The notes under the pieces were generated by a model. That model saw only the letters and a list, made by a program, of their open reading frames with translations, searched no databases and was not told where the DNA came from. From a virus, in IMG/VR virus record IMGVR_UViG_3300042566_000997, positions 1-51,020 of that record: DNA of 51,020 bases; one strand, written 5' to 3'. The position numbers and the translations under genes were made by a program. This document shows, piece by piece, positions 1-51,020 of this stretch (its first letter is position 1; every line of letters begins with the position of its first letter).

Positions 1-794
1 AGTACTCTCAGGGCGCGGTAAGCGGCAGCAATACACTCACTGCAAACAACCCAGCCCCACAGCCCCCTGTTCCCACGACCATCAACGTGACGCTGTCAAG
101 CAACACCATTCCATTCGGTGGAACGGTTCAGGCAACTGCGGTGGTGTTCGACCAGAACGGGGTCCCGATGTCGGCCAGCGGTACGTGGAGCATTGCCTCC
201 GGACCCGCTACCATCTCGGGCACAGGTCTGGTGACCACTACGGCCCCCGGAAGTGTGGTGGTTCGGTACACGGTGAACGCCATCGTGGGGACTGCGAACC
301 TGCTCGTGCAGAACACCCAGCCTCCTCCGCCTCCCCCGCCTCCCACTTCCCTGTACACCATTGACTTCACCGGCCAGAACGTGGTCGCGCTCCCCGGATG
401 CGTGAACCTTGCCAGTGAGCCTTGGAAGGCAGGTCGGATCAATGGAGATGTTTACTCTACTGCCTTCACCGGCGGCACAGCCCTGAACACCATCCAGACC
501 TTCGCCCCTGCCATCTTGGGTGTGAGGCGGATCGTGCTGAAGAACGCTGTGATCAGGGAGAACGTAGCGTTCCGATACTTGAACAGCGCGGTTCGCACCA
601 ACTCAACTCGTCAGTTCGTCCTTGCGTCCAACCAGAACACTGTGGTCGGCAGCTTCTCTGTCAATGCGGCGGCTACCGACATCACCATTGTGCTGCCATC
701 TGCGGTCAACATAACGACGCTGTTCGGCGCAGGTGGTCAGGTGTTCAATACGCTGAATCTGACGTGTGAGGGGGTGGAGCTTTACGCCTTGTGA
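1..794 (+). CDS. virion/tail protein with Ig-like domain, 3' part
   Basis: The reading frame is open from base 3 to the stop at 792-794, so the gene starts left of the window. The first visible third (about bases 75-320) has the alternating hydrophobic beta pattern of a bacterial Ig-like (BIG2-type) domain, including the segment GTWSIASGPATISGTGLVT. It is followed by a run of eight prolines and then a C-terminal beta-rich domain of about 140 residues with one cysteine near each end. Ig-like plus proline-linker architecture is common in phage fibres and surface-exposed virion proteins. The gene runs rightward, like the late genes at the other end of the window, and its last 13 bases overlap the 3' end of the convergent NinG-like gene. 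The exact role is not recognisable. Confidence 0.7.
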   Translation, partial: YSQGAVSGSNTLTANNPAPQPPVPTTINVTLSSNTIPFGGTVQATAVVFDQNGVPMSASGTWSIASGPATISGTGLVTTTAPGSVVVRYTVNAIVGTANLLVQNTQPPPPPPPPTSLYTIDFTGQNVVALPGCVNLASEPWKAGRINGDVYSTAFTGGTALNTIQTFAPAILGVRRIVLKNAVIRENVAFRYLNSAVRTNSTRQFVLASNQNTVVGSFSVNAAATDITIVLPSAVNITTLFGAGGQVFNTLNLTCEGVELYAL

Positions 795-1240
795 GCGGGG
801 TAAACTTCATCCCAGAGGTTGTCGTACCTCTTGAAGAAGCCCCTCCACTTCTTTGACTCGCGCATCTCGCTCCCGTAGTTATGCCAACGGGAGTGGCAGT
901 CCCCGCACTGCAAGACGATGTTGCGTTCGTCCAGCCTGTACTCTGGGTACTTGCCCTTGGGTAGCAGGTGGGAGAAGTTGATGGCCTTCCCCTCGTGGAT
1001 ATGCACACCACAGGTCAGGCACTTGGCGTTACCGTCAGCGGCATCCCATATCCTGCGGAACACTTCCTTCTCTCCTGTGGGCTTGCGCTTGGCAGGGAGG
1101 GTAGACGCCTTCCTTACCAGCCCCTTCTCCTTGAGCCTGTCAATGATGGCCGAGTCATCTCCTTTTATGATATCCAGTAGCTTATTGGACTTCTTCTTCA
1201 GCTTGGTCTTGCTCTTCAGTGGTGTCTTGCGTTTCAGCAT
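782..1240 (-). CDS. NinG-like recombination endonuclease
   Basis: 152 residues. The first 20 residues are very basic, with the opening KRKTPLKSKTKLKKKSNK seen in lambda NinG (Rap) relatives. Residues 74-115 carry two CxxC pairs (C74/C77 and C112/C115) with H91 between them, in the order CLTCG ... FSHLLPKG ... LQCGDCHSRWHN, the zinc-supported HNH-like core of the family. Lambda NinG acts on branched DNA during recombination. Start ATG at 1240 overlaps the stop of the upstream PD-(D/E)XK gene by a few bases, indicating translational coupling. It is the last gene of the leftward block and ends tail to tail with the rightward virion gene, overlapping it by 13 bases. NinG-type family assignment is fairly sure; its substrate is inferred. 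Confidence 0.8.
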   Translation of the reverse strand: MLKRKTPLKSKTKLKKKSNKLLDIIKGDDSAIIDRLKEKGLVRKASTLPAKRKPTGEKEVFRRIWDAADGNAKCLTCGVHIHEGKAINFSHLLPKGKYPEYRLDERNIVLQCGDCHSRWHNYGSEMRESKKWRGFFKRYDNLWDEVYPAHKA

Positions 1241-1653
1241 ATTTTCTTAAACTCACTTGTTGGTATGTCCACGACAGGCTCCACGTCCTGCCAATCTCCT
1301 CTGTCTACCCTCCCTCCCATTCGTATGCTGTGAACCTTCTTGACCTTGTGCCAGCCTACCATGTCGTTCCACTCCACGACCACAAGGAACGGCTTATCTG
1401 TGGCCCGCGCAAGTTCCATCCCGTGGATTATCTTGTTCAGCGACAGCATTAGGGTGGGGTACTTGTCTTTGTTGTTGTACCTCCGCTTACACTCGCACCA
1501 CGCCACCACACCACCACGGAGCAACGCCCAGTCCACCCGATACTGTATGGGCAGCTTGACGTAGGTGGACTTCCATACCTCGGCTGCCTTTCGGATGGTC
1601 TGCTCCTCTGCCTTAAGGGAGTCGGGGTTCTCATAGGTTGGCCGCATCTGCAA
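1234..1653 (-). CDS. PD-(D/E)XK-type nuclease
   Basis: 139 residues. Residues 38-58 read YRVDWALLRGGVVAWCECK, that is D41, then a beta strand, then E54-x-K56, which matches the D-(10-15)-ExK core of PD-(D/E)XK nucleases such as VRR-NUC and RecB-like domains. A downstream segment, KPFLVVVEWNDMVGW, looks like the following beta strand. The two alternative starts (1653 and 1647) differ by two residues. The gene overlaps its upstream neighbour by about 23 bases and the NinG-like gene downstream by 7. A branched-DNA or recombination nuclease role fits this neighbourhood (NinG-like, RusA-like). The active-site reading is mine from motif spacing; the subfamily is uncertain. Confidence 0.65.
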   Translation of the reverse strand: MQMRPTYENPDSLKAEEQTIRKAAEVWKSTYVKLPIQYRVDWALLRGGVVAWCECKRRYNNKDKYPTLMLSLNKIIHGMELARATDKPFLVVVEWNDMVGWHKVKKVHSIRMGGRVDRGDWQDVEPVVDIPTSEFKKIC

Positions 1654-1927
1654 TGGCTTCTAGGCTTTCCGGCTTCATCCCAAAGACCCCATATCCTCCA
1701 AGAAATGGAAGCTCGTCATTGAACTTGGCACATGTCATCGTTACGCTTCCATCTTTTTGCTCATCGTATTGTTGCGGGATGTAGTAGTTGCCCAGTGTGG
1801 GGTCTTGGTCCTTCAACCGATACTTGCGATTGGGTGGAAACGCCTCGGCAACCTTGCGTACATTCTCTGGGCGCTCCGCGAGCCATTCGGCCCACATTTT
1901 ATTTTGCTCTTCGGTCCAGTCGTTCAT
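1631..1927 (-). CDS. small conserved-type phage protein, unknown function
   Basis: 98 residues from the ATG at 1927; a GTG at 1945 would add six residues. The N-terminal half is charged and helical (NDWTEEQNKMWAEWLAERP). The C-terminal half contains a compact block with Asn/Pro/Gly/Tyr-rich turns (DPTLGNYYIPQQYDE; FLGGYGVFGMKPESLE). No catalytic motif is visible. Its end overlaps the start of the nuclease gene by 23 bases, so it belongs to the same leftward transcription unit. Confidence 0.65.
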   Translation of the reverse strand: MNDWTEEQNKMWAEWLAERPENVRKVAEAFPPNRKYRLKDQDPTLGNYYIPQQYDEQKDGSVTMTCAKFNDELPFLGGYGVFGMKPESLEAIADAANL

Positions 1928-2007
1928 GTTCTTGTTGAAATGCACGGCCTTCGGCAGTGCTTGGTACGTTGGTGGTAATGCGAAAACTACCGACTAAGTT
2001 CCAGATG

Positions 2008-2169
2008 TTAAAGCATCAAGTATCCAAGGCATAGCGCACCCAATATCACAGACGCTCCGCGCATAAGAGCCTTAGCCGTCTTTGATTCAATAAGATTGGC
2101 GCACTCCCAAATGGCTCCGCACGCGAATGCGAGCCATAATACTTCGTTCGTGTGATTCATCTCAATCAT
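2008..2169 (-). CDS. small membrane protein (53 aa), unknown
   Basis: ATG at 2167-2169, stop TAA at 2008-2010. The 53-residue product starts MIEMNHTNEVLWLAFACGAIW and ends with a second hydrophobic stretch, GASVILGALCLGYLML, giving two probable membrane segments separated by a short Lys/Glu loop. The leader is A-rich (aaaaaccaaaagca before the ATG), as at other genes here. It fills an otherwise empty gap and lies in the same direction as its neighbours. Function unknown. Confidence 0.55.
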   Translation of the reverse strand: MIEMNHTNEVLWLAFACGAIWECANLIESKTAKALMRGASVILGALCLGYLML

Positions 2170-2264
2170 TGCTTTTGGTTTTTAGGAGTTAGTGAACGGC
2201 TGGCCGCATCTGTTTGCTGTCGTTTGCTTTCGGATAGTTGCGTATATCCTACGTTGTACGCAAT

Positions 2265-2486
2265 CTAATCCTCCATGCAATGAAGGATCATGTCTTCTTC
2301 AGACACTCGCCAGAATGAACCCGGATAGTTGTTCAGCGAGATGAAGCACTCGCCCTTGTACCTGTACCCGGCCCAGAAGCAGTCTTTAACATGCCCGCCA
2401 GTGCCTTCAAGCACGCCATTCAGCATCACATCAAGGCCCTCTTCTTGACTAATGCATTTGCCGTGTTCGCCTGTGAACTTTTCCAT
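2265..2486 (-). CDS. hypothetical protein (73 aa)
   Basis: ATG at 2484-2486 is chosen because the leader before it is A/C-rich (aaaactaacacacATG) and because a longer reading would run into the palindrome at 2566-2609. The protein is acidic, with aromatic/Gly-rich patches (CFWAGYRYKGECFISLNNYPG) and three cysteines, and ends SEEDMILHCMED. No family recognised. It sits immediately downstream of the repeat/palindrome element. Confidence 0.6.
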   Translation of the reverse strand: MEKFTGEHGKCISQEEGLDVMLNGVLEGTGGHVKDCFWAGYRYKGECFISLNNYPGSFWRVSEEDMILHCMED

Positions 2487-2520
2487 GTGTGTTAGTTTTT
2501 GAAAGTGAAAGACCGCGTAC

Positions 2521-2647
2521 AATCCCGAAACGACCACAACCTGCGGACCGTTGTATGCAGGCGAAAAACTTTTGTAACACATTTGTCATCGAATGTGTTA
2601 CAAAAGTTTGTTGCTGCATGAACCAAATCCCGAAACGACCACAACCT
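2521..2647. repeat. 22-bp direct repeats flanking a long perfect inverted repeat
   Basis: The 22-mer starting AATCCCGAAACGACCACAAC occurs at 2521-2542 and again at 2626-2647. Between them lies an 18-bp perfect inverted repeat: AAACTTTTGTAACACATT at 2566-2583, an 8-base loop, and its exact complement at 2592-2609. ATGCAG at 2555-2560 and CTGCAT at 2614-2619 extend the symmetry outward after a short unpaired stretch. No coding potential was seen. It could be a bidirectional terminator, a cruciform or protein-binding site, or the relic of a small mobile palindromic element. Confidence 0.9.
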
Positions 2648-3025
2648 TCACCACGCACCTAGGCTATCAACATCTCGTATGACGATGACGGTCTTCTCGT
2701 CCTTGATGGTCTTGACCTTGTGCTGGAAGACCACGAGGGATGTGACGCAGTTGGGGTTGTCATCGGGAATAATCCCAGCTTCACGCATGGCATCGAGTGG
2801 TAGCTTACAGGCGGCGTAGACGTTGTCCAAGTCCATCGGCTGCTTGCAGTAGTAGCGGTTGAACTCCATCATGCAGGGGATGGGAGCCTTCAGCCCAACG
2901 CCAGCTTTCTTCATCCACCATATCCACTTCTCCTTCTCTTTCTTGTACTCGGAGAAGTGCATACGGATGAGGCCCTTGGAGCCATTGAGGCCGGGAGCCA
3001 TGCGAGGGATTTCAATTGTTATCAT
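2648..3025 (-). CDS. rusA: RusA-like Holliday junction resolvase
   Basis: 125 residues, close to the usual RusA length (about 120). Residues 65-89 contain PMDLDNVYAACKLPLDAM followed by GIIPDDN, that is D65/D67, D78 and D88-D89. These match the metal-binding aspartates of RusA (PxDxDN...LxDaL...iiDD). A Lys-rich N-terminal half fits DNA binding. RusA cleaves four-way DNA junctions as a dimer; in phages it resolves recombination or replication intermediates before packaging. The gene lies 2 bases after the stop of the upstream gene in a tightly packed leftward operon. The gene ends at the second 22-bp repeat. Confidence 0.85.
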   Translation of the reverse strand: MITIEIPRMAPGLNGSKGLIRMHFSEYKKEKEKWIWWMKKAGVGLKAPIPCMMEFNRYYCKQPMDLDNVYAACKLPLDAMREAGIIPDDNPNCVTSLVVFQHKVKTIKDEKTVIVIRDVDSLGAW

Positions 3026-3027
3026 GG

Positions 3028-3237
3028 TTAATCTTCTTTGGGTTCTTCAAATGTGAAGTACTCGTCAATCTCATCAATCACGGCAACGTCGATGAAGTTC
3101 TTGATAGTGTTCCCGTGCTTGTCAAGCCAGATTTTGACCGAATCTGGAATGTCAAGGTTATCTAACGTAATGGCCCACCCTCTGTGGACCCCCTTCTCCA
3201 CGCAATCGGAAAGAACCAGATACTCGTTGGCTTTCAT
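3028..3237 (-). CDS. small acidic protein (69 aa), unknown
   Basis: Start ATG 3237 is fixed by the ATGA overlap with the upstream stop (3234-3237). The product begins MKANEYLVLSDCVEKGV and ends in an acidic tail, DEIDEYFTFEEPKED. No motif with a known role; position next to rusA only suggests an early-gene function. Confidence 0.65.
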   Translation of the reverse strand: MKANEYLVLSDCVEKGVHRGWAITLDNLDIPDSVKIWLDKHGNTIKNFIDVAVIDEIDEYFTFEEPKED

Positions 3238-3560
3238 GGCTTGTAGTTTATGGCTTTCCAAAGGTCCTTCAAGGTCTTCATTGGCTGCATCTTGTCGTTC
3301 AGCTTCTTGTGGGTCCAGCCAGCGGTCTTGCTCCGACCACGGTCTGTCTCCCACAGCCAGTACTCTATCCAGTCACCATCGTCGCCGACGGCTTCCTTTA
3401 GCATTTCAATGTACGCCCTGACCATGGGCCAGCCGAAGGAGACGGATGGCTTGTAACAGTCCGCAGCCAACTCTGCGTGGATGAAGTCAGCCACGCGGTC
3501 TTGAGAGTCGAAGAACTCGTGGAGCACTTTCATGCGCTCCTTGAAGGTTTTGAAGTTCAT
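3234..3560 (-). CDS. hypothetical protein (108 aa)
   Basis: 108 residues, joined to both neighbours by ATGA-type overlaps (3234-3237 and 3557-3560). The sequence is helical with many Trp and Lys residues (GDWIEYWLWETDRGR; KTAGWTHKKLNDKMQPMKTLKDLWKAI). The middle, FGWPMVRAYIEMLKEAVGDDGDWIEYWLWE, resembles small phage proteins that pair an acidic helix with a WLWE segment, but I cannot assign a function. Confidence 0.7.
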   Translation of the reverse strand: MNFKTFKERMKVLHEFFDSQDRVADFIHAELAADCYKPSVSFGWPMVRAYIEMLKEAVGDDGDWIEYWLWETDRGRSKTAGWTHKKLNDKMQPMKTLKDLWKAINYKP

Positions 3561-3808
3561 GGTTTTGAAGGTTGCGTTAGCGCACTAATTACGGCGTTCC
3601 ATTCTTGGGTGTCGCACTCCCATTCTCCGGGCTTCCCGCCCCATTTTTCTTCGTACTCATTGATTTCCTTCACGATGAGATCCTTGGTCTGCTGGCTCAA
3701 CGTGTTGCGCTTGGATATCACGTACTGCGCGACCTGTCCTACTGCGTAGCTGCGCCTTCCAAGAGCATAGCGGAACGCATAGAATATGATGCTCTCTTCG
3801 TCGCTCAT
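3557..3808 (-). CDS. hypothetical protein (83 aa)
   Basis: Small soluble protein starting MSDEESIIFYAFRYALGRRS; the first half resembles the short helical motif FYAFRYALGRRTYAV seen in small phage proteins of unknown role, and the rest is charged. It overlaps the next gene by the ATGA at 3557-3560 and the previous one at 3805-3808, so the three genes are translationally coupled. Confidence 0.7.
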   Translation of the reverse strand: MSDEESIIFYAFRYALGRRSYAVGQVAQYVISKRNTLSQQTKDLIVKEINEYEEKWGGKPGEWECDTQEWNAVISALTQPSKP

Positions 3809-3987
3809 TTGCTAATATTGGTTATACAGTTAATATACGTAAATAATAGTATTGCTAAACCTGCACCAAACTGTCCTCCTTTCGGACAGCACTCGGTTTC
3901 TCTTACAATTGCATCGATGATTAGAACAATTGCAATCACGCAAAAGCAGATCGTTGTCATTAGGTTGATATTGCGGTGGAGCTTCAT
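3805..3987 (-). CDS. small membrane protein (60 aa)
   Basis: Two hydrophobic stretches, TTICFCVIAIVLIIDAIV and GAGLAILLFTYINCI, flank a short loop with a CC pair, predicting a two-span membrane protein. ATGA overlaps occur on both sides (3984-3987 and 3805-3808). No family recognised. Confidence 0.65.
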   Translation of the reverse strand: MKLHRNINLMTTICFCVIAIVLIIDAIVRETECCPKGGQFGAGLAILLFTYINCITNISK

Positions 3988-4274
3988 GGTTCGGTTGGTT
4001 TGAACCCGGCAGCTTCGGCGGCGTCATTTGCCGCCATCCAAGAGGCACGATGCGAATGCCAATGTGAACGCCTTACATCGTTTTCAATGAAAGGTTCGTT
4101 CACTTCTATCAGTGCAGCCATTGCATTTCCCTCGTGGATTAGGCGCTGTATCAGTTCGGCGTCCTTGGCGCGGGCGTCTTCGTAGATGTCTCTGACTTGT
4201 TCAGGAGTATGCGTATCCTTAACATATCCAAGATCGGCATCACTCAGCAGCGGCTCTCGTTTCGTGTTGCTCAT
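3984..4274 (-). CDS. hypothetical protein (96 aa)
   Basis: Charged, helical protein (TPEQVRDIYEDARAKDAELI), with a His/Trp-rich middle (RRSHWHSHRASWMAANDAAE). It is coupled by a 4-base ATGA overlap (4271-4274) to the membrane-protein paralog upstream. No known domain seen. Confidence 0.65.
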   Translation of the reverse strand: MSNTKREPLLSDADLGYVKDTHTPEQVRDIYEDARAKDAELIQRLIHEGNAMAALIEVNEPFIENDVRRSHWHSHRASWMAANDAAEAAGFKPTEP

Positions 4275-4507
4275 CGTATCTCACCCGTGTAATCGCGATG
4301 CGACTGCCATACCAACACCGTCTCGATGGCTCCGACCATTGCCACGGCTACCCATCCACCATCGGCACCGGTATCCCCTGCGATTAACAGGGCGATGCAC
4401 GCGGCTTGGATTATTCCGAACACGGGCCATGACGTGAGGCCGAATCCATTCGGGCGGGTCAGGTATTGAAAGAAGGTTTCGCGCTTGGGTTGTGGTTGTT
4501 TGCTCAT
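4271..4507 (-). CDS. membrane protein, paralog B of the pair flanking the methyltransferase
   Basis: 78 residues. The N-terminus MSKQPQPKRETFFQYLTRP is identical to that of the gene at 5139-5375. Two hydrophobic spans follow (about residues 27-45 and 50-68), each diverged from its paralog but with the same spacing. At the DNA level 4441-4507 matches 5309-5375 at about 63 of 67 positions, so this is a recent partial duplication under different drift along its length. The start overlaps the methyltransferase stop by ATGA (4504-4507). Function unknown. Confidence 0.75.
   Translation of the reverse strand: MSKQPQPKRETFFQYLTRPNGFGLTSWPVFGIIQAACIALLIAGDTGADGGWVAVAMVGAIETVLVWQSHRDYTGEIR
4441..4507. 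repeat. direct repeat, copy of 5309-5375
   Basis: 67 bp matching 5309-5375 with about four differences; the last 32 bp before the start codon side are identical. It covers the N-terminal coding part of the membrane-protein paralog. The two copies flank the methyltransferase gene in the same orientation, 868 bp apart. Confidence 0.9.
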
Positions 4508-5142
4508 GTTTTTAAGGATTGAAAATGTGCTGCGCCAATCATTTCAGCGCACAGTGCGTGCGGAATCTTGCTACGGTCGTGCGCTCCCTTCAGCCCCTGC
4601 GTACCTGTCCTTGCTCCGCGTGGTGCGGATTCATGGCATGGGTCTCCGTTCTTGCACATAGGCCGTGGCACCCACTCCGTGCAATTGGTCCAAATGTCCG
4701 TGGGCTTCATCCGTGTGTCGCCGTACTGGCAGTAGGTGACCGTGTGGCGGATTGGCAGCTTCTGCATCTCTGGCATCTTTCGCATTAGTCCGCGAGGATT
4801 CTCGATGTACCAGACTTTTGGAGTACACGCTTCGATAATCTCCAGCGTCCTGTGCATCAGCGCCAAGCCTATCAACGCACCTTGCGTCTTTGGGATGTAT
4901 GCGCCCTTACCCCCTGTCCAATGGTGCCCGATGCTGGCAACGCTAAAGGATGTGCAAGGCGGAGATGCGTGGATAATGTCCGGAGCCATTGCCACCCAGT
5001 AGTCAATCGGGATGGCGAGGATGTTGCCGACCGTGTCAATGCGTCCAAAGTCTATCAGGTCTGTGGAGTGGACATCCATACCCTGCTCCTCCGCTGCCCT
5101 GCCCATTGACCTACTTCCTGCAAACAGTTCAAGTAGATTCAT
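4504..5142 (-). CDS. compact cytosine-C5 DNA methyltransferase
   Basis: 212 residues from the ATG at 5140-5142, fixed by the ATGA overlap with the upstream gene; an open frame to 5382 is an extension into that gene. Motif I is MNLLELFAGSRSMGRAA (SAM binding), followed by an acidic strand (VHSTDL). Motif IV is ASPPCTSFS with catalytic Cys63. Motif VI is YIENPRG (E114-N115-P116). A C-terminal PHALCAEMIGAA fits motif X. The typical QRxRR motif and a full target-recognition domain are missing; the protein is about half the size of ordinary Dcm-type enzymes, as in several phage versions. It would modify phage DNA, probably against host restriction. Target sequence cannot be told. Confidence 0.8.
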   Translation of the reverse strand: MNLLELFAGSRSMGRAAEEQGMDVHSTDLIDFGRIDTVGNILAIPIDYWVAMAPDIIHASPPCTSFSVASIGHHWTGGKGAYIPKTQGALIGLALMHRTLEIIEACTPKVWYIENPRGLMRKMPEMQKLPIRHTVTYCQYGDTRMKPTDIWTNCTEWVPRPMCKNGDPCHESAPRGARTGTQGLKGAHDRSKIPHALCAEMIGAAHFQSLKT

Positions 5143-5375
5143 CGCGTCTGCTTGTAGTTGCGGTAAGACATCCCGACCAGCACCGCCTGAATCGCTGCCG
5201 CCATGATGAACGCCACCCATCCAGCTTCGTTGATGGTCGCCACTCCTGCTGATACCATAGCAATCACCATTGACTGAATCAAAGCGAACGCCACCCATGA
5301 CATGCCACCGAATCCAGTCGGGCGGGTCAGGTACTGGAAGAATGTTTCGCGCTTGGGTTGTGGTTGTTTGCTCAT
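5139..5375 (-). CDS. membrane protein, paralog A of the pair flanking the methyltransferase
   Basis: 78 residues, start ATG 5375 (MSKQPQPKRETFFQYLTRP). Two hydrophobic segments, GMSWVAFALIQSMVIAMVSAG and AGWVAFIMAAAIQAVLVGMSY, predict a small two-span inner-membrane protein with a charged N-terminus in the cytosol. A TACTTTTG box lies only 4 bases before the ATG, so this gene probably opens a transcription unit with a leaderless mRNA running through the methyltransferase and paralog B. Function unknown; it could be a small holin-like or accessory protein, but nothing shows this directly. Confidence 0.75.
   Translation of the reverse strand: MSKQPQPKRETFFQYLTRPTGFGGMSWVAFALIQSMVIAMVSAGVATINEAGWVAFIMAAAIQAVLVGMSYRNYKQTR
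5309..5375. repeat. direct repeat, copy of 4441-4507
   Basis: Upstream member of the 67-bp pair. Homologous recombination between the two copies would remove the methyltransferase gene and leave one intact, chimeric membrane-protein gene. Confidence 0.9.
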
Positions 5376-5379
5376 CGCA

Positions 5380-5387
5380 CAAAAGTA
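5380..5387 (-). promoter_or_regulatory. Bacteroidota-type -7 box TACTTTTG
   Basis: Leftward TAnnTTTG box ending 4 bases before the ATG at 5375; the implied transcription start is at or next to the start codon. No clear TTG at the usual -33 distance. Confidence 0.55.
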
Positions 5388-5459
5388 CGAACTATTTCTT
5401 ACCAATATGCTACATAGTGGTATAAAATTATTCGCACACCACGCAACGACCGGCTAGGG

Positions 5460-5825
5460 CTAGTACTCCAAGTACTTCTCAATGCCCACCTTCTTGGGCT
5501 TGATGAAGGTCACGCTACCCAGCGGCAGCCTCTTCTCAAAGATGACCTTCTCCATGAAGGTGTACTTCGCTGAGATGTGTATCCACTCCCCGTGCAGCCA
5601 GACCGTGTCCATCCAGTAGTAGATCAGGTAGTCGCCCGGCAGCAAGTACGTGGTGGTTGACACCCTGAACACATGGCTTACGGACTTGCTCCAATTGTCG
5701 ATGTTGCGGACGGTCAGGGTGCACCTCTTGGCGGAGTCCCCTTGTATGATCCTGCTACGCAAAAGACCCTGACAATTAGCTGTCAATGACAGGGCAAACG
5801 CCGTGAGTATCAATAGGTTACGCAC
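5460..5825 (-). CDS. exported protein with signal peptide, unknown
   Basis: 121 residues from a GTG start at 5825. Residues 1-19 form a signal peptide (MRNLLILTAFALSLTANCQG: basic n-region, hydrophobic core, likely cleavage near Ala/Asn-Cys). The mature part is beta-rich and basic at its end (SVTFIKPKKVGIEKYLEY), without transmembrane helices. A TACCTTTG box sits 4 bases before the GTG, so it is probably expressed alone as a leaderless mRNA. A phage-encoded secreted protein may act in the periplasm, e.g. superinfection exclusion or envelope modification; this is inference from the signal peptide only. Confidence 0.7.
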   Translation of the reverse strand: MRNLLILTAFALSLTANCQGLLRSRIIQGDSAKRCTLTVRNIDNWSKSVSHVFRVSTTTYLLPGDYLIYYWMDTVWLHGEWIHISAKYTFMEKVIFEKRLPLGSVTFIKPKKVGIEKYLEY

Positions 5826-5829
5826 CTCG

Positions 5830-5837
5830 CAAAGGTA
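5830..5837 (-). promoter_or_regulatory. -7 box TACCTTTG
   Basis: Leftward TAnnTTTG box 4 bases before the GTG at 5825 of the exported-protein gene. Confidence 0.55.
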
Positions 5838-5860
5838 CGACCAATAGGCTGCTGAATCAT

Positions 5861-6058
5861 CTACGAACCCGCAATTGGTTCGGGAAGATTACACCTGTCG
5901 CATGGAACGTATCCGTTGTTCTTTACAGGCTTGCCGAACGGACCAGACTCTATGGGCCTACGCATCCCACACCTCCAATACGACTCGTATAGGCCGTGAC
6001 CGTAGCAGTAGACGCACTTACTCGATCTTCGTTTGGTTCGGGTCTTTGTGGGGGTCAT
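5861..6058 (-). CDS. small zinc-ribbon-like protein (65 aa)
   Basis: Start ATG 6058 gives MTPTKTRTKRRSSKCVYCYGHG, a basic N-terminus followed by two CxxC knuckles: CVYC near residue 15 and CDRC near residue 56, with an additional cysteine between. Glycine next to the knuckles (CYGHG) recalls DnaJ-type zinc fingers. It overlaps the upstream gene by 41 bases. A nucleic-acid-binding or adaptor role is plausible but unproven. Confidence 0.6.
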   Translation of the reverse strand: MTPTKTRTKRRSSKCVYCYGHGLYESYWRCGMRRPIESGPFGKPVKNNGYVPCDRCNLPEPIAGS

Positions 6059-6266
6059 ACTTGGTCTTCTTTTTCTTCTTGCCGATGGCATCTATCTCGC
6101 CCATGGCGCCCTCGATGTCCTTTGACATCAGAACGATCCTCTGGAGGTCCTTGGCGGTCTTCTTGCCCTCAACAATGGAGATGATTCCCTTGGACATCCA
6201 TGCTTCCATGTGTCCGTCCTGTCCCTGCCAGATGTTGTAGCCGAGGTAGTTGGTGATGTACTTCAT
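6018..6266 (-). CDS. hypothetical protein (82 aa)
   Basis: Begins MKYITNYLGYNIWQGQDGHM and ends in a Lys-rich tail (GKKKKKTKYDPHKDPNQ). The middle has an amphipathic helix (EGKKTAKDLQRIVLMSKDIEGAM). ATGA overlap with the primase gene (6263-6266) couples the two. Unknown role; the primase neighbourhood suggests replication. Confidence 0.65.
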   Translation of the reverse strand: MKYITNYLGYNIWQGQDGHMEAWMSKGIISIVEGKKTAKDLQRIVLMSKDIEGAMGEIDAIGKKKKKTKYDPHKDPNQTKIE

Positions 6267-7303
6267 TTTCTTGCTGGTCCTATGATTGCGTTCTCCATGT
6301 CCAAGTCAAACAGTTCAATGCAGGTGGCTACCACTGGCAGCGCCAAGAACCTGTCAAGGTCTGTCTCCTTCTCTTCTTCTACCGCCTGCGGCTCTGTCAC
6401 GGCCACGGGCGGGGGGAATATATCCACGTTCATCTCTTTGATGACGTTGACGGGCAGAAGCAGGTCTGCTATGTCCTCTCCCTTTGGTGCCCCCAAGCAC
6501 TCGATGATGTCCGAGACGTGGCAACTCTTAGCCACGATGTCGATGTTCATGGCATAGGAACACCAGTCCTCGTAACACCCGCTGTCGGGGAACAGGGTCA
6601 CATCCCTACCGGCCAGCACTTGACTGCGCTCTGCGCTGATCATGTTGGCACCGCCCGTGGCAATCCATACGTGGGACGGGTACAGCACAGAGCAGATGAG
6701 CGCGGACTTCTCGCTCTCCACGATGGCAACGGGGTCGTTGGGCCTCTTGCCTAAAAGATGGGTTCCGAAGTAGACCTGAGCGCACCCTATCTCTTCCATT
6801 GGCTTTTTGGTGACCACCGTGTGCATCCACATGGCCTTGAGCTCCTTCACCCGCTTGCCATCCTCTCCGTACTGGATGACCTTGCCGCTACGCTCAACGC
6901 CATCAGACCCAACCTGCCAGTAGACCATAGCCCCACCGTACTGTGGGTAGTTCTCACCCTTGGGAAATGTTCCGCATCGGTACTCACGCAGCGCGTCAGT
7001 ACCACCAAGCAGGGACTTGAACCAGTGTGCAAACCTGTTGCCCTTGCTGTGCTTGGTCGCCTCCACGACCCTCGACGGGCATCGCCAGTCGGTCCTGCGT
7101 GGGGGCGGGGGTGGGGTGTATCTCGTCTCTTGGCGTTCCATTCGTGGGTATCTGAAGTAGTTGCAGTTGTTGCGGCGGTCGCATATCCCATATTCGCTCG
7201 GGGCTGGGTTACCCTCCTCGTCCATGTAGCCACGGAACACCTTGCCGTGTCCACAGGAGGGGCAGGTGGTCTTCTTGCCCCTGTGGTCAAGGAAATACTT
7301 CAT
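6263..7303 (-). CDS. DNA primase, zinc finger plus Toprim-like domain
   Basis: 346 residues. The N-terminus has a CHC2-like zinc finger: HRGKKTTCPSCGHGK (C14, C17) with C41 and C47 in GICDRRNNCNYF. This layout (H-G-K-T-x-CP-x-CG ... CDR-x-x-C-G/N-Y) is that of Bacteroidota DUF6371-type proteins. A Pro-rich linker follows, then a Toprim-like domain with VAIVESEKSALICS (conserved Glu and the E-x-K pair) and VTLFPDSGCYEDW (the acidic D-x-x/D strand). It should make RNA primers for replication together with the DnaB-type helicase encoded upstream in the same block. The length is similar to small phage primases. Coupled to downstream genes by ATGA overlap. Confidence 0.8.
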   Translation of the reverse strand: MKYFLDHRGKKTTCPSCGHGKVFRGYMDEEGNPAPSEYGICDRRNNCNYFRYPRMERQETRYTPPPPPRRTDWRCPSRVVEATKHSKGNRFAHWFKSLLGGTDALREYRCGTFPKGENYPQYGGAMVYWQVGSDGVERSGKVIQYGEDGKRVKELKAMWMHTVVTKKPMEEIGCAQVYFGTHLLGKRPNDPVAIVESEKSALICSVLYPSHVWIATGGANMISAERSQVLAGRDVTLFPDSGCYEDWCSYAMNIDIVAKSCHVSDIIECLGAPKGEDIADLLLPVNVIKEMNVDIFPPPVAVTEPQAVEEEKETDLDRFLALPVVATCIELFDLDMENAIIGPARK

Positions 7304-7342
7304 TGCGTATCTGTCGTTCGCTGAGTTCGACGGTGTAGGTCT

Positions 7343-7519
7343 TCATAGCTTGTACAGGATGTACAGGGCGGCAACCGCCACCGCTGCGTTGATGATAGAG
7401 ATCTCTGCCTTGCCACGCCCCTTGTAGATGACGATGGCCATGTTAAGGCACTGGAGGAAGAACACAAGGCCGGTGATGGCAGCCAAGGTCCACAGGATGA
7501 TGTTGATCAGGGTCTCCAT
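7343..7519 (-). CDS. small two-span membrane protein (58 aa)
   Basis: ATG at 7517-7519, TGA at 7343-7345. Two hydrophobic segments, LINIILWTLAAITGLVFFLQ and INAAVAVAALYILYKL, surround a short basic loop (YKGRGKAE). It overlaps the upstream gene by 13 bases. Size and topology fit small phage membrane proteins such as holins, but no direct lysis evidence exists and no endolysin is recognised nearby. Confidence 0.6.
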   Translation of the reverse strand: METLINIILWTLAAITGLVFFLQCLNMAIVIYKGRGKAEISIINAAVAVAALYILYKL

Positions 7520-7719
7520 TGGTTGTTGCTTTCAAGGTGTTTCTTTTTGCGGAGTTTAGCAAGCCTTTTCTCCGCAACGGCTTCGTTGTCTGCGTGGGTG
7601 AACAGGATCAGCTGCAACAACTGCGCACAGTCCACCTTCTCGCACAGCGGGATCCCTTGTATGTCCATGTCGGGGGTAAGGCTCTTGGTGGCTTCATTGC
7701 CACAGATGTAGCAGTTCAT
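7507..7719 (-). CDS. small zinc-finger protein (70 aa)
   Basis: Starts MNCYICGNEATKSLTPDMD, with a CxxC knuckle (C3, C6) and a second cysteine pair (C26, C31: LCEKVDC), then a helical basic tail (AEKRLAKLRKKKH). Treble-clef-like spacing suggests zinc binding. It is coupled by a 1-base stop/start overlap to the upstream gene at 7719. Confidence 0.65.
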   Translation of the reverse strand: MNCYICGNEATKSLTPDMDIQGIPLCEKVDCAQLLQLILFTHADNEAVAEKRLAKLRKKKHLESNNQWRP

Positions 7720-8264
7720 TACTTACAGGTGTAAACTTGGTTCATGGCCCTGAGGTCGGTGGGCCAGTCGTTATTGGTAAAACTTTCTTCGATGAAGAGG
7801 AGTTCATTGGTGGGCACGATGACAAGCAGGTTGTTTTCGGTGCGGATGAACATGAACTCCTTGCTCTGTTCGGGGTAGTCGCTGAACCCGTCCCCAAAGG
7901 GAATGGCCGTGAAAAGGTACAGACCGTTGGAGTTGTCTGCAAGAATTACCTGAAGCCCGCTCAAGTAGTCGTAGCAGTGCAGGGAGAACTGCCTCCCATA
8001 GCAGTTCCATACCTGTGCATCGGTGACGAACCACCCGTCTTCGGGAATGATGGGGTCAGGACTGAACGCAATGGCGTTGGGTGGCAGGTTGCGGTACACC
8101 GCCCCGCACTCAAGCATTACGTGGCATCCCCATGCCCTGCCCGGGTGGGAGTTGAGTCCGAACCATACCGCTCGTTCAAAGCCCTTTGCTTCGTTGCGGA
8201 TGTAGGAGGAGTCCACCCATACGTACTGGTGGGTCGGCAACGACCCGCTTGCTGTGTAGATCAT
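7719..8264 (-). CDS. hypothetical protein (181 aa)
   Basis: A soluble, aromatic-rich protein of mixed fold with several Trp/Tyr-rich segments (RAVWFGLNSHPGRAWGCHVM; SLHCYDYLSGLQVILADNSN). No signal peptide and no recognised catalytic motif. It shares an ATGA overlap (8261-8264) with the small gene upstream and lies between helicase and primase genes, so a replication-linked or metabolic role is possible but unsupported. Confidence 0.7.
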   Translation of the reverse strand: MIYTASGSLPTHQYVWVDSSYIRNEAKGFERAVWFGLNSHPGRAWGCHVMLECGAVYRNLPPNAIAFSPDPIIPEDGWFVTDAQVWNCYGRQFSLHCYDYLSGLQVILADNSNGLYLFTAIPFGDGFSDYPEQSKEFMFIRTENNLLVIVPTNELLFIEESFTNNDWPTDLRAMNQVYTCK

Positions 8265-8440
8265 GTTGGTCTTTGGATGTTTTTGAGGTTTGAGAGTCCA
8301 TTGTCAGGCTCCGGCTCTTCCATGAGGAGTTCAATGATCCTGTTCGCTGTCTTCTTGCGGACGATCCTTTGGTCTATGAGCCTGAAGATGTATCCTATCT
8401 GGGCGTCAGACGCCTCCTCGTTGGGGTCACCCCTGTACAT
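8261..8440 (-). CDS. small helical protein next to helicase (59 aa)
   Basis: ATG 8440 is preferred over the TTG at 8455 because a near-consensus box (TATCTTCG, one mismatch to TAnnTTTG) ends 4 bases before it, the spacing seen at many genes here. The product contains SDAQIGYIFRLIDQRIVRKK followed by TANRIIELL, a short helical module found in many phage and DUF3072-like proteins ('xxxQIxYIxxLxxxR.....A..iI..L'). Function unknown. Confidence 0.6.
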   Translation of the reverse strand: MYRGDPNEEASDAQIGYIFRLIDQRIVRKKTANRIIELLMEEPEPDNGLSNLKNIQRPT

Positions 8441-8466
8441 TGGGCGAAGATACAAACTTCTTTTTA

Positions 8467-9765
8467 CTAAAATGGATTTTCTTCCCCGCTGCTACGCGTT
8501 GCTTTGAACCCCGCGTGTGAGATGCGCTGCGTGGGTCCATGCAGGGTCAGGGGTTCGCAGAAGAACCTGCCCTTTCTGTTCTTCACCGCCTCGCAGATGA
8601 TGGTCTTCTCAGGTGAGTAGATGTCGTCGGTCTGCTGCGGGGTGATGATGACCACCGTGTGTGCGTCGTGCCCTATCTGACCGGAGTGCTTCAGGTGGTC
8701 CAGACCCTTGCGGCTATTGCCCTGATCGCGGGCCAGCACCGACAGGGCTATGGTAGCCACGCCCGTTGCCTTGGTGATCGCTGTGATGGTCTCGCTGGCG
8801 CTGGATACTTCGTCCATCTTGCTCCTTACGGTCTTGTCCTTGGAGCGGATGCGCTGGATGTAGTCGATGAACACCACCTGACACCCGTGCTTGGTGACCA
8901 GTTCGTTGTAGATGCCGTGCAGTTCCTCTGCCCCAACGAATGCCGGGTCGATGACGTGGATGCGCGAGTACAGGTCTGCGTTCTTCTTGATGCTGTTGCG
9001 GATGGCCGACCGTTCGCTTTCGTTGTACACCCCGTCCTCGATGCGCGAGTGGTCAACCCCCGCCTCCACGGCAGCGGCCCGGTAGGTCAGTTCGTCCGTG
9101 GTCATCTCGATGGAGATAACACCAACGTGCGTGTCCTGACGGGCAACGGACAGCATCATGTTCACAAGCAGCGCGGTCTTCCCACTCCCTGAATCCCCGC
9201 CTATGACCGTGTATGACCCCTTGCGTATCTTCCAGAACTCGTCCAGCTTGCCCAAGCCCGGGGTCCACACCCTCTCAGGTTCGGTGCGCTGCAATGCCCT
9301 TGAGAGCGCATCGCCAAGGGACTCGGTCTTGCGCGTGGATGTGGAATGGTGCCCAAGGACGAAGTCGTTGATCTTGGTCATCGCCCCGGTCATCCCGTTC
9401 TTCATCGCGTCTGCCGTCTGCAAGTAGTCCACCAAGTTCCCAAGGCGGTTCTGGCTCTGTATCTTGCCCAGACCCTGCGCCAAGTAGGTGAGGTTCTCGG
9501 GCGGTGGCATGGCGTCAATGGATGCCATGACATCCCCCGCCTCCTGTTGGGACATCGTGGCTGCGGCCACCAAGTCCATCACCAGCAGTTCGGGCGTGAT
9601 CGCAGCGCCAGCGAAGTGCATGCGCTGGAACGACCTGAACACCTCGTGAAGGTCCTGTGACGTGAAGTGGTGTGCCGATACCAGTGAGATGAGTGTCCGC
9701 GCCTGCTCCTTGCTGAACATCGCCTTTAGTGCCGCGAGTTCGTAGGGTCGTGCGTCAATTTTCAT
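8467..9765 (-). CDS. dnaB: DnaB-type replicative helicase
   Basis: 432 residues. An N-terminal helical domain (about 1-110) is followed by the RecA-fold ATPase: Walker A GGDSGSGKT at about residues 187-195, the strand GVISIEMT (motif 1a, conserved Glu), Walker B VVFIDYIQRI at about 295, and the C-terminal region with IALSVLARDQ and KNRKGRF that corresponds to DnaB motifs H3/H4. It would unwind DNA at the phage fork as a hexamer, working with the primase encoded downstream. The gene overlaps the replication organiser upstream by 11 bases. It is slightly shorter than cellular DnaB (about 450-470). Confidence 0.9.
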   Translation of the reverse strand: MKIDARPYELAALKAMFSKEQARTLISLVSAHHFTSQDLHEVFRSFQRMHFAGAAITPELLVMDLVAAATMSQQEAGDVMASIDAMPPPENLTYLAQGLGKIQSQNRLGNLVDYLQTADAMKNGMTGAMTKINDFVLGHHSTSTRKTESLGDALSRALQRTEPERVWTPGLGKLDEFWKIRKGSYTVIGGDSGSGKTALLVNMMLSVARQDTHVGVISIEMTTDELTYRAAAVEAGVDHSRIEDGVYNESERSAIRNSIKKNADLYSRIHVIDPAFVGAEELHGIYNELVTKHGCQVVFIDYIQRIRSKDKTVRSKMDEVSSASETITAITKATGVATIALSVLARDQGNSRKGLDHLKHSGQIGHDAHTVVIITPQQTDDIYSPEKTIICEAVKNRKGRFFCEPLTLHGPTQRISHAGFKATRSSGEENPF

Positions 9766-10270
9766 TTGGTGTGAATTGCAGTTCGGGTTCGTTGTAACTG
9801 TACTCCTTTGGGTCCACTGGGAACCTCCACTGTTTGGCCATCGTGGTCTCCAGTGCTATGTAGCAGCGTTGGCCGCTGGTAAAGTACCGGCCCAGTAGGT
9901 TGATGGCCCTCTGCTCGGTGCTGTTGTTCTTGTACCTATGTCCAAATGTGGAGGACTTGTACGTCTTGAACTCCTCCCACATTGCCATGACCTTTGGCCC
10001 CGCCCAGTTGGGCCACTCGATCGGGATGGTCTCCTTTGGTTTTGCTTTCGGTTTGCTTTCGATTTGCTTTATTTGCTTTTTTGGCCTGCCCCCTTTCTTC
10101 CCCGCTTCGCTACGGATCATGGAGATGTGCTTGGACTGGTCAAGCATGAGTACAAGGTGGTCTGGTATGGCGTCACCGCCCGGTCCAGCAATGATCAGAC
10201 GGACGAGTACGCCAAGGTCGTGCGGGGAAAGGTGTGCGGTCTGCACGTAGAACTTGGCATCCAGCTTCAT
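9755..10270 (-). CDS. replication organiser / helicase-loader-like protein
   Basis: 171 residues in three parts. The N-terminal 45 residues (MKLDAKFYVQTAHLSPHDLG) resemble the start of phage replisome-organiser winged-helix proteins. A low-complexity Lys-rich linker, KQIKQIESKPKAKPKET, follows. The C-terminal domain, with WEEFKTYKSSTFGHRYKNNS, EQRAINLLGRYF and KQWRFPVDP, matches the pattern of a domain common in Bacteroidota phage initiators (W..Y K..  F..RYKS...EQ.A...L ... W). It precedes the helicase with an 11-base overlap, the expected place for a loader. Its coding DNA holds a 'gctttg/gcttt' repeat that encodes the linker. Confidence 0.65.
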   Translation of the reverse strand: MKLDAKFYVQTAHLSPHDLGVLVRLIIAGPGGDAIPDHLVLMLDQSKHISMIRSEAGKKGGRPKKQIKQIESKPKAKPKETIPIEWPNWAGPKVMAMWEEFKTYKSSTFGHRYKNNSTEQRAINLLGRYFTSGQRCYIALETTMAKQWRFPVDPKEYSYNEPELQFTPNEN

Positions 10271-10279
10271 GGCTCATTG

Positions 10280-10744
10280 TTAAAGGGTTCCGTTGCTCTT
10301 CGCTATGCGGATAGCCCTGAGCTCCTCCTTGGTGTAGTTGACCGGCACGATGTAGTCATCGCTCTCCTTCTCCACCAAGACCTTTGGGCGCGGCTTCTGC
10401 ATATGCTTGCGCGTCTCAGCTAACCGTGGGCACAGTTCGATACTGATGTCAATGCCGAGGTTCTTGCACGTCTGCTCATACACCGCCGATGTTGTCGGGT
10501 CGGTCTTCACCTTGTCGGGGTAGGTGCGGGCGTAGAAGGTAACCATGGAGTGGTCGCGCTTGATCCTATCTCCTGCCGCGCAAACGGGCCATAGCATGAT
10601 GCGCCGAAGGATGTAGCCAACGGTGCTGCGGGCGATGACGATGGGGTACAGTCGGCTCTTGCTGTAGAACACCTCCTCGCTGTATTCTATCCCGCAACTC
10701 AGGGCTGCGTCAGCCACGGCCCTGTAAACCGTTTCGTATGTCAT
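10280..10744 (-). CDS. DnaA-domain-IV-like DNA-binding protein
   Basis: 154 residues from ATG 10744, fixed by an ATGA overlap with the upstream stop; an ATG at 10756 would add four residues. Residues 28-75 read like the DnaA C-terminal (domain IV) helix-turn-helix: SKSRLYPIVIARSTVGYILR, then AAGDRIKRDHSMVTFYAR. The RDHS-x-V element (R63, D64, H65, S66, V68) corresponds to the DnaA signature helix whose D, H and T/S residues read the DnaA box TTATCCACA in E. coli. There is no AAA+ domain, so this is a DNA-recognition module only. The C-terminal part is basic and charged. It lies just upstream of the organiser and helicase genes, as expected for an origin binder. Confidence 0.65.
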   Translation of the reverse strand: MTYETVYRAVADAALSCGIEYSEEVFYSKSRLYPIVIARSTVGYILRRIMLWPVCAAGDRIKRDHSMVTFYARTYPDKVKTDPTTSAVYEQTCKNLGIDISIELCPRLAETRKHMQKPRPKVLVEKESDDYIVPVNYTKEELRAIRIAKSNGTL

Positions 10745-10890
10745 CCGTTTCTCCATTGCTTGAACGCTTCAGCGTAAGACCTCGTGTCTGTTGGGTTCCA
10801 CCCATCTGGGGTGGTCGTCTTGACCTTGATGGCTGGCTTGGGTATCCTCTCGCCAACCTTGATGCGTGTGAGTACTACTGCGTGTCTCAT
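10741..10890 (-). CDS. small basic protein (49 aa)
   Basis: ATG 10888-10890, TGA 10741-10743. Product begins MRHAVVLTRIKVGERIPKPA and ends SYAEAFKQWRNG. The stop overlaps the next start as ATGA, and the start overlaps the stop of the upstream gene, so it is embedded in the coupled series. No function recognised. Confidence 0.55.
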   Translation of the reverse strand: MRHAVVLTRIKVGERIPKPAIKVKTTTPDGWNPTDTRSYAEAFKQWRNG

Positions 10891-11312
10891 GTGTGTAGGT
10901 GTGACTCTCGTTGTTCTTGTTCCAACATCTTGATCCTCATCGACATGGCCACAAGGACATCCTTGGCCGCGTCGATGCGATTCTTTAGGGCAGAGTATTC
11001 GACCTTGGCGTCGATGGAGTTGAGGCGGAGTTGATGTGTGTCATCCTCGCTCTCAACCTCATCAGAGGCGCGGGCGGTGGACATCTTGCCGTCCCTCGCC
11101 TGACGCGATAGCCTGCCCTTGAGTGTGTGTAGTTCGTATACTTCCTTGGCCAGCAGCATTTTCTTTTCTGCTAACGTAAGGTACGTACTCAGCGTGTACT
11201 TTATCGCACTGATCTTGGTCTGTAACTGGACAAGTTCGCCGGGAGGAATGTCCCGGCGAGTCTCTGCTATCAGCTTGTCCAGTTCTCGGCGTATGCTCAG
11301 GCTTTTCTCCAT
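10887..11312 (-). CDS. coiled-coil protein (141 aa)
   Basis: Almost entirely helical, with heptad-like patterns (MEKSLSIRRELDKLIAETRR; LAKEVYELHTLKGRLSRQA; SALKNRIDAAKDVLVAMSM). Charged, no membrane segment. It overlaps both neighbours. Similar small coiled-coil proteins lie beside replication genes in many phages, without known function. Confidence 0.7.
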   Translation of the reverse strand: MEKSLSIRRELDKLIAETRRDIPPGELVQLQTKISAIKYTLSTYLTLAEKKMLLAKEVYELHTLKGRLSRQARDGKMSTARASDEVESEDDTHQLRLNSIDAKVEYSALKNRIDAAKDVLVAMSMRIKMLEQEQRESHLHT

Positions 11313-11521
11313 ACCCGCACCATGTCACCCTCCTCGTAGAACGCCAGCTTGAAGTCGGGGCATAGTTCGCCCTTGGCCCGCGAGACAACGGACTTGGTGC
11401 TGCCCGCTGTGGAGAGGACCTTGACGGTGAAGGAGTCTCCAACATTAAGGCTTGGGAGGAAGTCCCACTTCGTGGGGCGCTTCTTTCGTTGTGGCAGGGG
11501 GATGTTCTTTTCGATGTTCAT
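11297..11521 (-). CDS. small phage protein (74 aa), DUF7303-like pattern
   Basis: Starts MNIEKNIPLPQRKKRPTKWD, then FLPSLNVGDSFTVKV, a basic turn, and a C-terminal strand MVRVWRKA. The 'IxxxIPLPxRKxR...K(W/Y)xFLxxLxVGDSFxV' layout is a recurring small phage protein pattern often near SSB and replication genes; I recall it as DUF7303, without a proven function. The A-rich leader includes a run of CAAAACAAAGCAACA before ATG 11521. Confidence 0.65.
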   Translation of the reverse strand: MNIEKNIPLPQRKKRPTKWDFLPSLNVGDSFTVKVLSTAGSTKSVVSRAKGELCPDFKLAFYEEGDMVRVWRKA

Positions 11522-11922
11522 TGTTGCTTTGTTTTGGTGCAGACGATGGTATCGCTGCCGGGTAAGTAAACTGCTGCTTGAATTACTTGGCCATCCGGGT
11601 CGGCAATTCCGCCACCTGTTCGGTATGCGGTCTGCGCCAACTCTTCGACCATCTTGATCTTCTTGGAGAGCTCGTTGTGGATCTCTACGGACTTGTAGTT
11701 CCATCGGCCTCCGGAGCCCTTGGTGGAAAGGTGGAGGCCGAAGTAACTGACCCCCTCCTTTCCATGCTTGGCAACCTCTGCAATGGCTGACTCTTTGATC
11801 ATGGCCATGCAGTCGTCAACTGTCTTGCTGATGCCGTAGAGCAGGGCGTAGGTTTCAGCGGGGTTCGCCGTCCCGTTCTCCACGCTCAGGGCTATCTCTT
11901 GTATCGCTTGCTTGATGTTCAT
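11518..11922 (-). CDS. hypothetical protein (134 aa)
   Basis: ATG 11922. N-terminal half helical (MNIKQAIQEIALSVENGTAN), then KTVDDCMAMIKESAIAEVAK and a glycine-rich turn (STKGSGGRWNYKS) leading into a long helix (IHNELSKKIKMVEELAQTAY). The pattern resembles small phage proteins encoded beside SSB or recombination genes. Overlaps the next gene by ATGA-like 4 bases. Confidence 0.7.
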   Translation of the reverse strand: MNIKQAIQEIALSVENGTANPAETYALLYGISKTVDDCMAMIKESAIAEVAKHGKEGVSYFGLHLSTKGSGGRWNYKSVEIHNELSKKIKMVEELAQTAYRTGGGIADPDGQVIQAAVYLPGSDTIVCTKTKQQ

Positions 11923-12055
11923 CGCTTGTTCGTTTGATGGTGATGGTGAGCGTTTCCCCTTCCAGATGGAAACCCACAGACCCGGGGTCGGCGAAGCGGA
12001 CGGTGTATCCGCCACGCCAATCGACTACCTGTACAACTCTGACCTTATTCAGCAT
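11855..12055 (-). CDS. small beta-rich protein (66 aa), probable
   Basis: ATG 12055. The first 42 residues look protein-like (MLNKVRVVQVVDWRGGYTVR, then FHLEGETLTITIKR), alternating beta strands. The rest overlaps the start of the next gene by 68 bases and is low-complexity charged sequence. It fills the 190-base gap between its neighbours. The long overlap lowers confidence. Confidence 0.45.
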   Translation of the reverse strand: MLNKVRVVQVVDWRGGYTVRFADPGSVGFHLEGETLTITIKRTSDEHQASDTRDSPERGERDGEPR

Positions 12056-12109
12056 CAGAAAGGCTTGTCAGAGGCAATGAATGCCAGATACTCTTCATGC
12101 GCTTGGCGG

Positions 12110-12334
12110 CTATCTGATCGTTATGGTTCCACTACTGGCATCGATGGCAGAACAGAATCCACGGATGACCAATCTGGGCTGGTCCTTGCGGTGGTGCGTC
12201 TCTGACGGAACAAGGCACCTCACGTCCTTGCATGGATGGCACTGGCCCTTGTAGTGGACCGTCATACCGCCAGTGGTTCGGCGGTAGTGGTAGAAGAAGC
12301 GGTGTTTCTTCATTCTAATCAGAACGCGTACCAT
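12110..12334 (-). CDS. small basic Cys-containing protein (74 aa)
   Basis: ATG 12334, one base after the stop of the SSB-like gene. Very basic start (MVRVLIRMKKHRFFYHYRRT), a CHPC knuckle followed by a nearby cysteine (CHPCKDVRC), then beta strands to the end (GTITIR). Possibly a zinc-binding nucleic-acid protein. Confidence 0.6.
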   Translation of the reverse strand: MVRVLIRMKKHRFFYHYRRTTGGMTVHYKGQCHPCKDVRCLVPSETHHRKDQPRLVIRGFCSAIDASSGTITIR

Positions 12335-12335
12335 T

Positions 12336-12992
12336 TTAGAAGGGAAGCCCATCATCATCCTCGTCCGACACTACGACAGGCTCGTCCTTGCCACCCTCGA
12401 TGGCGGTGTCGGCTGCTTGCAGCTTGCTGGCGATGGATTGCATCACCTTGAGCAGGTACTGGTCGCGGTCTTCAAAGTCCCACACGTCCTTGCCATTGAC
12501 GCGCACCTTGCGGCCCTGCGGCAGGTCACCGGGGCTGTCCTTTGTCCACTTCGGCTGCACCTTGTCGCTGCCCTGCATCAGGTTCATGCCCACCACCCGG
12601 CGTCCTTCCTTGTCGGTGAAGTCGTATGGCAGAAGGCGAACGCTCTTGCTCAGGTCGAGGTTGGGCAGCCGCAGCATGAACGAGGACCAGTATCGGTTCC
12701 CTTCGTTCAGGTCGATCTGGTAGACCTCGCCCCCGTCCTTGAGCCTGATTGCGAGTGAGTTCATAACCTCCCCCTTGTACTCGCGCTCCTTGCGGAACAT
12801 CGAGATGACCACTCCCTCTACGAACTTGTCCCTGCGCTCCCATACCGTGCGCCCATTGGGGTGTTCGTCGCTGGGCTTGGTGGTGCGGCTGATAGCCCCC
12901 TCCTTGCCCTCTTCTACTTGTTCCACGACCATTCCATCGGCGATACGCAGGTAGATTGCGCTGCCACCCTTATTATCAGTTCCTCGTGCCAT
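12336..12992 (-). CDS. single-stranded DNA-binding-like protein
   Basis: 218 residues from ATG 12992. The body (about 1-190) is beta-rich with aromatic strands (YLRIADGMVVEQVEEG; YWSSFMLRLPNLDLS; VRLLPYDFTDKEGRRVVGMN), fitting an OB-fold. The C-terminus is an acidic tail ending SDEDDDGLPF, the hallmark of bacterial SSB (DDDIPF) and functionally of T7 gp2.5-type proteins, where the tail recruits partner replication proteins. The rest does not look like canonical SSB, so this is probably a phage-type analogue. It overlaps the small upstream gene by 17 bases and sits in the replication block with helicase, organiser and primase. Confidence 0.75.
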   Translation of the reverse strand: MARGTDNKGGSAIYLRIADGMVVEQVEEGKEGAISRTTKPSDEHPNGRTVWERRDKFVEGVVISMFRKEREYKGEVMNSLAIRLKDGGEVYQIDLNEGNRYWSSFMLRLPNLDLSKSVRLLPYDFTDKEGRRVVGMNLMQGSDKVQPKWTKDSPGDLPQGRKVRVNGKDVWDFEDRDQYLLKVMQSIASKLQAADTAIEGGKDEPVVVSDEDDDGLPF

Positions 12993-13155
12993 CGTCTTCG
13001 TTGTTATCAGTTGTTTCGTACCAGTGTTCAAATTCGGGGAACAGGTCGTTGTTCTGCTTGCAGATCTTGAACGCCTTGTCTTCGTTGCCTACGATGACGC
13101 CCTCCCCTTGAGCGTCAGGCTTGCGCTTGTTGCGCCACATCAGTCTGTACTTCAT
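12976..13155 (-). CDS. small hypothetical protein (59 aa)
   Basis: ATG 13153-13155, TGA 12976-12978. The product starts MKYRLMWRNKRKPDAQGEGV and ends with an acidic/Asn tail (ETTDNNEDDGTRN). It overlaps the upstream gene by 41 bases and the SSB-like gene by 17, filling an apparent gap between them. Confidence 0.55.
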   Translation of the reverse strand: MKYRLMWRNKRKPDAQGEGVIVGNEDKAFKICKQNNDLFPEFEHWYETTDNNEDDGTRN

Positions 13156-13360
13156 CCAGTTTTTGTTTTGCTTTTTCCATTCGCTCGATCAGATGCTCAT
13201 CACCCGGGTACACCTTGCGACAGAGGATGCGTCTGCACTTCGGTGCGTATGTCTTGAGTGATGGCATCACGGTGGCAAGAGCAGCGAACGGCTGAGGCTC
13301 TATACCACTGCGTATATTGTTTACTCGGTCAACGAGTTCGGGTCGGTAGTTCTTTGGCAT
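13115..13360 (-). CDS. hypothetical protein (81 aa), first gene after a promoter
   Basis: ATG 13360 (MPKNYRPELVDRVNNIRSG). A TACCTTTG box lies 5 bases upstream, so this gene probably starts a leaderless transcript that runs through the SSB, organiser and helicase genes. Three cysteines/basic residues (KCRRILCRK) and a C-terminal coiled-coil helix (ERMEKAKQKLDEVQTDVAQQ). No family recognised. Confidence 0.65.
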   Translation of the reverse strand: MPKNYRPELVDRVNNIRSGIEPQPFAALATVMPSLKTYAPKCRRILCRKVYPGDEHLIERMEKAKQKLDEVQTDVAQQAQA

Positions 13361-13526
13361 CGGGCCAAAGGTACAACAAGTTCGCACTTATTTTCAGTAT
13401 TGGTTTTTTTAGCCACATCAGCAACAGCCAATATGGGTTAAGGTTAACCATGCACAGGACAATGGCGCTAATGATAATAAGCGCGTCAGCCGCTTCAAGC
13501 ATCCTGACCATTATCTTCACGTTCAT
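13329..13526 (-). CDS. small membrane protein (65 aa)
   Basis: ATG 13526 overlaps the upstream stop as ATGA. Two hydrophobic segments (ALIIISAIVLCMVNL and YWLLLMWLKKPILKISANLL) follow a basic N-terminus. Its last 32 bases overlap the next gene's start and its promoter. Function unknown. Confidence 0.55.
   Translation of the reverse strand: MNVKIMVRMLEAADALIIISAIVLCMVNLNPYWLLLMWLKKPILKISANLLYLWPDAKELPTRTR
13366..13373 (-). promoter_or_regulatory. -7 box TACCTTTG, start of replication-gene transcript
   Basis: Leftward TAnnTTTG box ending 5 bases before ATG 13360; lies inside the 3' part of the upstream membrane-protein gene. Confidence 0.55.
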
Positions 13527-13825
13527 CCGAACCGTGAGATGAGCGCCCCGTTGGAATCCCTGACGATGCACTGTTTGGAGCTCATCATGTATTCCCTACG
13601 TGCGAGGTCTGCTGCATCTGCGAGGCGAAAGAACGAGCGTGGGAGCGTGTTGGTTGCGCCATCGCTCTCGACAATGGTGACGTGGAAGGTCACCTGTTCG
13701 TCATCGGTAGGCTTTCTTGCCATTGTGTTGGGTTTATCCGACCAATCTACGAACTCATCTTCCATGTTGCGGAAGAGTTCCTCGTAGTGGTCGTTGTATG
13801 CGTTGCTGTTCTTCGTGTAGCCCAT
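13523..13825 (-). CDS. hypothetical protein (100 aa)
   Basis: ATG 13825 (MGYTKNSNAYNDHYEELFRN). Acidic N-terminal half with DEFVDWSDKPNTMARKPTDD, then a beta segment (QVTFHVTIVESDGA) and a helix (RLADAADLARREYMM). The leader (ccaaaaaagac) is A-rich. First gene left of the non-coding 13.85-14.27 kb segment. Confidence 0.65.
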   Translation of the reverse strand: MGYTKNSNAYNDHYEELFRNMEDEFVDWSDKPNTMARKPTDDEQVTFHVTIVESDGATNTLPRSFFRLADAADLARREYMMSSKQCIVRDSNGALISRFG

Positions 13826-13859
13826 GTCTTTTTTGGTTAGTTGACACACCCAGCCCTAT

Positions 13860-14107
13860 GCCCATGTATTAGGGGAGCCTGCTAAGAGCACACTTCATCC
13901 GTTAGGATTGCAGGTGGGAGAACCACCATCCATCCGAGAGACCGCATCGCCCTTGATGCCTGACCAACGTGCTGTGAACTCTCACGAGCATGGGCACCCT
14001 GTTGTCGGCTGGTAGGACAGCGCAGGGGTTTGTGACGTTGGACGCTCCGATGTGCTGACCTTTTGTCTCACCCTTGCGGGCGCGGTGGTCAGGAGAACCG
14101 CTATGTC
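13860..14107 (-). other. non-coding stretch with several hairpins; possible structured RNA
   Basis: No convincing gene here. GCCCATG (13860-13866) and CATGGGC (13989-13995) could close a domain of about 135 nt that holds a perfect GGTGG/CCACC hairpin (13913-13927). A second hairpin, CCCTG...CAGGG with inner TGTC/GACA, lies at about 13997-14027, and a third with GCGGT/ACCGC arms at about 14081-14100. It lies directly downstream of the small-RNA terminator. Strand is assumed from the neighbours. No tRNA cloverleaf could be fitted. Confidence 0.35.
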
Positions 14108-14218
14108 AAAAAGAACGAAGCCGGGGAGTTGATTGCAGCAACTCTACCCGGCTTCTGTATCAGTGTGTGTCTCACACTGGAAAAGCTTTAGTAAGAGTCA
14201 GTGCTGCAATCACCGACC
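14108..14218 (-). ncRNA. small RNA with three hairpins and intrinsic terminator
   Basis: Read leftward: hairpin 1 GTCGGT-loop-ACTGAC (14217-14197), hairpin 2 CAGTGTG-loop-CACACTG (14179-14161), hairpin 3 a 15-pair stem GAAGCCGGG/GAGTTG and partners (14155-14117) followed by TTCTTTTT (14115-14108), a good rho-independent terminator. The loop of hairpin 1 (GATTGCAGC) contains the exact complement of the hairpin 3 loop (CTGCAAT). A promoter with TTG, a 20-base spacer and TATGTTTG lies at 14252-14222. No start codon gives a plausible protein. The three hairpins, promoter and terminator support a discrete RNA of about 110 nt; its target is unknown. Confidence 0.65.
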
Positions 14219-14221
14219 CTG

Positions 14222-14252
14222 CAAACATAGTAACAGTTGTCTCCCAGCGCAA
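14222..14252 (-). promoter_or_regulatory. promoter TTG-N20-TATGTTTG
   Basis: Leftward TTG at 14250-14252 and TATGTTTG at 14222-14229 with 20 bases between, matching the Bacteroidota -33/-7 arrangement. It points at the small-RNA candidate. Confidence 0.65.
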
Positions 14253-14273
14253 CACCATCTTGAAAACTTTTGC

Positions 14274-14330
14274 TTACAGGTCCAGCAGTCTCTTGATGGC
14301 GTTGCGAAGGCATTGGAGTAGGCGGGCCAT
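14274..14330 (-). CDS. possible 18-aa peptide
   Basis: ATG 14328-14330 to TAA 14274-14276 encodes MARLLQCLRNAIKRLLDL, an amphipathic basic helix. It starts 2 bases after the upstream stop. Too short to be sure; could be chance. Confidence 0.25.
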   Translation of the reverse strand: MARLLQCLRNAIKRLLDL

Positions 14331-14332
14331 GT

Positions 14333-14593
14333 TTACTCGGTGTGGATGGCGATGAGGTTGGCCGCGAGTTGCAGCGCCTCCTCCTTGGTCAGGTAGGTAC
14401 GCATGATCGACCCGACGCGGAGGAGTTGGATGCTGTTGTTGGTGACTTCAATTTCGGTCGCCCCAATGAAGTCGTATTGAGCTGGCGTGGTCTTCATCCT
14501 GATGTGGTCCTTGCTGCTGACCACGGTTTCTGCCCGTGCAGCCTTTGCCTGAATCACGGCCTCGCGGATGCTGTTGATGGTGTCGTCGTTCAT
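14333..14593 (-). CDS. hypothetical protein (86 aa)
   Basis: Starts MNDDTINSIREAVIQAKAAR; mixed fold with a C-terminal helix (LTKEEALQLAANLIAIHTE). Its ATG follows the repeated A/C-rich leader AACACCCAAACAACC, shared with several genes in this block. Unknown function. Confidence 0.65.
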   Translation of the reverse strand: MNDDTINSIREAVIQAKAARAETVVSSKDHIRMKTTPAQYDFIGATEIEVTNNSIQLLRVGSIMRTYLTKEEALQLAANLIAIHTE

Positions 14594-14619
14594 GGTTGTT
14601 TGGGTGTTTAAGGTTGTGT

Positions 14620-14976
14620 TCAGGCTTTGAGGGTGTCCAGCAAATCACGGCCTTCGCCAACAATGTCGGCGAACTGTTCAGCCAACGTCGATGCACTGTA
14701 CGGCTGATCGTTATCGGCTGCGTTGATGATGTCGTGAAGGGCATCGGTGGCTTCTTTCAGCGCCCCCATCAGTGCATCGTAGTTGTTCCATCGGCGGGCA
14801 ATCTCTTGTAGCACCTCCTTGGTCTGCCAATCGTTCTGCCCCAGTTCGCTCACCACCTCGACCTTGTGGCCGAACTCCCCGCCAAGGAAGGTGTACGCAG
14901 TGAGCGGTGCAATGATCTCATCTTCCCACTTAGAGGCTTCTGCTACCTCTACGGTATCGAATTTCAGGTCGTTCAT
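14620..14976 (-). CDS. hypothetical protein (118 aa)
   Basis: ATG 14976, directly after the repeated AACACCCAAACAACC leader. Acidic protein with a central helix (EVLQEIARRWNNYDALMGAL) and C-terminal helical region ending RDLLDTLKA. No family recognised. Confidence 0.65.
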   Translation of the reverse strand: MNDLKFDTVEVAEASKWEDEIIAPLTAYTFLGGEFGHKVEVVSELGQNDWQTKEVLQEIARRWNNYDALMGALKEATDALHDIINAADNDQPYSASTLAEQFADIVGEGRDLLDTLKA

Positions 14977-14989
14977 GGTTGTTTGGGTG

Positions 14990-15169
14990 TTAGATGCGTC
15001 CTTGTTTCTCCAACTCACCGATGGTGGTGGGCTGGCGGTCCTCCAGTGCCTTGATGGCAGCTACGAGGCTCTTGTGTGTTGGTGACTCGGCGTATGACCC
15101 CTTGGTCCATAGGCTGTCAATCATTGAGTCAGAGTGTTGCAGCAGGGCGATGATCATTTGGTCGTTCAT
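14990..15169 (-). CDS. small hypothetical protein (59 aa)
   Basis: ATG 15169, overlapping the stop of the small membrane-protein gene as ATGA. Begins MNDQMIIALLQHSDSMIDSL and ends IGELEKQGRI. Helical, soluble, unknown. Confidence 0.6.
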   Translation of the reverse strand: MNDQMIIALLQHSDSMIDSLWTKGSYAESPTHKSLVAAIKALEDRQPTTIGELEKQGRI

Positions 15170-15261
15170 GGTTTGGTGTTGTTGGTGTTGTAACGGATAA
15201 TGGAGAGGAACAGGATGGCAGCGGCCATCGTTACGGCGTAACCGATGAAGATGATGTTCAT
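15166..15261 (-). CDS. single-span membrane peptide (31 aa)
   Basis: ATG 15259-15261, TGA 15166-15168. MNIIFIGYAVTMAAAILFLS is one hydrophobic helix followed by a polar Asn/Thr tail. It overlaps both neighbours by ATGA-type joins, which argues that it is translated. Confidence 0.5.
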   Translation of the reverse strand: MNIIFIGYAVTMAAAILFLSIIRYNTNNTKP

Positions 15262-15530
15262 GGCTTGGTTGCTTTGTCGATGGCTGCGCGCACCATGTGC
15301 ATGGCATACGCTGTTACGCGCATATCGCTGCTGCCTTGGTGCTTAATCGCGCCCTCCACGATTTCTTCCAGCGCCTCCAGCAACTCCGGGGCGGCAGCGA
15401 TGAGGCGGGCGTTGGCTTCGGCATCTTCGCCGAATGTTTCGCAAACGTCATTGTCCATTGCATCGTGGACGCCGTGTTGACCGTGCCATGCAATATACTT
15501 CCAAGGTCCGGGTGTGTGCTTCGTGTTCAT
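15258..15530 (-). CDS. phage protein of the HTPGPW / ANARLIAAAPELLEAL family
   Basis: 90 residues from ATG 15530 (MNTKHTPGPWKYIAWHG). The opening HTPGPW and the central EANARLIAAAPELLEALEEI are a well-known pair of motifs in small phage proteins of unknown function. The leader is AACACCAACACC. The neighbour at 15544-15858 shares the AAAPELL segment. Confidence 0.75.
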   Translation of the reverse strand: MNTKHTPGPWKYIAWHGQHGVHDAMDNDVCETFGEDAEANARLIAAAPELLEALEEIVEGAIKHQGSSDMRVTAYAMHMVRAAIDKATKP

Positions 15531-15543
15531 GGTGTTGGTGTTA

Positions 15544-15858
15544 TCAGCCAAACCGCTTTAGTTGGCTCAACAGGTATTCGATAGTCTCGTTCTTTGGCAG
15601 CGATTTATCGTCGATGCAGCGTTCGATTTCTCTCAATGTCAATCGAAGCGTATCCAGCAACTCCGGGGCGGCAGCATACAGCATCGCCTCATCACGTTCG
15701 GGGGCAAGGTGCGGGCTACCATCGGTTGGGTCGAGCGGTGTGCCATCTTCGATGAGAAGGTGGTAGGCGCCGATGCTGCCACGCACAAGTTCATCGCCAA
15801 GGACGTCAAGGATTCGGCTGGTGTTGGCTTCGTCGAGTTTGATTATCAGAGTGCTCAT
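15544..15858 (-). CDS. hypothetical protein with AAAPELL motif (104 aa)
   Basis: Starts MSTLIIKLDEANTSRILDVL. The segment AMLYAAAPELLDTLRLTLRE resembles the ANARLIAAAPELLEAL motif of the adjacent gene, suggesting shared ancestry of this part. ATG follows the leader AACACCCAAACAACC. Function unknown. Confidence 0.65.
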   Translation of the reverse strand: MSTLIIKLDEANTSRILDVLGDELVRGSIGAYHLLIEDGTPLDPTDGSPHLAPERDEAMLYAAAPELLDTLRLTLREIERCIDDKSLPKNETIEYLLSQLKRFG

Positions 15859-15881
15859 GGTTGTTTGGGTGTTATGCCCCC

Positions 15882-15907
15882 GGCCTATGTTGGCCGGGGG
15901 CGGTGTC
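15882..15907 (-). other. strong intergenic hairpin without U-run
   Basis: GCCCCCGGCC, 6-base loop, GGCCGGGGGC: a 10-bp perfect stem in the gap between the DUF932 gene and the next leftward gene. No T-run follows on the leftward strand, so it is more likely an RNA-stabilising, processing or attenuating structure than a standard terminator. Confidence 0.7.
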
Positions 15908-15931
15908 CGAATGTGTCCGAATGTGCCTGAA

Positions 15932-16816
15932 TCAGGCGAACGTGTACTGCTTAGCGGTGTTCTTCTCGATCCACGCCATCACTTCGTCGAAGGCGATGAG
16001 GTTGAGGTCATACCCTGCGCCATCCATCACATACTGCTCCTTGCTGGACGCGGGGGCTGCAACGTGGTTGGTGTAGCGGGTGATGCCATTGAAGAAGCCC
16101 CACAGCGTCACCCCTTGGTCATGCAGCTCCCTCTCGATACTGTTGTTGAGCGAGATGAGTTGGTTCTTGCGCTTGGCGGACACTTCGTCCTTGGGGTCGA
16201 GGCCGAAACCCTTCTTGAAGATGCCGTTGAGCATGATACGTGCAACGTCCTCGGTCAGCTTCACATCGGCCATGCGGCTGAAGTTGTCCATCAGCCTTTG
16301 GTCACCGTTGATGGTCTGCTGGATGGCCCTGACCGCCTGTCGGATGCGCTCTGCTGCGCTCTCGGTGTGTCGGTACTTGGTCATCGCCCCGTCCTTGTAG
16401 GCCATGTGGAACGTGTTGATGCACACGGTGTTGATGTTGGTGGAGCCGAACCCGATGGCCGTGCTGCCGTTGTGGCTGTTGAGGCAGGTGATGAAACGCT
16501 TGAGCGGGGAGCGACCGATGATAATGTCAGGCAACGATGCTTGCATATACACCTTGCCACCTGCGTCAAACATCCCGCCCTTGCTCGCCTCAATCCCAAT
16601 TTCAGAACAGGCGTCGATGATGGTCTCGGCCATCTCGTAGTTTTGGTATGGGACGTAGCGGGTGCCGACCGTGCCAAGGTGGGCGCTGCTGTCGTTGCGG
16701 AAGATGCCGTAGCTGTTGGTCTTCTGACCATCGGGGCCGTACAGGGGCAGCTTGTTGACCGTCCAGTTAAGGCCGGTCTTTTCGAGAAGGTCGAAGGTCT
16801 GTTCTTGAGTGCTCAT
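15932..16816 (-). CDS. DUF932 family protein
   Basis: 294 residues, normal for DUF932 (also called the phage/plasmid-like protein family, TIGR03299). Visible family features are the opening with ... SYGIFRNDSSAHLGTVGTRY, VPYQNYEMAETIIDACSE, GGKVYMQASLP, the central region ..TNINTVCINTFHMAYKD.., and the C-terminal WGFFNGITRYTNH. DUF932 proteins occur widely in phages and plasmids; the role is not established, though they cluster with early or anti-host genes. It has its own TACCTTTG promoter about 60 bases upstream of ATG 16816. A strong hairpin follows its stop. Confidence 0.85.
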   Translation of the reverse strand: MSTQEQTFDLLEKTGLNWTVNKLPLYGPDGQKTNSYGIFRNDSSAHLGTVGTRYVPYQNYEMAETIIDACSEIGIEASKGGMFDAGGKVYMQASLPDIIIGRSPLKRFITCLNSHNGSTAIGFGSTNINTVCINTFHMAYKDGAMTKYRHTESAAERIRQAVRAIQQTINGDQRLMDNFSRMADVKLTEDVARIMLNGIFKKGFGLDPKDEVSAKRKNQLISLNNSIERELHDQGVTLWGFFNGITRYTNHVAAPASSKEQYVMDGAGYDLNLIAFDEVMAWIEKNTAKQYTFA

Positions 16817-16877
16817 AGTACTACAGGTGTTGGTTTATTTGAGCGTTGAGGATGCGCTCCCCCCGTTGAATGAGTTG

Positions 16878-16885
16878 CAAAGGTA
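16878..16885 (-). promoter_or_regulatory. -7 box TACCTTTG for DUF932 gene
   Basis: Leftward TAnnTTTG box about 62 bases upstream of ATG 16816; here a normal leader is present, unlike the leaderless cases. Confidence 0.5.
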
Positions 16886-16925
16886 AATGAAAGAAGTGAA
16901 TCCCGCAAGCAAAAGTTACGAACAA

Positions 16926-17090
16926 TCAGCGATGCCTCTTGCTCATAATGCGCTTGGCCTTGCGACATGATGTGAACTTCTTCTTCTTCTTGCTGACGCC
17001 GTAGGTATGGCGGCGCTTACCGGGGTCGGACTCGGCGTGGATGTCGGGTGCGCTGATGAGCAGGGCGAGGGCGAGGAACAGGTACTTCAT
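16926..17090 (-). CDS. secreted basic peptide (54 aa)
   Basis: ATG 17088-17090, TGA 16926-16928. MKYLFLALALLISAPDIHAE is a textbook signal peptide with AxA-like cleavage after HA. The mature 35 residues are strongly basic (SKKKKKFTSCRKAKRIMSKR). Leader contains AACCCAAACACC before the ATG. A small exported cationic peptide might act on the envelope or bind periplasmic nucleic acid; this is inference. Confidence 0.6.
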   Translation of the reverse strand: MKYLFLALALLISAPDIHAESDPGKRRHTYGVSKKKKKFTSCRKAKRIMSKRHR

Positions 17091-17111
17091 GGTGTTTGGG
17101 TTGTTTGGTTG

Positions 17112-17213
17112 TTATTGTAGCAGGAGGCTGATGGTTATCTTGCAGATGCCGTATGCCACCATGATGGCGGCGAGGGTGAACCCGATGTTGATCAGGCAGC
17201 GTTCGTGTTTCAT
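17112..17213 (-). CDS. single-span membrane peptide (33 aa)
   Basis: ATG 17211-17213, TAA 17112-17114. MKHERCLINIGFTLAAIMVA continues into YGICKITISLLLQ, one long hydrophobic helix. Overlap-free but tightly placed between its neighbours. Confidence 0.5.
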   Translation of the reverse strand: MKHERCLINIGFTLAAIMVAYGICKITISLLLQ

Positions 17214-17223
17214 GGGCTGGTGG

Positions 17224-17649
17224 TCACTCTTTGCCTTGTGGGGCGAGGTCAGGGTGTAGTTCGTACAGCCGCTGGATTTCGAGGTTGTTCAGCACGTTGT
17301 CGCGGATGGCGATGCGTGCCTCATTCTCGCTCAGGTCATCGATGGCGATGGACTCGTAGCTGTAGCCATCGTGGTAGTATGACATCTCGCCCAGCTCCAT
17401 GACGACATCCCACTCGATGGTGTTCCGCTCTTCGTCGCAGCTTATCATCTGCTGCACTGCTGTCCCCCACTCGTTGTAGGTGTGGTTGTCGCTCTCTTTG
17501 TAGCAGTCATCGAGCAGGGCCTTGCTCTCTTGCTCACGGGGGCCGTACGATGCCCTGATGGCGATCTTGGTGCGGCCACGGAACAGGCCGCTGCCTTGTG
17601 CTTGGTAGCCGTTGGTGCTGCCGAAGAGGATGTAGGTGGTGTTCTTCAT
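17224..17649 (-). CDS. hypothetical protein (141 aa)
   Basis: Starts MKNTTYILFGSTNGYQAQGS. Contains a beta-rich first half and a helical second half (SENEARIAIRDNVLNNLEIQ). No motif of known function. ATG preceded by an AACACTAAACCAACAACA leader. Confidence 0.65.
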   Translation of the reverse strand: MKNTTYILFGSTNGYQAQGSGLFRGRTKIAIRASYGPREQESKALLDDCYKESDNHTYNEWGTAVQQMISCDEERNTIEWDVVMELGEMSYYHDGYSYESIAIDDLSENEARIAIRDNVLNNLEIQRLYELHPDLAPQGKE

Positions 17650-17659
17650 TGTTGTTGGT

Positions 17660-17944
17660 TTAGTGTTGTTCTAAAATCATGTACTCCGTGGCAAGCGAAG
17701 GCTTTCCGCTGAAGGTGGTCCCGACTTGCACGGGTGTAGCCACATACCTACAGTTGTGCTTGTCGCAGATGATCTTGATTGCTTCTGCCGTCTCGGCAGA
17801 GCCGTAGTTCGTTGTCGTAATCGTTGGATAGCAGGGGGTGCCAGCTACGTTGCGCGTTTGCCGCACGGTCCAATGGTGTACGTTGGGGTTAACGGTTGCG
17901 GCGATCTCCAAGGCTGCTTGCATTGTTTTTGTTGCGTGTTCCAT
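17660..17944 (-). CDS. hypothetical protein (94 aa)
   Basis: MEHATKTMQAALEIAATVNP opens a helical part followed by a beta-rich Thr-rich stretch (YPTITTTNYGSAETAEAIKI) and a second alpha/beta unit. Unknown function; leader AAACCCCAAACATC. Confidence 0.65.
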   Translation of the reverse strand: MEHATKTMQAALEIAATVNPNVHHWTVRQTRNVAGTPCYPTITTTNYGSAETAEAIKIICDKHNCRYVATPVQVGTTFSGKPSLATEYMILEQH

Positions 17945-17956
17945 GATGTTTGGGGT

Positions 17957-18661
17957 TTAGAGTTGTTCGTAGTCGGTAACGATGGCGCAGAGTTCGTCGT
18001 ATTGGTCTTCTGTCAACTTGCGCTTGTCTTTGTTCTGCAATTCGCACAGGATGGTCTGCACACGCTCAAGCAGCTCACCCATCACTTGTGCCTGAATTGC
18101 ACGCCGGGTCGATAGCTTGGACATGACTATCTCTTGGCGCACTTTGGCAATGTCATCGATGGATGCATACTTGCCGTGTTCAGCTACGCTCTTGGCAATT
18201 ATGCTGACATCCAATACACCATCGACGATGTCTTGTAGACGCTTGATGGCATCATGTTGCATCTCCAGTTTTGAGTCGATGTCTTCAATGGCCGTGACCA
18301 TCTCCGTGTCCACGCCATTTAGCCGGTTTACCCTGTCATGCAGTTCGGTGAAGTACAGGTAGTCCGACAGGTCGAGGTCTGTCAAGGCTGACGATATGGA
18401 GTCATCGACGTAGCTCTGCATATCCAACTCGGTACACAGGGCATCGAGACCGTTGCCATTCTTGACGTAGTCGCTCAACTCATTGTTGAAGTCATCTTGC
18501 GTGACGTAGCCATCCAATGCGCCCTTCTCAAGGTAGTCTTCGGGGTCGAACATGACACGGGCATCGGCCAATTCCTGCTCCACATCTGCAAGGCGCAGGG
18601 TCAGTTTGGCTATCTGAACCTTGTTGTCAGATATGAAGATGCGCTTTATCCAATTCTTCAT
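17957..18661 (-). CDS. long coiled-coil protein (234 aa)
   Basis: ATG 18661 (MKNWIKRIFISDNKVQIAKL), directly after the AACACCCAAACACC leader. Nearly all helical and acidic, with repeated Asp-rich turns (LSDYVKNGNGLDALC; DDSISSALTDLDLSDYLYFT) and heptad patterns (IEDIDSKLEMQHDAIKRLQD). Similar architecture to phage coiled-coil early proteins; function unknown. Confidence 0.7.
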   Translation of the reverse strand: MKNWIKRIFISDNKVQIAKLTLRLADVEQELADARVMFDPEDYLEKGALDGYVTQDDFNNELSDYVKNGNGLDALCTELDMQSYVDDSISSALTDLDLSDYLYFTELHDRVNRLNGVDTEMVTAIEDIDSKLEMQHDAIKRLQDIVDGVLDVSIIAKSVAEHGKYASIDDIAKVRQEIVMSKLSTRRAIQAQVMGELLERVQTILCELQNKDKRKLTEDQYDELCAIVTDYEQL

Positions 18662-18677
18662 GGTGTTTGGGTGTTTG

Positions 18678-19160
18678 TTACCAGCTTGAGTGATAGTAGT
18701 ACACTTCTTCTCCCTCGTCCAAGATGTCGTGAAGCGCATCGTATGTACGCTCAATCTCATCGAGGTAATATTGGTCGTAGTCTTGGCTGCCGAAGAAGCA
18801 CCCGCTTTGGGTAGGCAGAATGTCTTCAATGTCTTGGTCGTTGAGTATCTTCCCGTCCTCAACGATGGCCGTCTCAATCACTTCTTTGCACAGGGCCAAC
18901 AGGCTTTGAAGTTGGGATGTGTCCACGCGGTACTCCCCGCAGTCATCGTTCCCATCTTGCACGTTGTCAACGAACCACTTGTGTATGCAGTTGACCTTGC
19001 GCCATTCGATCACCTCTTCGATGACGTATGACACCCTCTTGGGGTCTATCCTCCGATACGGCTTGCCGTTCAGTGTGACACTTATTTGAACGTTGTCATC
19101 GCCCTTGTAGTCCCAGTGCTTGACGTAGGTGCGGCGGGTGAGGTACATATCGAGTCCCAT
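18678..19160 (-). CDS. MGLDMYL-type phage protein (160 aa)
   Basis: ATG 19160 gives MGLDMYLTRRTYVKHWDYKG. The MGLDMYL opening is characteristic of a widespread phage/bacterial protein family of unknown function, usually 130-200 residues with a central W and C-terminal acidic Tyr-rich end, as here (EEVYYYHSSW). The central W-R-K-x-N-x-I-H-x-W-F block (EWRKVNCIHKWFVDNVQDG) also fits. Leader is A/C-rich. Confidence 0.75.
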   Translation of the reverse strand: MGLDMYLTRRTYVKHWDYKGDDNVQISVTLNGKPYRRIDPKRVSYVIEEVIEWRKVNCIHKWFVDNVQDGNDDCGEYRVDTSQLQSLLALCKEVIETAIVEDGKILNDQDIEDILPTQSGCFFGSQDYDQYYLDEIERTYDALHDILDEGEEVYYYHSSW

Positions 19161-19173
19161 GGTCGTGTTGGTT

Positions 19174-19521
19174 TTAGATGGTTTTGTTACAGTTGGCACA
19201 GAATGCGTAGTCCTCCACTTGTTCATTGGTACAGGCAGCAACAGGTCGCCACCCGTTGTTGCTCTTGGTGCTCACTGCATAGGCGAGGTTGTAGAACTCC
19301 GACCGTGCACACTTGCTGCATAGGCATTCGGAGTCGTCCATCCACAGCACAAGGCTGTACCCACCGAATGCCTTGTCAGAGGCACGGATGACAGCTTTGA
19401 GGTCCGCCACGGTGCGTATCTTGTCTGTCCAATACGCCATGTTGCGGCGCACGGGCTTGTCGAAGTTGTTGCTGCGGTACAGGTGACCGTCAACTTCTGA
19501 TATCCAAAGTTCGTTGCTCAT
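19174..19521 (-). CDS. zinc-ribbon-like protein (115 aa)
   Basis: Two CxxC knuckles: CLCSKC in the middle (about residues 66-71) and CANCNK at the C-terminus. The first half is alpha/beta (LYRSNNFDKPVRRNMAYW). A zinc ribbon joining the two knuckles is likely. Function unknown. Confidence 0.65.
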   Translation of the reverse strand: MSNELWISEVDGHLYRSNNFDKPVRRNMAYWTDKIRTVADLKAVIRASDKAFGGYSLVLWMDDSECLCSKCARSEFYNLAYAVSTKSNNGWRPVAACTNEQVEDYAFCANCNKTI

Positions 19522-19541
19522 GGTGTTGTTGGTTTTACTTG

Positions 19542-19895
19542 TCAGTACAGTTCCTTTGCCATGCGCTGGAGTTCGTTGTGCAGTCGGAGGCGTTTCTGCG
19601 CTACCTCTTCTTCTTTTAGGCGGGCCTTCTCAAGGATGACAGCAGCCTCTCGGTGCGCTGCGTTAGTAATGCGCTGAGACTCGTCATTCGCGCTCTTACG
19701 CACCACCATCGCCCACTCTCTTGGTGAGTGTTCGGGGAAGACATCTGAGCGCAGGTCTCGCTCAATATCATATCTGATTGAGTTGAGCCACGGGCGGAGG
19801 TAGGTGTTCTCCGGAAGAGATGCGATGAACGCTTCAAACGCTGCGAGTTCTTCTTGCTTTGTCATGGGTTGCTGAGGTTTCTGAAGGTTAATCAT
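19542..19895 (-). CDS. hypothetical protein (117 aa) after first 19-bp motif
   Basis: ATG 19895 is chosen because the 19-bp motif copy at 19907-19925 ends the leader 11 bases before it; an ATG at 19865 is an alternative. N-terminal helical region (TKQEELAAFEAFIASLPENT), C-terminal long charged coiled coil (AAVILEKARLKEEEVAQKRL). Unknown function. Confidence 0.65.
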   Translation of the reverse strand: MINLQKPQQPMTKQEELAAFEAFIASLPENTYLRPWLNSIRYDIERDLRSDVFPEHSPREWAMVVRKSANDESQRITNAAHREAAVILEKARLKEEEVAQKRLRLHNELQRMAKELY

Positions 19896-19932
19896 GGTCT
19901 GTTTGCTTAGTTGATTATCCACTAACGGCTGG

Positions 19933-20133
19933 TTACAGATACAGGGAGCTACGCATGTCATCCTGAGCGTCACAGGCGGCGAGGAACAGTTCTTCTTCGT
20001 CCATGTTGGCGAGGTGTCGTCGGGTAATTACCCCGTCTTCACTTGCGATGGTGCGCAGTTCGCAGTTGTACGTGAAGTACAGGTCGAGCACTTCCTTGGC
20101 TTCTTTCGCGGTGGTGATTTCGCTGTTGATCAT
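19933..20133 (-). CDS. small hypothetical protein (66 aa)
   Basis: MINSEITTAKEAKEVLDLYF continues into a compact alpha-helical protein ending CDAQDDMRSSLYL. A 19-bp motif copy (20140-20158) lies 6 bases before the ATG. Unknown function. Confidence 0.6.
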   Translation of the reverse strand: MINSEITTAKEAKEVLDLYFTYNCELRTIASEDGVITRRHLANMDEEELFLAACDAQDDMRSSLYL

Positions 20134-20154
20134 GGGTCGTTAGTTGATTATCCA

Positions 20155-20394
20155 CTAAGCGTTTTGCTTGGGGTTGTGGTGGGTGAATGTGACCGTGCCT
20201 GAATCTTCATCTATCTCCACGGGCATTTTCCCGCTCAACAGGTCAGTGGCGCACTCTTTGGTGAGGCCGTAGCCATCTATGAACAGGTCGAGCATACGCT
20301 TGCGGTCGCTCTTGAACTTGTATCCTTGCTGTGCCCACCGAAGGATGCCGGGGGTATGCATAAGTGAGGTCGAGGTGAGGCGGATGGTTCTCAT
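20155..20394 (-). CDS. small basic protein (79 aa), start codon inside a palindrome
   Basis: MRTIRLTSTSLMHTPGILRW opens a basic alpha/beta protein ending GTVTFTHHNPKQNA. The start codon is part of CATCTTTAGATG (20392-20403), a 5-bp-arm palindrome, so the mRNA start could fold over itself. Its stop TAG is inside the 19-bp motif copy at 20140-20158. No family recognised. Confidence 0.6.
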   Translation of the reverse strand: MRTIRLTSTSLMHTPGILRWAQQGYKFKSDRKRMLDLFIDGYGLTKECATDLLSGKMPVEIDEDSGTVTFTHHNPKQNA

Positions 20395-20432
20395 CTTTAG
20401 ATGGTTTTGCTTAGTTGATTATCTACTAACGG

Positions 20433-21140
20433 TCAGTCCACCACGAATCCGGTGGTATCTTTCTTGGCTTTGCCCTTGGCATACAGGGCTACGACAACCC
20501 CTTGGGGGTCAAGGTGGCGGATGTCTGTGTCATCCCCATCCACTACGGGCATTCCCATGAAGGTGGTCGGTATCTTGTTCCGATGACGGAACACTACAGC
20601 AATGCGCATCCCATCGGCCATGGCTCTGTCAACAAAGGGCTTGTATTCAGGGACGCCGCTGTAGCTGAAGGTCAGGTCATAGTTGGATGGTACGGTACGG
20701 CCCACAATTTTCGTGTAGTCGTAGAACTGTACATATGGGAAGGCAGACATGATGTTCGGGTAGTGCATCCCATCCACATCCACAGGGATGGTTTCCCATC
20801 TGATGTCTGATGTCCCGTTAAGCCTGACAAGTGGGGTAGCCCCTGTCTTCTCAGCCTTGCGGATGGCACGGCGCACATCATCCACTACAGTGGACATGAA
20901 CGGCTTGCGTTCGGCATAGAACAGTTCGGTCTTTCGCTTCCGTGCAAGCTGGACGTTGCTGAAAGCACCACGGCCTGCTGTATTCAGACAGCCCTCATGG
21001 CACTTGGCTACGTCTGCCATAGGGCATACGTTCCCAACCCCTGCAAACTTCCAAGGAAGCATGTACAGGATGGCGGTGGTGAATCCTTTCTTCTGACCTT
21101 TGACGGTCTTTGCGTTGGTATCGATGCCGAGCAGTTTCAT
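20433..21140 (-). CDS. Gp88-like cysteine-cluster protein
   Basis: 235 residues. The N-terminal part reads MLPWKFAGVGNVCPMADVAK then CHEGCLNTAGRGAF, with C39, C47 and C51 arranged as in the mycobacteriophage 'gene product 88' family (CP-x(6-7)-C-x(3)-C-x(3)-AGRG). It is followed by basic helices (KRKTELFYAERKPFM) and an alpha/beta core (PLVRLNGTSDIRWETIP). The family role is unknown; the cysteine cluster suggests metal binding, and the core recalls radical-SAM-like barrels. The start codon lies in a second CATCTTTAGATG palindrome (21138-21149), with a 19-bp motif 15 bases further upstream. Confidence 0.7.
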   Translation of the reverse strand: MKLLGIDTNAKTVKGQKKGFTTAILYMLPWKFAGVGNVCPMADVAKCHEGCLNTAGRGAFSNVQLARKRKTELFYAERKPFMSTVVDDVRRAIRKAEKTGATPLVRLNGTSDIRWETIPVDVDGMHYPNIMSAFPYVQFYDYTKIVGRTVPSNYDLTFSYSGVPEYKPFVDRAMADGMRIAVVFRHRNKIPTTFMGMPVVDGDDTDIRHLDPQGVVVALYAKGKAKKDTTGFVVD

Positions 21141-21183
21141 CTTTAGATGGGGGTGTTAGTTGATTTTCCACTAAGCGAACTTC

Positions 21184-21438
21184 CTAAAGGAAGGCCACAC
21201 GGAAGCCGAACTCTCCACGGACGATGAACGACTCCACTCCATGCCTATCACAGACGTGGACAAGGGATCGCAATTCATCGAGATAGAGATCGTACCTTTC
21301 GGAGATCTCCACATAGCATGCCCCTACGATAGGGTATTCGTCTCCGCCGTCGCAGAGCATGTATCCCCTATGTCCATGCTTACGGATGAGTGTCTCACCA
21401 AACTGTGCTGCTGCATTGAAAGGCTTGCGTTGTTCCAT
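21184..21438 (-). CDS. hypothetical protein (84 aa)
   Basis: ATG 21438 (MEQRKPFNAAAQFGETLIRK). Alpha/beta protein with VGACYVEISERYDLYLDELR and a final beta strand FGFRVAFL. It has its own promoter box TATCTTTG at 21472-21479. The stop region overlaps the palindrome TTCCTAAAGGAA (21181-21192). Function unknown. Confidence 0.6.
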   Translation of the reverse strand: MEQRKPFNAAAQFGETLIRKHGHRGYMLCDGGDEYPIVGACYVEISERYDLYLDELRSLVHVCDRHGVESFIVRGEFGFRVAFL

Positions 21439-21471
21439 GTTAACGGTGGGTGTTTCTGTTTGACGGCGATG

Positions 21472-21479
21472 CAAAGATA
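21472..21479 (-). promoter_or_regulatory. -7 box TATCTTTG
   Basis: Leftward TAnnTTTG box 33 bases before ATG 21438. Confidence 0.45.
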
Positions 21480-21549
21480 CAACGCCAAAAGTTAACTTCC
21501 AAATTTATTTTTACAGTACGTAGTACTGGGGGGCTTAGTTGATTATCCA

Positions 21550-21825
21550 CTAACGGCATCCCTGATGGATTGCCGTACCCTTCAGATGGCGGGTCATTGC
21601 ACCGTCTGATCGGGATGTGCTGCTCATCCCAATGGACACTACGGATGTGTTCGTCTCCGCCCAGCGTCCACAGACAACGCACGTTCCCCTCCAAATTTGT
21701 CTGAACGTGGAGCCAAAGGGAGCCTTTGCGGCTACCCTGTCCCATCGTAGCATGTGGCCCCTAAGGGCTGCGGTTTCGTTCGCTTCGTCACGCAAGGTGC
21801 GCTTCTTTATAGTGTACTCGCTCAT
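21550..21825 (-). CDS. small Cys-knuckle protein (91 aa)
   Basis: MSEYTIKKRTLRDEANETAA is basic and helical; the middle has GTCVVCGRWAETNTS with one CxxC knuckle and the C-terminus has HQGC, which could complete a zinc site. Its stop codon TAG is part of the 19-bp motif at 21535-21553. The coding DNA carries short palindromes, e.g. GCCCCTAAGGGC at 21757-21768. Confidence 0.55.
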   Translation of the reverse strand: MSEYTIKKRTLRDEANETAALRGHMLRWDRVAAKAPFGSTFRQIWRGTCVVCGRWAETNTSVVSIGMSSTSRSDGAMTRHLKGTAIHQGCR

Positions 21826-22202
21826 AGTCGTAAGTGTTTGAGTGTCAGGCAGTTACAGATGTTGATGCATGCATCGCTCTAAAGAGCGGGGGTGGTGGTG
21901 CTTAGTTGATAATCTACTAAGCGACCTATCCCTAAAGGGATACTGTACGTAATTGGTGGTTCGTTGGCTCCATGCGCTACGCGCTTGTCCATGGGCCACA
22001 CCTTCAGTAAGCAAAGAACAATCGCACCCCTCCCTAATGGATAATCCACTAAGGATACACTACTACGTAGTGAGCAGTTAAGCCCTTCGCTGTTCGCTGA
22101 GGCCGCTACTACGTAGGTATGTGATGGGGCTGTAGGCTACCCTACAAACGGCTAAAGCCCGCCCCCCTAAGGGAGCGGGCCGTGAGCCGAAGGCCGTGAG
22201 TA
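21826..22202. other. non-coding segment dense in palindromes
   Basis: No gene seen. It holds two copies of the 19-bp motif and perfect palindromes GATGCATGCATC (21864-21875), CGCTCTAAAGAGCG (21875-21888), ATCCCTAAAGGGAT (21928-21941), and ACTACGTAGT (22062-22071). Further TACGTA-centred repeats lie near 21944 and 22110. The adjoining terminator hairpin is at 22157-22180. Confidence 0.7.
22157..22180 (-). terminator. hairpin after the 184-aa gene, probable terminator
   Basis: GCCCGC ... GCGGGC with an inner CCC-CTAA-GGG, followed leftward by TTTAG. Strong stem but short U-run, so termination may be partial. Confidence 0.5.
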
Positions 22203-22757
22203 TTACGCCGTGAGCACGGAACCTTTGGTTCGCATGTCGAGATTCGCAGCTTCTTTGCTACGATACTTCTCAACTTGCAAAGCAACGATCTCGAGTTCCT
22301 TCGCAGAAAGCTTCTTAAGAAGCTGTAGTGCGGTCTGTAGGTTAGACAACGCACTGGCCGCACCGGCTGCGGAAAGTTCACCGGACGTCGTTACTACTTT
22401 AGTAGTAGTGGCGTTAGTTGATTTTCCACTAACCGCCGTACCCCCTTTGGGGGTAGATTTTTTCTTCTTGCCCTTGTCCTTACGCTCACCCCGCTGGCTA
22501 TAGCCAGCTTCACGGAGGAGGTGGTTCAACAACCAATCGGCCTGAAGATACCCGCAGTCCCTAAGGGACTTCCCACATGTCTTCACGGCTTTGATGATTT
22601 CATCATCAGACGCACCGATCCCTTTCAGGGATGCAATCCCTTTGGTGATCACCGTAGTGGCTTTGGCGGTGAATTGAGCCTGTAGCTTGTCGCCGACCGT
22701 GCTCAGCTGGTCGTTCATGCTCTTGGTCACATCTGCTACGCTTGCTTGCTTGTTCAT
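22203..22757 (-). CDS. hypothetical protein (184 aa) with palindrome-studded coding DNA
   Basis: ATG 22757 (MNKQASVADVTKSMNDQLST). N-terminal helical half, GIGASDDEIIKAVKTCGKSL, a very basic centre (RGERKDKGKKKKSTPKGGTA), a Thr-rich stretch, and a C-terminal helix pair (LQTALQLLKKLSAKELEIVA). The basic middle suggests nucleic-acid binding. The coding DNA contains at least seven perfect palindromes, including the 16-mers AGCTTCTTAAGAAGCT (22309-22324) and GCTGGCTATAGCCAGC (22493-22508), and one copy of the 19-bp motif. It is the first gene of the leftward block and has a TATATTTG promoter. No family recognised. Confidence 0.65.
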   Translation of the reverse strand: MNKQASVADVTKSMNDQLSTVGDKLQAQFTAKATTVITKGIASLKGIGASDDEIIKAVKTCGKSLRDCGYLQADWLLNHLLREAGYSQRGERKDKGKKKKSTPKGGTAVSGKSTNATTTKVVTTSGELSAAGAASALSNLQTALQLLKKLSAKELEIVALQVEKYRSKEAANLDMRTKGSVLTA

Positions 22758-22795
22758 GGGAGAGGATTTTTGGCCGCCATTCGTTCGACGGTCTG

Positions 22796-22827
22796 CAAAT
22801 ATATGGGGCAAAAAATATTGGATGCAA
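22796..22827 (-). promoter_or_regulatory. promoter TTG-N21-TATATTTG
   Basis: Leftward TTG at 22825-22827 and TATATTTG at 22796-22803 with 21 bases between. About 38 bases upstream of ATG 22757; probably the main promoter entering the early block from the right. Confidence 0.55.
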
Positions 22828-22838
22828 GTTTTGTCTCA

Positions 22839-23131
22839 TGTTTTTATTATTTTCTTTTTAATGAAGTTAAAAAGAAATTAATAAAAAGGCGCGTGCAGCG
22901 AGAGCATGACAGGCACACATATGTATGCACGTGTGCGTGTAAGTTCGGCAGCTGGTTGTTGGATTGTCAAGTGAAAGTTATGAACACTTATAGTGTTCAA
23001 GAGATGTTATGAACACTGATTTTTTGACGAAAAAGCTGACAGAAACCTTGACGAAAAAGCTGACAAAGTGGGTCGGGGTCGCACTGCATGATGCGCTGGG
23101 CGCCTAAGGGTGCGCTCACATGCGCTTAGGC
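22839..23131. other. candidate replication origin or operator region
   Basis: An A/T-only-rich stretch (about 22839-22888) is followed by repeats: GTTATGAACACT at 22977-22988 and 23006-23017, the inverted repeat GAACACT-tat-AGTGTTC at 22982-22998, and TTGACGAAAAAGCTGACA at 23024-23041 and 23048-23065. Then come GC-rich inverted repeats GCCTAAG/CTTAGGC at 23102-23108 and 23125-23131. No gene found. An A/T-rich segment next to iterons is typical of origins; an operator cluster is the alternative. Confidence 0.45.
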
Positions 23132-23524
23132 ATGCGCTCGGGTCCCTTTTGTGCAGGCGCGTCTGCGCAGGCGAAACCAAACTTCAGTTGCAACAACCCC
23201 GGGGGTATATTTCGCATAATAGGTCCCCAACCTACCGATTGTTCCGTTCCACGGATTTTGGGCCACGGGGGGATATATAGGGTAACCCCCGAACGTCCAA
23301 AATGATTCCCCGGCTTCTCCTAGCCTCATCAGGCTATTCCCACCGTGGCCCTGTCAAACAAACCACCACAAATGCTTGACACCCCATAGGGTCCCCTATT
23401 CTTGCCACCACAAGCTCGTTCTAAGCGACTTTCTCTGTCTGTGTGGTGGTATGGGTAGTTAAGGGTGGAGATAGTGTCTTAAATCGAAGAAAAATAGGTA
23501 TGGGGGTTGAAATGTAGGTATACA
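23132..23524. other. non-coding stretch, weak signals only
   Basis: No credible gene. It contains short C/G runs (near 23198, 23266 and 23284), the palindrome ATAGGG-tc-CCCTAT at 23386-23399, and repeated accaccaca-type trinucleotides. Nothing can be assigned. Confidence 0.5.
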
Positions 23525-23532
23525 TATATTTG
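23525..23532 (+). promoter_or_regulatory. -7 box TATATTTG
   Basis: Rightward TAnnTTTG box 4 bases before ATG 23537. A TTG occurs upstream at 23507-23509 with a short 15-base spacer. Confidence 0.6.
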
Positions 23533-23536
23533 TACC

Positions 23537-23767
23537 ATGAATAACAGGTTGACACGCAGGAGGGAGTCGCTGTACTCCGCGGAAGAGCTTGCCAAGGAGC
23601 TTGGGGTGAGCAAAGAAGACGTTGAGGGGCTTGAGGCTAGCTTCCTTTCAAGGATTCAGAAAGACTACCTGAAGCTGCTCAATTACGAGATAGGATTCTA
23701 CCCCCACAGGAAGAAGAGGCAGAAGAAGATCGCCAACGGGGAAGTGGTAATTGATGGACGGTGTTGA
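23537..23767 (+). CDS. small HTH-like protein (76 aa), possible regulator
   Basis: ATG 23537 (MNNRLTRRRESLYSAEELAK). Residues 14-36, SAEELAKELGVSKEDVEGLE, look like a helix-turn-helix (hydrophobic spacing and the G-V-S turn). The C-terminal part is very basic (YPHRKKRQKKIANGE). It lies alone on the rightward strand between the origin-like repeats and the tandem repeats, with its own promoter and probably a leaderless mRNA, a typical place for a phage regulator. Regulation itself is inferred. Confidence 0.6.
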   Translation: MNNRLTRRRESLYSAEELAKELGVSKEDVEGLEASFLSRIQKDYLKLLNYEIGFYPHRKKRQKKIANGEVVIDGRC

Positions 23768-23912
23768 AAACTTTTGTTCGCGGCTCTTCAAATGTTATTT
23801 CATCTCTCTTATAGTATAGTATATATATACTAAGTAAGTATATACTAGGTAGGTATTTATTAAGTAGGTATAATCTTCTAGTGGTGGAAACTTTTTGAGT
23901 GGAACCCTCTAC

Positions 23913-24190
23913 ATCCCGCGTGGCTCTAAGAAAGTAGGATGTTGCTTGATTTTGCTTTTGGAATGTGCAAACGGCTGCAAGCCCCGTGGCTCTAGTAAGG
24001 TAGGCGTTTTTGGAAGAGCAAAAAAAGCAAACCAAAAGCAAAACGAAAGCAAAGTCTTTCTTCGTGGCATAAAAGAAGGGTAATCTTGCGGTTTTGCTTT
24101 TGAAATGTGCAAACGGCTGTAGCCCGCGTGGCTCTAGCAAGGTACGTGTTTTTGGAAAAGCAAAAAAAGCAAAACGAAAGCAAAATAAAG
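23913..24190. repeat. imperfect tandem repeats, about 2.5 copies of a 100-140 bp unit
   Basis: Unit: ttttgcttttgRaatgtgcaaacggctg... then cgtggctcta..aaggta, gtttttgga, and a run of 'agcaaa' elements. Full copies start at 23950 and 24092; a partial copy with CCCGCGTGGCTCTA lies at about 23918. The 'agcaaaa' tail is expanded in copy 2. Frames through it encode repetitive Phe/Leu/Arg-rich text, so I regard it as non-coding. Function unknown. Confidence 0.75.
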
Positions 24191-24229
24191 CAAAATAAAG
24201 CAAACGCGTTTTACTAAGGGCATTAACAT

Positions 24230-24255
24230 AAAAAAGGGGTGGTATTACCCACCCC
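24230..24255 (-). terminator. intrinsic terminator of the 85-aa gene
   Basis: Leftward GGGGTGG, 6-base loop, CCACCCC (24255-24236), then TTTTTT (24235-24230). Ends transcription of the coiled-coil gene. Confidence 0.8.
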
Positions 24256-24279
24256 AATTCTATTTGTATGGAGAGTAAC

Positions 24280-24537
24280 TTACCCCTTAACAATCTCCGT
24301 TGACTGGGATAGTTCACTCAGCTTACGGAAGATGGTGGCGAAGTCTGAGTCGTTCTCGCTGGACTGTTCTTTGAGTTCTTGGATGGACTGCTCAACCTTG
24401 GCCATACGAGCCTCTAGCTGGTCCATGAATCCTACTAGCTTCTCTACGCTTTCTGCAAGTGGCTGGACGTAGTTTTCAATGTATGACTCGGCGGTGGTCA
24501 CCCGGTCGTTCATCTCGATGAGCTTGTCTTCTGTCAT
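24280..24537 (-). CDS. short coiled-coil protein (85 aa)
   Basis: MTEDKLIEMNDRVTTAESYI through VGFMDQLEARMAKVEQSIQE is a continuous heptad coiled coil; a second, shorter one follows (FATIFRKLSELSQSTEIVKG). It has its own promoter box TATCTTTG (24553-24560) and terminator, so it is a single-gene unit divergent from the late genes. Function unknown. Confidence 0.7.
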   Translation of the reverse strand: MTEDKLIEMNDRVTTAESYIENYVQPLAESVEKLVGFMDQLEARMAKVEQSIQELKEQSSENDSDFATIFRKLSELSQSTEIVKG

Positions 24538-24552
24538 TGCGTGTTGTTTTCA

Positions 24553-24560
24553 CAAAGATA
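24553..24560 (-). promoter_or_regulatory. -7 box TATCTTTG
   Basis: Leftward box 15 bases before ATG 24537, in the divergent gap to the late genes. Confidence 0.5.
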
Positions 24561-24601
24561 CAAGGAAATTAGAAGTAAAACTTTTTGAGAATGGTGTGCG
24601 A

Positions 24602-24784
24602 ATGAGCGAATATCGCATAGCTTTACCCACTGAGGGTCAGAGGATTAGTGACGTAGGAGAGCTACGGACGGGTTTTGCTTGTACCTCAGTAAACACCTTT
24701 GACTTCTCTTCCATTGTGGAAGACACGACTATATTTGTATCCTTTGAGGCACAGGGCTCTTGGTGGCTATACTGCAACAACTGA
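24602..24784 (+). CDS. small protein upstream of tail fibre (60 aa)
   Basis: ATG 24602 (MSEYRIALPTEGQRISDVGE), a beta-rich protein ending FVSFEAQGSWWLYCNN. It ends 3 bases before the fibre gene start and is the first late gene; probably a minor virion or fibre-associated protein. No motif known. Confidence 0.6.
   Translation: MSEYRIALPTEGQRISDVGELRTGFACTSVNTFDFSSIVEDTTIFVSFEAQGSWWLYCNN
24730..24737 (+). promoter_or_regulatory. -7 box TATATTTG upstream of tail fibre gene
   Basis: Rightward TAnnTTTG box inside the small upstream gene, 50 bases before ATG 24788. Confidence 0.4.
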
Positions 24785-24787
24785 CCA

Positions 24788-26422
24788 ATGGACGTATACG
24801 TCGAAAGCGACAAGGTTAGAATAGTCAGCGCGGGTAACATCGTTACCGTGGCTGGCGCTGACATCCGTCGCGTATGGCAGGAGTTCCAGCCGAACGTCAA
24901 CTTCAATGGTGGGCTTTACACGGTGTACGTCACCGACACCAACGCCAACACCTTCCCCATCCCCCTTGACAGCGTCACCAACCAAAGGTTCTGGACCAAT
25001 AACTTCCAAGGGGCTGTGGAGGCGGTCAAGGACATCTCTGCCATCGCAGGGGTTCTCCCATTTGGTGGCATAACAGCACTTACCGGTGACGTTACCGCCG
25101 GTCCCGGCACGGGGACTCAGCCCGCCACGCTGGCCAACACGTCCGTTACCCCGGGGAGCTACACGAACACCAACATCACCGTTGACTCCAAGGGCAGGGT
25201 AACCGCAGCGGCCAATGGAACGGGTGGAGGGGTTGTGTCTGTCACCGCCACGGCTCCTATTGCGGCAACAAGCGGTGCAAACCCGGTCATTACCCACTTC
25301 AACTCTGGTGTAAGCCCGGGTGTATACACAAATGCAAACATTACCGTTGATGTCAAGGGTCATGTTACGCTGGCATCCAATGGAACGGCATCGTCTGGTG
25401 ACGTTGTTGGCCCAGCATCGGCAACAGACAACGCCATAACTAGGTACAACCTCACCACGGGCAAGCTGATCCAGAACAGTACAGTTCTGCTGGACGACAA
25501 CGGCAAGCTGGGTCAGGTTGACGCGATAGATTTCAATACCACCCCGGTCACGGCAATAGCTGCAAAGAGGTTGCAGTGGAGTGACGCAGAGGGTTCCTTG
25601 CAGCTTGGGCTAAAGGGCGGGAACGTCCACTCGCACATTAGCGAGGATCTGTTCTTGTACGGCTACAACAACAGCGGTAGCCCGATGACCAAGGGGCAGG
25701 TGGTGAGGATCAACGGGTCAAGTGGCGTCCGTCCGGTTGTGTCGCTGGCGCAGGCGGACTCAGACCCCAACAGCGCAGAGACGGTGGGCGTGGTGGCCGA
25801 GACAATTGCTAACAACTCTCAGGGGCTTATTCAGGTGCTTGGCATTATGACCAACCTGAACACCAACTCATTCAATGAGGGAGATGTGCTATACCTGTCC
25901 CCGACCGTGGCAGGTCAGTTGGTGAACACAAAGCCAGTGGCCCCCGACCACTTGGTCCGCGTGGCCTATTGTGTAAAGAAGTCAGGGGGAGCCGGTGAGA
26001 TCTACATCTCTCCCCTCAACGGGTTTGAGCTGAATGAGCTGCATGACGTACTCATCACCACCCCAGCGACCAACACCTGTGGCCTGTACTGGAACACTGG
26101 GACCAGCGTGTGGGAGAACCTGACGCCAGCCAATGCCAGAACAGCCCTTGACGTAAGCAAGAAGATACTACAGGTTGGCTCCCTGACGCTTACCACCGCA
26201 GGGTGGTCGCTTGTCGGCGGACTATACGAGCAGGACTTGGCAGAGGCCAACATCACAGCCACTTCCATTGTGGATGTTATTCCAGACAACGCTGATATAG
26301 CTACTGTCATCGCCGCTGGAATCCTGCCGAGGACGGACAGCGCAGCAGGCAGCGTCAAGGTGTACTCCCAGAACCTGCCAACCGCCAACATTGGCGTGAC
26401 CATTAACATCAGCAACCTATGA
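24788..26422 (+). CDS. tail fibre protein
   Basis: 544 residues. After a mixed N-terminal part (about 1-90), two related repeats occur: [20 protein letters not shown] ... [20 protein letters not shown] and [20 protein letters not shown]. These '[21 protein letters not shown]' repeats are typical of phage tail fibres and spikes. A region with [20 protein letters not shown] resembles the intramolecular fibre shaft, and the rest is beta-rich. It is followed at once by the Gly-rich adhesin, overlapping at 26419-26422. Likely the fibre shaft or baseplate-side fibre. Confidence 0.8.
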
Positions 26423-27372
26423 GCGTAGGCTCTTTTGCGGTCCCACTTATTGGCTCCCCCGCTAACACGCTGCGTGAGTATACAGCTAGCGACACTTGGA
26501 ACAAGCCAACCAACAATAAATTCGTCGGTGCGTTCGTCGTGTGCGTGGGTGCTGGCGCTGGCGGTGCGTGTGGTGACCTTCGCACAGGGATAACGGTGCC
26601 TGCGACGGGCGGGGCAGGAGGCGGTGGCGGATGGGTGGTATGGGACTTTATTACTGCCGCGTCGCTGGGCGGCACAGAGGCTGTGACGGTGCCTGCCGGA
26701 GGGGCAGGGCAGGCAGGGCGTAACACTGTTGGAGCAGGTATCGCAGGAGCCAACGGAGGCGATGCATCGTTTGGCGCACACGTTGTCGCATTAGGTGGAC
26801 GAGGAGGCAATGGCACTGAAGTTGGACGTGACATAACAGGCTGCACGCCACGCAAAGGGTCGAACATCCTGCCCGGACATCCGTCGATGCGTATTGGCAA
26901 CATTAGTAATACCGGGGGCTTCTACTGGCCTACAAGTGGCGTGCCTTCATATGCCGCAAGCGGAAGCCGCGCTCTTGGTGGCGCACCCGGAGGCAACGGA
27001 GGAAGGCGTGACGCACCAAGCGGCACGGCTGGTCCGGGTATCGCTGGCGGTGGCGTGTGGAACGGCACCACTCTGACAGGTGGTGGGGCCTTGGGTACGG
27101 CTACCAACAATGGGGGCAACGGCACAGGCAACATCGTGCTGACGCTACTATCGTCGCATGGCCTGACAACAACCAATGGCGCGGGCGGTGGCGGCGGTGG
27201 CGGTGGTGGAGGGAGTGCAGTCGCTGTGGCTGGCAACGGCGGTAATGGTGCTATCTCCGCAGGAGGCGGTGGAGGAGGCGGTGGAACGGATACCGTCGGC
27301 GATGGCATAAGCGGCGATGGCGGCAACGGCGGTGCGGGCATAGTGTACGTTTACGAGATTTACAAAATCTAA
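26419..27372 (+). CDS. glycine-rich receptor-binding fibre protein
   Basis: 317 residues. The N-terminal 60 residues ([20 protein letters not shown], then [20 protein letters not shown]) form a beta domain whose last strand ends in GAGAGG. The rest is rich in Gly runs, e.g. GGAGGGGGW and a run of ten Gly near residue 253, separated by short variable loops. This is the pattern of polyglycine-II adhesins such as Salmonella phage S16 gp38, where the loops between glycine runs contact the receptor. ATGA overlap with the fibre gene suggests the adhesin caps it. Length is similar to S16 gp38 (about 260). Confidence 0.75.
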
Positions 27373-27376
27373 AGGC

Positions 27377-27601
27377 ATGGCACGATACGCAATAATCAAA
27401 TCGGGATACGTCCTCAACGTGGTGGAGTGGGATCCGGTGGCGGCTCCAGACTGGACCTATCCGTTCACACATGATTCGGTCGTGCTGGATGCCAACGGCA
27501 ACGCGGGCATCGGCGACTGGTATGAGACTGCGGAAGACATCTTCTATCGACCCATCAATGCACAGCCGCCCGACTGGCCGGACGAATTAAAATCCGAATA
27601 A
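27377..27601 (+). CDS. small fibre-associated protein (74 aa)
   Basis: MARYAIIKSGYVLNVVEWDP is the typical start of short proteins encoded right after phage fibre genes (MARYAII..G.V.NVVEWD), with GIGDWYE further on. It may be a fibre assembly or tip protein. Confidence 0.65.
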   Translation: MARYAIIKSGYVLNVVEWDPVAAPDWTYPFTHDSVVLDANGNAGIGDWYETAEDIFYRPINAQPPDWPDELKSE

Positions 27602-27604
27602 CCA

Positions 27605-27928
27605 ATGGCAGACCAAGTAAACCTCCGCAAGGAACACAAGAACCCAAAAGGTGGTCTATCCGCCGCCGGTCGGGCCAAGTACAACAAGGAGACGGGAAGC
27701 AACCTCAAGGCACCCGTCAAGGGCGCACCTTCGTCCCCCGAGCAGATGAAGCGCAAGGGTTCATTCTTGGTAAGGATGGGCTCCGCCGCTGGCCCCCTGA
27801 TGAAGGATGGCAAGAAGACGCGACTGAAGCTATCTTTGGAGGCGTGGGGCCACAGCGGGGACAAAGCCTCGGCAGTTGCCAAGGGCCGCAGGATGCTTGC
27901 ACGATACAAGGGTAAAAACAAAGACTGA
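27605..27928 (+). CDS. small basic protein (107 aa), DUF6321-like
   Basis: MADQVNLRKEHKNPKGGLSA, then GRAKYNKETGSNLKAPV, SFLVRMGSAAGPL and AWGHSGDKASAVAKGRRML. The NPKGGLSAAGRAKYNKETGSNLKAPV block and the G-x-A-x-A-x-A-x-G end are recurring features of small, highly basic phage proteins placed near structural genes, which I recall as DUF6321. Basic composition suggests DNA or capsid association. Confidence 0.65.
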   Translation: MADQVNLRKEHKNPKGGLSAAGRAKYNKETGSNLKAPVKGAPSSPEQMKRKGSFLVRMGSAAGPLMKDGKKTRLKLSLEAWGHSGDKASAVAKGRRMLARYKGKNKD

Positions 27929-27930
27929 CC

Positions 27931-28245
27931 ATGCCTACTGAAAAGCAAAACCGAAACAAGCTCAACATACTGATTGAGCAGACCTACAAACACGCCAAGA
28001 AGCACAGCTTGGAGGTGTTCTCCATGTACTCCGGCGACGACGGGGAGCAGATCAAGATGTCGGGTAACTACAGCGTCAATATGGTACGCAACGTGGTCTA
28101 CCACATGCTGGTGAACCACCCCGAAGAGTTCGCGTCGGTAATCGAGACCGTCAACGAGCTCACCAAGCAGAGCGAAGGCGTCACAGAAGAGGTTAAGAAG
28201 GAAGTTGAGGAGGTCGAGGAGCCCAAGGGCATGACCGTGGCCTAA
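27931..28245 (+). CDS. hypothetical protein (104 aa)
   Basis: Starts MPTEKQNRNKLNILIEQTYK and ends with an acidic helix (VTEEVKKEVEEVEEPKGMTV). Helical, soluble. Its end overlaps the leftward gene at 28242. Unknown. Confidence 0.6.
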   Translation: MPTEKQNRNKLNILIEQTYKHAKKHSLEVFSMYSGDDGEQIKMSGNYSVNMVRNVVYHMLVNHPEEFASVIETVNELTKQSEGVTEEVKKEVEEVEEPKGMTVA

Positions 28246-28502
28246 ACCCTCCCGTCTGCTATGTTTATGGCCCTCCGCGTATCATTAACGCGGCGCTTGA
28301 GGTCTTCAAGCAGTGACATCATGTCGTCGATGCGTCGGTTGACGTGCATCCCGTACTTGCTCTCTGCTTCAATCTCAAACCGCGTTATTGCCTTGTCTAT
28401 CTCGACAAGTGCAGAGACAATATCACTCGTGGTGATGTTGCTCCTGTCAATCTTCTCCCTTGCCGATGCGGGGGTCCTGAAGTCTGGGAATACTTGTTTC
28501 AT
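28242..28502 (-). CDS. coiled-coil protein (86 aa) on the opposite strand
   Basis: MKQVFPDFRTPASAREKIDR opens a helical protein (DIVSALVEIDKAITRFEIEA; DDMMSLLEDLKRRVNDTRRA). It runs against the late genes, with a TAGATTTG box 4 bases before ATG 28502. Convergent 4-base overlap with the 104-aa gene. Function unknown. Confidence 0.6.
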   Translation of the reverse strand: MKQVFPDFRTPASAREKIDRSNITTSDIVSALVEIDKAITRFEIEAESKYGMHVNRRIDDMMSLLEDLKRRVNDTRRAINIADGRV

Positions 28503-28506
28503 CCCA

Positions 28507-28514
28507 CAAATCTA
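28507..28514 (-). promoter_or_regulatory. -7 box TAGATTTG
   Basis: Leftward TAnnTTTG box 4 bases before ATG 28502; directly abuts the start of the divergent 91-aa gene. Confidence 0.5.
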
Positions 28515-28790
28515 ATGTCCTATCCATGCACCGGATGTGGGGCCTGTTGCCGAAGGGTTCACATGATACCACAGTGGCCATTGGAACTCCTAAAGGAGGA
28601 CGGGTCGTGCGTAAACCTACTGGATGACAACTCCTGCGCCATCTATGAGGAGAGGCCGATTATATGCAGGGTGGACGAAATGATGGAACTTATGGGGGCG
28701 GACAAGGACTTCTGGTATAAGACAAATGCAGACTACTGCAACACTTGGATGGACGAGGATGGCGTGGAAGGGAAGAGGGTAGAGCTATAA
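28515..28790 (+). CDS. YkgJ-type CxxCGxCC cluster protein
   Basis: 91 residues. It opens MSYPCTGCGACCRRVHMIPQ with C5, C8, C11 and C12 (CxxCGACC), followed by C32, SCAIYEERPIICRV with C41 and C51, and C75. The order CxxCGxCC ... C..L....SC.IY..RP..CR is that of the YkgJ / UPF0153 family, thought to bind zinc or an Fe-S cluster. In cells it has no settled role; in a phage it could modify a virion or host protein. It starts exactly at the divergent promoter of the leftward gene. Confidence 0.8.
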   Translation: MSYPCTGCGACCRRVHMIPQWPLELLKEDGSCVNLLDDNSCAIYEERPIICRVDEMMELMGADKDFWYKTNADYCNTWMDEDGVEGKRVEL

Positions 28791-28798
28791 CGCAAGAA

Positions 28799-28814
28799 GC
28801 CCCCTTCCGGGGGC
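28799..28814. terminator. bidirectional terminator between convergent genes
   Basis: GCCCCC-TTCC-GGGGGC hairpin 9 bases after the stop of the rightward gene (28790) and 26 bases after the leftward stop at 28840. T-rich on the leftward side (TTCTTG). Confidence 0.6.
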
Positions 28815-28839
28815 CTCTGCATATATAGAAGGGAATGAA

Positions 28840-29319
28840 TTAGGGAGGGGTGATGTTGCTGCCATCAACGTCGAGCAGCAGATAAGCATCACCTGCGCCA
28901 AGGGCGGTCGCGATGGTGGTGATACCAGCGGCAGATGCGGCAGCGTCTTCCATCTTGAACTTCGTGTACAGCACACCGGTGGGGCTGTAGAAGCCGATGT
29001 AAGAACCGCCACGACCCAGCGGGAACAGGATGCTACCGGTAGGTCCAACGGGGATAATTTCTTCTCCGTCGTCGTAATCAGCGGTCAGTTGACCTTCCAC
29101 AGGCTCGGTTTTGCCGAACAGGTCGGTGTCCGTGGGGGCTCCGCCGTTGGAGTTAGGGCTGTCTCCAAAGTAAGGGCCGGTGTAGCTGTAGTCGCCACTG
29201 CCAGCGTAGGTGGGGTAGGTGATCAGCTTGCTGAACGGACCTACGGTGGCCAGAATTTGCGGGGTAACGAACGCAGTGTTCACCACTTCGCCACTGGCGG
29301 TTTGGAACTGAATAATCAT
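28840..29319 (-). CDS. hypothetical protein (159 aa), virion-like, opposite strand
   Basis: ATG 29319 (MIIQFQTASGEVVNTAFVTP). A beta-rich, Gly/Thr/Tyr-rich protein (YAGSGDYSYTGPYFGDSP; GSILFPLGRGGSYIGFYSP) with a helical Ala-rich end and a final strand (DAYLLLDVDGSNITPP). Composition resembles decoration or fibre proteins. It is transcribed leftward from its own TATATTTG promoter (29341-29348), against the late genes. No family recognised. Confidence 0.6.
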   Translation of the reverse strand: MIIQFQTASGEVVNTAFVTPQILATVGPFSKLITYPTYAGSGDYSYTGPYFGDSPNSNGGAPTDTDLFGKTEPVEGQLTADYDDGEEIIPVGPTGSILFPLGRGGSYIGFYSPTGVLYTKFKMEDAAASAAGITTIATALGAGDAYLLLDVDGSNITPP

Positions 29320-29340
29320 AGTTCTTTGGGTTTGGTGGTA

Positions 29341-29348
29341 CAAATATA
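29341..29348 (-). promoter_or_regulatory. -7 box TATATTTG
   Basis: Leftward box 21 bases before ATG 29319. Confidence 0.5.
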
Positions 29349-29409
29349 CTGATAATCAGCAGGTTATGAAAGCAGTGCTAAATTTTTTTACTCACACACG
29401 ACACCAATC

Positions 29410-29417
29410 TATATTTG
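29410..29417 (+). promoter_or_regulatory. -7 box TATATTTG
   Basis: Rightward box 4 bases before ATG 29422. Confidence 0.55.
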
Positions 29418-29421
29418 TGGC

Positions 29422-29613
29422 ATGAAAAACAAGGCTATCAAGGGCATGATCCTATCGCGTATTGACAAGCTCAATACCCAATGGAGCGAGGTGGTTGACA
29501 CCGAAGAAAGGACAACCCCCATGGACTACATGAGGGTTGCTGAGATTCAAGGGGCTATCAACGCCCTGATGGCGCTGATGGTGGAGATTGACTCTATTAA
29601 GGCATCCGAATAG
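29422..29613 (+). CDS. small helical protein (63 aa)
   Basis: MKNKAIKGMILSRIDKLNTQ, then a second helix GAINALMALMVEIDSIKASE. Own promoter with a leaderless layout. Overlaps the leftward 155-aa gene by 17 bases. Unknown function. Confidence 0.6.
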   Translation: MKNKAIKGMILSRIDKLNTQWSEVVDTEERTTPMDYMRVAEIQGAINALMALMVEIDSIKASE

Positions 29614-30064
29614 CCCCGCGAATTGCGACAATGCAGGCGGAGGCTCCGGCACTATCGTTAGTCCAAGTCGCTTGATTGGCAACCTTGCCCATTGGGATGT
29701 CCATAAACCGCTGGTCATTCAAACGCAGTCGAACAAACCACTGCTGATACCTTGCGGTGCTTTCGGCTATTTGAGTATCACCAGTTGGCCCAAACCCGCT
29801 CGGGAATGTTGATGCGGGGTCAGGCCAATTGTCTTGCAGCATGGTTGCATCGTTTGCAACATCCCTCCAAGGGTTGGGGACGCTGGTTGGGAGCCAAGCG
29901 GCGTCTCCGTCCGCAAGCCCGTACACCCTCACTTGCTTTACTTGGGCCGTAACGTCCACAACCGTATACAGGTTGATGAGGTATTCGGTTTCGGTGGTGG
30001 TGGCATTGATAAACTCAATGTCTCCATTGCCCACGTTTACATTAAAGCGATACGGTGCTGGCAT
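29597..30064 (-). CDS. virion-like protein (155 aa), opposite strand
   Basis: MPAPYRFNVNVGNGDIEFIN is beta-rich, with further strands (EYLINLYTVVDVTAQVKQVR), a Trp/Pro-rich middle and a C-terminal GASACIVAIRGAIRMP. Beta-rich virion-like composition as in the gene at 28840-29319, but no convincing sequence match between them. A TACATTTG box lies about 90 bases upstream (30154-30161). Function unknown. Confidence 0.55.
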   Translation of the reverse strand: MPAPYRFNVNVGNGDIEFINATTTETEYLINLYTVVDVTAQVKQVRVYGLADGDAAWLPTSVPNPWRDVANDATMLQDNWPDPASTFPSGFGPTGDTQIAESTARYQQWFVRLRLNDQRFMDIPMGKVANQATWTNDSAGASACIVAIRGAIRMP

Positions 30065-30194
30065 CTTTGTAATAGATTACAATCAGTCCATCGCACTGTT
30101 CAAGTTCAATAAGAGCGAACCCGTCACAGCAGACGTCCATGTTGTCCATGCAACAAATGTAACACCGAATTGCTGATACTCAATACTTTGTATC

Positions 30195-30202
30195 TATTTT
30201 TG
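30195..30202 (+). promoter_or_regulatory. -7 box TATTTTTG before the terminase gene
   Basis: Rightward TAnnTTTG box ending 4 bases before the GTG at 30207. Confidence 0.5.
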
Positions 30203-30206
30203 TGAG

Positions 30207-32585
30207 GTGGAATCAAGAAAGTCGATACAAGAGCATACAGCTGAACTTTTGCTCAGGCTGAGTTCGGAGGGTGTGTCGCTTGCCGTGGAGCACAAGCAGC
30301 AGGTAAGGGCCGCTGGGTTCTCCGAGGAGCTAAGTAAGCAGGAGTCGTCGGCCCGCACCCAGCAGGAGTATGAGGACATTCCAGACAACGGGGAGGCTCA
30401 CCTTTGGCTGTACGATGTTCCCGTCATAACAGAGGGGGAGAACGTCGGTAAGTTCCTTGAGGGAAATAGCTACTACAGCAAGATCCCAGATTCATGGATT
30501 GAAAAGTGGAAAGATGTAGAAATTCAAAAGTCCCACTGGAAGCCAGACCGCGCAGAGGACGCAGACAAGGGGTTCAAGGACTTTATCAACTCGCACATCC
30601 CACGCTTTGACTCGCTCACCACATACGAGCCATTCTTTGTTTACATAGAGCAGGCCAAGAGGTGGCTTGACGACAAGAAGACGCTGGCAGACATCGACCC
30701 TATCTCTCGCTTTGAGTGGAAGCGTCAGGAGCTGGCCCGCATCGCAGACAACAAGCTCTACGGCCTGAACAAGTACGTCTCCATCAAGGAGGATGGTTTC
30801 ATTGGCGGTCGCCGCCCATACGAGGCATCAACCGCTCAGGCTCTGCTTGCGTTCCTTGTGGACCGTGGGAACAGCTTTGACTTGGTCAAGGGCCGTCAGG
30901 CTGCCATCACATCCACGATGATGGCTATGGCCGCACTGGAGAGCGTTGTGCGCTCTTCGTTCAGCGGGGTGTTCATGGTACACAAGAAGGACGGAACTGG
31001 TAAGACCCTGTTCCGCGACAAGTTCCAGTCCACCTTCCAGCACCTGCCCAACTGGATGATCGGCGAGGTGGACGTGAGCAAGGGATTCTCGTCGGAGAGC
31101 GCAATCATGGACTTTGACCCCGGGGACACCAAGGCACAGAAGGGCCGAGACATCTCCGAGTTCCGCCTGCTCTCCGCCGAGGACAGCATGACGGTCAACG
31201 GTCGCACACCAACGTGGTCCTTGTTTGACGAGGCTCAGAACATCCCGACATACCAGACCATCAAGAGCGAAATCGACCCGACCATGTACCAGTTCAACAA
31301 GGCGAAGGGTCGCTTTGAACTTGTACGTCAGGCGTTCGCTTGGGGCACCGGCTCGTCCAACAACACAGGGCAGGGCGCATTTGAGAACGACTTCAAGTCA
31401 CTTCTTTCCGCTTGGGAGGGAGGTGAGGATACGGGTGGGTGGGTCCCCGTGTTCATGGACTGGACCTGCCGACCGGGTATGACCCGCGAGTTCTACAACA
31501 AGCAGAAGGCCAAGTATCTCCGTGGCCAGACCGAGGAGACCAAGGGCCTGTCGGCCACCGAGCGCCTGTCCTTGTTCTGCGCCCACTACCCAAGCAAGCC
31601 GGACGATGCCTTTATGACCAGCCACAAGACGCTGGTCCCGATGGAGATGATCGTAAAGCAGCAGAACAGGATCATCAACGAGTGCCACAAGAGGAGCCTA
31701 GCCCCCGCGCCGGGTAGGTTTGAGCCCATCTTCGACGAGTCTGTCAGGCTCACGGAAAGCTACTTCCCATACGCGGTAAAGGGCGCAAGGTGGGTTCCGT
31801 CCGCAGCCGATGACATCGAGGCCCCGGTCAAGATGTTCCTGCCCCCTGTAAACACATGGGCCAACAGGTACTTCCAAGGCACGGACCCAATCCAAAACGA
31901 CGGAGGGTTTTCGCGCTTCTCGTCAGCCATCTGGGACACGGCGGCGCGAGAGATAAAGCAGGGGGATAATGCCGTGCTCGTCCCAACGGTTGCCTGCGCC
32001 CTGAACGCCCGCACTTCGTTCCCATCAGACCTGTTCGCGCAGGGTGTATTGATGGGCATCTACTACCGCAACTACGGGCAGAAGGCTTGCCGGGAACTGG
32101 TGGAGATAAACGTGGGTCACAGGTACGTTGAGTTCAAGTCATCCCCCGTATTCGGACTGAGGGAGTCCCTCATGCTAAAGAACGAGCTCCTGCCAAAGTA
32201 TCGCGGAGGGGCGCACATCTATGGCGTTGACCTTAAGGGCGGGAAGGGGAGCCGAAAGGAGTCCCTATACGGTGACGTGACCGACCTCATCCGCACCTAT
32301 GGACACAATATATGGTACTATGACTTCTGGTCTCAGGTCAGGAACATCTCCGTTGAGTCCAAGCCGGACGGCTCCGTGGTGTGGGGAACAATGAACAAGA
32401 ACGTCTACAACGACGACTTGGTCTACGCCATCGCCTATGCGGAGCTGTGCTCTCGTTGCGTCAATAAGCAGCCGCAAGAGATCTCGGCGGAGACAAAGCA
32501 GTACAAGACAAGGCGGGTGCTAAGGAGGAGCGCGGACCTTATCCCTTACTACATCACTGAAAAAGTTGAAATTAAGTATACATGA
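30207..32585 (+). CDS. terL: terminase large subunit
   Basis: 792 residues, long for a terminase (usually 450-600). GTG start, first codon after the promoter box. The ATPase starts near residue 225 with the Walker-A-like VKGRQAAITSTMM; note that the usual Gly-Lys is missing. Then comes FMVHKKDG (strand after A), Walker B WSLFDEAQNIP at about residue 337, and coupling motif AWGTGSSNNTG at about 375. The nuclease domain begins FQGTDPIQNDGG (about 557, first Asp), with IYGVDLKGGKG near 672, and ends with NDDLVYAIAYAE at about 733, the usual final Asp pair. It cuts and pumps phage DNA into the head. The N-terminal 220 residues are an extra helical domain. Confidence 0.85.
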   Translation: MESRKSIQEHTAELLLRLSSEGVSLAVEHKQQVRAAGFSEELSKQESSARTQQEYEDIPDNGEAHLWLYDVPVITEGENVGKFLEGNSYYSKIPDSWIEKWKDVEIQKSHWKPDRAEDADKGFKDFINSHIPRFDSLTTYEPFFVYIEQAKRWLDDKKTLADIDPISRFEWKRQELARIADNKLYGLNKYVSIKEDGFIGGRRPYEASTAQALLAFLVDRGNSFDLVKGRQAAITSTMMAMAALESVVRSSFSGVFMVHKKDGTGKTLFRDKFQSTFQHLPNWMIGEVDVSKGFSSESAIMDFDPGDTKAQKGRDISEFRLLSAEDSMTVNGRTPTWSLFDEAQNIPTYQTIKSEIDPTMYQFNKAKGRFELVRQAFAWGTGSSNNTGQGAFENDFKSLLSAWEGGEDTGGWVPVFMDWTCRPGMTREFYNKQKAKYLRGQTEETKGLSATERLSLFCAHYPSKPDDAFMTSHKTLVPMEMIVKQQNRIINECHKRSLAPAPGRFEPIFDESVRLTESYFPYAVKGARWVPSAADDIEAPVKMFLPPVNTWANRYFQGTDPIQNDGGFSRFSSAIWDTAAREIKQGDNAVLVPTVACALNARTSFPSDLFAQGVLMGIYYRNYGQKACRELVEINVGHRYVEFKSSPVFGLRESLMLKNELLPKYRGGAHIYGVDLKGGKGSRKESLYGDVTDLIRTYGHNIWYYDFWSQVRNISVESKPDGSVVWGTMNKNVYNDDLVYAIAYAELCSRCVNKQPQEISAETKQYKTRRVLRRSADLIPYYITEKVEIKYT

Positions 32586-33169
32586 GCGAGGAGATAATTG
32601 AAAAGATGCTTGAGAGGCGGTATCTGATATTCGCCCCCAAGAACGGCAAAGACCTTCGGGTCCAGTACCCGGAGCTTTCAGATTACACAGAATTTCGCCC
32701 AGAGGCCATCAAGAGCCACGACCTTCTGTTCGTCTGGTGGTTCCGCTGCGCTGCGTCTCCCTACTACGACAAGGCAGACCCCGAGAAGATTGAATCGTGC
32801 GTAAGGATTGCCTATCCAACAGAGCAGCAGAGGGAGTCGAAGCTAAAGGAGTTCAGGGCTGGGTTCCCCGACAACGTTAAATCAGCATTCAAGCGGATGG
32901 AGTCCTTCAACCTTGCCGCCCGTATTGAGAACTATCTTTACACCCAAAGGGTCAGGGACAATTGCAAGGCAATGCTTGCTGTTGATATAAATACAATGGA
33001 CATCGAGGAGCAAGACTCTTGGAGCAAACGCGCTCCGGGCATTTGGCGTCTTCTTGAGGAAACCTCTAAAACCCTCGAAAAAGGGGGTTTTGGCGTCATC
33101 GAGCATGACAATACCATTGTTGATGAACTCGATGGCTCGGTAAAATCATTTAGACAGTCTAGCCGATGA
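32582..33169 (+). CDS. hypothetical protein between terminase and portal (195 aa)
   Basis: ATGA overlaps at both ends (32582-32585 and 33166-33169) couple it to terL and portal. Helical, charged; MSEEIIEKMLERRYLIFAPK, FVWWFRCAASPYYDKADPEK, and a C-terminal segment GSVKSFRQSSR. Position suggests a packaging or head-vertex factor, but no motif shows it. Confidence 0.7.
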   Translation: MSEEIIEKMLERRYLIFAPKNGKDLRVQYPELSDYTEFRPEAIKSHDLLFVWWFRCAASPYYDKADPEKIESCVRIAYPTEQQRESKLKEFRAGFPDNVKSAFKRMESFNLAARIENYLYTQRVRDNCKAMLAVDINTMDIEEQDSWSKRAPGIWRLLEETSKTLEKGGFGVIEHDNTIVDELDGSVKSFRQSSR

Positions 33170-35514
33170 TTCCAACAACGACGAACAATCGCGGGTTTTG
33201 GACGTGGATCCCTATTGCCACGCAGATCCCACCGAGCATGACCATTCCCGAAAAGGATAAGGAGAATGAGAGTTATCATGCCCTGTGGACCCGCTACTTC
33301 TTGTCTCGTCAGGTTGGCGCATGGATCGAGTACTACCGTGGCAACTACTCTGCCAACATGGACTACGCCATCGACTCCCGCTGGGGAGAGGAGGAGGACA
33401 TCCGTATGTTCTTAGGAGACGGCCCCTCGCAAACAAGCCGCATCCCGTTCAAGTTCCCCATCGTGTCCCCCATGCTGACCCGCATGGTCGGGGCCGTTGA
33501 CAACATCTCCATCTCTGCAAAGGCCGAATCTGCTACGCAACACTTTGCACAAACAAGAAAAGAGAACGCCCTGCAAAAGGTTCTCCTTATGTCAGACATG
33601 GCCAAAATCGGGCCAGTCTCCGAGGGAATTATGGCAACGCAGGGAGTTCCTGCTGATACGCAGAAAGCGGTTCAGCTTTTTGATATGTCCTATCAGGACC
33701 ATATCATCCGCAGCGCCAACAGCCTTATGTCAATGATAGCCCAGCGCAGCAATCTTGATGACACCAAGAGGGTTGCTGCTTCCTATATGGCTCTTTCTGG
33801 CGTGTCTTCCGCTCATTGCTTTGTCAATGGCAACAACCTTGAGTGGGAGATGTGCGAACCCCGCGAGGTCGGCTGGGACACGTCGGCAATGCGTCCAGAC
33901 TTTTCGGACGGTCAGTTCGTGTACAATTGCCCCCTGATGAACGTGTCCAGCATTGCAGAACGCTGGAACCCAATCAAGGACAAGATCTACGCCCTCGACA
34001 CTTGGTCGCGTATCCTTCCCGGTGGCTACAACTTCAACGCCGGTTGGCCGCAGTCCCGCCCCCGTGTCTTTACCATGTACTGGAAAGACATGAAGTACGT
34101 TGACCGGGGCTTTGTTGAAATTGATGGAGAGCCTCAATATGTCACTATCAACGAAGAAGACCCGGATACTGGCGAAATTACTTTTACGGACAAGGACCTT
34201 GTAGAGCCACCAGAAAATAGGTACACACGCGCTTGGGACGCTTCGGAGCTTAGGGCTAAGAAGCAGCGCAGGGCCATTGAGGTTATCCGCTACTGTTCCA
34301 TGATTCCTTGGGAGTATTTGCCCGGCGGTTACACCAAGGGTCGTCCATATAGCCCCAACGAAGCCCCTCCAGCAGCTCCCCTAAACAGCAACCTTCCGCA
34401 GGTGGGTGTTGTAGGCGACATGGTGTTGGACTACGGAATGTACCCGTTGCAGGAGGCCGACCCTGATGACGTATATTCTGTCAAGTTCCCGATCAAGTTC
34501 TCTGCTTGGCGCTACTTGGGTGGACATGCTGTCGCCCCCATCACCGCCGCTCGCGACCCGCAGCGTTGGATGAACCAAATCACGTCTGACATCGCTTGGA
34601 GGATGCGTAAGGCCGGTGGCAAGAGCGTCCTATTGGCCAAGGAGGCGCTTGACGGCTCCAACATGGACGAGGATGAGCTGAACCACAAGGTCAAGGAGGG
34701 GGACACCATCGTTGTCCCCGCTGCCATGCTTGGGGGCTTGCAGAACGCCTCTGGTCAAATCGACGCATCGCCCGGAGCCTCTTTTTACAACATGCTTGGC
34801 TTGCTCCCGCAGATTAAGGGCGTTGCAGAGAGCTCAGTCGGCGTGTATGAGAGCAACTACGGCGCCCCTCAGGGGGGAGGACAGCTTGTAGGAACCCTTC
34901 AGCTTCAGCTTCAGCAGGCGGGCGTTATGCAGCAGCCATTCTACGCTGCCATTGCAGACCTGTACAAGCAGATACACCAGTTCAATGCACAGGCGGGCAA
35001 GCAGTTCTATTCCCAGCGACCTTGGCTACTGAGCCAAATGGTTGGAGAGGACGATATGCCGTATGTGATTTCTTCCGAGGATATGCATTTTGAGCAATTT
35101 CGCGTAAAAATTTCCTTGTCCCCCGACGGCGCACAGCTTCGCGCCATCACCGATCAGCAGCTTATCCCGCAACTTATGCAGATGGGTATGCTTGATCCGA
35201 CAACCTCGGCGCAGCTCATGGGTCGCTCTTTGCCGGATGATGTTTACGCTGCGGCCCGTCAGTTCACCAAGCAGGCGGCTGCTGCTGCTCAACAGCAGAT
35301 GGAAGAGCAGCAAATGGCAATGGCGGCACAGCAAGTTTCGCAAGAAGAACAAATGCTTGATCAACAAGAAATGGATTTGGCAAAACAAGAATCCAGTCAA
35401 GAAGTCAAGATGGCTCAATTGCAACAAAAGGCAGAGCAACCAGCGCGTCAGGCAGAAAGCGAGTGGATGAAGCCTGATGCTGCCCTTGGCGCAACTGCTT
35501 CACCCGGTCTATAG
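33166..35514 (+). CDS. portal protein
   Basis: 782 residues, in the portal size range. It lies directly after the terminase pair and before scaffold and capsid genes. Typical portal features include the early YRGNYSANMDYAIDSRWGEE and PFKFPIVSPMLTRMVGAVDN region, a middle with SSVGVYESNYGAPQGGG, and a C-terminal helical crown rich in Gln (QQQMEEQQMAMAAQQVSQEE). An in-frame alternative start (Met25, MTIPEKDKE) exists, but the ATGA overlap supports the first ATG. It forms the 12-mer DNA gateway at the head vertex. Confidence 0.8.
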   Translation: MIPTTTNNRGFWTWIPIATQIPPSMTIPEKDKENESYHALWTRYFLSRQVGAWIEYYRGNYSANMDYAIDSRWGEEEDIRMFLGDGPSQTSRIPFKFPIVSPMLTRMVGAVDNISISAKAESATQHFAQTRKENALQKVLLMSDMAKIGPVSEGIMATQGVPADTQKAVQLFDMSYQDHIIRSANSLMSMIAQRSNLDDTKRVAASYMALSGVSSAHCFVNGNNLEWEMCEPREVGWDTSAMRPDFSDGQFVYNCPLMNVSSIAERWNPIKDKIYALDTWSRILPGGYNFNAGWPQSRPRVFTMYWKDMKYVDRGFVEIDGEPQYVTINEEDPDTGEITFTDKDLVEPPENRYTRAWDASELRAKKQRRAIEVIRYCSMIPWEYLPGGYTKGRPYSPNEAPPAAPLNSNLPQVGVVGDMVLDYGMYPLQEADPDDVYSVKFPIKFSAWRYLGGHAVAPITAARDPQRWMNQITSDIAWRMRKAGGKSVLLAKEALDGSNMDEDELNHKVKEGDTIVVPAAMLGGLQNASGQIDASPGASFYNMLGLLPQIKGVAESSVGVYESNYGAPQGGGQLVGTLQLQLQQAGVMQQPFYAAIADLYKQIHQFNAQAGKQFYSQRPWLLSQMVGEDDMPYVISSEDMHFEQFRVKISLSPDGAQLRAITDQQLIPQLMQMGMLDPTTSAQLMGRSLPDDVYAAARQFTKQAAAAAQQQMEEQQMAMAAQQVSQEEQMLDQQEMDLAKQESSQEVKMAQLQQKAEQPARQAESEWMKPDAALGATASPGL

Positions 35515-35545
35515 GCGCTGAAAAACAAAAACTACAAACACAACA

Positions 35546-35553
35546 TATCTTTG
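35546..35553 (+). promoter_or_regulatory. -7 box TATCTTTG before the scaffold gene
   Basis: Rightward box 5 bases before ATG 35559. Confidence 0.55.
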
Positions 35554-35558
35554 CAAGC

Positions 35559-36725
35559 ATGACTGAAACGACTGACACCCAAAGCCTTAGCGGTGACGCC
35601 TTGGCCCAAATCCTCGGCCCTACGTTGGCCGAGCGAAAGGAATCATATCCCAAGCCCGCTGAACCTGCGCCTGCGGTTGAGCAAAATTCCCAAACCTCTC
35701 CTGCTGTTGCCGAGGTTGAAAAACCCGCTCCAGTAGAGGCTTCCAAGCAATCAGAGCCTGCTGCTCCCGTTGTAAATTCCAGTGGTAATTCCCAACCTAC
35801 GGACCCCTATGCAACGCTGCTGAATGACGTGCTTGGCGAACAAAAGCCAGCAGCTATCCAGTGGAGCGACGAGGCGAAGAATTTGTTCAAGCAGACCTAC
35901 GGAGTTGATGACCCCGTTGCGTTCAAGGCTGAGATTGATCAGAAGATCGCACAGGCCGATTTGATTAAAAAACAGTACGAAGAGGTTGCCCCGCTCAAGG
36001 AAAGCCTTGACAAGCTACCCCCTTCGATGTACCGCGCACTTCAGCTTGCCTTTGAGGGCAGGGTCGAAGATGCTCAGAACTACATCAAGGAGCTTCCCAA
36101 GGTGGCCCTTGAGAACAAGGAGAGCAAGGACCTTGACGACCGCATCCTTATCGACACCTACCTGCCCGGCAAGATCAAGCCAGAGCAGTGGGCCGCACTG
36201 ACCGACCCGGAGGCTGACGAGGAGATCGTGGATGCCATCGAGGGACGCATCGCCATCCTTCGCGATACCGCTGGCGAGATGCACGACAAGCATCGTAATG
36301 AGGCAATCGCTCAGGTTGCACAGCAGCGCGAGGCCGAGAAGCAAGCATTTGAGAACTACCAAAACGGTCTGGCGACCAGTATTGCCAGTGCCAAAAACTC
36401 TTCCCTTCGTCTTTTTGTCGATGACAATGTCGTCAACGACATGAAGACGGGTGGATTCCTTGGACAGTTTGTTCAACAGGATGGTGTCACCCCAACGCCG
36501 CAAGCAACGACCCTGTATCTGAAGGCGCTTCACTTCGATTCCGCAGTGAAGGCAGCAGACGCAAGAGGATTTGAGCGAGGCAGGCAGGAGGCACTCCTAG
36601 AGGCAACCTCTCGTCAGCCTACGATGTCCAGAATGGCTAACCGAGACGGAGGCGATCAGCCTCGGCCAACCACCGAGCAGGACGCAATTAACCAGATCCT
36701 GTTGAAAGCCCAGCTCACCATCTAA
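35559..36725 (+). CDS. capsid scaffold protein
   Basis: 388 residues between portal and major capsid genes. N-terminal 90 residues are Pro/Ala/Glu low-complexity (PAEPAPAVEQNSQTSP; EKPAPVEASKQSEPAAP); the rest is a long acidic helical region (EEVAPLKESLDKLPPSMYRA; EAIAQVAQQREAEKQAFENY). The C-terminus is basic-helical (EQDAINQILLKAQLTI), as expected for a scaffold binding the capsid protein. Identification rests on position and composition. Confidence 0.75.
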   Translation: MTETTDTQSLSGDALAQILGPTLAERKESYPKPAEPAPAVEQNSQTSPAVAEVEKPAPVEASKQSEPAAPVVNSSGNSQPTDPYATLLNDVLGEQKPAAIQWSDEAKNLFKQTYGVDDPVAFKAEIDQKIAQADLIKKQYEEVAPLKESLDKLPPSMYRALQLAFEGRVEDAQNYIKELPKVALENKESKDLDDRILIDTYLPGKIKPEQWAALTDPEADEEIVDAIEGRIAILRDTAGEMHDKHRNEAIAQVAQQREAEKQAFENYQNGLATSIASAKNSSLRLFVDDNVVNDMKTGGFLGQFVQQDGVTPTPQATTLYLKALHFDSAVKAADARGFERGRQEALLEATSRQPTMSRMANRDGGDQPRPTTEQDAINQILLKAQLTI

Positions 36726-36747
36726 CATTTAACACCAACAAAAACAA

Positions 36748-38085
36748 ATGTCACTTCAGTCCTATACCCAGAATGTGAACAACGCGCCCTTTGGCCTAGC
36801 CAATACCAACGCGCCCGGTTCGCCCTATGCCGCTGCCTACGGTCGCGGTGTAACGTCTCACCTGATGCTGCCCGTTGCGCCGATCATCTTCGACGCGCAA
36901 CCCCAGCAGTTCCTTGACCTTCAGTACCTGATGGCCTTCACCACCGAGGAGGCCCCCGGTGACGAGATCATGTGGCACGAGAACGTGTGGAGCCGTAGCC
37001 CCATCGTGACCGCATCGACCGCAGGCGGTGGTGATATTAGCGCCGTTGCCGCCACTCCCGGCGCTACTGTAACCGACACTTTTGTCGTTACCCCCGACTC
37101 CCTGAACTACGTTTACGTTGGTCAGAAGATTCACTATACCGATGACACCGGCGTTCCTAACCAAGTAATCGTGTCGAACGTAAACACCGGAACCGGTGCC
37201 GTTACTGTTACCTCGATGGTTGGTGTTGGTATTGGCGCTCTCGTTGCAGGCAACGGTGCCAACCTGACCAACGGCATGACCGCCGGTGGTGATGGCTTCC
37301 AGACCTTCAGCAATCCTGTGCGTACCAAGACCATCCGCCGCACCAACCTCATCGAAAAGGTTGGCCCAGAGCAGATGATCTGGAACCGTCTGGAGCGCAT
37401 GAAGTGGAAGAACCAAGCGCAGACCAACTTCATGGAGGTTGACATGCGTAACCTTCTGACCCAACTGAAGGTTTCCATGTGCCAGCGTATTTGGCTGGGC
37501 CAATATGGCGAGGGTCGCGTTAGCTACACCAACGGCGGCGAGACGGCAATTGCCAAGTTCACCGAAGGTATCGTGCCTAGCATCATCAACAACGGCGGTG
37601 CCCTGTTGAACAGCACGATGTCCACCGTATGGGACGACATGACCACGGGTATCTTCCAGACCAACTTCGGTCCAGTCACCAACGAGCGCGTCATCTTCGG
37701 AACCCCCGAAATGCTCCACGCTTTGAACCTCAAGCAGAAGGCTGAGTTCGTGCGTTACAGCGCAGGTGACAAGATCTGGGATCTGGACTTTGAAGAGTGG
37801 CGCTTTGGTGGTCAGAAGATCACCCTCGTGCCCACGCAGATCTGGAACGACGCGGCCAGCTTCCCCGAGGAGTACGCCCGCCGTCTGGTGGTGCTCCAGA
37901 AGAGCAGCGTGAAACTCGTGACCATGCGTGGCGTGGCCATGATCAGCCAAGAGGCCAAGGTGTCGCAGAGCCGTACCAACACCACTCCGTTTGAGATCTA
38001 CGATTTCGAGCGTTACACGGTGGAGGGCATGGTTGGCACCAAGGTGCAGAATGCCGCACAGAACTTTATTATCGACGTGGCCTAA
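36748..38085 (+). CDS. major capsid protein
   Basis: 445 residues, normal for an HK97-fold major capsid protein. It follows the scaffold and is preceded by an A-rich leader (AACACCAACAAAAACAAATG). Codon use is the most uniform in the window, with GCC/CGT/AAC/AAG preference, as expected for a very highly expressed gene. Segments such as TIRRTNLIEKVGPEQMIWNR and WRFGGQKITLVPTQIWNDAA fit the inner-capsid P-domain and strand pattern. A strong terminator follows 23 bases after the stop. Confidence 0.8.
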   Translation: MSLQSYTQNVNNAPFGLANTNAPGSPYAAAYGRGVTSHLMLPVAPIIFDAQPQQFLDLQYLMAFTTEEAPGDEIMWHENVWSRSPIVTASTAGGGDISAVAATPGATVTDTFVVTPDSLNYVYVGQKIHYTDDTGVPNQVIVSNVNTGTGAVTVTSMVGVGIGALVAGNGANLTNGMTAGGDGFQTFSNPVRTKTIRRTNLIEKVGPEQMIWNRLERMKWKNQAQTNFMEVDMRNLLTQLKVSMCQRIWLGQYGEGRVSYTNGGETAIAKFTEGIVPSIINNGGALLNSTMSTVWDDMTTGIFQTNFGPVTNERVIFGTPEMLHALNLKQKAEFVRYSAGDKIWDLDFEEWRFGGQKITLVPTQIWNDAASFPEEYARRLVVLQKSSVKLVTMRGVAMISQEAKVSQSRTNTTPFEIYDFERYTVEGMVGTKVQNAAQNFIIDVA

Positions 38086-38108
38086 TCGCCAACAACCCTA
38101 AAGCTAGA

Positions 38109-38136
38109 CCCCCGGCAGCGATGTCGGGGGTTTTTG
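38109..38136 (+). terminator. intrinsic terminator after the capsid gene
   Basis: ACCCCCG, 10-base loop, CGGGGGT followed by TTTTT. A promoter box begins 4 bases later. Confidence 0.85.
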
Positions 38137-38139
38137 CTT

Positions 38140-38147
38140 ACATTTGC
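38140..38147 (+). promoter_or_regulatory. -7 box TACATTTG
   Basis: Rightward TAnnTTTG box 20 bases before ATG 38168, directly after the terminator. Confidence 0.5.
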
Positions 38148-38167
38148 TGAAACAAATACCATGCACC

Positions 38168-38959
38168 ATGGCTAACGCTGAAACTGCGCTCAAGGCGCGA
38201 ATTGCAAAACTGAAAAAGAAGGCAGACGATCTTGGAGTGTTTTACCAAGACGATGTGGATGAGCAGACACTGAGGACCGCCATCGAAGAGGCCAAGCAGT
38301 ACACCTCCGAACCTGCCAACGACGCACCCAGCCAAGCCATGGAGATCGGCAAGGTCATCGCCCAAGAAATGGGCAAGGCCATGCGTCAGGTGGTACGAGA
38401 CCCCGAGGAGGATGGTCTGGTTGACGAGCGCGACCTTGACCCAGAGGACGTGACCGAGGAGAAGAGCTACTTCACCCCGCAGTTCTTTTGGATCGTCCCA
38501 GCCAAGCGCATCGGCGGTCAGCTTGTGAAGGCCCCATACAAGAAGATGATCTTCAAGATGAGCCAAGGCGACGCTACCCGAAACGGAGACCAGTGGCAGA
38601 CCCGCTACATCAGCGTGTACGTCACCAACTCCAAGAAGGAGCAGGCGTTCTTGGAGACACACCCCATGTTCAACCGGGTGTTCTTCTCCAACACCACCGA
38701 CGCAAACATCTCCTCCGATCAGGTGGTCTTCGCACAGAAGTTCTCCAAGCACGTTCAGAACCTGAACATGCGTATGGCCCCCGAGCTTTACCGCATGGCC
38801 GCACAGAGCGGCGTGAAGGTGGACAGCAAGATGTCGCTGCCGACCCTCCGCACCAACATCGCAAACGTGCTTGCACAGCGCGAGGTGGAGGCGGACAAGG
38901 CCCGCATGCACTCCCTGCTCACTTCCTCTGGTCGGGCATCACTTCTTACCCAAGAGTAA
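38168..38959 (+). CDS. head-associated protein (263 aa)
   Basis: ATG 38168 (MANAETALKARIAKLKKKAD); an upstream ATG at 38161 opens only a 4-codon frame. The N-terminus has a SAP/LEM-like helical pattern (ADDLGVFYQDDVDEQTLRTA), the middle is beta-rich (FFWIVPAKRIGGQLVKAPY; YISVYVTNSKKEQAFLETHP), and the end is helical. Between capsid and connector genes, so probably a head decoration or completion protein. Confidence 0.6.
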   Translation: MANAETALKARIAKLKKKADDLGVFYQDDVDEQTLRTAIEEAKQYTSEPANDAPSQAMEIGKVIAQEMGKAMRQVVRDPEEDGLVDERDLDPEDVTEEKSYFTPQFFWIVPAKRIGGQLVKAPYKKMIFKMSQGDATRNGDQWQTRYISVYVTNSKKEQAFLETHPMFNRVFFSNTTDANISSDQVVFAQKFSKHVQNLNMRMAPELYRMAAQSGVKVDSKMSLPTLRTNIANVLAQREVEADKARMHSLLTSSGRASLLTQE

Positions 38960-38962
38960 CCA

Positions 38963-39754
38963 ATGATAACGTACACTGAACTGAAGGGGGTCATGGCAGC
39001 AAACCTCGACGCAGAGGGAAGCGACCGATACCTTGACGTTCAGGACTACGTTCCAGCGATCAACTCTGCCATTTCCCGTGCAATGACAGCCGTTGGCTGG
39101 GCCATGGCTAACAGGAAGGGCAGCGAGGAGGCGCTACGCGACCTCACCTATGTGAGGATATTCCAAACCAATTCGGAGGGCGGGGTTGCAATCAGTAACC
39201 CCGCCATCCTAAACCTATTGGGACACTCCATCTGGAACGTCCTTGGGGTTTATGCCCAGCCCGATACGGTGCCGCCAGATGCCTCACCCACCGCCCAGCC
39301 GGATAACGTGTCGCTGTATCGCCCCGATGTGGCGTGGAGTGGCTCGGGTAGCCCCGTGGAGCGCGTGACCCTTGAGGAGGTTCCCGTGCTTCGCAACAAC
39401 GCATTCCTGAGCGGAAACGAGGTGCTTGCCAGCGCCCCCAAGAGGAGGACCTTTGCATACTACATCGTTGGCAACGCATCCTCCAACAACTACAACAGTG
39501 GCATTGGTGAGATAAGGGTGCTACCAAAAAGCGTAACCAGTAACTCCCTTGTGGCGATCAGCTACTTGTCACAGCCAACGGAACTGGACGCCAACAACTA
39601 CCTTAACGCGACAATCGAATTTCCGCAGAGCATGAAGCGGACACTGGCCAACTGGGCGTTGCAGTACATTTCTTGGAAGCAGGGGGATGGAACCAACCTG
39701 CAAATGAATGCCATGAAGGACGCTCAGGAACTGTTCCAGCTTACGGTAAACTGA
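38963..39754 (+). CDS. connector/head-completion protein 1 (263 aa)
   Basis: MITYTELKGVMAANLDAEGS, then helical (YVPAINSAISRAMTAVGWAM) and beta-rich parts (RRTFAYYIVGNASSNNYNSG). N-terminal helices followed by a beta barrel fit ring or adaptor proteins under the portal. Placement in a run of similarly sized genes supports this. Confidence 0.55.
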   Translation: MITYTELKGVMAANLDAEGSDRYLDVQDYVPAINSAISRAMTAVGWAMANRKGSEEALRDLTYVRIFQTNSEGGVAISNPAILNLLGHSIWNVLGVYAQPDTVPPDASPTAQPDNVSLYRPDVAWSGSGSPVERVTLEEVPVLRNNAFLSGNEVLASAPKRRTFAYYIVGNASSNNYNSGIGEIRVLPKSVTSNSLVAISYLSQPTELDANNYLNATIEFPQSMKRTLANWALQYISWKQGDGTNLQMNAMKDAQELFQLTVN

Positions 39755-39755
39755 G

Positions 39756-39763
39756 TATCTTTG
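39756..39763 (+). promoter_or_regulatory. -7 box TATCTTTG
   Basis: Rightward box overlapping the stop of the upstream gene region and 6 bases before ATG 39770. Confidence 0.5.
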
Positions 39764-39769
39764 TGAACG

Positions 39770-40534
39770 ATGCCCACCTACGACCAGATCACGGACGACA
39801 TTATGGTGGCCATGGGTTATACCCATGACGACTCCCTTCGCAATAAGGAGGCGGTACTTTACAACGTAAAGCTTGGCGTAGACAAGCTCAAAAGCCAGCA
39901 GCTTCAGAAGAACAAGGATGTGGGGGACTATCGCCGAAACAGCGACATGGTCTCCACGTTCATTGTCCCCATCACCCACAACGACGTTGAGGACAATGTG
40001 ATCACGGACTTTGACGCAAGCTTCTTCGACCTGCCAACGAGCATCTACTCGCTGGACCACGACGGCGGGGTTAGCTTCGTCCGTTATCTACGCAACGAGA
40101 TTCCATTCGGCTGTCCTCCTGCGGTGGCCCTGACCCCGTTCACGGGTGCCACGCTGGCATCCATGCACACGTTCTACCAGAGCGCCTATCAGCGCCCCCA
40201 GAGTAATCGCCCGTACTTTGCCCGCGCAAGGGCCAAGACTGGTGACACATACAGGGACCGGGTGTATCTGTTCGGCGTATCCACGGAGATCGAGCATCTG
40301 CTTGTTGGCCTGTACGCCGCACCGGACTACACGGAGATCGACCCTGACGAGGAGATCGGACTGCCCCCTCACCTTCTGATGGCCCTCAAGCAGATGGTCA
40401 TCGACCTTGAGCGTTGGGCGCTTCAAATCCCGCAGGAGCGATTGAAGAACGATGGCAGAGACTTTGAGCCTAATCAAATTGTTCGTACCGAGCGTCAGAT
40501 GTCGCTTAATAACCCCATTCAGCTTGACAATTGA
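39770..40534 (+). CDS. connector/head-completion protein 2 (254 aa)
   Basis: MPTYDQITDDIMVAMGYTHD, with a helical first part (KLGVDKLKSQQLQKNKDVGD), a beta-rich middle and a C-terminal helix (MALKQMVIDLERWALQIPQE). The second of three consecutive 250-residue virion proteins; likely a connector ring. Confidence 0.55.
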   Translation: MPTYDQITDDIMVAMGYTHDDSLRNKEAVLYNVKLGVDKLKSQQLQKNKDVGDYRRNSDMVSTFIVPITHNDVEDNVITDFDASFFDLPTSIYSLDHDGGVSFVRYLRNEIPFGCPPAVALTPFTGATLASMHTFYQSAYQRPQSNRPYFARARAKTGDTYRDRVYLFGVSTEIEHLLVGLYAAPDYTEIDPDEEIGLPPHLLMALKQMVIDLERWALQIPQERLKNDGRDFEPNQIVRTERQMSLNNPIQLDN

Positions 40535-40568
40535 TGTCAATGTCGCCAACTAACCACACAGAACTCTA

Positions 40569-41318
40569 ATGCCACTGGGTAATGCGACATTTGACATGGG
40601 TGAGATCCTCACCGCAGCCTCGCAGGAGTTGCGCGACCCTGAGTTTGGTCGCCTTGGCAAGCCATTCTACGTCTCCGCCTGTCAGCGTGGGCTGACGGAG
40701 ATGAACTCCCACACTAACTTTTACAAGAAGACATGGCAATCGAGCATACCGGAGAACCTGATCTTGGAGCTACCACAGGACCTGACGGAGGCGGACGGGA
40801 TCTACCTGTTCAGCGGGAGCGACTGCAACATCCAGACCTCGACCATCCTGTTCATCAAGCCCAATATGTGGCACCAAGGCGGGGAAGGGTATATAGCCAA
40901 CAACAAGGGGAAGAACCGGGACGAACTTCAGTGGTCGCTGAAGTGGAACGAGGCACCCCCCAATCACATCTACTTCGCAGGCTTACGCGGCGGTAATCTG
41001 TATATGTCCCCCTCTTGCAGGACCTTTGAGAAGGTGCACGTCGCATACACGGGATTGGGGATGGAATGCTTCGGGGATGACTTCCGCATCCCGCACTGGT
41101 GTCGCGAGGCCATCACAGACTTCGTCATCCACCGCGCTGCATTGGCTATGGAGCGAGAGGACCCACAATTCCTTGCACGGGTCATCCAACGCAAGGAGAA
41201 CGAACTGAAGTCACCCAGCGGCTCTTGGTACACTGCCATTGGCCGCTACAAGCGCCTTGACAAGAAGGGCCGCTACGACACCACTGCGTACAACTTCCGC
41301 TTCGGCCACTTCCCATAA
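40569..41318 (+). CDS. connector/tail-ring-like protein 3 (249 aa)
   Basis: MPLGNATFDMGEILTAASQE, RDPEFGRLGKPFYVSACQRG and a beta-rich core (GDDFRIPHWCREAITDFVIH) followed by a helix. The 'ASQELRDPxF' opening and ring-size length are like tail-ring genes of crAss-like podoviruses. Third of the run leading to the tail hub. Confidence 0.55.
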   Translation: MPLGNATFDMGEILTAASQELRDPEFGRLGKPFYVSACQRGLTEMNSHTNFYKKTWQSSIPENLILELPQDLTEADGIYLFSGSDCNIQTSTILFIKPNMWHQGGEGYIANNKGKNRDELQWSLKWNEAPPNHIYFAGLRGGNLYMSPSCRTFEKVHVAYTGLGMECFGDDFRIPHWCREAITDFVIHRAALAMEREDPQFLARVIQRKENELKSPSGSWYTAIGRYKRLDKKGRYDTTAYNFRFGHFP

Positions 41319-41331
41319 TCATCATCGCGCT

Positions 41332-42021
41332 ATGAATAAGGCAGAGTCTGAGGGCAACACGCGAACCGCTCCCTATCAGTCTAGGGACTTGAAAGATTAT
41401 GCGTACCGGACGCAAATGTATGCCGATAGCCTTATTATGCACAATTACTACGCACGGCAAGCTAGTCTAATGCGTAGGGACCCGTCAAGGTGGATGAAAG
41501 AGTCTGCTGCGGTCACCGGCCTAATTAAAGATCCTGCTGTTGATGCTGCCGCTACTAGGCTTCAAAGGGCCGGAAGCAAACATTGGGAGGGCGGTCCACT
41601 ATTAGAAGGTATATTCAGGACGGATAATGGCATTATTTACATGGGTCAGCCAACTAGTAGGTATCCAACACAAAAAGTTCTGCCTCCCATTGAAGGTGGT
41701 CCTACTAACAGGGCAACACCAGTATATTCAGCACCAACACAACCTGTATCATACAAAAAACTAAACCCCGTCCCTCGAGAAACCCTCCAGCGCATAGAGC
41801 CTCGCATTCCAATTCCTCCGTCGTCTTTTGCAAGAACACCAATTTCTGTTCCCCAGCCCAGTTATACTCGCCCTAGCTATAGATTTACACCGGGGTTTGT
41901 AGACCCCCGCGTTGCTGCCTCGGCTAGACAATCAGCCGCTGATGGAGAATTGTTAACTCGTGAGCAATTAGAATATAGAAATAGAGTAATGAGAAGGCAA
42001 GCAACTCCAATGACATTCTAA
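41332..42021 (+). CDS. Pro/Arg-rich virion protein (229 aa)
   Basis: ATG 41332 (MNKAESEGNTRTAPYQSRDL). The second half is Pro/Tyr/Arg-rich and low-complexity (PPSSFARTPISVPQPSYTRP). A/T-richer than both neighbours, suggesting a different origin or relaxed constraint. Likely a disordered linker or small tail protein, unknown. Confidence 0.55.
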   Translation: MNKAESEGNTRTAPYQSRDLKDYAYRTQMYADSLIMHNYYARQASLMRRDPSRWMKESAAVTGLIKDPAVDAAATRLQRAGSKHWEGGPLLEGIFRTDNGIIYMGQPTSRYPTQKVLPPIEGGPTNRATPVYSAPTQPVSYKKLNPVPRETLQRIEPRIPIPPSSFARTPISVPQPSYTRPSYRFTPGFVDPRVAASARQSAADGELLTREQLEYRNRVMRRQATPMTF

Positions 42022-42022
42022 A

Positions 42023-45000
42023 ATGCCAAAACTCCTTCACTTCCCTTGGCTGCGTAGGCTGCTGAACAAGGGCGTCAATACTGACGTCCTCCCAGAGCTC
42101 ATGCCCGAGGGTACCGCAAGGGAGGCCATCAACGTCCGCCCCGGCTCCATCACTGGCAATGCCGGTGGCGCGGAGGCTATCAAGGGGGAGGATGTTGTGT
42201 ACACGGTGCCCGTTGAGCAGCCGGACCCCACTGGATACGTACTCATCGGTAGCTGTACGTGCAACAACCGTCTTGTGGAATTTTGGGCAAGTGAGAGCTT
42301 TGACTTTGCATCTAGCACATTCGTTCCAATCGTTCGCGTTGATGGCGTCGTTGTGGCCCAGAGCCGCAACATCCCATACGTGTGGAATCGCCCACTGCAA
42401 ATCGCTGTGGCGGATGACTTCTTTGGCACATCCATCTCTGCGAATGAAGACGCCAATGGCGTTGTAACGGGTCGTGGCGTAGTTTACCCCGCCGACCACA
42501 ACTCTGCCCCACTATACTGGGACATCAGCCAGCTTTTAGCGTTTGCCCAGTCCACCCCGCAGAACCCTGCATACTTTGGCGACAACTACCAAGTTGGATT
42601 CAACTCCGTTGGGCTGTTCAATACCCCAGAGTTTCCCATACACACAAGGAACTTGGAGGTTGCCATCGGACTACCCGTTGGTCAGTATCAGTACGCCCTT
42701 CGCTACGTAACCCCCGCTGGAGACAGGACCAACATTGGCCCTTGGACCCCGCTAATTACCGTCCCATTAAATCAGTCTGAAATTCGTCCTTGGGAGCAAT
42801 CTCATTACCCAGCAGCAACAACAGTCGGAGGGGTTCCCGAGCAGCCGTCTCCGTATGGCGTTGAAATTAGGTATAGGGTTGACAACATATATGGCTTTTC
42901 TGGTATTGAGGTTGTACGCAAAAAATATAACACCGCAGACAATATTGGCACTACGGAGGTTGTTAGCATTACCCAAATACAGCCAAATGAAAACTCTGTA
43001 ATTACGTTTATTGACCCATCTGATGCTATTTCAGACCCAATAGCGGTTCCGGACGATGAGGCCAACATCAAAATAATTGCTGTAAATAAACCAAAGTCTG
43101 TTGAGTATTCAGACCGCCGTATTACGTATGCAAACTTTGAAACATTTCCAAAGATTGCAGCCGATGTAGAGTTTATTGAGCGCGACGGAAGGACCATCTT
43201 TCCTGTAACGCAGGGCGTATGTACTCGGTGGTTTGACCCCGACTACAATCCCAATGGTCCGAACCCAAGGGAGAATGAAAGCAACTACACGTATTGGAAC
43301 GACGGGTACTCTGACCCAGTAAACAACACCTACCTAAAGAGCTTCATGCGCGGTGAGCGTTATGGCATTGGGGTGATGTTCTGGAACCAGTACACCGAGC
43401 AAAGCTTTGTAAGAGAGGTTCCTCTTGGCTCTGCTTCAGTTACCAATGAAGGATACCAATTCCCCAACAGGAGGGATAAGCGACTTGGAAGAAGCTTCGT
43501 TTATAGCGGTGGATATCAAGGGGTAAGCAATCTAAGCACCGTTCAGGCATCAAATGATTTGACCGGAACTCCCGGCGGAGTTGTGTTCCCGACATTTGAG
43601 GCGTTCTCTCAGGGGAGCGTAAGGAAAAACCGCCCTACTGGAGGCGGCAACGGCCAGCCTTGGAGTGGCTTCGGAGATATAAACAGGCTTATTTTTGACG
43701 GGTCAACATTTAGTCCATTTGGACCAACTAATCCGGTTGTCAATCCAACTCCAGCCAATAATCAAACGCGCTTATCTCAGTCGCCAAATCGTTTTGGATA
43801 CACAACTGCTGTCGAAAACTCGGGGTCTTATCCTACTATTTCATGGTCCCCGGAATCGGCATACCAAGTTGGCACTGCCTCTGGCCAACAACCACTGACT
43901 GGTAACATTTGGGCGCCTCGGCATTATGCACTTGGCGGAATGATTGAGGGGGTTTCTAATATACCTAGCAATACTACCGTTATGTCTGTTATGCGAACAG
44001 CCCCTGCTGGTCGCGTAGTGGCTCAGGGGATTGCTTGCTGGAGAGTTGGTCAAACTGGCAACACGCCAACTAGTTCTGAAAGCTACACAAAAGACCGGAA
44101 CAGGCTAAGTGTCCTTATTCCAGATTTTAAGAATGCGGTTGTTAGTCAATCTATTATTGACTTGTTTGAAACAAACCCAAGTTCATTTGGGATTCAGTTT
44201 GTAAGCCCTCTTGGCTTTTACACGGAGCAATACTCCGGAGCTACTCGACTTGGAGGTTTGAGAATTATTCAAAGCGGAGCATCTGATTTTTTGTCTTATG
44301 CCGGAGTACAATGGGACAATGGGCAAGTGGTAAACAATGGTCTTGAGACTGATGCTTACACGGTTCCAAGCTCTGACGCTCAGTATGTTGGGTACGGCGC
44401 ATGGAGAAGCGACGCTGGAATAGCTTCAAACGTATGGTCCTCTGAAGGCGGGAATCGAGTTTTTAGCATATCTAATGTTGAATCAATTACAGAAAACCAG
44501 TTCACAAAATGGGATATTACAATAAGTGAAGATATTTACAATTATCAACTTGCTGGTTCAGGAACATCCGTAACGTCCAATTCCTCTTCAGTAAAAAATT
44601 GGCATGAGCCATGGTATGTTGTAAACATCGTCATAGACGAGGCGGTCATTCCAAATGACTCAATTGATAAATACGTTGAGACCGGCTATCACATTAAGAC
44701 CGAATCTTGCATTGGTATAACGCCTTCTCAAAACCAGCAAGATGGCATCTATCAGGATTTCCCTCTTCTTAACGAGAGGCGGGGCGATGTTTACGCCAGT
44801 TATTCTTCTGTAATTCAAGCATACCCATCATCTTCCCCCGGGGATGCCGAGCATAACCGATATGTGTATGTGGACAATGGCTTGGGGGTGAAGCCATGGC
44901 TTTGCGTAACGGACAACTTTTACGCAAACGTCAATGCTCTGGGCATTCTTGCCGCACTCTCTACGGACGGATTTTTTACTATGCCGGACGGGGTTGTTAT

Positions 45001-46834
45001 TTATGGCGTGTATAGCTTGATTGCGGCAGATGAATGGAGGTCTTCAAGCATGGAGCAATTTGTTGGAACTGTTCGGTTTGGTCAGTGGATTTCTGTTCTT
45101 GGCGGGGCCCCTAGCTTGGATGTGGCGGCTCCTTCAGATGGTTGCAGGATTCTTGTTCGCTACAATAGCTACGAGCCAATTCGATTCTTTGGTGGAGATT
45201 GCACCGTTTCTCCTAGCTTGGATGCTTTGTTTAATAGAAATTTTATGTATGGCGGAGATGGTTCTATATCAGGAAACGACCTCTCTAATTCATTTGCCGT
45301 AGATGGTCTTCCGATGCCATACAGAAGGTGGTCAAAAGCTTCCGGGTATGAAGTTCCTCTTATTTCGGCATTGCCAAGCGGAGAAAACATAGCAATGCCC
45401 GATAACCTTCTATTTGGCCAAAGCGCAAAAAGGCAGTGGGCTGTTTATTGGGACGCTGAACAACGGTCCGCAATTAGGCACTCTTCAAGTTCGGCAAACG
45501 GGCCATTTGAGTGGCCGAGAATTGGCTACTTGTTAAAGTGGGCCGGATCATGGAGTACAAACATAAATGATGATCTTTACTCGTACCCAACAGATGTAGA
45601 TGGGTATAACCTGAACGCAATATCAAATTCGGCGCTAGGTGGGTTTACTTTAGGTAGTTCAATCAATCCCAACTACATTAAGCAAGCCCCTGTGACTGGA
45701 TTTGGTGTCCCGTTTGTAAGTTCGGGCGGCACCTTTGAGGAAAAGTTCTACTTCCCCACCGGGCTCATCGCTTCTGCCGAGTTCAATCAACTTGTACAGG
45801 ATTCTCCAAGCTTGAGGACGTTCACCGAGCTGACCTTGAAGACCATCAGCGAGGAGAACGGGGAGATTAAGACCATCGCCTCTGCGCTGGCTGGCGGTGG
45901 CCGAAACCTCTACGCATGGACCGACAACGGGGTATCTCGCGTCCTGACCAACAAGAACGTGCTTACGGGGGCCTCCGGAGAGCTTATCTCCACTCAAGCG
46001 GTAGAGAATTACTGGGGCGAGGAAATGTGGATCAGTCGGAACATTGGCATTCCTGATCAGATGTGGCAGGCGTTCGTCAAGGGCTACGCCCCAACTGGAG
46101 ACGGGTATGCGGACAACTTCTTCTGGGCCAACCGCAATAGCCTGTATCGCATGGTGGGTGACAGCATCATCGACATTGGTCGCGAGAAGTTCCTTGCGTA
46201 TATGCTACCAATCCTGCGTAACTATCCCCGTACCTATGTCCCGGGAACCAATGGCTTCTACAACGCCAAGTACAACGAGGCGTGGATGTCATTCAATGAG
46301 GTACTTGACGAGAACAACAAGGCGTCAAGGAAGTTGGTGGTCTTCAACCCCGAAATCAACGCTTGGAACGGGTTGTATACGTATGACTTTGATGGATACA
46401 CTCAGGTGGGCAATGACGTGTTCGGTCACCGTGAACTACAAACCTTCAAGCTTGACCAAGGGTGGACCATCAATGACGCTACCCGTGAGGCGTCCATCAC
46501 CGTGCCAATGGCCGTGGACAGGAACAACGACATGGACAGCTTTAAGGAGTTCATCCGCTGGCGCGTGGTTGGAAGCAAGCCTGACAAAATGCAGATCCTT
46601 GACCCTGACTTCGTGGTCATGTCCCAGATGCCCAATCCCTTGGTCTTCCCTATCAACCCGCTGTGGGTAAAAGAGTACGACGGATGGGAGGGATGGGCAG
46701 ACAGGACCCTTGCATCATACGATTCCCAAAGGAGACTCCCGCAAAAGCGTTATTTTTACCTTCGATTGATCTGGAACAGGGAGGAGGACGTCAATGCCAC
46801 TTCTCTGAGTGGACAACTAAAACCGATAAAATAA
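42023..46834 (+). CDS. giant tail hub / muzzle-like (stabilisation) protein, 1603 aa
   Basis: 1603 residues. The N-terminus, MPKLLHFPWLRRLLNKGVNT, then PEGTAREAINVRPGSITGNA, follows the 'N-K-G-x-N-T-D-x-P-E-G-x-x-x-A-x-N-V-R' pattern seen in large tail-tip/muzzle proteins of podoviruses including crAss-like phages. The last about 400 residues include NSLYRMVGDSIIDIGREKFL, YNAKYNEAWMSFNE, KLVVFNPEINAWNGLYTYDF, matching their C-terminal beta domain. The middle (about residues 260-1240) is Ser/Gly/Asn-rich beta sequence and A/T-richer in codon use than both ends. It should form the tail nozzle and contribute to host contact. Confidence 0.7.
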   Translation: MPKLLHFPWLRRLLNKGVNTDVLPELMPEGTAREAINVRPGSITGNAGGAEAIKGEDVVYTVPVEQPDPTGYVLIGSCTCNNRLVEFWASESFDFASSTFVPIVRVDGVVVAQSRNIPYVWNRPLQIAVADDFFGTSISANEDANGVVTGRGVVYPADHNSAPLYWDISQLLAFAQSTPQNPAYFGDNYQVGFNSVGLFNTPEFPIHTRNLEVAIGLPVGQYQYALRYVTPAGDRTNIGPWTPLITVPLNQSEIRPWEQSHYPAATTVGGVPEQPSPYGVEIRYRVDNIYGFSGIEVVRKKYNTADNIGTTEVVSITQIQPNENSVITFIDPSDAISDPIAVPDDEANIKIIAVNKPKSVEYSDRRITYANFETFPKIAADVEFIERDGRTIFPVTQGVCTRWFDPDYNPNGPNPRENESNYTYWNDGYSDPVNNTYLKSFMRGERYGIGVMFWNQYTEQSFVREVPLGSASVTNEGYQFPNRRDKRLGRSFVYSGGYQGVSNLSTVQASNDLTGTPGGVVFPTFEAFSQGSVRKNRPTGGGNGQPWSGFGDINRLIFDGSTFSPFGPTNPVVNPTPANNQTRLSQSPNRFGYTTAVENSGSYPTISWSPESAYQVGTASGQQPLTGNIWAPRHYALGGMIEGVSNIPSNTTVMSVMRTAPAGRVVAQGIACWRVGQTGNTPTSSESYTKDRNRLSVLIPDFKNAVVSQSIIDLFETNPSSFGIQFVSPLGFYTEQYSGATRLGGLRIIQSGASDFLSYAGVQWDNGQVVNNGLETDAYTVPSSDAQYVGYGAWRSDAGIASNVWSSEGGNRVFSISNVESITENQFTKWDITISEDIYNYQLAGSGTSVTSNSSSVKNWHEPWYVVNIVIDEAVIPNDSIDKYVETGYHIKTESCIGITPSQNQQDGIYQDFPLLNERRGDVYASYSSVIQAYPSSSPGDAEHNRYVYVDNGLGVKPWLCVTDNFYANVNALGILAALSTDGFFTMPDGVVIYGVYSLIAADEWRSSSMEQFVGTVRFGQWISVLGGAPSLDVAAPSDGCRILVRYNSYEPIRFFGGDCTVSPSLDALFNRNFMYGGDGSISGNDLSNSFAVDGLPMPYRRWSKASGYEVPLISALPSGENIAMPDNLLFGQSAKRQWAVYWDAEQRSAIRHSSSSANGPFEWPRIGYLLKWAGSWSTNINDDLYSYPTDVDGYNLNAISNSALGGFTLGSSINPNYIKQAPVTGFGVPFVSSGGTFEEKFYFPTGLIASAEFNQLVQDSPSLRTFTELTLKTISEENGEIKTIASALAGGGRNLYAWTDNGVSRVLTNKNVLTGASGELISTQAVENYWGEEMWISRNIGIPDQMWQAFVKGYAPTGDGYADNFFWANRNSLYRMVGDSIIDIGREKFLAYMLPILRNYPRTYVPGTNGFYNAKYNEAWMSFNEVLDENNKASRKLVVFNPEINAWNGLYTYDFDGYTQVGNDVFGHRELQTFKLDQGWTINDATREASITVPMAVDRNNDMDSFKEFIRWRVVGSKPDKMQILDPDFVVMSQMPNPLVFPINPLWVKEYDGWEGWADRTLASYDSQRRLPQKRYFYLRLIWNREEDVNATSLSGQLKPIK

Positions 46835-46835
46835 G

Positions 46836-47396
46836 ATGGCTCTACCGCTTATTCTAATGGGAGCTGCCTTTGCAGCCAATGCCGTCACTGCTGGTGTACG
46901 GGCAGGCAAGGCCAATAAGCTTGACAAGAAGTACGAGCAGATGGAGGCGAACCTCCAGCCCGTAAGTCCAGAGCAGATTGAGTATCTCAATCGCGTAAAG
47001 TCCCAAGAAAGGGCTATGCGAATGGGCACCGACATCAGCTCGGCGGTGGGCAGGCGTGGCATAGATCAATCACTATCGACAACGCAACGCAATCTTATGA
47101 AGATGGGCTCTTCAGGAGTTAGCAATATGCTCAGGGCTCAAACTGGAGCAACTCAAGGATATGCCGATCTTGCCGGGCGATCACAGCAGTCGGCAAATCA
47201 ATTGTTCATGTTCCAGCATCCGATCATTGAGGGGATGAGCAAGGCTAGGTACGACCTTGAGCGCAGCAAGTCTCAGCGAGTAATGGCTCAAGGCGCAATG
47301 ATGCGTCAGGGCGCTAACGAGGCAATGAGTGCTGCTGTTGGCAGTCTTGCAGCCGGTGCAGACTATGCAACCGGAGGAACCGGCGGACTCGGATAA
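46836..47396 (+). CDS. internal virion protein (186 aa)
   Basis: MALPLILMGAAFAANAVTAG is a hydrophobic N-terminus; the rest is helical and Gln/Met-rich (SQERAMRMGTDISSAVGRRG; SKARYDLERSKSQRVMAQGA) with a Gly/Ala end (GADYATGGTGGLG). This layout fits T7 gp14-like internal proteins that line the ejected DNA channel. Identification by composition and position. Confidence 0.6.
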   Translation: MALPLILMGAAFAANAVTAGVRAGKANKLDKKYEQMEANLQPVSPEQIEYLNRVKSQERAMRMGTDISSAVGRRGIDQSLSTTQRNLMKMGSSGVSNMLRAQTGATQGYADLAGRSQQSANQLFMFQHPIIEGMSKARYDLERSKSQRVMAQGAMMRQGANEAMSAAVGSLAAGADYATGGTGGLG

Positions 47397-47408
47397 AACT
47401 TGAGAACA

Positions 47409-49310
47409 ATGGCTTTATTAGATAATATTAGACAAGTCGTCAGGAGTGCAGGCGGTGCAGCCCCTGATCAGTTATTCCCAATAGAAACTGATAATAGGAG
47501 GGACGCGCCCATCATTGATCAAGAGGCGGCGGACCAAGCGGCGGCAGCCCAAGCGGCTGCTGATGAAGCCGCACAAAATCAAGGGTATTCCTATTCTCCC
47601 CCACAGCAACAACAAGTCCAATCCGCCACATATACCAACGAGGACTTCTATCCCGGCCCAGCCGACCCCGCTCAGTTCGCATTTAGGGAAGGATTGCAAG
47701 TGGTTGCTCGTCCCGGACGTATGCCGATGGGAGCAATTGCCAAGGCGGCTGCATCAATCGAGCGAAAAAGGCAGCAGACAAATCAAGCGAAGGATGAAAT
47801 AGCCGACCTTATTAACAGGAGGGTTAATATCAAGGACCCTAATAGGCAGCAGGCTTTTAATGAGTATGCTAGCGGCGTCGTTCAAGAGCAGCTTGAAGGC
47901 TTTGCTGATTCGGAAATACAAGCAGCCGCGCAAGCAGAGAAGGATAAAATACAAAAGAAGGCTGATAAGATTAGAAAAATTCAGACTAAGAGCAGACTTA
48001 TTGATAAGATTGGTCTAGGCGAAGTATTTGATCAGGAGGAGAAGAAGAAGAAAATGCTTGTTGATGCTGAGAAAAGGACAGCGCAACTGGTCGGCATGGA
48101 AGATGCCTTGAAAGATGCATTTTTCAAAGACCCAAATAAGGTTAATAAACTATACGCTGAAGTAGCAAAAGACCCAAGGAAGAGGGGGATTTTACTTGAA
48201 AAAATGCGTCAGCTTGAGGCGTATGGCAGGGTGATGGACAAGAACTATGAAGAGGCAAAAAAGTATTATGAGGATTACCGTAATCCTTCAAAGGAATTTG
48301 TCCGAGACGAGTATCTTCGTTCGCGGGCAGAGCGCATCTTAAATCCCGATTTCTATGGAACGAAAGATGGAGAAATTGTCTATGAGGGTAAAATTGAAGA
48401 CTTGCTAGCAGACAATACTGCTTATAATAGGGCAGTAACCCTTAACGACTATTTCCAAAGGCAGGTTTTGAATTCTGCAAATCAAGTCAGTTTTGCCACA
48501 AAAACATATGACCCAGTATCTAAAGCAGGATACTGGCTTGTTAAGGACGGAAAAGATTGGGAAGATTTCAAAGATGTGCAATCCATTGAGCTTGCAAACA
48601 GAGCTCCTGAAGCACTTCAGGATTATTGGGAAAAGAAAACCGGAGAAAAGATTAGCAATGATGCGGACCTTAAAAAGGCGGCAAAGGACTATTTAGATGG
48701 AATGCTTCCGGCCAAATATGAGCAGAAGATGACCGTAAAGCCTGTTAGCGGCGGGGGCGGTGGAGGTGACAACAAAACCGAGTATGCTACTGGGGGCGTC
48801 GCCAATACCGAAACGATTATACCTGATGCAGCTCAAGCATATGGGATGACTCCAATGCAGGGCGGCACTATGAGTATCCTTGCTGTTCCGCTGTCAATGA
48901 CCACTGGCGGCAAGGCCGTTACCCCCGAACCGTTAGATTTCCAAAAAGGAAATAAGAATGTTACGATGATTCCGCTGAGGGTCGAGATGAATAAAGCAAA
49001 CGGTCTGGCTTACGTGGTTGGACTTGATGCCAATGATGAGACCGTAAATAATATAATAAAAAAGGAAGGAGAGATTGATTCTTGGGAGATGGAAGCATCG
49101 GGCCTCACGATTAAGACAACAGGTTCTGACGGCAAGGTAACCACTAGAAAAATAACAAGCAAACCAATTGTGTATGTCCCTATCAACGGGTCAGCCCCAG
49201 ATGCAAACTATAACTTGCTTCGATTGCGTGACAACTGGACTGGCGTAGAGGCGTTACTTAGAGAGAATATGGCGGCACCAAACCCTTCAGCCGGACTTCC
49301 GGTTCGGTAA
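47409..49310 (+). CDS. internal/structural virion protein (633 aa)
   Basis: ATG 47409 (MALLDNIRQVVRSAGGAAPD); a TTG at 47400 would add three residues. A Gln/Ala-rich N-terminus, a long charged helical region (KDEIADLINRRVNIKDPNRQ; AEKDKIQKKADKIRKIQTKS), a beta-rich middle, then GGGGGGDNKTEY and a final beta domain. Long helical regions plus position in the last virion block suggest an ejection protein. Function inferred. Confidence 0.6.
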   Translation: MALLDNIRQVVRSAGGAAPDQLFPIETDNRRDAPIIDQEAADQAAAAQAAADEAAQNQGYSYSPPQQQQVQSATYTNEDFYPGPADPAQFAFREGLQVVARPGRMPMGAIAKAAASIERKRQQTNQAKDEIADLINRRVNIKDPNRQQAFNEYASGVVQEQLEGFADSEIQAAAQAEKDKIQKKADKIRKIQTKSRLIDKIGLGEVFDQEEKKKKMLVDAEKRTAQLVGMEDALKDAFFKDPNKVNKLYAEVAKDPRKRGILLEKMRQLEAYGRVMDKNYEEAKKYYEDYRNPSKEFVRDEYLRSRAERILNPDFYGTKDGEIVYEGKIEDLLADNTAYNRAVTLNDYFQRQVLNSANQVSFATKTYDPVSKAGYWLVKDGKDWEDFKDVQSIELANRAPEALQDYWEKKTGEKISNDADLKKAAKDYLDGMLPAKYEQKMTVKPVSGGGGGGDNKTEYATGGVANTETIIPDAAQAYGMTPMQGGTMSILAVPLSMTTGGKAVTPEPLDFQKGNKNVTMIPLRVEMNKANGLAYVVGLDANDETVNNIIKKEGEIDSWEMEASGLTIKTTGSDGKVTTRKITSKPIVYVPINGSAPDANYNLLRLRDNWTGVEALLRENMAAPNPSAGLPVR

Positions 49311-49322
49311 AAACAAGGCAAA

Positions 49323-51020
49323 ATGAGAAATCAAACCAAGGATGACAGGTACATGATTGTAACCCTGCCCAATGGCAGGCAGATGGAAGTGCCTAAAAAC
49401 GCGACCCAAGTACTGGTTGCAAAAGAGGCGATAGCGGCGGGGTACATTTCAGAGGAAGAGATGTACCGGGGCAACAAGCCACTTGCCGATGCAATGGGCT
49501 ACAAGGGTCCGCGTCAGCAGACTCCGCAAGTGCAGGGAATTGAAGACCCAACATCTTCCACAGAGCCCTTTAGTGGCCCTTTTGGCTCCGCCCCCTCTTC
49601 CGAAATGGGGCAAACTTCGTTAAATGGCTTCGAGGGGGAAGAGTCCTTGAAGCCGTCTTCTATTGGCTCGGCAGGTCCTGCGGCTGGTGCTCAAGGGCGC
49701 CTTTCTTTGTCTCCCGATGCTACGCAGTTTCAGCGAGGTCCTTCCGCAGTGGCTGGAACTCCTCCACCAGCCAAACAGCCGCCTCCTCCTGAACGGCCTC
49801 AGGGCTCAGTATTTATTGGACGCGATGGAAGGCGAGTTGAAATACCGCAAGATGGTACTACTCGTTTTGCAATGGGCGGAGGCAGGATGGTGCCAGTTAC
49901 CCGGCAAGAAGACCCGTGGACAAAAAGTATAGGAGAGTTTCGGAACAAGTCACCAGAACTTTTGGCAAGGGAGGGGGTGTTTATTCGCGAGTATTTAAGG
50001 GGATTGGAATTTTATAAGGATTTTAATGATCAGTATTTAGAAAGGTCATCAAATCGATCAGATAAGCTAGAGCCAAGGCTACAGGCGCTGTATGATAAAG
50101 AAACGGGTAGGATTGCCGAAGAAACTGTAAAATGGAAAAAATATATTGAAAAATACGAGCCATATATTTCTTCAACAATAAGCCAAGACATAGATAAGTT
50201 AGCTTCTTCAGAAAAGGCGCGAGATTTTTATACTATTGACAAAAATGGAGCTATCGATGTTGACCCTCAAAAGGTTTCCAAATATGTAGACAATGCCTTG
50301 GCGGCCTATGGCGTGAAGGATACTCCGAATTTGGATATGCGAGACATGTGGACAAAGTCCGCAATGGCGTCCATTGAGTCTGTCGAAAGGCAAAAAGCGG
50401 GGATGAAGAAAGTCGAGGAGGCTTATGGCGAGGTTGAAAGCAAGTTGGTAAAGCCCCCTGATATTGATGCGCCGAGGAAGAAAATTGAATCTATAGCAAA
50501 TAAGTACAGCGAAAAAGCCAAGCAAGAAATTGACGCATTTGACAAGGATGTTGTATCCCCTCGGCGGCAGCAACTTGAAAGTGAGTACAATAATGCTTTT
50601 AGTTTTATTCAAAAAGAAGCGGAAAAAATAGGCTCCATTTACTCTTCTGGTGGGATGAGTAAAGAGCAGTATGATGCAGCATATTCTAAATTAGAATCAC
50701 AGGCAAAAGAGACGGAGGGCGCTTACAAGCAGAAGTACTCCGACCTTGTAAAGGCCGTTGAGCAAAGGGTCGCTTCCGTCAATTTTAGGTGGAACCAATC
50801 CTATCGGACAGAAGCTCAGGCCGAGCAAGATGCATACAATGCAAGCATAGATGCATTTAACAAGCAGCTTCAGGCCACATACGAAAGCCCTGAAGTTCGT
50901 TTGAAAATAAAACAAGCGTACAAAGAAGGATATCAGCAGCAGGCCGAAAAAGAGCTAAGGGCTCAGGAAAGGTCCGACAAGGAGAGGTACGAGAAAGGCA
51001 TTGATCCATTTGATATGAGT
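49323..51020 (+). CDS. large coiled-coil internal virion protein, 5' part
   Basis: Open from ATG 49323 to the window end (566 codons), so the 3' part is missing. The N-terminal module, YMIVTLPNGRQMEVPKNATQ, and a second GRDGRRVEIPQDGTTRF near residue 166, match the short 'L-P-(N/D)GR-x-(V/M)E-(V/I)P' motif common in phage internal and ejection proteins. A Pro/Ser/Gly linker follows, then a long coiled coil (EEAYGEVESKLVKPPDIDAP; QEIDAFDKDVVSPRRQQLES; AKETEGAYKQKYSDLVKAVE). Probably an ejection or tape-measure-like protein. Confidence 0.65.
   Translation, partial: MRNQTKDDRYMIVTLPNGRQMEVPKNATQVLVAKEAIAAGYISEEEMYRGNKPLADAMGYKGPRQQTPQVQGIEDPTSSTEPFSGPFGSAPSSEMGQTSLNGFEGEESLKPSSIGSAGPAAGAQGRLSLSPDATQFQRGPSAVAGTPPPAKQPPPPERPQGSVFIGRDGRRVEIPQDGTTRFAMGGGRMVPVTRQEDPWTKSIGEFRNKSPELLAREGVFIREYLRGLEFYKDFNDQYLERSSNRSDKLEPRLQALYDKETGRIAEETVKWKKYIEKYEPYISSTISQDIDKLASSEKARDFYTIDKNGAIDVDPQKVSKYVDNALAAYGVKDTPNLDMRDMWTKSAMASIESVERQKAGMKKVEEAYGEVESKLVKPPDIDAPRKKIESIANKYSEKAKQEIDAFDKDVVSPRRQQLESEYNNAFSFIQKEAEKIGSIYSSGGMSKEQYDAAYSKLESQAKETEGAYKQKYSDLVKAVEQRVASVNFRWNQSYRTEAQAEQDAYNASIDAFNKQLQATYESPEVRLKIKQAYKEGYQQQAEKELRAQERSDKERYEKGIDPFDMS

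Follow-up and report, generated by a model that had tools for sequence, protein, structure and literature searches.

The closest described counterpart of the array analysed here is the set of start-associated inverted repeats in Microbacterium phages of cluster EG, where 8-10 copies of an 18-bp repeat occupy short gaps between genes, typically 14-22 bp ahead of the starts of leftward genes, and are kept despite differing gene content; their role is given as not known (PMC7302621). Cluster O mycobacteriophages carry 17-bp inverted repeats with invariant 7-bp arms and a variable 3-bp centre, many of them intergenic, and the authors suggest that they are sites of dimeric regulatory proteins (PMC4351075). 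The stoperators of cluster A are described as oriented with transcription, with a motif that differs between phages together with the repressor (PMC6550527). Start-associated sequences of cluster K are linked to gene starts and mostly share one orientation, and the consensus of the inverted repeats associated with them differs between phages of the cluster (PMC3203893).

We analysed a 51,020-nt stretch of viral DNA (the window), which belongs to a phage represented by a 71.6-kb contig, G001. Its repeats have the arrangement of the EG and O repeats: a 19-bp near-palindrome is present in seven copies plus one diverged copy and occupies six gene gaps, and its sequence differs from both. The likeness to both is one of arrangement only. 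The EG repeat has the sequence GATCAACCNNGGTTGATC, occurs in phages of another host group and is the same in all three EG phages, whereas the relatives of the window phage differ among themselves (PMC7302621). The O repeats differ in being spread in 34 copies across the Corndog genome, about a third of them in genes, with little orientation evidence in the published description (PMC4351075). Cluster A stoperators are reported as 13-bp asymmetric sites of a known repressor, 20-30 per genome, in temperate phages (PMC6550527); the cluster K elements combine an asymmetric core of 13 bp, located 3-7 bp from the start codon, with 17-bp inverted repeats of variable spacer, as described for that cluster (PMC3203893).

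The array at 19907-22432 is real. A search of the window found TTAGTTGATTATCCACTAA or variants with one or two mismatches at 19907, 20140, 20411, 21156, 21535, 21902 and 22414, all on the plus strand. When up to three mismatches were allowed, the window gave 13 strand-matches, whereas 100 dinucleotide shuffles averaged 0.02; the near-palindrome often matches both strands. The loose pattern TTAGTN{6,11}ACTAA has seven matches in G001, all inside the array, and the reversed pattern, used as a control, has none there; of the 14 further records searched, three gave one or two matches to it. The seven good copies (0-2 mismatches to the consensus, one common orientation) are all in a 2.5-kb early segment of the contig. 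They have nearly fixed arms and a variable centre, TTAGT(G/A)GA-(TAA/TTA/AAA)-TCAACTAA, and positions 6 and 14 are mismatched in all seven. The uniformity of the copies could also stem from recent duplication. The first-pass annotation counted eight copies in one orientation; this holds for seven, and the eighth (22034..22052) shows four mismatches on the plus strand by hand count and three on the minus strand, where it fits better. We therefore describe the array as seven copies plus one diverged copy, which is assigned to neither strand.

The genes around the array lie on the minus strand and run leftward, and the good copies are described below on that strand. In the seven-gene stretch 19542-22757 each of the six consecutive gaps contains a copy, and one further copy (22414..22432) lies inside the first gene (22203..22757; 184 aa, predicted with low confidence to be helical, with a basic linker), where it is read in frame as V-S-G-K-S-T-N. 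This in-gene copy is a variant without a stop; the majority version would place TAA in frame. Downstream follow the diverged copy, 208 nt upstream of the next chosen start, and the copy at 21902..21920 (TTAGTAGATTATCAACTAA), 76 nt upstream of the gene 21550..21825 (91 aa, no Pfam match above cut-off). The copy at 21535..21553 supplies the stop of that gene and lies 96 nt upstream of the gene 21184..21438 (84 aa, no Pfam match). The GP88-family gene (20433..21140; PF17338, E 1.7e-41) has sites at both sides, at 21156..21174 (TTAGTGGAAAATCAACTAA), 15 nt upstream of its start, and at 20411..20429 (TTAGTAGATAATCAACTAA), 16 nt upstream of the gene 20155..20394 (79 aa, no Pfam match above cut-off). 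The copy at 20140..20158 provides the stop codon for the latter gene and stands 6 nt upstream of the gene 19933..20133 (66 aa), and the last copy (19907..19925; mRNA strand TTAGTGGATAATCAACTAA) stands 11 nt upstream of the gene 19542..19895 (117 aa), or about 41 nt if a possible later ATG is the start. Four of the eight copies lie no more than 16 nt from a start codon; the other four are at least 76 nt away or inside a gene. Gaps between genes account for 19.5% of 19542-22757, and the centres of seven of the eight copies lie in them (binomial 7e-5, a guide only because the copies are related by descent). The earlier observation that most copies sit between genes is borne out by these positions; its companion, that most supply stop codons, is not, as only two (20140 and 21535) do so.

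On the minus strand at 21472..21503 there is a possible promoter of the Bacteroidota type, TTTG-N20-TATCTTTG; one such match occurs in the window against 0.5 expected by chance. The copy at 21535..21553 stands ahead of it. PeSL cassettes of T4-type phages repeat a promoter together with a stem-loop at variable early-gene borders; the array differs from them in that no promoter is evident at most copies.

Three versions of the site were found, in about four phages. The relative L022 (contig G002) shares 12,284 bp of late DNA with the window at 100% identity, yet it carries an 18-bp version, TTAGTGA-(ATAA/CTAA/ATAG)-TCACTAA, to which the copies conform apart from one changed outer base. This version is shared with G006; the early regions contain four copies in G006 and three in G002, and all seven have the same orientation as judged by the asymmetric four-base centre. 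Several of them lie 19-24 nt ahead of start codons. One further G006 match to the loose pattern, 21 nt long and at contig position 14052, falls outside the early array and is not included in the counts; the reversed-pattern control has two matches in G006. The 18-bp and 19-bp versions are one substitution and one inserted base apart, so close that a single protein might read both. The third version, in G010, is CTTATTTCA-N3-TGAAATAAG, with 0-2 mismatches at five places and a one-base-shorter centre at a sixth. The gene content around the sites differs strongly among the phages, and shared genes are preceded by the version of the phage in which they reside. The gene 19933-20133, 96% identical in nucleotides to its L022 copy, follows the phage's own version in each genome, and at either end its homology with L022 breaks off no more than 6 nt from the sites; L022 lacks a site at the gene's 3' border. 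The homologue of gene 19542-19895 in G006 (77% amino acid identity) has the 18-bp version upstream, and in G002 (44%) no site directly precedes it. Mini-tRNA-like elements that resemble real RNA structures adjoin the sites in relatives.

Beyond these phages, a scan of viral contigs for the 19-mer TTAGTKGATWATCMACTAA found five contigs, with more than one site only in the window's own phage; the other four, having a single site each, look like chance matches. The 18-bp form TTAGTGANTANTCACTAA was found in 31 contigs including G002 and G006, and at least ten of the others come from contigs that carry a similar palindrome in tight arrays. In a comparison restricted to these loci, GP88 and a few other proteins have counterparts in the window phage or G006, and no shared regulator was evident; we treat these arrays as possibly convergent. 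Annotated phage records, compared with window positions 19000-24000, gave one 69-bp match, to a Puniceispirillum phage (two records). When genomes were scanned with the 792-aa late protein, 11 pattern matches were obtained and none could be confirmed.

The first-pass annotation proposed that the repeats resemble DnaA boxes and that a stand-alone phage protein with DnaA domain IV, or host DnaA, binds them and thereby initiates replication, controls genes or titrates DnaA. The protein itself (10280..10756, minus strand, 158 aa) is, by sequence comparison, a remote homologue of this domain. Although its Pfam Bac_DnaA_C score (19.1-20.2 bits) and that of its G006 counterpart (29.3) are below the cut-off of 31.5, those of G010 (45.3) and G011 (41.6) are above it, and a profile built from the four proteins matches the DnaA structure 3pvp (E 2.5e-7). 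As claimed, D68 and H69 are kept, with S70 for T, within R67-D68-H69-S70, and R43 and P57 are kept as well; these positions correspond to base-contact residues of E. coli DnaA. The likeness of the core to the DnaA box, said to be one base short of identity, extends to three of the seven copies (TTATCCACT, an 8/9 match); the other four have TTATCTACT, TTTTCCACT (twice) and TAATCTACT, and no copy contains TTATNCACA. This 9-mer contains every one of the repeat's three variable positions, and box-like 9-mers with up to one mismatch show no enrichment across the window (12 against 9.4 expected; 21 of 100 shuffles reach 12). In G006, TTATTCACT is present in three of four copies, and single box-like cores occur outside palindromes, such as one TTATCCAC in G010 and two in G011 (40 kb scanned). 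Both G006 and G010 retain a protein with RDHS; the palindrome core differs in G006, and in G010 the sequence is unrelated, TTATTTCA-N3-TGAAATAA, without likeness to the box. The G011 domain has NHST, and the parts of G011 that were searched showed no repeated palindrome. The comparison of related phages that had been proposed as a check therefore speaks against the claim, because the box is not kept where the protein is, as in G010. The DnaA-like protein is thus probably not the reader, and binding by it or by host DnaA, no longer held likely on account of the variable box positions and the other palindromes of the relatives, appears highly improbable. The window and G006 offer another origin candidate, 11-bp GCAAA iterons that lie in the divergent region and in a gene (9755..10270, minus strand, with iterons at 10041-10079) between the DnaA-like and DnaB genes that is replisome-organiser-like by position only; the iteron pattern was not found in G010, G011 or G009. 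The DnaA-like protein merits study, first with these iterons rather than with the array.

The remaining part of that proposal, regulation of the adjacent genes, is a reasonable reading. With moderate confidence we favour the view that the repeats are oriented, stoperator-like operators at which a phage-specific, probably dimeric DNA-binding regulator would control the leftward early genes. The nearly fixed arms and variable centre form a pattern as for a dimer contacting two half-sites, and the putative phage-encoded regulator would bind them as double-stranded DNA. Since the sites lie at gene borders, half of them 16 nt or less from a start, in a common orientation, it would probably act on initiating or passing RNA polymerase, for example as a polar roadblock like the mycobacteriophage stoperators, and so set the timing or strength of small early gene expression. 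The orientation with transcription is seen in seven of seven good window copies and seven of seven in G006/G002, and the diverged copy fits the other strand better. Every phage would have its own version, and genes common to several phages would therefore sit behind the resident one. Half of the copies lie at least 76 nt from a start or inside a gene, and gene 19542 lacks an immediately preceding site in G002, which runs against the operator model, as do the small number of site versions and the closeness of the 18-bp and 19-bp ones.

If the repeats instead functioned as RNA, they would be hairpins or leader elements for translation start or mRNA processing. The 6-16 nt spacing of four window copies and the 19-24 nt spacing in G006/G002 would suit this, as would the mini-tRNA-like elements nearby and the 18-bp version, of which six of seven copies make a perfect stem of 7 bp closed by a loop of 4 nt. 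However, the single arm change in that set breaks a pair, compensatory changes are not seen among the few sequences, the 6-14 pair is mismatched in every good window copy, the variable part would be the loop, and some copies lie in a gene or 76-208 nt from starts; we regard an RNA role as unlikely. The near-invariant arms carry little weight for or against pairing, and a search of the window with Rfam gave no match over the gathering score. The repeats could also be recombination linkers, short border homologies for early-gene shuffling with no reader protein, as was noted in the first-pass annotation. The differing gene content and the abrupt ends of homology at gene 19933 agree with this, but the different versions before that gene and the absence of a 3' site in L022 indicate that the exchange was not carried by shared sites, and the uniform polarity together with the stop-avoiding in-gene copy suggests a signal that is read. 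Linkers alone are accordingly weakened to a rather improbable explanation, and a site could serve both roles. Promoters of a phage RNA polymerase, such as the hairpin promoters of virion polymerase, would likewise be oriented with transcription and upstream of early genes. A crAss-type muzzle-like protein (Pfam E 7.5e-14) points to a distant relationship with phages in which a virion polymerase is present. Motif and profile searches found no polymerase: D-[FYILVWAC]-D-[GA]-D is absent from open stretches of at least 150 codons in G001, G006 and G010, the 2132-aa and 1010-aa proteins have no polymerase match, and a PF00940 search was uninformative, as its control also gave no match. We set this reading aside as very unlikely. 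Finally, we speculate that the sites could be phage-specific address tags at early-gene cassette borders, read only by the phage's own regulator, with incoming genes joining the resident version; with the adjoining mini-tRNA-like elements, transcription control and RNA cutting would separate the early genes. This extension is conceivable, if doubtful.

As to the reader that the operator model would need, the protein of the first gene (22203-22757) is a weak candidate. Its alignment with the G006 leader protein spans 59 columns, of which 29% are identical (hhalign P 0.012, probability 3.5%), and the sites of these two phages are related. The two show a similar predicted helix order in low-confidence models (mean pLDDT 58 and 52), which were set aside as too uncertain. 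Comparisons with Pfam, PHROG and known folds gave no credible match for the leader protein, and the G010 leader showed no relation. A scan for relatives of the G006 leader gave 74 pattern matches, two of them confirmed (G006 itself and G002); the same scan with the G006 DnaA-like protein returned G006 only. The proteins scanned, which cover part of the open reading frames, included none that was recognisable as a repressor or an integrase. A rival candidate at 23540-23767 (75 aa) has weak helix-turn-helix matches below cut-off; L022, whose sites are different, carries an identical copy of it.

Several clusters of actinobacterial phages have been reported to carry arrays of short inverted repeats at the borders of early genes, with no reader known for them, and here such an array is found in a phage with a crAss-type muzzle-like protein. 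The natural recombinant, with identical late genes and another site version, provides a clean pair for finding the reader: a protein or region that changes with the site version would be a candidate.

On the minus (mRNA) strand, the repeat that recurs between 19907 and 22432 reads TTAGTGGATAATCAACTAA, with fixed arms and a variable centre; positions 6 and 14 form a constant mismatch, and the columns that vary among the seven good copies are 6, 9 and 10. The first-pass annotation had described eight copies in one orientation. The array is confirmed, with seven co-oriented copies and a diverged eighth that fits better on the other strand. The leftward stretch 19542-22757 comprises seven genes in a row with six gaps between them. 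Each gap contains at least one 19-mer copy, and seven of the eight copy centres lie inside these gaps, which make up 19.5% of the stretch. The copies are mostly intergenic, as had been stated; the accompanying claim that they supply stop codons holds for two copies only. The copy at 22414 is located in frame inside the first (leader) gene and has an AAA centre, a variant also present in a gap copy (21156); the majority version at this position would create an in-frame TAA.

Within the 0.93 kb of 21826-22757 there are also 11 perfect palindromes, all short and unlike one another in sequence (1.4 expected; maximum of 4 in 40 shuffles). The density in the leader regions of relatives is 2.9-3.8 per kb, partly due to the sites themselves. 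Upstream of the leader gene, a 19-bp near-palindrome TGAACACTTATAGTGTTCA (22981-22999), possibly an operator of another regulator, is accompanied by a further TGAACACT close by.

The proposed reader of the array was a stand-alone 158-aa protein (10280-10756). It is indeed a remote homolog of DnaA domain IV: the weak score of the protein alone (19.1 bits) is accompanied by 45.3 and 41.6 bits for its relatives, and a four-sequence profile of these proteins matches DnaA in PDB (3pvp, E 2.5e-7). The RDHS motif is found in the window and in the related phages G006 and G010, and NHST in the relative G011. Across these four phages, the sites do not track the protein. The G006 protein is 45% identical, yet the early-gene borders of this phage carry TTAGTGA-N4-TCACTAA. 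G010 combines a 31% identical protein, apparently with two tandem domain copies of which the first lacks RDHS as judged by eye (L059:1705-2646), with an unlike palindrome, CTTATTTCA-N3-TGAAATAAG, found at five places with at most two mismatches and in a shortened form at a sixth. Comparison with ORFs, covering five of the six positions (all but 70055), places four of the six at ORF borders and a fifth (72194) immediately before an ATG; two lie no more than 4 nt from an ATG. In G011, which also has the domain, no repeated palindrome was seen in 40 kb scanned for repeated 6-bp arms; a scan of its 6.7-kb early region for near-perfect palindromes returned one unrelated 20-mer only, both scans excluding the last 9 kb. 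All three variable positions of the window array fall within the DnaA-like 9-mer. We conclude that the observation of the array is solid and that its reader was probably misassigned.

The 71.6-kb IMG/VR contig of the window's own phage (G001; L010, L012, L021, L055) and the window agree at 99.97-100% identity wherever the two were compared. About 145 bases at the end of the contig recur at its start, which suggests a circular genome of about 71.4 kb. The 1603-aa protein encoded at 42023-46834 shows similarity to the muzzle protein of crAss viruses (E 7.5e-14). Among the replication genes are a primase-like gene (6263-7303; Pfam DUF6371 and Zn_ribbon_16), a DnaB-like helicase, a gene with in-gene iterons, and the DnaA-IV-like protein. 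Taken together with a possible TTTG/TAnnTTTG promoter of Bacteroidota type, which occurs once in the window (0.5 expected), these features make a Bacteroidota host likely. A more natural candidate for the replication origin than the array is an 11-bp iteron (GCAAA, spacing 10-11 bp), found in the window and in G006 in an organizer-like gene (10041-10079 in the window) and twice in a divergent intergenic region (24023-24053 and 24157-24204). G010, G011 and G009 yielded no match to this pattern; G007 has one iteron run unlike it.

In the 18-bp set of sites, the arms are kept in all seven copies except for one outer change, which breaks a pair, and pair 6-14 is mismatched in 7/7 copies of the 19-bp set. 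In contrast, mini-tRNA-like elements of the same gene stretches change their acceptor stems on both sides and keep seven pairs in all eight cases (e.g. AAGGTGG/CCACCTT and AAGGGCG/CGCCCTT), as compared by hand, since automatic alignment put the stems off by one. Although the sequences are few, this contrast favors reading of the palindromes as DNA. The mini-tRNA-like elements (a 7-bp acceptor stem plus a T-arm, 43-66 nt) occur in early regions of G006 (L051:3253-3315, 3817-3859 and 4219-4264; shuffle mean 1.1), the recombinant relative G002 (L068:3801-3862, 4369-4411 and 5004-5047; 0.1) and G009 (L067:18030-18095 and 18696-18741; 0.2), adjoin palindromes in G006 and G002, and are absent from the window. 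G007, G011, G014 and G010 each have a single six-pair match, which looks like chance. One element scores 31.6 bits against Rfam mascRNA, below the threshold of 42.5. The elements could possibly be RNase P/Z cutting signals; a partial literature search returned no description of such tRNA-like elements.

We suggest that the palindromic sites would be oriented operators of a phage-specific dimeric regulator, perhaps acting as a polar roadblock. Orientation is uniform in 7/7 good copies in the window and 7/7 in G006 and G002, copies within one phage not being independent. One lead for the reader is the leader protein (22203-22757, 184 aa), whose gene opens the stretch, lies between sites in G006 and G010 and, in the window, has one within it. 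The leaders of the window and G006 align weakly (P 0.012, probability 3.5%), and that of G010 does not align. The other candidate, encoded where the rightward genes begin (23540-23767), is a 75-aa protein with weak HTH matches below the cut-off and 49-63% identity in four relatives; however, its copy in L022, a G002 locus, is identical though the sites differ, and G009, in which the palindrome search found none, also keeps it.

The nearest known systems are repeats of cluster EG Microbacterium phages in arrangement (PMC7302621), cluster O phage repeats in symmetry (PMC4351075) and, for orientation and changes of version, the stoperators of cluster A (PMC6550527); the sources on the EG and O repeats describe their roles as not known. 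Titles and abstract openings in a partial search held no apparent description of crAss-type phages with palindromic intergenic repeats or of phage DnaA-domain-IV proteins. Palindromes resembling TTAGTGAGTACTCACTAA also form tight arrays (3-7 per contig, at most two mismatches) in L073, L074, L075, L076, L078, L081, L082, L095, L099 and L100, beside a putative small-terminase-like gene in L074 and L099 and near a GP88 (PF17338) gene in L076 and L099. L086 has two TTAGTGA-N4-TCACTAA sites (12118-12135 and 13533-13550), with a sigma-70-like TTGACA...TAATAT/TATAAT after each of them; one of the two sites precedes a GP88 gene.

L022 is 100% identical to the window over 12,284 bp (23387-35670; L022:3181-15464) and differs upstream, where its early region has three sites of the 18-bp version. 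Such identity adjoining a largely replaced early region indicates, at the sequence level, recent recombination between phages. The gene at 19933-20133 is 96% identical in L022 (203 bp); it is preceded by a 19-mer at 6 nt in the window and by an 18-mer in L022, with a mini-tRNA-like element in between. Gene 19542 (77% aa identity) shows the same contrast between the window and G006, a different site version lying upstream; in G002 this gene (44%) comes after gene 19933, and no site immediately precedes it. The shared gene therefore stands behind the resident site version in two of three comparisons. The alternative that the copies are recombination linkers does not, in its simple form of recombination between shared sites, account for this pattern, since the two phages use different versions and the L022 copy of gene 19933 lacks a site at its 3' border. 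The array belongs to a known but unexplained kind of repeat, of which this member is new, and the natural recombinant L022 makes it more useful to study.
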